NCBI GenBank assembly: GCA_947575745.1
Contig: CANPOS010000021.1
Location: 1 to 33,673 of the forward strand
Direction of reading: 5' to 3'
DNA: 33,673 nt
Source: an uncultured Clostridium sp.
Lineage (GTDB): Bacteria > Bacillota > Clostridia > TANB77 > CAG-508
The number at the start of each line of letters is the position of its first letter. Position 1 is the first letter of the stretch. Under the pieces are notes generated by a model, which saw only the letters and a program-made list of their open reading frames with translations, was not told the origin of the DNA and made no database searches. Position numbers and translations under genes: made by a program. Shown here one piece after another: positions 1 through 33,673 of the stretch.

Positions 1-4
1 ATAG

Positions 5-127
5 ACTAATTATGATGATAAAGAAAATACAAGATTTAATAAATATGATATAATATATTCAGCAGATGAAGTAGTTCAACTAAAAATGAATAAAGAATTT
101 GGTTGTATAAACTTTGAAACCAAATAG
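5..127 (+). pseudogene. 3' tail of an unidentified reading frame
   Basis: An open frame of about 40 codons ends at a TAG at 125-127, and an in-frame TAG also lies at 2-4. It has no start codon with a ribosome site at its beginning. The composition looks coding (many Asp, Lys and Asn residues), so it may be the 3' end of a gene broken upstream. I recognise no family. Confidence 0.25.
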
Positions 128-158
128 TAAATTATAAAATTTCAAAAGAGGATTAAGT

Positions 159-287
159 ATGAGAAATAATATTAGCATTGGAAATACTGAAAGAATTCAA
201 TTGTTGGAGATAAAATATAATTTAAAATTAAATTACAATACTGAAGAGAAGATGAAAAATTATAAATTTTTCATCTTTTTTTCTTAA
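159..287 (+). CDS. small ORF of 42 codons, possibly a gene fragment
   Basis: An ATG at 159 follows an AGAGG motif by about 8 bases. The frame runs 42 codons and its last dozen codons lie inside the hairpin terminator at 251-282, which is unusual for an intact gene. It is most likely the 5' piece of a deleted gene. No recognisable domain. Confidence 0.25.
   Translation: MRNNISIGNTERIQLLEIKYNLKLNYNTEEKMKNYKFFIFFS
251..282 (+). terminator. intrinsic terminator
   Basis: A perfect 11-bp stem (arms 251-261 and 265-275, loop ATA) is followed by seven T residues. It ends transcription coming from the left of the window. Confidence 0.7.
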
Positions 288-359
288 AAACATAGTAATT
301 TATTAGATAACATAATATAATTATAAAAGAAATATAATTTATATGATTAGGAGGGAAGA

Positions 360-1322
360 ATGATGGAGGATAGAGAAACCACTAGCAGACTTGGTGTCTA
401 TAAATGTGGACAAATATGTGAAAAAATAGGATTTATATTTCGAGAACAAACAGTGTGTGATTATGGAATAGATGCTATAATAGAGAAAAAGGATAAGGGG
501 TATCCTTCAGGAAAATTAATTGCTGTTCAAATAAAATCAGGAGATTCATATTTCAAAAAAATAGAGGAAGATAAAGTTGTATTTCGAGGGGAAAACAAGC
601 ACTATGATTATTGGTTAAACCATTCACTTCCAGTTATTATTGTTCTTTATTCTCCATCAAAAGACAAGTGCATATGGGAGAGTTTTAATAAGCAAAAAGC
701 TAAAAGAACTGAAAAAGGATGGAAAATTAATATTCCATATAATCAAAACCTAGAAGATTCAATGAAGCAACTGTAAGAATTAGCCGATAATCAGAATGAG
801 TATGAAAGACGTTGGAACTCATTAGTAGTAGCTAAAGAATGGATGCTAGAAACAGCAAGACAGGGAGAAAGTGTTTTAGAAGTTGAAGAATGGATAAATA
901 AATCTTCAGGGAGAGGAAAATTTATACTCAAAGTAGAAGAAGAGGGAAGAGAAAAAATGTTATTTGAAAGGGAAATGCTTGGATTTGGAACTAGAGGATA
1001 TGAGAAGGTAATTCAAGAACTTTTTCCTTGGGCAGAAGTGAAAATTGATGAAGAATTTTATGAAGAGAATATGGATGAATATGATTATTATAGGAGTGAA
1101 CGTACTGACAGAGATTTAGCAATTAGGTTTGGGAAAGAAGGAAATGAGCTTTTAGAGTATAGTGATATTCCACCTAAAATTTATCCATACAGAAATGGAG
1201 CAGGAGAAGTTGACTTCTACAGACTAAAATTAACATTAAATCAAATTGGAAAATCTTTTATTGAGATGGAACACTTTTTAGAAACAGGAAAATGCTATTT
1301 TATTGATAAAATTACAGTGTGA
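360..1322 (+). pseudogene. DUF4365 nuclease-like protein interrupted by an in-frame TAA
   Basis: Two frames, 360-776 and 843-1322, lie in the same phase. The codons between them are also open, so a single TAA at 774-776 splits what looks like one protein of about 320 residues. The N-terminal part has the DUF4365 pattern resembling a PD-(D/E)xK fold: DYGIDAII near residue 33, then AVQIKSG near residue 55. The part after the stop starts LADNQNEYERRWNSLV and includes EEWINKSSGRG, as I recall for the second half of long DUF4365 proteins. The stop could have arisen by one change from AAA, CAA or GAA. The ATG at 843 has no ribosome site, which argues against a second gene. DUF4365 proteins occur in defence and mobile regions; their activity is not established. 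Most likely a recent nonsense mutation, readthrough being less likely. Confidence 0.65.
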
Positions 1323-1411
1323 ATTTATAAATTCTATAATTTATAATCCAAACGAAAGATAGTAAGTTATATTGTTAAATAAAATGTTACGTTGAATAAA
1401 GGAGTAAAAGT

Positions 1412-2953
1412 ATGAGAATAAGTAAAATGCAAATTGGAAAAAATAGCAAGTATTATATAACTATAGGAATGGTACTTATAATTTTTATTGCTATAGTTTT
1501 GTTAAATAAGATACCTATTTTGACCTATAATGCAGAGATAAAAAAAATAGACAAAGTGCAAGGGGAAAAATTAGTAATAAATGAAGCGTCGTTTGAGGAT
1601 GTTGCAGAAAACAGTTTATTATCAACAGGACTAGAAATAATTGGATTAGCAATTGCGGTTTGGACAGGTCTTAATATAGTGAATTTAGTAACTAGAAAAG
1701 AAGTTGAAGAAGTTGAAGAAAGGATGAAAACAATAATAGATGAAGTGCAAAAAAAGAATGACGAACTAAATACAATATATAATAATGTTGAGAATATAAG
1801 TAAAAATGAATTCCTAAAAGAATTATTAAAAACAGATAGTGATTTAATAACGAAATATTTTTATGATAAATTTCTACATATAAAGTGTTTTCCAGATGTT
1901 ATTTATCAATTGTTATCGATTGAACAAATTTTTTCACAGATATATTATATGCATACAAGTGCAAATGCAAATGCGAAGAACGTAAGAAATGAAACAGAAG
2001 AATTAGACAAACAAATAGACAAAACGTTAATTTATATCAAACAATATAAAGAAATACTTGATTTGAAAGATATAGAGAATTATTTGAAATTTAGAAAAGC
2101 TGAAGGACTATTTTATAGAGGTTATGTATTAGATAGTGAAAGGGAAATTTATAAAGCATATATGTCAGCAATAAAAATATATATTGAAATATCGGAATAT
2201 TTTATCAAAGATTTTAAAGAGATGACAGAAAATAAAAATGAAACAATATTTCCAGAAGAATATGAGATATTTTCTTATTATTCTAATACGTTAGGAGAAG
2301 CATATAGTAAAATACTGCAAAAATGTCCTAAATATGCACAAATAGATATTATAGGAGAGAAGGCAAAATTTTATTGTGAACTAGCAATTAAATATGCTAA
2401 AGAAAATGATAGAGAAGTATACTATAGGAATCTAGGATGTGTTTATGAAAGATTAGAGAAAGTAAAAGGCAAAACTTTGTATAGTAAAATAATATTAGAT
2501 AATTATGAAAAAGCGTTTCAATTAACAATAAATAAACCACAGATGTCAAGAAAACAAATGGGAAATGTTTATCATACTTATTTATCATATCTTAATAATT
2601 ACATAAAGAACAATTTAAAGTTGCCAGAAAACGCTGTGGTTCAAGATATAATTAATAATTTTGATAATAATTGGAAGTATGAAATACATCCTGTTAATGT
2701 TATGTATCAAGTAGCATCAATTGCAATTGTTGATGATATCAGAAAATCTCTAAATATAGTAATGTATGGCTTTGTAAATGGATATATTGTATTATTAAAA
2801 CAAATAAAAAATGCGAAGTGTATTGAAGAAATATTTGAAGATGATGTAAAGTCATACTTAGAAAAAATGAAATGGGCAGTAGAGACATTGCAATTAATGG
2901 GGGTTAATGATAATTATACAAAAGAACTAAAAAGCTTTTATGAAGCACTATGA
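1412..2953 (+). CDS. membrane-anchored helical repeat protein, function unknown
   Basis: The 513-residue protein starts at ATG 1412 behind AAAGGAG (1398-1404, spacing 7). Residues about 14-31 form a first hydrophobic segment and about 70-92 a second one. A Lys/Glu-rich stretch that looks like a coiled coil follows (about 95-130). The rest is soluble, all-helical and rich in Tyr, Glu and Lys, with helix pairs that resemble degenerate TPR-like repeats; one example is around residues 280-345. I recognise no catalytic motif. It sits alone between a decayed DUF4365 gene and a conjugation-type module and is closed by the terminator at 2996-3038. It could be a membrane-tethered scaffold or an accessory defence protein, but this is a guess from architecture only. 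Confidence 0.6.
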   Translation: MRISKMQIGKNSKYYITIGMVLIIFIAIVLLNKIPILTYNAEIKKIDKVQGEKLVINEASFEDVAENSLLSTGLEIIGLAIAVWTGLNIVNLVTRKEVEEVEERMKTIIDEVQKKNDELNTIYNNVENISKNEFLKELLKTDSDLITKYFYDKFLHIKCFPDVIYQLLSIEQIFSQIYYMHTSANANAKNVRNETEELDKQIDKTLIYIKQYKEILDLKDIENYLKFRKAEGLFYRGYVLDSEREIYKAYMSAIKIYIEISEYFIKDFKEMTENKNETIFPEEYEIFSYYSNTLGEAYSKILQKCPKYAQIDIIGEKAKFYCELAIKYAKENDREVYYRNLGCVYERLEKVKGKTLYSKIILDNYEKAFQLTINKPQMSRKQMGNVYHTYLSYLNNYIKNNLKLPENAVVQDIINNFDNNWKYEIHPVNVMYQVASIAIVDDIRKSLNIVMYGFVNGYIVLLKQIKNAKCIEEIFEDDVKSYLEKMKWAVETLQLMGVNDNYTKELKSFYEAL

Positions 2954-2995
2954 AAAATAAAAGGAAAGCTTACAATTAGCCTAAAGGACTACATT

Positions 2996-3038
2996 AGAAG
3001 ATACAAAGACTAAATGCTTTTGTATCTTCTATTTTTTT
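2996..3038 (+). terminator. intrinsic terminator
   Basis: Twelve-bp stem (2996-3007 with 3019-3030) followed by a T-rich tail. It separates the unknown membrane protein from the conjugation-type module. Confidence 0.75.
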
Positions 3039-3060
3039 GAAACAAAGGAGGAACAAAAAT

Positions 3061-3675
3061 ATGCAAAAAGAAATTTTAACAGAGCTAGAAGATTTAAGAG
3101 ACGAAACAGAGTTTATAATAAACAATAGAGAAATAATCGAAAATAAACACTTTGAAAATTATTTAAGAAGTGTGGAAAGGATAAGATATAACATATTTAA
3201 TAAAATCAGCTTAAACGAGAAATATGAAGCAAATAGATATAATCAGGTTGAATATGTTAATAAGAATTATAAGGCGACATTGGAAAATAATGTGTTAAGA
3301 ATACGTATACCAGAAGTCTTACCAAAGTATAAAAATATTAATGGTTACGCATATAAAAATATAATGTTAAATGTTAGAGATGTTACAAAACAATATAAAG
3401 ATTTATTTAGTAATGAATTGGTATTTGTGTTTATAAAAAAAGTAGAAAATCAGAAGGACTTTGACATAGATAACAAATTTAAAAAACCAATTATAGATGG
3501 ACTTGTATTATCTCAAGTAATTCAAGATGACAATATAGCAAATATGTGTTATGGAGTATTGGGAAAGACAGAAGAAAGAAAAAAACATATACAGAAGTAT
3601 ATATTTTTAAAGCAAAAATTTGTTAGAGTGGATACAAAATGTTACAGAGGCGGATATCTAAAAGTGTCCGAATAA
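3061..3675 (+). CDS. RusA-like endonuclease-type protein of a conjugative module
   Basis: The start is ATG 3061, because AAAGGAGG at 3044-3051 lies nine bases upstream; an ATG at 3037 lies before this site and is less likely. The 204-residue protein has a helical, charged N-terminal half. Its C-terminal half has the pattern DFDIDNKFKKPIIDGL then QVIQDDNI, which resembles the DxDN...K...D...DD signature of RusA-type Holliday junction resolvases. Known RusA enzymes cut branched DNA with these acidic residues; I infer the fold only from the motif. It is the first gene after a terminator and is followed at once by a small unknown gene and the coupling protein, an order seen in Gram-positive integrative elements. 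It may instead be a non-catalytic accessory protein. Confidence 0.5.
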   Translation: MQKEILTELEDLRDETEFIINNREIIENKHFENYLRSVERIRYNIFNKISLNEKYEANRYNQVEYVNKNYKATLENNVLRIRIPEVLPKYKNINGYAYKNIMLNVRDVTKQYKDLFSNELVFVFIKKVENQKDFDIDNKFKKPIIDGLVLSQVIQDDNIANMCYGVLGKTEERKKHIQKYIFLKQKFVRVDTKCYRGGYLKVSE

Positions 3676-3686
3676 GTTATCTTTTT

Positions 3687-3986
3687 GTGATTTTTAAACA
3701 ATTTAAGAGAATAGATGAATATGAAATAATAAGAAAAATTTATGATTATAAAGAAATATTATTATCAAATTGGGGAAAAGCAAATTATATGACAGAAGAT
3801 AAAGAATATATAATTGTAATGCCATTTTTAAATATAGAAAAATTACATGAGCTGAATGTGTTTTTTAATAACAAGTCAAATGAAAACAGAAAGATAAATA
3901 TTATAACGCTAGCAGAAAATATAGAAAAGATAAATGAAACATTGATAAAAGATACAAAAATTATTGAATTAGATAATTGGTTATGA
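3687..3986 (+). CDS. small hypothetical protein of the conjugative module
   Basis: An open frame follows the RusA-like gene and ends at TGA 3984-3986, ten bases before the coupling-protein start. The only ATG near the left edge (3639) is followed by an in-frame CGG. By the CGG rule seen in this window that start would shift into the upstream gene's frame and stop at once, so it is unlikely. GTG 3687 or ATG 3789 are possible starts, neither with a strong ribosome site; translation coupled to the upstream gene is plausible. Up to about 99 residues, with a mix of hydrophobic strands and charged helices and no recognised family. Confidence 0.4.
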   Translation: MIFKQFKRIDEYEIIRKIYDYKEILLSNWGKANYMTEDKEYIIVMPFLNIEKLHELNVFFNNKSNENRKINIITLAENIEKINETLIKDTKIIELDNWL

Positions 3987-3996
3987 GGCATAGCTG

Positions 3997-5779
3997 ATGA
4001 AAGATAAAAAAAGCAAGATAGCTTTATTTTTTTTGCTATCATACATTATCTTAATACCAATTATCAATAGTTTTATGAAAGTATTGGAAAAGTGTTTTGG
4101 TACGAATCTAAATACAATAGATATAAATATATTTAATTTGTTTACTATTGTGTTTAGAAATGGAACTATACTAATTAGTTGGATTTCAATAAATTTAATA
4201 ATTATGCTATTACTAAAAAATATAGTAACTACAAGGGAAAATGTAAAAATTGAAGTAGAAGGAATAAATCTAAAGAAAAAGGACCAGAACATTTGGCACT
4301 GCCGACTGGGCAAATAAAGAAGAAATACAAGAGTATTTAAGTATAAATAAAAGAGATGGCATAATACTTGGAGAAACAGAAGAGGGAGAAATTATCACAT
4401 TATCAGCAGATACATATTTGAATAAAAATATTGCAGTTTTTGGCTCTAGCGGAAGTGGAAAATCTCGAGGATTTGCAATACCAAACGGAATAGAACTTGC
4501 TCAAGAGACATTACAAAAAAACATTAATAGAAATATGAGCATAGTCTTTACTGATCCAAAACGGAGAACTATATAGGAAACTTGCAAAATATCTTGAAGG
4601 TAAAGGATATAATGTAAAAGTATTTAACTTGGTGAATCCAACATTTTCAAATGGGACAAGATTTATAAAATTTGTAGAGGATGAAACAGATGCACAAATC
4701 TTTTCTCAAATAGTTATTGAAGGAACACAGCTAAATAGAAAAGCAAGTGGAGATGAGTTTTGGAACAGAGGAGAACAAAATTTACTAAAAATATTACTGT
4801 TATATGTAATTAATTATGAAACAGAAGAAAACAAGAGTATGGGCTTTATATATGATGCACTAGCGAGTGGAAATATCAAGAAGATAGATAGAATATTTGA
4901 AAATACATCAGGACCAACTAGGCTCAGTTACAATATATATGCACAGGCAACTGACATAGTTAAACAAAGTATTGTAACAGGACTTGCAACGAGATTGCAA
5001 ATATTTCAAACCGAAAAAATAAGAAATATCACAAATAAGGATGAGATAAAATTTGAAGATATAGGAAACAAAAAGACTTGTATATTTGTAGTTACAAGTG
5101 ATACAAATAGTGCGTTTGACTTTTTATCTACATTGTTCTTCTCATTTTTATTTATAAAACTTATTAAGCAGGCAGATGAAAATAGCAATGGAAGACTAAA
5201 AGTAGAAACATCATTAATACTAGATGAATTTGTAAATATAGGAAGAATAGTAGATTTTGAAAAGAAGTTAGCAACAACTAGAAGTAGGGGAATAAATATA
5301 TTTATGATATTTCAAAACATTGAACAGCTGAAGAATAGATATGATAATGATGTGTGGCAAGAGATTTTAGGGAATGCAGATACAAAAATATGTATGCGGA
5401 TGTCGGAGATATTTTAACAGCTGAATATATAACAGAATATTTAGGAGTTGCAACAGTTGAAACTAATGCAATAAAAAAGACAGCAGGATTTGATGGTAAT
5501 TTTACTTATGGAATGGAAAATATATCTACAAATAAAAGAAATCTAATGAATCCAGATGAACTTTTGAAGTTAGATAATAAAAAAGAAATAGTAATAGTAA
5601 GAGGGAGCAAGCCTTTTGTTTGCAATAAATATGATTATTCAAAACATAGTGAAGCAGACAAGCTAGAAGATATGACAGTAGAAGAGCAAAGGGAGAGATT
5701 CAAAGAAAATTTAGGAATTGAAAACATACAAAAGAAAAAACAAGAAGAAAAGAAAAAATATACTTATAAAGATTTTTAA
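3997..5779 (+). CDS. VirD4/TraG-type conjugative coupling protein, with three CGG skip sites and one lost site
   Basis: Read through its frame changes this is a coupling protein of about 592 residues, a normal length for Gram-positive VirD4/TraG ATPases, which feed the DNA-relaxase complex to the type IV secretion channel. Two N-terminal membrane segments (about 8-26 and 50-75) precede FGTADWANKEEI, the Walker A FGSSGSGKS, FTDPKGELYRKL, the Walker B SLILDEFVNIG and a C-terminal ICMGCGDILTAEYI block. Continuity needs the C of CGG skipped at 4562-4564, 5397-5399 and 5404-5406. Each skip gives the glycine expected there. A fourth frame change is needed at 4285-4287, where the codon is CAG: the sequence fits an ancestral CGGA changed to CAGA. 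If so the present allele cannot be read through and the gene is dead, which agrees with the decay of neighbouring genes. Confidence 0.8.
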
Positions 5780-5815
5780 AAGTTATAAGTATTTGTACTT
5801 ATAGCTTTATTTTTT
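5779..5815 (+). terminator. intrinsic terminator after the coupling protein
   Basis: A stem with arms 5779-5791 and 5796-5808 (one G-T pair, loop TTTG) is followed by a T-rich tail. It begins at the last base of the coupling-protein stop codon. Confidence 0.65.
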
Positions 5816-5834
5816 AGAAAAGAAGGTGAAACTT

Positions 5835-6650
5835 ATGACAGAGGAATTAAAGGAAAAAATAATATGGCAAAATATTAATTCTTCTAAAGAAAAAGGAAAA
5901 AATTTAACAGGAAAAATAGTAGCAAGAGAAGTAGAAAAAATGGGTGAAGACAATATTATTTGTGCTATTGTAGATTTTAAGGGGATAAAAGTTTTAATAC
6001 CAGCTACAGAAATGATAGTAAACGGAAAAAATGACAAAAAGCTACTTAGAAATATGATGGGAGCAGAGATAAAATTTATAGTAGTAGAAACAGATAAAGT
6101 AAGTTCAAAAGCAATAGGCTCAAGAATAAAAGCAATGGAACGATTAAAAGAAATAAACATGAAGAAACTAGAAGTAGGAGATAAGATTTATGGAAAGATA
6201 ATTGGAGTATGGCGAAAGTATATACGAATTGAATGTATAGGAATTGATTTTGTAATAAAAGCACAAGACTTAAACTATGGATATATTGAAGATGTATCTA
6301 AACTATATAAAATAAACGAACAGATAAAAGTAATAATCAAAGGAATATCTGAAGAAACAAAAGAAATGCAAATATCTATTAAGGATTTAATTGAAGATCC
6401 GTTTGAGAACATAAGAAAAGACTTTACAGAAACAGGAGAGTATTTAGCAACAATAACAGGCTATACAGATAATGGAATATTCGCAAAAATTACACAAGGA
6501 GTAGATACAGTTTGTGTACTTCCAACCTGGCTTGATAGGCCACCACTTCCAGGAGAAAAAGTAATTGTTAAGATTTATAAAATTGTTCCAGAAAAAAGAA
6601 AAATTTATAGCTCATTAGTCAAAATAATTGGAAGTGATGCAAATGAGTGA
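5835..6650 (+). CDS. S1-domain RNA-binding-like protein
   Basis: The start is ATG 5835 with AGAAGG at 5821-5826, eight bases upstream; the frame is open further back but that stretch holds the ribosome site. The 271-residue protein has a first OB-like region (about 20-105) and a clear S1 repeat at about 110-190 (GDKIYGKIIGVWRKYIRIE, then KINEQIKVIIKGI). A further S1-like repeat (GEYLATITGYTDNGIFAKI) follows. S1 repeats bind single-stranded nucleic acid. Similar proteins are carried by clostridial conjugative elements next to VirD4-type genes. The function here is not known; a role in mobile-element RNA or single-stranded DNA handling is inference. The stop overlaps the next start by four codons' worth of sequence. 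Confidence 0.65.
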   Translation: MTEELKEKIIWQNINSSKEKGKNLTGKIVAREVEKMGEDNIICAIVDFKGIKVLIPATEMIVNGKNDKKLLRNMMGAEIKFIVVETDKVSSKAIGSRIKAMERLKEINMKKLEVGDKIYGKIIGVWRKYIRIECIGIDFVIKAQDLNYGYIEDVSKLYKINEQIKVIIKGISEETKEMQISIKDLIEDPFENIRKDFTETGEYLATITGYTDNGIFAKITQGVDTVCVLPTWLDRPPLPGEKVIVKIYKIVPEKRKIYSSLVKIIGSDANE

Positions 6651-7157
6651 AAACATAAGCAAATAATAAAACTATTATGGGATTTTAGTTCATTAAGAGA
6701 AGAACAGATTATAAAAATGTGTAAGTGTAATGAAAATGATATTAACTATTTAATTGCACAGAATGCAATAACAAGAGATAAAGATACTAAAATATTAAAG
6801 TATAAAGGAAAAGAAATCAATAGTAGGAATATAGTAGCTTTTGATGTAGTTATGAAGTATTTAGATAGAAATGCAAGAGTAAAGAAAGCAAGACATCCTA
6901 TAAATGTAAGTATGACAACAGATTTTTTTACATATGATATTATAGCGATAAAAGAAGCGGAAGTAGATACTTTATTTGAAAAGTTAGATGAAATATCAAA
7001 AAGAAAAAATATCAAGCAAAATATATTAAGTGTCATCAATAATAAAAGAAATTTTACATATAATAAAAATAAGGTTGAGTTATTGACAACAGTAAAAAAA
7101 TACTTTATAATTAACTTAACAAGAAAATATTACGTCGCTCTTGGGTGGTGCGACTAA
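6643..7157 (+). CDS. DUF5697-like protein with a damaged start and a replaced 3' end
   Basis: The frame ending at 7157 is open from 6651, and its N-terminal part (IIKLLWDFSSLREEQIIKMC) looks conserved, so translation should begin before ATG 6717. An ATG at 6643 overlapping the S1 gene is well placed (MSEN...), but it is one frame off, as if one A had been lost in the A-run at 6650-6653. The protein resembles the DUF5697 family found in Gram-positive conjugative elements, including RNIVAFDVVMKYLDRN near the middle. Its last residues, VALGWCD, are encoded by the first toxin-antitoxin repeat, and the promoter of that locus lies inside the reading frame. This suggests that insertion of the toxin-antitoxin locus cut off the original C-terminus. 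Probably non-functional. Confidence 0.5.
7084..7111 (+). promoter_or_regulatory. sigma-A promoter of the antitoxin RNA
   Basis: TTGACA (7084-7089) and TATAAT (7106-7111) are both perfect consensus hexamers, with a 16-base spacer. Transcription would start near 7118, just before the first pseudoknot repeat. A strong promoter ahead of the repeats is what type III antitoxin RNAs need. Confidence 0.75.
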
Positions 7158-7262
7158 TAAATTATCCCAAACGATAAATATGTGTCGCTCTTGGGTGGTG
7201 CGACTAACAAATTATCCCAAATGAAAATATGTCCTCCCTTTGAAATAATAAGGGAGGCTTTA
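7118..7262 (+). ncRNA. type III antitoxin RNA (ToxI/CptI-like) with two pseudoknot repeats
   Basis: Two almost identical units start at GTCGCTC 7134 and 7184, exactly 50 bases apart, with a short partial third unit near 7225-7232. In each unit GTCGC pairs with GCGAC to make a hairpin, and the hairpin loop holds TTGGG, which can pair with CCCAA about 12 bases downstream, making an H-type pseudoknot. The RNA ends at the terminator at 7233-7264, followed directly by a toxin gene. Known type III antitoxins (ToxI, CptI, TenpI) are tandem pseudoknot repeats cut and bound by their RNase toxin. The number of repeats (about two) and their length fit the CptI end of that range best. Confidence 0.75.
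7128..7227 (+). repeat. tandem 50-nt direct repeat (two copies)
   Basis: Unit one is about 7128-7177 and unit two about 7178-7227. The core from GTCGCTC to ATCCCAAA is identical except for one base (ACTAATAAA against ACTAACAAA). Units differ mainly in the A/T-rich linker. Confidence 0.85.
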
Positions 7263-7264
7263 TT
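7233..7264 (+). terminator. leaky terminator between antitoxin and toxin
   Basis: CCTCCCTT (7233-7240) pairs with AAGGGAGG (7250-7257), followed by a short, imperfect T-run. Type III loci use such a terminator to make much more antitoxin RNA than toxin mRNA. Confidence 0.7.
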
Positions 7265-7281
7265 TATGAATGGAGAAAGTA

Positions 7282-7770
7282 ATGAAAGTAAAAAAAGGAT
7301 ATATATATCATATAAAAGATGAATATTTTAATGTGATACAAGATCCAACACTTATGAGAAATCATGAAAATGGAAAAGCAAGACCTACATATTTTTGTAT
7401 AAAGGAAAATAAATCAGATATTTTATGGTTTATTCCTATGAGTAGCAGAGTAGAAAAATATAAAGAAATAAGAGATAAAAAAATCAAAAAATATGGCAAC
7501 TGTGATAGTATTTTAATAAAAAAATTCTTGGGACAAAATTCAGTATTTCTTCTACAAAATATGTTTCCAACTATTGAGAAATATGTAGATCATATACATA
7601 TAATAAATGGTGTTGAAGCAAAAGTAATTGATAAAGTAGCAAAAGAGTTAGAGGATAATTTTCATAAAATAATGGGATTACTTAAACAAGGTAAAAAAGT
7701 AATATTTACAGATGTAGAAAATGATTTAAGGAAGATGATACAAGAACTAGGAAATACTAAAGAGTCATAA
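7282..7770 (+). CDS. type III toxin-antitoxin RNase toxin (ToxN/CptN-like)
   Basis: A 162-residue protein follows the pseudoknot RNA and its terminator. ATG 7282 is preferred because GGAG (7272-7275) lies six bases upstream; ATG 7270 in the same frame would add four residues. The N-terminus KKGYIYHIKDEYF, then RPTYFCIKENKSDILWFIPMSS and a long C-terminal helical part, matches the general layout of ToxN/AbiQ, CptN and TenpN endoribonucleases: a short beta-barrel core with a Ser/Thr-rich central strand. The family cuts mRNA at A-rich sites and is inhibited by its own pseudoknot RNA; many members give phage resistance by abortive infection or stabilise mobile elements. Assignment to the superfamily rests on this layout and locus order; the exact subfamily (CptIN or TenpIN) is uncertain. 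Confidence 0.75.
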   Translation: MKVKKGYIYHIKDEYFNVIQDPTLMRNHENGKARPTYFCIKENKSDILWFIPMSSRVEKYKEIRDKKIKKYGNCDSILIKKFLGQNSVFLLQNMFPTIEKYVDHIHIINGVEAKVIDKVAKELEDNFHKIMGLLKQGKKVIFTDVENDLRKMIQELGNTKES

Positions 7771-7788
7771 AATGTTGAGGTAGGAACA

Positions 7789-7839
7789 ATGGTAACATTA
7801 GAATTTATAGATAATGAACTTAATAAAAAAGTTAAATAA
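7789..7839 (+). CDS. 16-residue ORF, probably a gene remnant
   Basis: ATG 7789 follows GAGG (7777-7780), and the frame ends at TAA 7837-7839. It looks like the first codons of a gene removed by a deletion or insertion, since transposase remnants follow. No function can be assigned. Confidence 0.2.
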   Translation: MVTLEFIDNELNKKVK

Positions 7840-7964
7840 AAAGACAAATAAAATTTATACTTTAATCTACAAACATTAATGTTACAATTCAAAGCCAAAA
7901 AAGAAAAGCAGTATCAAAATAAGAGAGAATTTTAACGAAATCTCCTTAAATTGATGCTGTTTAT

Positions 7965-8132
7965 TTAATTAAGTTTTCCACTTAGTATATTTTCTAATGT
8001 ATATGGCTTACCAAGACTTAGCATAACTAACGCATTATATACATTAACATTATTCCTATCACATGTTTCTATGTAAGTCTTTATTCTTGCATACCAACTC
8101 GCACTTTCTATTTCATGAAATTTCCCTGATTT
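7965..8132 (-). pseudogene. C-terminal remnant of a transposase (IS66-like)
   Basis: About 55 codons on the minus strand are preserved, including IESASWYARIKTYIETC and GKPYTLENILSGKLN with a normal stop. This resembles the C-terminal tail of clostridial IS66-type transposases. The frame upstream runs into antisense of the pilin-like gene, so no complete transposase exists. Family assignment is by memory of the tail pattern and could be wrong; that it is a transposase tail is more secure than the family. Confidence 0.4.
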
Positions 8133-8145
8133 TGATAAAAAGTTA

Positions 8146-8174
8146 TTGACAGTGATAAAACTGATAAGTATAAT
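8146..8174 (+). promoter_or_regulatory. sigma-A promoter of the pilin-like gene
   Basis: TTGACA (8146-8151) and TATAAT (8169-8174) with a 17-base spacer form a perfect consensus promoter. It lies immediately beside the transposase remnant. Its position also rules out translation of the gene from 8146. Confidence 0.75.
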
Positions 8175-8235
8175 TAAAGAAGAAAAAATAATACTAAAAG
8201 TAAGAACAAAAGAAGGAAAGAAAAGAGGCAAACAA

Positions 8236-9423
8236 ATGGAAACCAAAAAAGAGCAAAAAAGGACTTGGAACAAAGGGGAAAAAGGAATAACATTAGTAGC
8301 ATTAATCATAACAATAATAATACTAGTAATCTTGGCAGCAATATCCATAAATGCAGTATATAATTCAAGAATAGTGAATTATGCAATAAATGGAACAATG
8401 AATTATGCAGGAGAAGGAATAAAAGAAAACAAAGTACTAGAAGGGACAGAAAGTCTAATAGAAAGTGCGGTAAAAGAATTAGAAAAGATAAGAGGAGGAG
8501 AAACAAGTCCAACACCAAACCCACCAACACCACCAGAAACGCCAATAGGATTAACGAAAGAAGAATTAAGTCAAGACACAATGATAGGAAAATACGTAGA
8601 TTATAAACCACAAGGAACGGACTATACAGTAGAAGGAACATATTCGGGAACAGGCTCAGATCAAACATTTGCAAAAAATGACGATATGAAATGGAGAATA
8701 TGGGGAGTAGAAGGAAACAAGCTTCTGTTAATATCAGAAACATTAGCAGGAAATATAACATTGTCAGGTGCAAATGGATATAACAATGCAGTAAAAATAC
8801 TAAATGATGCATGTAGCACTGCATATGGAAATAGTAGTTATGGAAGTACAATAAAGGTAAGAAGTATAAATCAAGATGATATAGATAAAGTAACAAATAT
8901 GACTGAAGAATCACAAAGGAAGGCAGTAAACTCAAGTTATGGAAGTTCATATACACCAAGTAATTATCAATGGCCAAATATCTATGGACAAGAACCAGGA
9001 AAAACAGGGGGAGGAAGCTTAGATAGGAGTAGTCAGAGTAGTTGGTATATAGGAACAACAAATTCAAGCTTTACAGGAAAATGGACACATTATAGTTACA
9101 GTATATCAAGTTATGCAACAAATTCAATGTATTATGCGCTACTAACAAATATGAGCGCAAGCTCAACTAGTGGAACAACGTCGCACACTGCGTACTGGAT
9201 CGCTTCACGCTGTGTCAACTTAAACAGTACCAATGCGTACTTCTACGTATTCCGTGTGGGCGGCGGTAATGTGGACGCCTATAACTTGTCTGGTTCGGAC
9301 GGCTACCCGTGGAATCCTACCCGTGCGGTGCGCCCTGTAGTTGAAGTCGATCTAGACTCCATTGCAATCGGAGGCACTGGCTCAGGAACAAATACAGATC
9401 AATACTCAATGACGCTAAAATAA
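8236..9423 (+). CDS. prepilin-type surface protein with a DGR-like variable C-terminal domain
   Basis: The start is ATG 8236 with AGAGG at 8224-8228, giving 395 residues. Residues about 16-45 hold a prepilin-like N-terminus: a basic stretch, then KGITLVALIITIIILVILAA, with cleavage expected after the Gly; the usual Glu at +5 is missing. A Pro/Thr linker (TPNPPTPPETP) follows at about 95. The rest is a Gly/Ser/Tyr-rich domain ending YWIASRCVNLNSTNAYF...RAVRPVVEVDLD, which resembles the C-type-lectin-like ends of diversity-generating-retroelement targets (RPVV near the C-terminus). The DNA from about 9178 to 9380 is much richer in G+C than the rest of the gene. Probably secreted and cell-surface attached, binding unknown ligands. 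It has its own promoter and terminator and is flanked by transposase remnants. Confidence 0.7.
   Translation: METKKEQKRTWNKGEKGITLVALIITIIILVILAAISINAVYNSRIVNYAINGTMNYAGEGIKENKVLEGTESLIESAVKELEKIRGGETSPTPNPPTPPETPIGLTKEELSQDTMIGKYVDYKPQGTDYTVEGTYSGTGSDQTFAKNDDMKWRIWGVEGNKLLLISETLAGNITLSGANGYNNAVKILNDACSTAYGNSSYGSTIKVRSINQDDIDKVTNMTEESQRKAVNSSYGSSYTPSNYQWPNIYGQEPGKTGGGSLDRSSQSSWYIGTTNSSFTGKWTHYSYSISSYATNSMYYALLTNMSASSTSGTTSHTAYWIASRCVNLNSTNAYFYVFRVGGGNVDAYNLSGSDGYPWNPTRAVRPVVEVDLDSIAIGGTGSGTNTDQYSMTLK
9178..9380 (+). other. GC-rich block resembling a DGR variable region (VR)
   Basis: The block has sharp edges, is about half G+C in a gene otherwise near one third, and is poor in A. Within it many codons end in C or T (TAC, TTC, GGC, GAC, GCC, AAC, TCT), as expected if AAC/AAT template codons were mutated at A. 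It ends with a short conserved-looking stretch coding RAVRPVV. Reverse transcriptase, template repeat and accessory gene are not in the window. Confidence 0.45.
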
Positions 9424-9482
9424 AAGGTATTGAAAAATTAGAAAAAATTTAGACTTGACACAGTCAAAGTTTTAGAAACAAA

Positions 9483-9506
9483 GGGACGAGCAAAGCTCGT
9501 CCTTTC
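9483..9506 (+). terminator. intrinsic terminator after the pilin-like gene
   Basis: GGACGAGC (9484-9491) pairs with GCTCGTCC (9495-9502) across an AAA loop, with TTTC following. The stem is GC-rich and strong; the T tail is short. The rest of 9424-9645 holds no gene that I can support. Confidence 0.65.
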
Positions 9507-9645
9507 CTATCGAAGCCAGTCTAAAACAAAGATGGGGTATGGCGTGAGTCATATTCCATCGCCGGAAAATATCTTTTAGAAGAAAAATTACAGATTAGTG
9601 TGGTAAGGAACAGGGAAATTTAATCATATTTTACAAATTACTTAG

Positions 9646-9840
9646 CAGATTGGAAAGGGTACAGCAGAAAAACTTTTAACATATACTCGTAAACACTTGC
9701 AAATAGAAAGTTTTCATTGGATTTTAGATATGAAATTTGATGAAGATGATGGTAGAGTAGTAAATAGTAACACATTAATAATTTTTCTGTATTTCTTTGC
9801 AAAATTATCTAGACTTTTGAAGAAAAATAAGATAGAATAG
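9646..9840 (+). pseudogene. C-terminal remnant of an ISAs1-family transposase
   Basis: About 64 codons read GTAEKLLTYTRKHLQIESFHWILDMKFDEDD in part (positions 9658-9750), matching the conserved R-x-H-W-IE-x-x-HW-LD-x-F-ED region of ISAs1 (H-repeat) transposases, and end at TAG 9838-9840. Everything upstream is degenerate: in-frame stops precede 9646. It is a dead fragment and marks past insertion next to the pilin-like gene. Confidence 0.55.
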
Positions 9841-9883
9841 TGGGAGAAACAGCAAAAGTAGATAAGAAAGGAATGAGAAAACA

Positions 9884-11098
9884 ATGCTGGTAGAAAAAAT
9901 CATATTTAGTATTTTAGCATTTTACTTATTTCTAGTAATGTTCTTTAAAATGATAAAAAAAATAGATATTGTATATGTAGCAATACTTATAATGCAAGGA
10001 ATAGGAATATTAATTAATTTTATAGAAATCATATTTGACTTAAAATATAATATAATTGTAAGAACGATTATATATTTAATTTCAGTAATTATCCCAATCA
10101 TAATAATATTTATAGAAAGAAGAGGAAAGAGCGTTTCAGAGCTAATATATCTCGGATTAGCTAAATTCTATAAAATGACTGGGAACACGAAGAAATGTAA
10201 AGACATGTTATTAGCATTAATTGATAAATGTCCAGAAAGCCCTTTAGCACACAAAATGCTTGCAGAAATATATGAAAAAGAAGGCGGAATGAGGAAAGCA
10301 ATTGACGAATACGTAATTGCAGTCGACTTAGACAAAAAAGATTATAATTCGTATTACAAAATATCATATTTACTAAATGAATTAGATAAAAAAGATGACG
10401 CTGTTGTAATGCTAAATAATCTACTTAGTAAAAAGCCAGACTATATTGATGCTACTATTCTTCTAGGAGATATACTGTCTTCACAGGAAAGATATAAAGA
10501 AGCACTAAATGTATACACAAATGGACTAAAATATTCACCAAACAATTATGACTTATATTATAGCATGGGAATTGTCTATACAATGCTAAATGATTTCCCA
10601 AATGCAAAAATATGTTACGAAAAAGCAGCAACCATCAACACTTTACTTTATAATGCTTATTATAGCTTAGGACAAATAAACTTAATAGAAATGGAGCTAG
10701 ATGAGGCCGAAAAATATTTTACAAAATGTATAGAGGATATAGAACAAGAACCAGATGCATATTATAAACTTGGTAAAATATATATGTTAAGAGGGGATCA
10801 CGAAAATGCTGTTAAGTTCGTAAACTTAGCGATAGAGTTAGATAATAACTATATAAAAGTTGCAAATCAAGAACCAATATTTATACCAGTAAAAAGTAGA
10901 TTTGAAATGCCAATAATAGATGAAGAAGATATAAAGCCAAGAAAAACGAAACGTTCAAAGAGAGAACTTAAAGCTAGAGAACATTTAGACAACACATATA
11001 GTGTAGTTGGAAAATTAAATGTACACAAAATCAAACCAAATATAAAATCAAGAACAAATGAAGAGATAGAAAACGAAAATATAAGAGAAAGAGAGTGA
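9884..11098 (+). CDS. membrane-anchored TPR protein
   Basis: A 404-residue protein starts at ATG 9884 behind AAAGGAATGAG. Residues 1-75 contain two to three hydrophobic segments (about 4-20, 27-47 and 55-75). From about 85 to 320 there are at least six 34-residue TPR units, for example YKEALNVYTNGLKYSPNNYD and NAKICYEKAATINTLLYNAY. The last 70 residues are basic, with KPRKTKRSKRELKAR. TPR arrays mediate protein-protein contacts, so this is probably a scaffold on the inner face of the membrane. It ends eight bases before uppP, so the two are likely co-transcribed and it may assist cell-envelope synthesis; that link is inference from position. Confidence 0.75.
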   Translation: MLVEKIIFSILAFYLFLVMFFKMIKKIDIVYVAILIMQGIGILINFIEIIFDLKYNIIVRTIIYLISVIIPIIIIFIERRGKSVSELIYLGLAKFYKMTGNTKKCKDMLLALIDKCPESPLAHKMLAEIYEKEGGMRKAIDEYVIAVDLDKKDYNSYYKISYLLNELDKKDDAVVMLNNLLSKKPDYIDATILLGDILSSQERYKEALNVYTNGLKYSPNNYDLYYSMGIVYTMLNDFPNAKICYEKAATINTLLYNAYYSLGQINLIEMELDEAEKYFTKCIEDIEQEPDAYYKLGKIYMLRGDHENAVKFVNLAIELDNNYIKVANQEPIFIPVKSRFEMPIIDEEDIKPRKTKRSKRELKAREHLDNTYSVVGKLNVHKIKPNIKSRTNEEIENENIRERE

Positions 11099-11105
11099 AA
11101 TACAA

Positions 11106-11912
11106 ATGTCAATTTTACAAGCAATTATTTTAGGAGTAGTACAAGGAATTACAGAATTATTACCAATATCAAGTTCAGCCCATTTATATTTAATACCATG
11201 GGTATTTGAATGGACGAATTCAGCAAGTTTTATAGAAGCTTTTGAAGCTTTTGATGTAGCCTTACATGCAGGAACATTACTTGCAATAATATTATTCTTC
11301 TTTAAAGATTGGATAAAACTTATTGTAGGTGGATTTAATAGAGTGGTAAAAAAAGAAAAAACATTTGAAGGAAAGATGTTTTGGTATTTAGTACTTGCAA
11401 CAATACCAGGAGGAGCAATAGGATTTATACTAGACAAATTTTTAGAAGACGCATTAACAACACCAATAATAATAGGAATTGCGTTAATAGTAATGGGTAT
11501 TCTTTTATACATAGTAGATAAAAAAGCAAAATCAGAAACGAAATATGAAGAAATGACATTAAAACAAACATTTCTAATAGGATTATCACAAGCATTAGCT
11601 TTTATTCCAGGAGTATCACGTTCAGGAGTTACAATGACAACAGGAAGAATGCTAGGAATAGAAAGAGAATCAGTTGCAAAATATTCATTCTTACTTTCAA
11701 CACCAATTGTTGCTGGAGCAACATTATATAAATTAAAAGACTTTGTCATAAGCATACCATTCTTTATAGGGATTTTCACAAGCTTTATAGTAGGAGTATT
11801 TGTAATAAAATTCCTAATGGAATACTTAAAGAAAGGTAGCTTTAAAGGATTTGCAATATATAGAGTAATAGTTGGTATATTAGTTATTGCCCTTTGGGTA
11901 GTAAGAATTTAA
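11106..11912 (+). CDS. uppP: undecaprenyl-diphosphatase
   Basis: This integral membrane enzyme removes one phosphate from undecaprenyl diphosphate, recycling the lipid carrier of peptidoglycan and teichoic-acid synthesis; it also gives low-level bacitracin resistance. The 268-residue length is normal. The two catalytic motifs are present: ITELLPISSSAH (residues 15-26, with the essential Glu) and PGVSRSG (168-174). About eight membrane segments are visible. The motif arginine in SRSG is encoded by CGT, showing that CGT is ordinary arginine in this organism. It follows the TPR gene by seven bases. Confidence 0.95.
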   Translation: MSILQAIILGVVQGITELLPISSSAHLYLIPWVFEWTNSASFIEAFEAFDVALHAGTLLAIILFFFKDWIKLIVGGFNRVVKKEKTFEGKMFWYLVLATIPGGAIGFILDKFLEDALTTPIIIGIALIVMGILLYIVDKKAKSETKYEEMTLKQTFLIGLSQALAFIPGVSRSGVTMTTGRMLGIERESVAKYSFLLSTPIVAGATLYKLKDFVISIPFFIGIFTSFIVGVFVIKFLMEYLKKGSFKGFAIYRVIVGILVIALWVVRI

Positions 11913-11985
11913 TTTGTAAAAAGAATTAGTATATTGCAAGGCAGACAAAATTGAAATCAATGAGGCGTACTTATGTACGTTGAAG

Positions 11986-12045
11986 CTGATACTGTTAAGG
12001 CTATGCATTTTACAGTATCAGTTTGCAATTTGCTTTGCAAATTGT
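11986..12045. repeat. paired hairpins in the uppP-upp intergenic region
   Basis: The 196-base gap holds two adjacent hairpins. CTGATACTGT (11986-11995) pairs with ACAGTATCAG (12012-12021), and CAATTTGC (12026-12033) pairs with GCAAATTG (12037-12044) over a TTT loop. No long T-run follows, so they could be a weak terminator of uppP, a processing site, or part of a dispersed intergenic repeat. No gene is visible in this gap. Confidence 0.5.
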
Positions 12046-12108
12046 ATTCATATATCTAGTCTAACGAAGCAAGATGCTGATTATTTTTGCAAAGAAGGGG
12101 GAATTTAA

Positions 12109-12738
12109 ATGGAGCCAATAAGAATAAATCATCCATTAATTGAACACAAACTATCAATACTAAGAAACAAAAAAACAGGAACAAAAGAATTCAGAGAATT
12201 AATATCAGAAATAACATTATTTTTATGCTATGAGGCAATGAAAGATGCAAAACTTACAGAAATAGAAGTAGAGACACCTCTAACTACAATGAAAGGAAAA
12301 ATACTAAATGAAAATGACTATGTATTTGTTCCAATAATAAGAGCAGGAACAGGAATGATAGACGGAATAGTAACAATGATACCAAATGCAAAAATTGGTC
12401 ATATAGGACTTTACAGAAATGAAGAAACCTTAAAACCAGTTAGATATTATTACAAAATGCCAAGAGATATAGCAAATAAGCAAGTAATAATAATAGATCC
12501 AATGCTTGCAACAGGTGGCTCAGGAATAGATGCAATAACATTACTTAAGGAAGATGGAGTAAAAAATATAAAATTCTTAAGTATAATTGCAGCACCAGAA
12601 GGGCTAAAGAAAATGCAAGAGATACATCCAGATGTACAAATCTACTGTGCAGCAATAGACGACCATTTAAATGAAGTAGGATATATTGTTCCAGGACTAG
12701 GAGATGCAGGAGACAGAATATTTGGAACTGTTGAATAA
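12109..12738 (+). CDS. upp: uracil phosphoribosyltransferase
   Basis: Converts uracil and PRPP into UMP in the pyrimidine salvage pathway in the cytosol. The 209-residue length is standard. The PRPP-binding loop IIIDPMLATGGSGIDA is near residue 126. Other family signatures are VETPLTTMKGK, PIIRAGTGMIDG, and the C-terminal uracil-binding GYIVPGLGDAGDRIFGT. The start ATG 12109 follows AGAAGGGGGA. The stop is followed at once by the ribosome site of the transketolase subunit, so these genes share a transcript. Confidence 0.95.
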   Translation: MEPIRINHPLIEHKLSILRNKKTGTKEFRELISEITLFLCYEAMKDAKLTEIEVETPLTTMKGKILNENDYVFVPIIRAGTGMIDGIVTMIPNAKIGHIGLYRNEETLKPVRYYYKMPRDIANKQVIIIDPMLATGGSGIDAITLLKEDGVKNIKFLSIIAAPEGLKKMQEIHPDVQIYCAAIDDHLNEVGYIVPGLGDAGDRIFGTVE

Positions 12739-12750
12739 GGAGGGAAAGTT

Positions 12751-13582
12751 TTGAAGATAACAGATATAGAAGAATTAAGAAAAAAAGCAAACGATATTAG
12801 AATAGGTATAATAGAAGCCGTATATGGAGCAAAATCAGGACATCCAGGAGGATCACTATCAAGTGCTGATATTCTAACAGTATTATATTTTAATCAAATG
12901 CAAATAGATCCAGCAAAACCTAGAGATGAAGCAAGAGATAGGTTTATATTATCAAAAGGACATGCAGCACCAGTTTTATATAGCACTCTTGCAAATCGTG
13001 GATATTTTGATACAGAAGAGTTAAAGAATTTAAGACATATAGATAGTAATTTACAAGGACATCCAGACATGAATAAAGTGCCAGGAGTAGATATGAATAC
13101 AGGTTCACTTCGGACAAGGACTTTCAATCGCAAATGGTATTGCATTAAGCTCAAAAATAAATAGTAAAGGAATTAGAGTATATTGCTTACTTGGAGATGG
13201 AGAAATACAAGAAGGACAAATTTGGGAAGCGGCTATGACAGCTAGCCACTATAAACTAGACAATTTATGTGTTATAGTAGACAATAATAATTTACAAATA
13301 GATGGAAGCATTGATAAAGTAATGAGTCCTTACCCAATAGATGAAAAATTTAAGAGTTTTGGATTCAAAGTTATAAACATAGACGGACATAACATAGAGG
13401 AAATAATAAAAGCATTTAATACAGCAAAAACAATAAAAGGAAAGCCAACTGCAATAATTGCTAAGACAACAAAAGGAAAAGGCGTATCATTTATGGAAAA
13501 TCAAGCAGGGTGGCATGGAAAAGCACCAAATGAGGACGAATATAAACAAGCTATTAAGGAGCTAAAAAAGTTAGGAAAATAA
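12751..13582 (+). CDS. transketolase N-terminal (TPP-binding) subunit with one CGG skip site
   Basis: Split transketolase alpha subunit of the non-oxidative pentose phosphate pathway. The start is TTG 12751 with AAGGAGGG (12737-12744) seven bases upstream. The frame breaks at CGG 13111-13113: skipping the C turns GSLRTRTFNRK into GSLGQGLSIANGIAL, the canonical family sequence, and the gene then runs to 13582, giving 276 residues, the usual length. Upstream are GHPGGSLSSADIL and LSKGHAAPVLY; downstream are the TPP/Mg motif GDGEIQEGQIWEA and VDNNNLQIDG. The second subunit starts 20 bases later. I see no second copy in the window, so efficient recoding would be needed for a working enzyme. Annotation pipelines would call this two fragments. 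Confidence 0.93.
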
Positions 13583-13601
13583 GAAAGGGTGAAAAGTAAC
13601 T

Positions 13602-14528
13602 ATGAATTTAGATAAAAAAGTTGCAACAAGAGCTAGCTATGGAGAAACTTTAGCAGAAATAGGAGAAGACAAGAAAATAGTTGTATTAGATGCAGACTTA
13701 GCAGAAGCAACAAAAACGGGAATATTTGCAAAGAAATATCCAGAAAGATTTTTCGATATGGGAATATCAGAGCAAGACATGATGTCAACAGCAGCAGGAC
13801 TTGCAAGTGCAGGACAGATACCATTTGTAAGTACATTTGCAATGTTTGCGGCAGGAAGAGCATATGACCAAATAAGAAACAGTATATGTTATCCCAAAAT
13901 GAATGTAAAAATATGTGCAACACATGCAGGAGTTACTGTTGGAGAAGACGGAGCAACACACCAAATGATAGAGGATTTAAGCTTAATGAGAACATTGCCT
14001 AACATGACAGTAATTTGTACATCAGATGATACAGAAACAAAATGGGTAGTAAAGGAAATTGCAAAATGCGAAGGACCAGTTTATTTAAGACTATGTAGAC
14101 TTGCAACACCAATAATATATGGAGAAGCACAAGAATTTAAAATAGGAAAAGGAATACAAATAGGAGAAGGAACAGATGCTACAGTAATTGCAACAGGAGT
14201 TGTTGTATCAGAAGCACTAAAAGCAAAAGAAGAACTAGCAAAAGAAGGAATAAACATTAGAGTTGTAGATATGCACACAATAAAGCCAATAGATAAAGAA
14301 TTAATAATCAAATGTGCAAAAGAAACAAACAAAATAATAACAATAGAAGACCATAGTATAATTGGAGGACTAGGAAGTGCAGTATGTGAAGTGCTAAGTG
14401 AAGAATATCCAACTAAAGTAATAAGAATGGGAGTAAAAGATACATTTGGAAAATCAGGCAAAGCAGAAGAATTACTTGAGTATTTTGGATTAACAGCAAA
14501 ACATATTATAGAAAAAGTAAAAGAATAA
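13602..14528 (+). CDS. transketolase C-terminal subunit
   Basis: The 308-residue beta subunit pairs with the preceding gene product to form transketolase. It has the pyrimidine-binding domain with DMGISEQDM (catalytic Glu about residue 58), the region TFAMFAAGRAYDQIRNS, THAGVTVGEDGATHQ, and a C-terminal transketolase domain (TIEDHSIIGGLGSAV). The start ATG 13602 follows AGAAAGGGTG. No in-frame CGG occurs; GGN glycines preceded by C are all out of frame. It is the last gene of the upp-tkt transcript, followed by the imperfect inverted repeat at 14551-14616. Confidence 0.95.
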   Translation: MNLDKKVATRASYGETLAEIGEDKKIVVLDADLAEATKTGIFAKKYPERFFDMGISEQDMMSTAAGLASAGQIPFVSTFAMFAAGRAYDQIRNSICYPKMNVKICATHAGVTVGEDGATHQMIEDLSLMRTLPNMTVICTSDDTETKWVVKEIAKCEGPVYLRLCRLATPIIYGEAQEFKIGKGIQIGEGTDATVIATGVVVSEALKAKEELAKEGINIRVVDMHTIKPIDKELIIKCAKETNKIITIEDHSIIGGLGSAVCEVLSEEYPTKVIRMGVKDTFGKSGKAEELLEYFGLTAKHIIEKVKE

Positions 14529-14550
14529 GCGATAATAAATGCTCAGTTAA

Positions 14551-14616
14551 AAAGATAGTATGGCATAAAATATATATGTAAGATTGACATTACATATTTT
14601 ATGTCATATTATCTTT
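14551..14616 (+). repeat. long imperfect inverted repeat after the transketolase operon
   Basis: About 28 bases (from AAAGATAG at 14551) pair with 14589-14616 (to ATTATCTTT) with a few mismatches and a short loop. It lies between the transketolase stop and a promoter, so it probably works as a terminator, though the T-run after it is poor. Confidence 0.5.
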
Positions 14617-14617
14617 C

Positions 14618-14646
14618 TTGCATAATTTACATAAATATGTTATAAT
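14618..14646 (+). promoter_or_regulatory. sigma-A promoter of the GC-rich gene
   Basis: TTGCAT (14618-14623) and TATAAT (14641-14646) with a 17-base spacer. The promoter is A+T-rich like the host, whereas the gene it drives is not. Confidence 0.6.
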
Positions 14647-14702
14647 AAAGATAAGTATATGGTCAAGACCTATGCTGAATAATTTGAAAGAAGGGAATAA
14701 AG

Positions 14703-15233
14703 TTGAGATCTGAAATTATATCTACGAGATGGGTAGAGAATGACACATGGACTTTGGTGTTCAACCAGCCCCATGATGCCTTCACAATCCAAATCACCGC
14801 AACTCTCAACTCCAAGTCGATGGAGCGACTTGGAAAGACACTGAAGGATCCTACCATGACTGGATTAGGGGAGATACTTCTCACCGTCGCAAACAGCAAG
14901 CTAATGTTCGCTGGGTACTTTATGGGCGGGCATTTTATGGACTATAACTTTACTAACGTGTATGCTCCTGAGAAAATGCCTATCAAAAAGATTGTACCCT
15001 GCGACGACGGCTGCGAAATCCTCCTTCATGCAGCTGAAGCTGGGACGGTTACCTACAAGGCTACCGGCTTATGCTTCGAAAAAATGATGTTAGAACTCTT
15101 TGGGAAGAACTCTCAGGGGGAACTGACTGAGTATCTCCGCATGAACCATGTCGAGGCAGATGTCTGGAATGAGACATGCCTCTACCTGCCGGTGCCAATT
15201 CCCGCAATTGAGGTTAGTGCAAAGGTGCTATAA
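14703..15233 (+). CDS. unknown protein with foreign (GC-rich) codon use
   Basis: A 176-residue protein starts at TTG 14703 behind AAGAAGGGA. I recognise no family. The sequence is soluble and mixed, with WVENDTWTLVFNQ near the start, a hydrophobic GYFMGGHFMDYNF near 75 and PCDDGCEILLHAAEAGTV near 103. Strands alternate with short helices, so a beta-rich fold is likely. G+C is near one half, with many codons ending in C or G (CTC, ACC, CCC), unlike the surrounding genes. The promoter and terminator are typical of the host. In-frame CGG is absent; arginine uses AGA, CGA and CGC. It looks horizontally acquired or under unusual codon selection. No neighbour suggests a function. Confidence 0.7.
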   Translation: MRSEIISTRWVENDTWTLVFNQPHDAFTIQITATLNSKSMERLGKTLKDPTMTGLGEILLTVANSKLMFAGYFMGGHFMDYNFTNVYAPEKMPIKKIVPCDDGCEILLHAAEAGTVTYKATGLCFEKMMLELFGKNSQGELTEYLRMNHVEADVWNETCLYLPVPIPAIEVSAKVL

Positions 15234-15285
15234 TCGGCTAAGCACTACAAACCTCTACTGCTATTTGCAATTTCGCAAATAAGGT

Positions 15286-15323
15286 AAAAGAGCCAAGGTT
15301 AATTAACTGACCTTGGCTCTTTT
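15286..15323 (+). terminator. intrinsic terminator
   Basis: A perfect 14-bp stem (15286-15299 with 15310-15323), ending in TTTT, closes the GC-rich gene. The stem core AGAGCCAAGGT is strong. Confidence 0.85.
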
Positions 15324-15387
15324 GCGGTATATTTATTAAATAACTAAAAAAACAATTCTATTTTTTAGACAAAATTTGAATAATTTG

Positions 15388-15416
15388 TTTACTAAAACGA
15401 CTTTAAATGATATAAT
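15388..15416 (+). promoter_or_regulatory. sigma-A promoter of the yvcK operon
   Basis: TTTACT (15388-15393) and TATAAT (15411-15416) with a 17-base spacer. It is about 55 bases before the yvcK start. Confidence 0.55.
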
Positions 15417-15471
15417 TAGCAAATAAAATAACTAAATATAAAGTACACATAAATTAAGAAAGGAATGATAG

Positions 15472-16990
15472 TTGATAATGTTTGGAATATTTAAGTGGTT
15501 TAAATCAGGAACAAGAATGAAAAGATGGATGTTTGTAATAATAGTTCGGAATAATACTCTTAGCATATGGAATAGCAACAATAATGAACATGAAGGAAAT
15601 AGCAGTATGGAATTTAATACTCACAAGTATACTCGCAATTGCAGGATTTATGTTAGTAATAGTTGGAATAATATATAGCCAAAAAAGAGTACTAGAATTA
15701 TTAGTAGAAGACACTGACGATAGACTATCAGAAAACAAAAAAGATATAAATGTCAATTCTTTAATATTCAATAAAACTGTATATAAGGAAGGACCTAAAA
15801 TAGTTGTTATTGGTGGAGGGACTGGGCTAAATACAATACTTAAAGGTTTAAAAGGATACACAAATAATTTAACAGCAATAGTAGAAATGTCAGAATATGA
15901 AAATGCACAAAAAGCAAATGCCAACCTATTACCAATAAAAGCTGTAAAAGAAAGTATAATTTCATTAGCTACTGATGAAGTAGAAATGAAAAAATTACTA
16001 AACTTAGATTTACAAGGTGGAATGGATTTTACAGATTTAATATTATCAGCTATGCATGACATATATGGAGAAGGTTCAAAATTTATTGAGAATGTTTCAA
16101 AAGTACTTAATATAACTGGAAGAATTTTACCAGTAACACTAGATAGAATGAATGTATGTGCAGAATTAGAAGATGGAACTTTAGTAGAAGAAAAGGGAAA
16201 GATTGCAGAAAAGTCGATAGAGAAAATATCAAAAATTTCAAGAGTGTTTGTAGCACCTTCAAATGCAAGACCAGCACCAGGAGTACTAGATGCAATAAGT
16301 GAAGCAGATGCAATAATAATTGGACCTGGAAATCTTTTTACAGATGTAATACCAAATTTATTAATAAAGAATATATCAAAAACAATAAAAGAAAGTAAGG
16401 CAATAAAGATATATGTAGGAAATATAATGACAAAACCAGGAGAAACAGACGATTTCTCATTATCAGATCATATAAAAGCAATATTCGAACATGCAAATAA
16501 TAAAATTATAGATTATTGTGTATACGATACAGGAGAAGTAGTACCAGAATTTGTTAGAAGATATAACAAAGAAGGAGCAGATTTAGTAGAACAAGATGTG
16601 CAAAAATGTAAAGAACTTGGAGTTAGAACAGTAGCAAAAGACTTTTCACGTATCGAAAATGATGCTGTAAGACATGATCCAACAAGTGTTGCAGATGCAA
16701 TAATAGAAATAATATGTGAAGATTTAAAATTTAAAGACATGCAAAATAATCCTAAGTATGTAAGAATGAATACAAAACTTAAAGCCCATAATGAAAATAG
16801 AAAAGAACAAGCTAAATTTAAAAAGAAAATACAAAAAGCAGAAGATAAAATAAATAAGAAAGCAAAAAGAATGGATGATAGGAGAAAGAGTAAGTTTAGT
16901 GAGAAATATCATGAGAGAATAAGATCAATCCAAACAAGTGAAAAGAAAAGAGAACAAAACATAAGAAAATTGGAAAGAGACAGAAGATAA
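15472..16990 (+). CDS. yvcK: YvcK/CofD-family gluconeogenesis factor with N-terminal membrane segments and one CGG skip site
   Basis: YvcK proteins are UDP-sugar-binding regulators needed for growth on gluconeogenic carbon and for normal cell-wall placement. TTG 15472 is preferred as start because AGGA (15460-15463) is eight bases upstream; ATG 15478 is possible. At CGG 15547-15549 the frame must shift +1: VIIVRNNTLSIW becomes VIIVGIILLAYGIA, completing a first membrane segment (about 17-38). A second follows (about 50-70). The soluble part has the nucleotide-sugar motif VVIGGGTGLNTILKGLK and AIIIGPGNLFTDVIPNLL. The full protein has about 505 residues with a Lys/Arg-rich tail. Starting at the downstream ATG (15584) would lose the first membrane segment. 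It heads a transcript with the debranching enzyme, ruvC and holA. Confidence 0.9.
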
Positions 16991-17016
16991 GATTTAAAAT
17001 ATGGAGGAGCACACAT

Positions 17017-19047
17017 ATGAAGAAGATAGGCAAGGAAGAACTAAACCTTGAAAATGGACTAAAGAAAGAATGGATAATAACAAATGGACTTGGAGGATAT
17101 GCTTCCTCTACAATAATAGGATGCAATACAAGAAAATATCATGGACTATTAATAGCACCATTTTCAGCACCAGGCAGAAGAAAAGTAATACTTTCAAAAG
17201 TTGATGAGAGCTTAGAAATTGAAGGACAAAAGTATAATTTATATACAAATATAGCGAATAATTATATATCAGAAGGATATAAATACGAAGTAAGTTTTGA
17301 AAAAGACTATATACCAATATTTACATACAATGTAGAAGGAATAGAAGTAAAAAAACTAATAAGTATGGAATATGGAAAAAATACAGTGTGCATATTATAT
17401 AAAATAAAGACAGGAGAAAAATCTGCAAAACTTACACTTGCACCAATAATGAATAACAGGGACTTTCATCAAATGAGTACAAACCATGAATTTAGACTAA
17501 AACAAACAATAAACAAACAAAAAGTAGTAATAATCATGGATAATCAAGCAGAAAATCCAGTTTATCTAAATACAAGTGAAGGTACATATATAGAGCATTT
17601 TGGAGATACGTTTAATAATATGTACTATATAGAAGAAGAGAAAAGGGGATTTTATCCTGAAGAAAATCTGATAGTACCAGGAAGATATGAAATAGAATTA
17701 GAAGCAAATGAAGAAAAAGAAATTTCATTTGTATGTTCATTAGAAGACAATATCGAAGAACTAGAAGTTAAAAAAGTAATAAATGATGAAATAATAAGAA
17801 TTAGAAAATTAGTTATAAACTCAGGACTATATGACTTAAAACAAGAAGGAAAATATGATGCTGAATATAAAGAATTGATACAAGAATATATTGTTGCGAC
17901 AGACAACTTTATAGTATATAGGCCAAATTTTAGATTACATACAGTAATTGCTGGATATCCTTGGTTTTTAGATTGGGCAAGAGACTCGCTTATTTCATTT
18001 GAGGGGCTACTATTAATACCTAAAAGATATGAAGAAGCAAAAGAAGTACTTTTAACACTAATTAGAGATATAAAGTTTGGATTAGTTCCAAATGGGTACT
18101 CAGGATTTGATTTAAGACCACTATATAATAGTAGTGATGCTTCGCTTCTATTATTTGAAGCTGTATATAAATATTTAAAATATACAAATGATATGGTATT
18201 TGTCAAAGGTATATATTCAAGACTAAAATCTATTATAAAATCATATATAGAAGGAATAGATATAGACAATAATAACATATATTTAGATGAGGACTATTTA
18301 ATAGTTGCAGGAACACCAGCAACACAAAACACTTGGATGGATGCAAAATATGGAGAATATGTATTTACACCAAGAAATGGTAAAGCAGTTGAGCTAAATG
18401 CACTTTGGTATAATGCATTAAGAATAATGCAAGAATTATCAAATACATATGAAAATAAAGAAGAATTAAATAAATATAAAGAAATGGCAGAATACACAAA
18501 AATATCATTTACAAATAAATTCTATAATAAAAGAAGAAAATGTCTATATGATGTATTAGGAGACGGAAAAATAAGACCTAATCAATTATTTAGTTTATCA
18601 CTAAGTTTCCCAGTAATAGAACCAGATAGCGAAATAGCAAAAAATATCATAAATGTTACAGATAAAAAACTACTTACAACTCACGGATTAAAAACACTTG
18701 CAAAAGGAGAACCTAATTATGTTGAAAATTATGAAGGGGATTCTTTTAAACGTGATGCAAGCTATCATCAAGGACCAGTATGGCCATGGTTACTCGGACT
18801 TTACTATAATGCACTAAAAAATATGATAAAAATAGAAACAAATAAAACAAAGAAACAAGAGCTTACAGACAAATTAGAAGAATTTTGCAAGACTATAGAA
18901 GATAATTTCTTAGTGTCACTAGATAGTGATGGAGTAATAGGAAGTATAGGAGAGATATATGATACTAAAGAACCATATTCTTCAAAAGGAGCTCCAGCAC
19001 AAGCATGGAGTGTGGCAGAGGTATTTAGGATAATATTAAGAAAGTAG
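17017..19047 (+). CDS. glycogen debranching enzyme, archaeal type (amylo-alpha-1,6-glucosidase)
   Basis: Removes alpha-1,6 branches during glycogen breakdown. The 676-residue protein starts at ATG 17017 behind TGGAGGAG. The N-terminal domain begins EWIITNGLGGYASSTIIG and NTRKYHGLLIAP (residues 13-48). The C-terminal (alpha/alpha)6 catalytic domain spans about 290-675, with PWFLDWARDSLISFEGLL near 310, NTWMDAKYGEYVFTPRNG near 437 and RDASYHQGPVWPWLLGLYY near 583, which carry the conserved acidic and aromatic residues of the family. No in-frame CGG. It joins yvcK (27 bases upstream) in an apparent carbon-storage unit. Confidence 0.9.
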   Translation: MKKIGKEELNLENGLKKEWIITNGLGGYASSTIIGCNTRKYHGLLIAPFSAPGRRKVILSKVDESLEIEGQKYNLYTNIANNYISEGYKYEVSFEKDYIPIFTYNVEGIEVKKLISMEYGKNTVCILYKIKTGEKSAKLTLAPIMNNRDFHQMSTNHEFRLKQTINKQKVVIIMDNQAENPVYLNTSEGTYIEHFGDTFNNMYYIEEEKRGFYPEENLIVPGRYEIELEANEEKEISFVCSLEDNIEELEVKKVINDEIIRIRKLVINSGLYDLKQEGKYDAEYKELIQEYIVATDNFIVYRPNFRLHTVIAGYPWFLDWARDSLISFEGLLLIPKRYEEAKEVLLTLIRDIKFGLVPNGYSGFDLRPLYNSSDASLLLFEAVYKYLKYTNDMVFVKGIYSRLKSIIKSYIEGIDIDNNNIYLDEDYLIVAGTPATQNTWMDAKYGEYVFTPRNGKAVELNALWYNALRIMQELSNTYENKEELNKYKEMAEYTKISFTNKFYNKRRKCLYDVLGDGKIRPNQLFSLSLSFPVIEPDSEIAKNIINVTDKKLLTTHGLKTLAKGEPNYVENYEGDSFKRDASYHQGPVWPWLLGLYYNALKNMIKIETNKTKKQELTDKLEEFCKTIEDNFLVSLDSDGVIGSIGEIYDTKEPYSSKGAPAQAWSVAEVFRIILRK

Positions 19048-19542
19048 ATGACTTTTGTGCGAATATTAGGAATAGACCCAGGGTATGGGATAACAGGATA
19101 TAGTATAATAGACTATATTGGAAACAAATTTAAATTGATAGCAAGTGGAGCAATAAAAACAGCAGCAAAAACTTCATTTCCACTAAGGCTATCAGAAATA
19201 TTTACAGACTTAAATTTAATAATAGACGAATATGCACCAGATGCTATATCAGTAGAAGAACTATTTTTTAACAACAATGTAAAAACAGCAATAAATGTTG
19301 CACAAGCAAGAGGAGTAATATTAGTAGTAGGATGTCAAAGAGGAATACCTACTTATGAATACACACCACTTCAAGTAAAGCAAGCAGTAGTAGGCTATGG
19401 AAGGGCGGACAAAATACAAGTACAAAAAATGGTAAAAACAATATTAAATGTAGAAACATTACCAAAACTAGATGATATAACAGACAGTATGGCAATAGCA
19501 ATTTGCCATGCGCATTCTGCAAGATTTGCAGAAAAATTGTAA
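19048..19542 (+). CDS. ruvC: Holliday junction resolvase RuvC
   Basis: Endonuclease that cuts Holliday junctions with RuvAB in recombination and repair. The 164-residue protein has the four acidic positions: ILGIDPGYGITGY (Asp about 10), SVEELFFNNN (Glu about 71), and DDITDSMAIAICHAH (final Asp pair near 144-148). The loop VVGYGRADKIQVQKMV is also typical. The ATG at 19048 follows the debranching-enzyme stop with no gap. A GTG four codons on is an alternative start. holA starts 13 bases after the stop. Confidence 0.92.
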   Translation: MTFVRILGIDPGYGITGYSIIDYIGNKFKLIASGAIKTAAKTSFPLRLSEIFTDLNLIIDEYAPDAISVEELFFNNNVKTAINVAQARGVILVVGCQRGIPTYEYTPLQVKQAVVGYGRADKIQVQKMVKTILNVETLPKLDDITDSMAIAICHAHSARFAEKL

Positions 19543-19555
19543 GGAAGAAATAATT

Positions 19556-20580
19556 ATGAAGCAAGAAGAATTAGAAAAAGAATTAAAAGATGAAAAATTA
19601 AATAGCATGTATATTTTGTATGGGGAAGAAACATACCTTTTAGAAACAGCTGTAAAAAAGATTAAAAAGCTATTTGGAGAAAAAGTAATACGGAATAAAC
19701 TATATAGAATTAGACGAAGAAACAATAGGAAACCTTATGCAAGAACTCCAAATGCCATGTTTTGGTTATGAAAAGAAAATGATAATAGTAAAAAATTCTG
19801 GGTTATTCAAAAAAGAAACAAAAAAGAAAACAACAAATACTAAAGAAATAAGAGACAACTTAGAAAAATATTTAAAAGAAAATATAGAAGATATAAAAGA
19901 AAGAATAGTTTTAGTATTTATAGAAGAAAGTATAGATAAATTAAATATAACAAAAACATTTGAAAGTATGGGACGGAATAATATGTGAATTTGAACTACA
20001 AAAGCCATTAGCATTGGAAAAAAGACTCACAGCAATTTGCAATGCATACAAAGTAAAAGCAGACTCAGGGGTAATAAAATTTTTAATAGAAACATCTGGT
20101 ACAAGCATGCAAGAACTAATAAATGAAATAAGAAAACTAATAGAATATGTTGGAGAAGGTGGAACAATAAAAAAAGAAGACGTACAGAAATTAGCAATAA
20201 AGACATTAGATAGTAACATATTTGATTTAACAGACAATTTAGGAAAGAAAAATATAGGGGCTTCAATACAGATATTAAATGAGTTACTTTACTTAAAAGA
20301 ACCAATACAAAAGATACTAATAACAATGTATAACCATTTCAAAAAACTATATATTGTAAAACTATCAGAAAAATATAGAAAAGACTTAGCAGTAGCTATG
20401 AACTTAAAGCCAAATCAGGCATTTTTACTAAACAAATATAAAATGCAAGCAAAATATTTTACAGAACAAGAAATAAGGAGTATCTTAGACGAAATGATAA
20501 AATTAGATACAAACTATAAAAATGGACTAATAGATATTAATATTGGAGTAGAAGCGATATTGTGCATGTATTGTTCATAA
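19556..20580 (+). CDS. holA: DNA polymerase III delta subunit with two CGG skip sites
   Basis: Delta opens the sliding clamp in the clamp loader. The start is ATG 19556 with AAGGAAG upstream. The gene lies in three frames joined at CGG 19691-19693 and CGG 19974-19976. Skipping each C gives KVIGINYIELDEETIGNLM and FESMGGIICEFELQKPLALEK and a full-length protein of 340 residues, normal for delta. The Walker-like N-terminus LYGEETYLLETAVKKI, ELQMPCFGYEKKMIIVKNS and the C-terminal NIFDLTDNLGKKN region are typical. Delta is essential, so the cell must pass both CGG codons efficiently. Without recoding the product would end soon after residue 45. Annotation software will report three overlapping short ORFs. 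Confidence 0.92.
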
Positions 20581-20605
20581 AACAGGTTTTGAATTTGCCT
20601 GTTAG

Positions 20606-20629
20606 AGAAGTGGTATATATACCACTTCT
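20606..20629 (+). terminator. 24-base perfect palindrome after holA
   Basis: AGAAGTGGTATA pairs with TATACCACTTCT with almost no loop. A second small hairpin (AACAGG/CCTGTT, 20581-20602) precedes it. There is no long T-run, so it may be a terminator or a protein-binding site. Confidence 0.5.
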
Positions 20630-20658
20630 ATCTAATTTGTAATTCTTATAACTGTATA

Positions 20659-20689
20659 TGAATAAATTTCCTCTTTTTTCTTAATAATA
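20659..20689 (+). promoter_or_regulatory. candidate sigma-G promoter of gpr, overlapping a hairpin
   Basis: TGAATA (20659-20664), a 17-base spacer and TAATAATA (20682-20689) resemble forespore sigma-G signals; gpr is a sigma-G gene in bacilli. The stretch 20670-20704 also forms a long hairpin whose right arm carries the ribosome site AAGGAGG. If transcription starts upstream, that hairpin would hide the site. Confidence 0.3.
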
Positions 20690-20712
20690 TTAAGAAAAAG
20701 GAGGCTTTTATT

Positions 20713-21644
20713 ATGTATAATTTTAGAACAGACTTAGCATTAGAAAGAAGAGAAATATTAGGAAAACAGCAAGGCGAAGAGATTGATGGGATAGAAGTAG
20801 AAGAAAAGGAAATAAGCGAAAAAATAAAAATATCAAAAGTAAAGATAACAAATGAAAATGGAGAACAAGCAATTGGAAAACCAAAAGGAACATATGTCAC
20901 AATAGATATAAAAAAATTAAAAATAGCAACAGAAGAAGAAATAGAAGAAGCATCAAATGTTTTATCAGAAGAATTAAAATCACTTGTAAATCTTCATATA
21001 GATACATCAGCAGATGTATTGGTTGTAGGACTTGGAAATGAATATATTACACCAGACTCATTAGGACCAAAAGTAATTGCAAATATTGAAGTAACAAGAC
21101 ATGTTATAAAATATTTGCCAGAATATGTAGAAGAAGGCACAAGACCAATAAGTGCAATATCTCCAGGAGTACTTGGAACAACAGGAATAGAAACATTAGA
21201 AATATTAGAGGGAATAGTAAACAATGTAAAGCCCAAACTCCTTATAGTAATAGATGCATTAGCATCAAGAAGTATAGAAAGAATAAGTAGTACAATTCAG
21301 TTATCAGATACAGGAATAGTACCAGGAGCAGGAGTACGGAAATACAAGAAAAGAATTAAGTGTAGAAACATTAGGAGTGCCAGTAATTGCACTTGGAATT
21401 CCAACAGTTGTGGAAAGTGCAGTTCTAGTTAATGAAGCATTAGCTCTATTCATAAATAAACTGCAAAATGAAGCTAGATCAAATGACTATCTAAATGAAT
21501 TAAAAGAAAAAGATAATTATGACGAAATAAAAGAAGCTCTAAATCCACGGAGACTATAACATGATAGTAACACCTAAAGAAATAGATGAACTTATAAATA
21601 ATATGACAGAAATAGTTGCAAGAGGAATAAATAAGTCATTATAA
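20713..21644 (+). CDS. gpr: spore germination protease GPR with two CGG skip sites
   Basis: GPR is made as an inactive zymogen in the forespore and degrades small acid-soluble spore proteins at germination. ATG 20713 follows AAGGAGG. The propeptide starts FRTDLALERREI. Two Asp-containing motifs of this atypical aspartic-type protease family are visible: VGLGNEYITPDSLGPKVI and LIVIDALASRS. The frame breaks at CGG 21337-21339 (skip gives PGAGVGNTRKELSVETLG) and at CGG 21548-21550 (skip gives ALNPGDYNMIVTPKEID). With both skips the protein is 309 residues and ends in the family's usual C-terminus; without the second it would lose the VTPKEID tail. It overlaps the convergent TraX-like gene by six bases. 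Confidence 0.92.
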
Positions 21645-22352
21645 GGAAAGAGATAGCCAATGTATACCAAATAATATTAATAGATGTAAAGGATAGAAAA
21701 GATATAAAAGATATTTTATGTCTTTTCCCTTTTTATTATTATATAAATTAATAAACATAAGAGGTAAACAAGTAAAAATAATTATATATATGTAAATTTT
21801 AGAATTTGTGCTAAACAAAACATTTGGAAATTGATAAATAATAGTGCATAATATAAAAGCGATATTCATTAATAATCTGTGTTTTTTAAATAAGTAAAAA
21901 ATAAAGATAATGCTAACACCATAATATCCATAATCACAATGAAGTATTTCAGACAAAAGAGCAGTGATAATGGCAAAAACAACGCCAATAAAAATATACA
22001 AATAATGCATATTTTTATTTTTACATTCTATTTTATTAAGAAAATCAAAAATAGTTATTGCAATTAATCCTAAAAATAAAGTAAAGAAGATATTTAAGTA
22101 AAGGTTAGAAGAATATATAGATGTGAACAACATAAAAGGTATTTGAGAAATTAATGCAAAAACAAATAACCTCAAAAGATACTTTTTGAGGTTTTTAGTA
22201 TGAATGTAACCTTCACTTATTTGAAATGCGAATATAGGAAAAGCAAGTCTACCTATATAATTCAAAAAAGAGAAATGCCCAAATATCACATAAGAACTAT
22301 GGTCACATGTCATTGAAATTAATGCAATTATTTTTAATACAAAAGCAGACAT
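21639..22352 (-). CDS. TraX-like integral membrane protein
   Basis: A 237-residue protein with seven to eight membrane segments and the TraX-family start (ALISMTCDHSSYVIFG, IGRLAFPIFAFQISEGY). TraX of F-like plasmids acetylates pilin; in Bacillota such proteins are chromosomal acyltransferase-like membrane proteins of unknown substrate. The ATG at 22352 lies only five bases after the reframed stop of the GT2 gene, and the AAAGGA ribosome site is inside the last codons of that gene, so translation is coupled. A joint role in modifying cell-surface glycans is plausible but unproven. Confidence 0.8.
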   Translation of the reverse strand: MSAFVLKIIALISMTCDHSSYVIFGHFSFLNYIGRLAFPIFAFQISEGYIHTKNLKKYLLRLFVFALISQIPFMLFTSIYSSNLYLNIFFTLFLGLIAITIFDFLNKIECKNKNMHYLYIFIGVVFAIITALLSEILHCDYGYYGVSIIFIFYLFKKHRLLMNIAFILCTIIYQFPNVLFSTNSKIYIYIIIFTCLPLMFINLYNNKKGKDIKYLLYLFYPLHLLILFGIHWLSLSL

Positions 22353-22357
22353 ATATC

Positions 22358-23324
22358 TTATCCTTTCATATTAGTTTCCTTTTGTTCGTTATAAGAATCT
22401 ATAAAATATAGAGGACGTCTTTTTGTTTCATAAAAGGCTCTTCCGAGGTATTCTCCGAATTAATCCTAAGAATATAAGCTGAATTCCACCTAAGAAAAGA
22501 ATTACAACCATCATTGAAGCATATCCAGAAACATCAACTCCATATATCAATGTTTTAAGGATAATAGCAAGCATGTACAAGAAGCCAGCACAAGAAACTA
22601 TAATTCCTAAAATTGCAGCCCAACGTAAAGGAGAAGTGGTAAAAGAAGTTATACCGTCAATAGATAAGTTAATAAGCCTACCATAATTCCACTTAGTTTT
22701 TCCGGCAACTCTTGGATCCCTATCATATAAAATTTCTTTTTTATTATATCCTATCCAACTATAAAGCCCTTTAGTATATCTTTGAGACTCTCTAAGTTCT
22801 TTTATAGCCTCAACACAACGTCTATCAAGAAGTCTAAAATCACCTGTATCTTTTTGGATTTCAATTGAAGTCATACTTTGTAAAACTCTATAAAATCCCC
22901 AAGAAGTAAGCTTTTTTAAAGGGCTTTCGCCTTTTCTCGATTTTCTTTTAGCATAAACATCATCATAGCCTTCTTCCCAGTATTTAATCATTTCAGGAAT
23001 TAGCTCAGGAGGATCTTGAAGATCAGCATCCATTATAACTAGAGCATCACCTCTAACATAATCAAAACCTGCAGCCATTGCAGTTTCTTTACCATAATTT
23101 CTTGATAAATTAACATAGTTAATTCTAGTATCTTTTTTTCTTAGGAATTTAATAAGCTCTAAGGTATTGTCTTTGCTTCCATCATTAACAAATAGAACTT
23201 CAAAATCATAATTTGGTTGTTCGTTCATAAGTTTAACAAGTCTATCATATAAAATTGGAAGAGATTCGTGCTCATTATATGCTGGTACAAGTATTGTAAT
23301 TAATTTTTTTCCATTTGAATCCAT
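22358..23324 (-). CDS. GT2 family glycosyltransferase with two membrane segments and one CGG skip site
   Basis: A DPM1/GtrB-like enzyme that transfers a sugar to undecaprenyl phosphate. The catalytic domain (1-230) has VPAYNEHESLPILYDRL, a nucleotide-binding DADLQDPPELI and the acceptor-side DTGDFRLLDRR. Two membrane segments follow (about 235-260 and 270-292). The frame breaks near the end at CGG 22457-22455 (minus strand). Skipping the C changes GLIRRIPRKSLL to GLIGEYLGRAFYETKRRPLY, the standard family C-terminus, and extends the gene to a stop at 22360-22358, for 321 residues. The stop then lies just before the TraX-like gene with its ribosome site in place, which supports the reframing. 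Confidence 0.93.
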
Positions 23325-23426
23325 AATTTAATCATCCTTTAATAAAATGTATATATATATTTATACCACAAAAATAGGAGATAGTAAAGAAATTTAAAGA
23401 TTTTTGATAAAATTTTGAAAATTATA

Positions 23427-23455
23427 TTGACAGAAAAAGAAATAAATATTATAAT
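23427..23455 (+). promoter_or_regulatory. sigma-A promoter of tRNA-Tyr
   Basis: TTGACA (23427-23432) and TATAAT (23450-23455), both perfect, with a 17-base spacer, about 36 bases before the tRNA. Confidence 0.8.
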
Positions 23456-23490
23456 TAATTGCGTTGTAAATGAAGTTAATTTATTTACAT

Positions 23491-23576
23491 GGGTAGGTGG
23501 CCGAGTGGCTAAAGGCGGCAGACTGTAAATCTGTTCTCATTTGAGTACGATGGTTCGAATCCATCCCTGCCCACCA
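23491..23576 (+). tRNA. tRNA-Tyr (anticodon GTA)
   Basis: The acceptor stem GGGTAGG pairs with CCTGCCC (one G-T). The anticodon loop is CTGTAAA inside a CAGA/TCTG stem. A long class II variable arm (CTCATTTGAGTA) is present, and the T arm GATGGTTCGAATCCATC is intact. CCA is encoded (23574-23576). It sits at the left edge of an integrase-bearing element and is a probable integration target. Confidence 0.95.
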
Positions 23577-23582
23577 GAAACG

Positions 23583-23627
23583 AACAACCTAAATTGCTTA
23601 GAAAAATAAGCTCTTTAGGTTGTTTTT
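23583..23627 (+). terminator. intrinsic terminator of tRNA-Tyr
   Basis: The outer stem AACAACCTAAA (23583-23593) pairs with TTTAGGTTGTT (23614-23624), the inner stem GCTTA pairs with TAAGC, and TTTTT follows. It may also act on the minus strand for the integrase. Confidence 0.8.
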
Positions 23628-23667
23628 GTATTCCAAAGTATGCAATAAAGTATGCAGTAGAGATTTT

Positions 23668-24870
23668 TTATTTTATATTTTGCATATATTCAACATACTT
23701 GTCAACTTGTTCATTTTTAAATTTATCAAAAATTGTAGTATAAGTATTTATTGTAGTTTGAATATCTTTATGTCCTAATAGTTTTTGTAATACTTCGGCT
23801 GGCATTCCACTTTCAATACAACGTGTTGCATAAGTATGTCTTAACATATGTTGATTATATGTGCTAGTTTTTGAATTAATCTCTTTTTTACCTCTTTTTA
23901 TTATGTATGGAACAACTCCTAAATTAGCATTAGTGCAAATTCTTTTAAATCTACTATTCATATCAGATACTGAATATAATTGACCAGTAGGCTGAATAAA
24001 TAAAAGATTATTTATGTTTAAAGTCATATCAGATATAGATTTTCTTAATGCTTGTTCAAAAAGTGAAGAAATAGGAATTGTTCTTAAAGAGTTATATGTT
24101 TTGGTTGTACTACCTAATATGGTTTTTCCGTTTTTATCTTTAGTAAGACTTCTTTTTATACATATAGTTCCTTCTTTAAAATTTATATCTTCTGTTTTTA
24201 GTGCTAGTATTTCGCCCATGCGCATACCTGTATATAAAGCAATAGTAAAAATATTTTTATAATGTAAATCTTTGTCAAGTTCTTCTAAAAAGGCTTTTTG
24301 TTCATCAATAGTAAGTGCTTCAATTTTTTCATCAATTTTGTCAGATTTTGGTTTTTCTACATTTAGCATAGGGTTTTTTAATATGTAATCACGTTTTATT
24401 GCTTCTATAAAAATTCTACCCAACATTTCATATATTTTGTCAATATATGAATTTGCATATTTCTTTTTAGTATCAATAAATTCTTGTAAGTGATTAGTAG
24501 TAATCTTTTGTATAGGAATATTACCAATTTTATGATTTTTGACATGATTAAGTGTTTGAATGGCTCTGCTGTATGTGGCTTCACTAATTTTATTTCTGTT
24601 TAGTTTATTTTCCACTATTTCCGAGCCTAGTTGATAAACTGTAATATCATTTTTACATATATAAGTACCAGTATTCAAACTATTTTTTACTTCTGTAACT
24701 CTAGCCTTAAAATCTGTTTTACTTTCTTTTTTCCTTTGTTTCATAGTTTGCCTTTTTCCGTTTGTGTCATAATATTGGAACACTAAACAGCCTAAAGCCT
24801 TACTTTTATATAGTGTGCCTTCGCCATTTCCAACTTGTTTTGTTTTTTCATTTCTTCTATTCTTTTCCAT
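23668..24870 (-). CDS. int: tyrosine-type site-specific integrase
   Basis: The 400-residue recombinase has an N-terminal AP2-like DNA-binding region (about 15-55), a SAM-like core-binding domain (70-170), and the catalytic domain with Arg in ALYTGMRMGEILALK, HMLRHTYATRC (H-x-x-R), and LGHKDIQTTINTYTTI with the nucleophilic Tyr. It lies 91 bases from tRNA-Tyr, pointing at it, the usual arrangement for elements inserted in a tRNA 3' end. The Tn916/phage-like Int group fits best. It has no in-frame CGG. Attachment-site partners cannot be checked because the far end is outside the window. Confidence 0.92.
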   Translation of the reverse strand: MEKNRRNEKTKQVGNGEGTLYKSKALGCLVFQYYDTNGKRQTMKQRKKESKTDFKARVTEVKNSLNTGTYICKNDITVYQLGSEIVENKLNRNKISEATYSRAIQTLNHVKNHKIGNIPIQKITTNHLQEFIDTKKKYANSYIDKIYEMLGRIFIEAIKRDYILKNPMLNVEKPKSDKIDEKIEALTIDEQKAFLEELDKDLHYKNIFTIALYTGMRMGEILALKTEDINFKEGTICIKRSLTKDKNGKTILGSTTKTYNSLRTIPISSLFEQALRKSISDMTLNINNLLFIQPTGQLYSVSDMNSRFKRICTNANLGVVPYIIKRGKKEINSKTSTYNQHMLRHTYATRCIESGMPAEVLQKLLGHKDIQTTINTYTTIFDKFKNEQVDKYVEYMQNIK

Positions 24871-24955
24871 AATTAAAAAATCACTCCTTTACAAGAGCAA
24901 CTTTTTGTACTATAATAGATTATAGAAAGTCACTCTTTTTTTGATTTTCTAGGGG

Positions 24956-24982
24956 AATTATTTTTTGAGCAGTCTAGCAACT
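24956..24982 (-). repeat. 27-bp inverted repeat, left copy
   Basis: Read on the minus strand it begins AGTTGCTAGACTGCTCAAA and ends AATAATT. It matches the right copy at 26491-26517 in 26 of 27 bases, in opposite orientation. It lies about 85 bases before the integrase start. Confidence 0.8.
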
Positions 24983-25007
24983 ATTACAAAAAATATTCCC
25001 TGCTTTT

Positions 25008-25370
25008 TTATTCATTTCTTATTTTTTCATCTTTTATGTGTTTTTTTAATTTCTTTAAATTTTTTTCAATGTCAAACATAAAAGTATTTTGTAGTTTGGA
25101 AGCGGTAAAACAAAGTGTTTTTCCAGAATTTATTTCTAATACTTCAAATATCCCTTTATACTCATCCCACAAAAACATAGAAATATACCCTAAAATACCA
25201 TAATTTGCTTCATTTTCTAATAAACAGTTAATAGTTTCAATTCTTTTTGAAAAAGCTCTTTTATTTGTAGTTACTTTATCTTGTTTAGCTTTTAAATTTT
25301 CCAATACTTCTATTGATTTTTCAGTTAGTCCAAGTCTTTTATAAATTTCTTCATTATTAGTTCTTTTCAT
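25008..25370 (-). CDS. stand-alone relative of the XRE repressor C-terminal domain
   Basis: The 120-residue protein has no helix-turn-helix. It aligns with the C-terminal half of the neighbouring repressor: TEKSIEVLENLK against SDKAIETLHTYA, then INCLLENEANYGILGYISMFL against ISYLLENDLKYGLFSKLEEFL. A repressor C-domain copy could form mixed oligomers and change repression (an antirepressor-like role), but this is inference. It follows the repressor gene by 33 bases on the same strand. Confidence 0.6.
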   Translation of the reverse strand: MKRTNNEEIYKRLGLTEKSIEVLENLKAKQDKVTTNKRAFSKRIETINCLLENEANYGILGYISMFLWDEYKGIFEVLEINSGKTLCFTASKLQNTFMFDIEKNLKKLKKHIKDEKIRNE

Positions 25371-25403
25371 AGATTTACTCCGTTTTTACTAATAATATAA
25401 CAT

Positions 25404-26084
25404 TTATTTTTTCTTTTTGTTATCTTTGGTAGCAATTTTAGCTTCCTTCTCTATATCTTTTTTTATATTAAATAATGTTTCATCGACTATAATTTTAGTT
25501 ATGTTTTCCCATTGTTGAACAGTCATAGTATAACCTAAATCATCATTAATGATGTCTTGCTCTAAATCTATTACTTTTTTATGCTTTATTTTAAAACATA
25601 AAAATTCTTCTAATTTGCTAAAAAGACCATATTTTAAATCATTTTCCAACAAATAACTAATCATATAATATGTTTTTTTACGCGACTGATTAATAATATC
25701 CTCAAGTGTTATTGGATATTTCTTTACATCTAAATTTTTCTTTGTTTCTAGTGCATATGTATGTAATGTTTCTATTGCTTTATCAGATAATCCTGTTATT
25801 TCTTTTGTATCGTGATATTCTCTTGTTGGACTTTTAGAATATCCTAGCAAATAGTCGCATGACACATTAAGAGCATCAACAATTCTAACAAATGTATCTA
25901 GGTCAGGCTTTCTACTACCGTTTTCATAATAATTCATTGTAACCCTATCTACATAAACCACCTTTGCTAGTGCCTCTTGAGAACTAAACCCCGCATTAAT
26001 TCGTGCTTTTTTTAATCTTTCACTAAACTTATCAATATTTCCCTTTTTGTCTTTTGTGTCGTTGCTTGACGACATTTTTAACAT
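25404..26084 (-). CDS. XRE-family repressor of the mobile element
   Basis: The start at 26084 (MLKMSSSND) is preferred because AAGGAGG lies seven bases upstream; the frame is open further but lacks a ribosome site. The 226-residue protein has a Cro/CI-type helix-turn-helix at about 20-80 (RLKKARINAGFSSQEALAK, then MNYYENGSRKPDLDTF) and a C-terminal all-helical effector or oligomerisation domain. It is divergent from the HTH gene at 26212 across a promoter flanked by a 9-bp inverted repeat, typical of a lysogeny-type switch. It probably represses the excision and replication genes. Confidence 0.85.
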   Translation of the reverse strand: MLKMSSSNDTKDKKGNIDKFSERLKKARINAGFSSQEALAKVVYVDRVTMNYYENGSRKPDLDTFVRIVDALNVSCDYLLGYSKSPTREYHDTKEITGLSDKAIETLHTYALETKKNLDVKKYPITLEDIINQSRKKTYYMISYLLENDLKYGLFSKLEEFLCFKIKHKKVIDLEQDIINDDLGYTMTVQQWENITKIIVDETLFNIKKDIEKEAKIATKDNKKKK

Positions 26085-26105
26085 TTTAAAACCTCCTTGT
26101 TTTTG

Positions 26106-26165
26106 TTTTGTTACGCTCTGTTGACAAAGCATTTTTTTGATATTATAATGCAAACTGTAACAAAA
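26106..26165. promoter_or_regulatory. operator-like inverted repeat around the early promoter
   Basis: TTTTGTTAC (26106-26114) and GTAACAAAA (26157-26165) are exact inverted repeats flanking the promoter, a likely pair of repressor half-sites or operators. Confidence 0.55.
26121..26149 (+). promoter_or_regulatory. sigma-A early promoter of the element
   Basis: TTGACA (26121-26126) and TATAAT (26144-26149) with a 17-base spacer are perfect. It drives the excisionase-like and helicase genes. Confidence 0.8.
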
Positions 26166-26211
26166 AGCAACAGTTTTTTGAAAATATTTTTAAAAAGGAG
26201 GAAAAAGTAAA

Positions 26212-26499
26212 ATGACAGTTACTGTTAAAACAGACACAGACATCGAGTTGAACATAAAAAAGTTAGATGAAATGCTAGAGAAAATTGAAATGCTAGAGAA
26301 TAATAAGTCAAAAATGATTAACTTTTTAACAATAAAACAATTTTCTCAAATAAGAGGATGCTCATTAAAAGTTCGGAGGCGACATCTTCAATTTGCCAGA
26401 TTTTCCTAGTGAGAACTATCGGCAAGCAAAAAGTAGTGGAAATTCGGAGCCTTGCGACACTGGTACATGACCAAAAGAGATAAAAATGAGAGTTGCTAG
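26212..26499 (+). CDS. small HTH/excisionase-like protein with three CGG skip sites
   Basis: A strong AAGGAGG precedes ATG 26212. The first frame stops early (26409), but three in-frame CGG codons, 26374-26376, 26420-26422 and 26445-26447, when each is read with its C skipped, give a continuous 94-residue protein that ends at TAG 26497-26499. The product reads FLTIKQFSQIRGCSLKV, then FNLPDFPSENYGKQKVVEI, then ALRHWYMTKRD, which is the layout of small winged-helix excisionase or MerR-like proteins of clostridial elements. The three skips within 75 bases are the densest cluster in the window, and the downstream frames read as protein only with all three. Role: probably excision or replication control; exact family uncertain. 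Its last codons overlap the right inverted repeat. Confidence 0.8.
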
Positions 26500-26517
26500 A
26501 CTGCTCAAACAATAATT
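26491..26517 (+). repeat. 27-bp inverted repeat, right copy
   Basis: AGTTGCTAGACTGCTCAAA, one differing base, then AATAATT. Partner of 24956-24982; together they enclose the repressor block and the HTH gene. Confidence 0.8.
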
Positions 26518-26599
26518 TTTAGAAGTGCAAGGGTGGTCTTCTGTATTTATAGTACAAAACCACCTTGTAAAGAAAAAATAAGAAAAGGAGTAATTTAAA

Positions 26600-27890
26600 A
26601 TGGAAATGAAAGAAGAAATTCAAACAAAAGAAGCGGAAAATGAGATAACCAATATTGAAAAAAGTGAGAATAATAGTATTCCACTAGATAATTCTAGTAA
26701 GCAGGAATTTAAGGGGAATTATCCAGAATGTGTGCTAAAATATTATGACCCTAGTGTCCTTTTGACTAATTCGCCAGAGTTAAAAACAGTAAATGACTAT
26801 TATGAAAGTGTTACTTGCAAAATTAAGGGCATAGAAAACTTACTTTATGAAGTACAAGGTTATTCATTAGCAGAAACTGCTAAACCGAATAAACTAATAG
26901 TCCTAAAAGGCGATGGCAGAAATGGCAAAAGTAAGATTTTTAGACCACTTGAAAAAGTATTGAACGAAAAATGCTCACATGAGCATTTGGAACAACTATC
27001 TGGAAGTAAAGCAGGAAGTAAATCAACAATTAAAAGATTAGACCGGTTGCACATTAAATATTATGGAAGACCAAAAGCAACCAAAATACATAAATAATTC
27101 GCTTGTAACTCGTATTGTATCAGGCGAGCCTATATCATTAAATGGAAAAGATGATAATAATGTCTTAATACCATATGCAACGATGATAATGTCTGTAAAT
27201 GATGTTATAAACTTTAAGGAAATCGGTCTTCATATAACAGATAGGGTTATAGTCGTGCCATTCCTTGCAACATTTACAGATGACAGAGGTAATCGTGATA
27301 TTAATATAGGAGATAAGCTATGTACAAAAGAAGCCTTAAAGATTATTGTAACTAGGGCTATACAAGCATTTGAAAAAGTGCTAGAGGTAGGTAGATTTAC
27401 TATTCCGCCTATTGTAGAGCAAGAAACAAAACGATATTTTATGGAATGTAATAGTGCATTAGAATTTGCTAGAATGTTTCCTATAAAAACAATTATCGTT
27501 AAATCGACTTATTATAAGAAATATAGTAATTGGTGTAGGAAGAATAATAGAGAAGCGGTTAGCGACTCGCAATTTGGTAAGCAACTTAAAGCAATAGGTT
27601 ATAGACCTGAACGATATTTATTAGGCGGTAAAAGAGAACAGTTTTATGCTTCTCCAGATTTCGATAATTCTAAAAGTAAAGATATTTACAATGAATATCT
27701 TCAATGGAATGGTATAACTAAAGAAACAGATAAAATTTATGGTGATAAATATAAAAGGGAAAACTATAATGGAACTTTTGAAGATTATCTTTGTAAACAA
27801 CTAGATGAGGAAGAAAAAACAGATAATGAAGAAACAACACAAGATGAACAAAAAACAGAAAGTCAAGAAACAGCATCTGACAACACATAA
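26600..27890 (+). CDS. phage/plasmid SF3-type helicase (P4 primase-like) with one CGG skip site
   Basis: Replication protein of the element. ATG 26600 follows AAAAGGAG. The helicase core has Walker A KGDGRNGKS (residues 103-111), a B-like region at LDGCTLNIMEDQ, IMSVNDVINFKEIG and an arginine-finger region ITDRVIVVPF. A C-terminal winged helix follows (about 300-370), and the tail is Glu/Thr-rich and disordered. The frame breaks at CGG 27044-27046 (RLDRLHIKYY becomes RLDGCTLNIMEDQKQPKYIN), the only CGGT case, giving about 429 residues. It lacks the N-terminal primase domain of long P4-type proteins, so it may depend on a host primase or be a shortened family member. Confidence 0.85.
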
Positions 27891-27902
27891 TGACTTAATG
27901 AT

Positions 27903-27932
27903 AAATAAGCTAGTCCTATGACTAGCTTATTT
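27903..27932 (+). terminator. intrinsic terminator after the helicase gene
   Basis: A perfect 13-bp stem (27903-27915 with 27920-27932), CTAT loop, T-rich end. Confidence 0.85.
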
Positions 27933-27933
27933 A

Positions 27934-28287
27934 TTGGAATTTCACTATGCCACTATGCCAGATACATATTAGTAAATAACATTTTAGTCTAGCTTAAATG
28001 GAATAGTTTTAAAATGGATATGTTTAATAAAATTTTATTTCAATTTAATATATAATTTTATATAAATCAAGTGAAACAATTTTTTACACAAAGTTCGTTA
28101 TGTTTTTATACGAAGTATAAAAACAAGTATGCAAATAATTAAAAATTTTTTATGAGGGTGCATCTATGAGCATTATTTTGAATTTTGCATAAAATACTTA
28201 TCTAATCTAATTGTCTGTTAATAAATTTTATAATAACAGGTAAATAAGCTAATTGTATTTTTGGAATTTCACTATGCCACTATGGCA
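27934..28287. repeat. direct repeats and hairpin in a 600-bp convergent non-coding zone
   Basis: Between 27891 and 28494 I see no gene. A 27-base direct repeat occurs at 27934-27960 and 28261-28287 (one mismatch), holding the tandem CACTATGC core. A perfect 10-bp hairpin lies at 28102-28124 (GTTTTTATAC, loop GAA). Each direct repeat is preceded by a TAAATAAGCTA-like stretch. The zone could carry a replication or transfer origin, or be a site where elements recombine. Function unproven. Confidence 0.55.
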
Positions 28288-28365
28288 GGTGTGTATATAT
28301 CAGGCTTGCTAAATTCGATTTTAAGACCTTTTAGTATATATGGCGAAAAAATTTTTGTCAAAATA

Positions 28366-28422
28366 AATATACCCTCTACATTGTCTAAAGAGCCTCTCTA
28401 GTTCAATATATGAGGGTATATT
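28366..28422. repeat. 11-bp inverted repeat
   Basis: AATATACCCTC (28366-28376) and GAGGGTATATT (28412-28422) are perfect inverted repeats 35 bases apart, with further weak complementarity inside. Possible oriT-like or terminator structure for the minus-strand genes. Confidence 0.5.
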
Positions 28423-28494
28423 GTAATGTTATTATTACTAACATAATTTTAAATATTGTATTTTGTAATTGTTTCTATATGCTAATTTTCTTTC

Positions 28495-28755
28495 TTATAT
28501 TGCTTCTGCCATTAGCCTTGTTGCTACCTTAAAACCTTCTACAAAATAATCTCTCATAGCTGTACTTTCCATATCTGTTTTATATTGTAGTATTTCTGTT
28601 AGTTCTTCTTGTTCTCTTGGTAATATTCCTTTGTAAAATTTTTCTTTAAGTATATTGTATTTATGTAGTAGTTCTGCATAGTCTTTACTATTAGACATTT
28701 CGTTTTCTGTCTGCTCATAAAGTTTTAGTATAACACTTTCTTGCTCTGTATCCAT
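28495..28755 (-). CDS. DUF6809-like small protein
   Basis: An 86-residue, all-helical acidic protein with a good ribosome site (AAAGGAG). The C-terminal MRDYFVEGFKVATRLMAEAI pattern resembles DUF6809 proteins of clostridial mobile elements, whose role is unknown. Last gene of the minus-strand cargo block. Confidence 0.5.
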   Translation of the reverse strand: MDTEQESVILKLYEQTENEMSNSKDYAELLHKYNILKEKFYKGILPREQEELTEILQYKTDMESTAMRDYFVEGFKVATRLMAEAI

Positions 28756-28822
28756 ATTTTGTAACTCCTTTCCTTTGTTTCTTTATTTACACTTTAAATA
28801 ACATAGTTATTTACACCTATAA

Positions 28823-29509
28823 TTAACTATTCTTTTGTATTTCCTCAATAGCCCTATTAGTAGCATATATTGTATTTTTGTTGTATAATCTTTGCCATGC
28901 TTGTTCATATCTCGACCATTTGAAACCTCTATGTTTTAAGATATTTCTAACTTCTTCGTTAGGTTTATCATCAAAAAGTATTTGTATTCTGTTTATATCT
29001 CTATTTAGTATTGCTTTACCACCAGTAAAGGTAATTTCTTCAAACTGCAATTCTTCTAGTTCCTGAATTTCTTTTATTCTGTCTTTAGTTCTTCTTATAT
29101 CTGCATTAAGGTAGGGTAACTCATACCATTCGTGAGGTCTAGCTTTTACTTCAACTTTTGCTTCTTCTAGCTTTTTAAGTCTAGCTTGTAGTTTTTCAAT
29201 AGCTTGGGGGTCATCACTTGAAATACTATTGTTATTCTCTATGTTTTCAACCTTATTTTCGTAGTATTCGGCTTTATTGTCTGCTTCTATTGATTTATCA
29301 AATTGACTGTGCATTTTCTCGTAACCTCGTCTTGTAGCATTTGCACTATAATGGTCTGTAAGTATTGGTTGTCCTAGTGGTATTGCATTACTTAATTTTT
29401 GGTATTGCTCATAGTGTTGTTGGCTCTTTTCTCTTGATTTTTCTGCTAATTCTTGGTATCTTTCTTTTTTATATTCTTGTCTTTCTTCATAATCAATTCT
29501 ACCTGCCAT
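28823..29509 (-). CDS. DUF3560-like protein
   Basis: The 228-residue protein starts MAGRIDYEERQEYKKERYQ and is coiled-coil-rich in its first 140 residues. It carries HSQFDKSIEADNKAEYYE and NNNSISSDDPQAIEKLQ, patterns I associate with DUF3560 proteins of conjugative elements. The C-terminal half forms a small alpha/beta domain (NRIQILFDDKPNEEVRNIL, then FKWSRYEQAWQR). Function unknown; the family is common next to DNA-processing genes. It is translated just after the unknown 29525-30115 gene. Confidence 0.65.
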   Translation of the reverse strand: MAGRIDYEERQEYKKERYQELAEKSREKSQQHYEQYQKLSNAIPLGQPILTDHYSANATRRGYEKMHSQFDKSIEADNKAEYYENKVENIENNNSISSDDPQAIEKLQARLKKLEEAKVEVKARPHEWYELPYLNADIRRTKDRIKEIQELEELQFEEITFTGGKAILNRDINRIQILFDDKPNEEVRNILKHRGFKWSRYEQAWQRLYNKNTIYATNRAIEEIQKNS

Positions 29510-29524
29510 TTTAAAATCTCCTTT

Positions 29525-30115
29525 CTAATATTCTCTTAAGAATGTAAATTCGTTTTGCCATTTCTCATATAATTGGTCATCTGTATATTCTTCTGATTTT
29601 CTAACTATAACACCATAACATTTGCCTTCTTCTTCAACTATGATTTCTATTGATCCATTTCCTAAAGATAATATCTCTTTAAATTTTCCAGTAATACCAT
29701 AGTCTTTTTTAGCATTTTCAAACCATTTATTAATTTTATGTGATAATGTATTTTCTCTGTTTTCTTTATCTACCACTTTTGATATGTTTTTAGGGCTATA
29801 AAGTAGGCTTTTTATAGTTTCTAAATCATCACGTTTTACAATTATTTCATTTGTATAATTTTCATATCCTAAAGAAGAAAACTCTACATCTTTTCCTAAA
29901 TTCCTTTTAATCATATTATTATTAGCTTCGTAGTACATGCCTAGAGGAGATAATATCAATATAAATTTATCTTTTCTTGGGTTCCATACATATAAATCAC
30001 TTTCATAATTAGAAGCAATTTGAAATGCCGTTAAAGCCGTACAATTAACATATATTTCATTTTCCCAGTATGGAGATATTTTAAATAACCATGCTTTATT
30101 ATTCTTGTTTTTCAT
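29525..30115 (-). CDS. hypothetical protein of the element
   Basis: I do not recognise this 196-residue protein. It is soluble, mixed alpha/beta, with many aromatic residues near the N-terminus (AWLFKISPYWENEIYVNCTA) and a C-terminal strand-rich end. Its ATG is 16 bases after the reframed stop of the RNase J-like gene, with AAGGAG between, so they are one transcript. Confidence 0.55.
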   Translation of the reverse strand: MKNKNNKAWLFKISPYWENEIYVNCTALTAFQIASNYESDLYVWNPRKDKFILILSPLGMYYEANNNMIKRNLGKDVEFSSLGYENYTNEIIVKRDDLETIKSLLYSPKNISKVVDKENRENTLSHKINKWFENAKKDYGITGKFKEILSLGNGSIEIIVEEEGKCYGVIVRKSEEYTDDQLYEKWQNEFTFLREY

Positions 30116-30131
30116 CTTTTTATTACTCCTT

Positions 30132-31320
30132 CTATAATCTGTATATTTCCTTATTCTTTAAATGTCTAATTCTATATGGTAAATCTAACTTGTCAAAATC
30201 ATATGAGTTTATTCCGATGTATAGGAATTATCACTTTAGGTTGAACAATGTTGCAAACTTCCATAATTCCTTCAGCAGTTGCATGACCGCTTGTGTGTAA
30301 ATAATGGTATTTTCTAGGAACAAACTTTACAAGGTCTTTTTCTGCTGTTGGACCTTGTAAATATCCTAACCATTGAGAGTAAATGAATAGGTTGTTTTTA
30401 AATCTAGGGTTATAAACAAATTTCTTTGAAAAGTAGTTGCTGCGAACTAACATACAAAAACCATTACTTACCATCTTTTTATACAATTCGCTATCAAAAC
30501 TCTTAACATCAGAGAAATTATAATAATCTGTATATTTCGCACTATTTTTGCTTACATAATCAAGTATTTTCTTTTGGTAAATATCGCATATAAACAGTTT
30601 TTCTCCTGCTTTTTTATTTGCATGATAAAAAGAAGCTATCCTGTCAATGTTAGTAGAAGCACATAGTATAAAAATGTATTTTTTACTTTTTATTAAACTA
30701 ACTGCTTCTTCCTGTAACATAAATTCAGACACAAAGTTTTCATCTTGTCTTGATAGTGTTGTATGCTCACAAATTAAAACATCAACTTTTCCTATTCGTT
30801 TAAGTGTTTTAGGTGTTCCTTTTCCCATAGGACCATGCAAACGGAAATCTCCTGTATGTAAAATTCTTTTTCCGTTAGCTTCTATCAGAAACATATAACT
30901 GTCAAATGCCGAATGGTCTGTACGAATAGGGGTTATTTTCATATCTCCAATTTTTAAAGGTACACCTTGCTTAAATATTTTAAATGTATCTATTTTATCA
31001 ATATGTTCCTGTGTAATGTCTGTAACACCTGTATCTTTCATTTTATTTTGAAATATAGTAAAAATCTCTTTTGCCTGTTTTCCAATGTAAATAGGAACAT
31101 CTTTATTAACTTGCATATATTCGCCTACATGATCGCCGTGATAATGTGTTATAAAAACAGCATCACATTTTTTACTGATATTAGCAATATTCACTTCTAT
31201 TTCATTTTCACAATTAGGGAGATTAGAGCCAACATCAATTAGTATTTTTGCTTTTGTACTTCTAATTTCAGTTACACAACCACCAATTTGATTAACACCT
31301 CTATGTATTTTAATCTGCAT
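30132..31320 (-). CDS. RNase J-like metallo-beta-lactamase-fold protein with one CGG skip site
   Basis: A zinc-dependent nuclease-type protein. The metal site FITHYHGDHVGEY (about residue 60), RTDHSAFDSYMFLI, HTGDFRLHG and the C-terminal YLHTSGHATAEGIMEV and PKVIIPIHG match RNase J-like enzymes. The frame breaks at CGG 30216-30214 (minus), exactly at the conserved Gly of the last motif: IPIHRNKLI becomes IPIHGINSYDFDKLDLPYRI. The reframed gene ends at 30132, giving 395 residues, and hands over to the next gene with a normal ribosome site. It is shorter than RNase J and lacks a clear long C-terminal domain, so it may be an element-encoded nuclease rather than the housekeeping RNase. Substrate unknown. 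Confidence 0.85.
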
Positions 31321-31385
31321 AATTCCATTTTCCTTTTCTTTTGTTTTAATACTTCTATTTCAAGCTATAATCGTTTTTAAGCCAT

Positions 31386-31478
31386 TTATAGAAACGGGTA
31401 ATATAATTTTGTTTTCAAGTAATTTGCATACCTTATTTTGCGATTTCTTATTGCTTCCAAAACTCTATTTATTGCCAT
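31386..31478 (-). CDS. 30-residue basic ORF
   Basis: In the 250-base gap between two minus-strand genes, an ATG at 31478 preceded by AGGA starts a short basic peptide (MAINRVLEAIRNRKIRYANY...). The codon pattern looks host-like. It may be a small protein or chance; nothing else is visible in the gap. Confidence 0.3.
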   Translation of the reverse strand: MAINRVLEAIRNRKIRYANYLKTKLYYPFL

Positions 31479-31568
31479 AGCACATCCTATCGTTGTCTAT
31501 ATCACAATTTTTAGAAAACCATAACAAAACCATAAACAAACTACAAAAAGCTATGACAAAACCAGTTA

Positions 31569-32078
31569 TTATGATACATCTCTGATATTTTCAAATACTT
31601 TACATATTAATCTGGTATAATCTATTATTCCATCTACCATAACATCCATATTTCCTAAAAAGTCTGAAATTGTACTTACTTTATAATTTTTCAAGTATGG
31701 TAGTTGTTTTTTACATAAAGGAAATATGTCAATTACTTCATTATCTAAACTTAAATCAATATTATTACAATTCTTTTTTATAAATCCCATAACAAGATAG
31801 GCATCATGCACAACAATAGGTAGTTGCCCTATAAATTCTAAAAGTTTTGGCATTACTATATCTATTGTTTCTGCATTGTTTAACTTATTATTTGTAAAGC
31901 CATTTATTGACTGATGTATAGGTTGTTTAGAATTAACAAAAGCAGTATATTCATCAACAATATTCCCATCTTTTACTTTGCAAACAGCTACTTCAATTAT
32001 TTGGTCTTTTTCTGGGTTAAACCCAGTTGTTTCAATATCTAATACCACATATTCATCTAATATTTTTCTAATACACAT
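31569..32078 (-). CDS. degenerate DnaQ-like exonuclease-fold protein, copy 1
   Basis: A 169-residue RNase H-fold protein of the DEDDh exonuclease type. The first motif VVLDIETTGFNPEKDQIIEV keeps both acidic residues (Asp, Glu). The second motif is changed: HDAYLVMGFIKK where active enzymes have HNAxFDxGFL, so the metal-binding Asp is replaced by Val. The third motif (VDGIIDYTRL) lacks the His. It is therefore probably inactive as a nuclease and could bind nucleic acid or a partner. It is a tandem duplicate of the next gene (28 bases apart). No in-frame CGG. Confidence 0.7.
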   Translation of the reverse strand: MCIRKILDEYVVLDIETTGFNPEKDQIIEVAVCKVKDGNIVDEYTAFVNSKQPIHQSINGFTNNKLNNAETIDIVMPKLLEFIGQLPIVVHDAYLVMGFIKKNCNNIDLSLDNEVIDIFPLCKKQLPYLKNYKVSTISDFLGNMDVMVDGIIDYTRLICKVFENIRDVS

Positions 32079-32105
32079 ATTTATTATCCCTTTACAAATA
32101 TATTA

Positions 32106-32618
32106 CTATCTTACCTTTTCAAATACTCTGAAAGTCCATCTAGCATAGTCTATTAGTCTATCTAGTACGATTTCATCATCTCCTAAAAACTTCAAAATTG
32201 TTTTCATCGTATAGATTTTCAAGTTTGGTAGTTTTTTCTTACATAAGGGAAGTGTATCAATTACTTCATTATCTAAACTTATATTAATATCAGCACAATT
32301 CTTTTTTAAAAAGCTAATAATCATCCTAGAACAATGAACAACAATAGGTAATGATCCTATAAAGTCTAAAAGTTTTGGAATTACTACATCTATTGTTTCT
32401 GCTTCTTTTAACATATCGTTAGTTATCTTTGTGATTTCTGCTGTTACTGGTGGTATAACTTCTTTGGGATTAACAAATGCAGTATATTCATCAATTATAT
32501 TTCCATCTTTTATTTTACAAACAGCAACTGCAATTATTTTATGCTTTTCTGGGTTTAAGCCAGTTGCTTCAACATCTAAAGTTACATATTCATTTAATAT
32601 TCTTCTTTTGATACACAT
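32106..32618 (-). CDS. degenerate DnaQ-like exonuclease-fold protein, copy 2
   Basis: A 170-residue paralogue of the preceding entry, with the first motif VTLDVEATGLNPEKHKII intact. The second motif is HCSRMIISFLKK, with the expected Asp replaced by Ile. The third is LDRLIDYARW, again without His. The two copies share the layout TAFVNPKEVI / TAFVNSKQPI and LPLCKKKLP / LPLCKKQLP. Two independently diverged copies with the same lost residues suggest selection on a non-catalytic role. Confidence 0.7.
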   Translation of the reverse strand: MCIKRRILNEYVTLDVEATGLNPEKHKIIAVAVCKIKDGNIIDEYTAFVNPKEVIPPVTAEITKITNDMLKEAETIDVVIPKLLDFIGSLPIVVHCSRMIISFLKKNCADINISLDNEVIDTLPLCKKKLPNLKIYTMKTILKFLGDDEIVLDRLIDYARWTFRVFEKVR

Positions 32619-32631
32619 ATTTATTATCCTT

Positions 32632-33192
32632 TCATTGTAATAACATTTTAAAATCTGTTTCTAAACCATTTTTCTTGGGTTTTATCAAGTTCTTTTTACA
32701 ATAATAATATCTATCAATTAAGTATTTTAAATATTCACTTGCATATTTTCCATTATATAGTTTGTCGATATATTCTTGTACTTCTGGAATATTCCTATTT
32801 TTGCGAAGTAATCTTAATTGTTCACTTATATTATTTTTCTGCTCTATAATATTTTTTACTACTGGTTTAGTTTCTTCATATATCCCTGCAAGTTCCTCAA
32901 ATGTTATTTCCTTTTTTAAATATTCTATTAATCTTCCAATGTAGTATAATGCTAAAGCCTTTGTTCTGTAATTCTTATAATTATATTTTTCTATGTCCTT
33001 TTTCAGTAATTCGTAACAATAGTCCTTATCCATATTGTAAACAAATATACTCTGACCATCTTTACTTACACTTATACAATTCAAAATTGCTTCTTCGGCT
33101 AATGCTTTTTTGTTTTTTCTTTTTCTGGCTTCTTGTATATTGTTATAAACTAATTCCGTAAAATATTGTACTTCTTCTTCAAAATTATACAT
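32632..33192 (-). CDS. hypothetical helical protein
   Basis: A 186-residue Lys/Glu/Tyr-rich protein, almost all helical, with YNMDKDYCYELLKKDIEKY and a C-terminal KYLIDRYYYCKK. Family not recognised. It precedes the exonuclease-like pair by 13 bases and probably starts that transcript; the terminator at 33283-33316 separates it from the sortase. Confidence 0.5.
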   Translation of the reverse strand: MYNFEEEVQYFTELVYNNIQEARKRKNKKALAEEAILNCISVSKDGQSIFVYNMDKDYCYELLKKDIEKYNYKNYRTKALALYYIGRLIEYLKKEITFEELAGIYEETKPVVKNIIEQKNNISEQLRLLRKNRNIPEVQEYIDKLYNGKYASEYLKYLIDRYYYCKKNLIKPKKNGLETDFKMLLQ

Positions 33193-33282
33193 TTCTTACC
33201 TCTTACAAACATAATATAGCATAACGATTTTTGTTTGTGTTATCAGAAAACTAAAAGGGGAGAGTAGAAGCATGAACATATA

Positions 33283-33316
33283 AAAATACCCACTAAATTT
33301 AATTAGTAGGTATTTT
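33283..33316. terminator. bidirectional-looking terminator
   Basis: AAAATACC (33283-33290) pairs with GGTATTTT (33309-33316), with inner ACTAA/TTAGT. Flanking A and T runs fit both strands; it follows the sortase gene on the minus strand. Confidence 0.7.
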
Positions 33317-33325
33317 ACATTATAT

Positions 33326-33673
33326 TTATTTTATCTTTTTTGCCACTATTGCAAATCTTCCATCTTCTTGGCTATATTCACAAGTAGAGAGAGTAAGCAG
33401 TTGATCTCCGTATTCTGCTGTTATTCCTGTATCATAAATACTTGCTTTTTTAGCTTCGTTTATAAATTCGTTATATTCCGCTTCATTATTTGCATTAACA
33501 AAATAATAATATCTAAAAACATTTTTTTCACTCTTATAATACACTCTTGAATAGAAAACTGCCAATATTTCATATATTGCATCTTCCTTATTAGTAGTAA
33601 ATTTTATTGTTTTATGCTCTTTATAAAAATCTTCCTTTGCATATTTTAATAAATCTTCAAACATTAACCCTTG
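33326..33673 (-). CDS. class B sortase, C-terminal part (cut by window end)
   Basis: The open frame continues past the right edge, so the N-terminus and the catalytic His are missing here. Visible residues include MFEDLLKYAKEDFYKEHKTI, the active-site TLSTCEYSQEDGRFAIVA with catalytic Cys and Arg, and DTGITAEYGDQLL, all typical of class B/D-like sortases. Sortases anchor surface proteins or build pili; an element-encoded one usually serves its own surface proteins or transfer adhesins. About 115 residues are in view; the true start lies outside. Confidence 0.85.
   Translation of the reverse strand, partial: QGLMFEDLLKYAKEDFYKEHKTIKFTTNKEDAIYEILAVFYSRVYYKSEKNVFRYYYFVNANNEAEYNEFINEAKKASIYDTGITAEYGDQLLTLSTCEYSQEDGRFAIVAKKIK

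Follow-up and report, generated by a model that had tools for sequence, protein, structure and literature searches.

The analysed stretch of DNA, here called the window, comprises 33,673 nucleotides from an uncultured Clostridium sp. (GCA_947575745.1, contig CANPOS010000021.1). On its plus strand, positions 7083-7770 begin with a promoter, which is followed by two 50-nt repeats, then by a terminator-like hairpin and finally by an intact gene for a 162-aa toxin; type III toxin-antitoxin loci are arranged in this way. The first-pass annotation had delimited the same stretch correctly to within a base, its start (7084) being one base off, as the -35 element begins at 7083. PADLOC gave no type III match for the locus. 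A scan of genome contigs yielded 80 relatives, and two repeats precede the toxin gene in them wherever the upstream sequence sufficed.

The promoter is composed of a -35 element TTGACA (7083-7088) and a -10 element TATAAT (7106-7111) at a spacing of 17 nt, both on the plus strand and conserved in relatives. It agrees with the consensus at 12 of 12 positions, as the earlier claim of a perfect promoter had it, and is the sole such site between 6600 and 8000; a site within one mismatch of these 12 positions is found in 54 of 59 loci, 19 of which have it perfect. The predicted transcript start lies at about 7118. Between repeats and toxin, where cptIN loci possess a Rho-independent terminator, the window has a putative terminator, the plus-strand hairpin CCTCCCTT-(9)-AAGGGAGG (7233-7257) followed by the imperfect U tract CTTTATTTAT. 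The terminator-like element noted earlier is thus present, and it is conserved among the relatives, a hairpin with a T-run being detected in 59 of 67 loci vs. 36 of 335 shuffles. The hairpin at 7233-7257 was not picked up by a terminator pattern scan because its loop is 9 nt long. The toxin gene (7282-7770, plus strand) most likely starts at ATG 7282 rather than at the possible upstream in-frame ATG 7270, because a putative ribosome-binding site GGAG is located at 7272-7275 of the plus strand, 6 nt before ATG 7282, and because relatives match from that same residue onward.

The encoded toxin is a member of the CptN family. The CptIN equivalog model NF047359.1, which is the best NCBIfam model for the protein, scores 167.5 bits (cut-off 90), and no TenpN model is among the matches listed. 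The closest solved structure by sequence is CptN of Eubacterium rectale (4RMO; phmmer E = 9e-28), which is also the sole PDB match of a toxin profile built from 41 relatives (E = 5e-32). An AlphaFold model of the toxin (mean pLDDT 87.6) retrieves 4RMO first in Foldseek (E = 2.3e-13, TM 0.81), followed by AbiQ, MazF and B. thuringiensis ToxN. Thus, the proposal of a type III system with a CptN-type toxin, for which a match to an unrelated toxin family had been named as contrary evidence, is borne out by the homology search and by the predicted structure alike, both leading to the expected family. The window toxin is ~34-39% identical to E. rectale CptN and shares with that system the fold, the Ser-Ser-Arg catalytic triad (Ser54-Ser55-Arg56, 7441-7449) and the two repeats before the toxin (PMC4627078). 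Among Asp81, Ser85 and Tyr104, with which E. rectale CptN holds the scissile adenine (PMC4627078), Ser85 is kept, Asp81 corresponds to a gap and Tyr104 is replaced by a conserved His106; the cut-site specificity is uncertain because Asp81 and Tyr104 are not kept. The ToxIN and AbiQ systems have the same gene order and likewise rely on a pseudoknot RNA antitoxin that the toxin processes, and their toxins resemble the window toxin in fold (AbiQ, E = 6.5e-6; B. thuringiensis ToxN, E = 9e-4), whereas the sequence identity is ~13-17%. Unlike the window locus, the ToxIN systems that have been studied possess 34-36-nt repeats, present in 2.8-5.5 copies, and form a 3:3 complex (PMC5086642).

The antitoxin repeats and their pseudoknots

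The two repeat copies start at 7134 and 7184, at an exact spacing of 50 nt, and are 93% identical over 44 nt. Their self-match score is 37.4, whereas 200 Markov shuffles reach 15.2 at most; the repeat core has a chance expectation of 0.01 matches in the window, and no copy of it was found in the 1.86-Mb genome beyond these two places. Both copies fold into H-type pseudoknots on the plus strand. In unit 1, stem S1 joins GUCGC (7134-7138) to GCGAC (7150-7154), and it is crossed by stem S2, which joins UUGGG (7141-7145) to CCCAA (7166-7170). The pseudoknot of unit 2 spans 7184-7220, with S1 at 7184-7188/7200-7204 and S2 at 7191-7195/7216-7220. The two stems GTCGC/GCGAC and TTGGG/CCCAA, read off the sequence in the earlier annotation, are therefore found in both copies. 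The 5' strand of S2 is connected to the 3' strand of S1 by a junction, UGGU at 7146-7149 in unit 1 and located at 7196-7199 in unit 2, and the loop L2 occupies 7155-7165 in unit 1 (UAAUAAAUUAU) and 7205-7215 in unit 2.

The pseudoknot covaries across relatives in both S1 and S2, including all five pairs of S2. For the window's group, 30 distinct repeats were aligned with no use of structure; in this alignment, 94.0% of the cells are paired and 50 cells have both sides changed. None of 500 shuffles reaches these pairing or double-change values, although such counts are not probabilities, the sequences being related, and the case for covariation is carried by repeated switches of pair type and by slid-strand controls, which pair just 30-51%. 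Moreover, it is often compensated changes that set the two copies of a locus apart. A lack of such changes among related loci would have spoken against the first-pass annotation, but they are present there. Covariation was counted for each repeat class separately because, in the whole-set alignment A1, the 46-nt class was misaligned across S2; the evidence from the 46-nt class alone is weaker since its stems hardly vary.

Rfam was searched with gathering as well as relaxed thresholds; the locus gives weak sub-threshold matches, none of which attains the gathering score of its family. These matches could hint that the repeats are something else, for instance CRISPR-like or a cis-regulatory element of the toxin gene; we give this explanation almost no weight, as all of the matches are far below the gathering score, while the pseudoknots covary and the repeats are constantly paired with CptN genes. 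As for an antitoxin-specific model, the ~75 aligned loci covary strongly and suffice to build a covariance model for an RNA that Rfam does not detect.

The CptI units themselves were delimited by analogy with the processing of E. rectale CptI, which leaves units that end in GA (PMC4627078). GA with an A-rich stretch behind it recurs at a 50-nt period, at 7124, 7174 and 7224, and putative cuts after AAGA (7124), ACGA (7174) and ATGA (7224) delimit a predicted processed unit 1 at 7125-7174 and unit 2 at 7175-7224, both on the plus strand and 50 nt long. Processing as in E. rectale would thus give exactly two 50-nt units, a number that would fit a 2:2 CptIN complex. The E. rectale CptI sequence, taken from a primer in PMC4627078 with the stem assignment made in the present analysis, folds into the same H-type pseudoknot, has AUAAAU at the same distance of 2 nt from S1, and consists of a 5' tail of 6 nt, S1 of 5, L1 of 3, S2 of 5, junction of 2, S1 of 5, L2 of 9, S2 of 5 and tail of 5 nt, 45 nt in total. 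The corresponding values for the window unit are 9, 5, 2, 5, 4, 5, 11, 5 and 4, or 50 nt, so that it differs by a longer 5' tail, a longer L2 and the 4-nt junction UGGU. The L2 motif, which is conserved in relatives, reads AUAAAU in unit 1 and ACAAAU in unit 2, the former being the equivalent of A29-U34 in E. rectale CptI. L2 of the window locus is hence of the A-rich type characteristic of cptIN, with the kink (A29, U30) for the A-minor twist. In E. rectale, the A29U substitution or deletion of U30 abolishes antitoxicity (PMC4627078), and the C at the kink position U30 in repeat 2 was counted against the reading as an intact cptIN locus.

Repeat length and the stem junction

Repeats recur every 46 nt in the relatives from Lachnospiraceae and Oscillospiraceae, compared with every 49-53 nt in the window's group. 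Published cptIN repeats measure 40-47 nt in one review table (Table 3, PMC6315513), a range that is descriptive rather than defining; the repeats are 50 nt long here and 44-53 nt long among the relatives. A length of 50 nt lies within the 41-55 nt of the tenpIN entries (PMC6315513), and the Pfam profile ToxN_toxin matches the toxin weakly, at 18.8 bits and below its cut-off of 25; both could be taken to place the locus in ToxIN, TenpIN or a fourth type III family. We consider this highly improbable, because the CptIN equivalog score is far above the cut-off, 4RMO is both the sole PDB profile match and the first fold match, and L2 contains the CptI A-minor motif; the sub-threshold ToxN_toxin score is as expected for a CptN. 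The locus is therefore a member of the known family CptIN, from a branch with unusually long RNA units, and not a new family.

The suggestion that the 50-nt length marks a distinct subtype was not upheld. On the toxin tree, none of the length labels 49, 50 and 51 can serve as a subtype marker without several changes, and 50-nt repeats occur outside the window's clade as well; the trait of that clade is the junction. For instance, another cptIN class from the same bacterial family (L089-L099) has 50-51-nt repeats with a short junction and an S2 of the CUCU(U)/(G)AGAG type, and thus the length of 50 nt arose more than once.

The toxin clade of the window is characterized by 49-53-nt repeats with an expanded stem junction of 4-8 nt starting with UGG. 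This trait requires one change on the toxin tree, and 95% of bootstrap trees have a branch that separates the UGG loci from the rest, with branch support of 94/79, which rises to 99/94 without the long-branched L086. In the 114 window-group units that fit a simple grammar, the junction consists of UGG plus 1-5 nt, the UGG being there by construction since the grammar required TGG; it is 4 nt long in 84 units, and L2 is 11 nt long in 109 of the 114 and ends in AU in 109 of the 114. In the unselected alignment, TGG and the final AT are invariant in 30 of 30 rows. The sister toxin clade (L057-L082), formed by Lachnospiraceae/Oscillospiraceae cptIN loci with 46-nt repeats and toxins 43-51% identical to that of the window, likewise has two repeats, the L2 motif and a similar 5' tail, AAAUAUUG, but it differs by a 2-nt junction, 4-bp stems and the lack of UGG.

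We see an even chance that the window represents an undescribed CptI subclass, defined by a UGG loop of 4-8 nt at the point where the stems meet and by an L2 ending in AU, which arose a single time along with its toxin clade and could set antitoxin specificity. The structural novelty resides in the antitoxin junction and is modest. The addition in the junction is located opposite that in L2, at one and the same end of S2. This suggests the hypothesis that mismatched pairs, namely U-U and G-A, extend this stem; alternatively, the loop may engage CptN in a new contact. The linkage of the UGG junction to one toxin clade provides a natural experiment on the co-evolution of an RNA antitoxin with the enzyme that cuts it. 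In a separate case, the repeats of locus L043 have different junctions, 6-nt UGGCUA in repeat 1 and 4-nt UGGU in repeat 2, as if two types had been brought into one operon by recombination.

Module borders and neighboring genes

The unit of conservation is a module at 7057-7753 (plus strand), the stretch that the window has in common with L005, L006 and L007. In the compared stretch 4500-9500, these three loci have no match upstream of 7056, and the borders of the module lie at 7056-7057 and near 7750. The module is preceded by a split gene for a TraG-type coupling protein, an S1-domain gene and a DUF5697 gene, and the upstream region, judged by these genes, appears to be the remnant of a conjugative element. 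The TraG/VirD4-type coupling protein is encoded at 4629-5779 in two overlapping frames and is devoid of its N-terminal part, owing to either decay of the conjugative element or an assembly indel.

The DUF5697-family gene directly upstream (6654-7157, plus strand; first listed start ATG 6717) is truncated. Its homology to intact relatives ends near 7000, at about residue 116-120, after which the frame enters antitoxin repeat 1. In the Pfam profile search, the window fragment misses the DUF5697 model and the window genome has no DUF5697 match; this negative result is due to the truncation and was resolved via the intact relatives. The locus L105 (genome G024, same genus), which has no toxin-antitoxin module, encodes an intact homolog of 163 aa (PF18954, 37.2 bits, cut-off 27) and retains the upstream neighbors of the window. 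In L003, a complete DUF5697 gene is followed by a short spacer and the same module; L004 shows further decay. The 3' end of the DUF5697 gene is thus lost in the window, as stated previously, yet the toxin-antitoxin locus did not cut into it: insertion of the module as the cause was rejected on the strength of L003, which keeps the gene whole beside the same module, and the comparison points to a later event, probably a deletion of ~130 nt across the junction.

The loss of the DUF5697 3' end, the split in the neighboring TraG-type gene and the internal stops in some CptN homologs of the same bacterial family might indicate that the locus too has degenerated and is now an inactive remnant of an integrative element in decay. 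This is very unlikely in view of the perfect promoter, of two pseudoknots complete in both stems, and of the intact toxin frame under purifying selection (dN/dS 0.11 vs. L003; range 0.11-0.20). Furthermore, housekeeping genes outside the element are split over neighboring frames too, namely the N-terminal half of transketolase and DNA polymerase III delta (12751-13582 and 19508-20580), which suggests assembly indel errors and calls for care with other split genes here. The cptIN locus is complete and probably active.

The far part of the window (23491-33673) is a second, separate integrative element, in which tRNA-Tyr (23491-23576) lies beside an integrase gene (23668-24870, minus strand), an HTH repressor and, at 26600-27890, a D5-type primase that is possibly split. 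Two adjacent DnaQ-like exonuclease genes at 31569-32618 (minus strand) look like a tandem duplication.

Proposed mechanism, role and distribution

A single transcript, antitoxin excess via termination, self-processing and a closed complex constitute the established model for the cptIN family, and this model fits every part found at the locus. We are highly confident that the window contains an intact cptIN type III toxin-antitoxin locus, for which this model predicts transcript processing and a 2:2 complex. Transcription from the one promoter would begin just before repeat 1. The hairpin would stop most transcripts, which would then supply antitoxin RNA only, and read-through in some would allow CptN synthesis. 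CptN, a ribonuclease of the MazF/Kid fold, would cleave the precursor behind the GA at 7124, 7174 and 7224, and the two released 50-nt pseudoknots would form a closed inactive 2:2 ring with two CptN molecules. When the supply of transcript ends, through loss of the locus or phage shut-off of host transcription, the less stable RNA would be lost first, and free CptN would then cut cellular RNA and halt growth. E. rectale CptIN and ToxIN serve here as the models for the cleavage sites, for a 2:2 complex and leaky termination, and for growth arrest and its trigger.

By the same analogy, the locus may function in addiction or in phage defense. ToxIN-family type III systems abort phage infection (PMC5086642), and the module occurs in varied contexts, so that the primary role of this cptIN locus might be phage defense by abortive infection rather than stabilization of the carrying element. 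We regard such a role as possible but on balance unlikely. E. rectale CptIN stabilized plasmids but failed to protect E. coli against phages (PMC4627078). The whereabouts of relatives say little on this point; the phage collection contains none, the viral contigs a single distant one and the plasmids six. A lone exact match to the repeat core among viral contigs, considered as a phage decoy CptI, lies in a GC-rich phage gene and was rejected as a chance match.

CptN homologs are present in 36 of 145 genomes of the window's bacterial family, some of them broken, compared with 12 of 291 in a class-wide draw of genomes examined by profile search. The cptIN locus of the window adds a clear and complete example from an uncultured gut Clostridia lineage. 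The CptN homologs of L086, L087 and G114:C49 contain internal stops; the repeats are still recognizable in L086 and L087, which are possible orphan antitoxins left after toxin loss. In L043, L020 and L033, a second toxin or repeat copy is found within a few kilobases at the same locus, and these are tandem cptIN loci.
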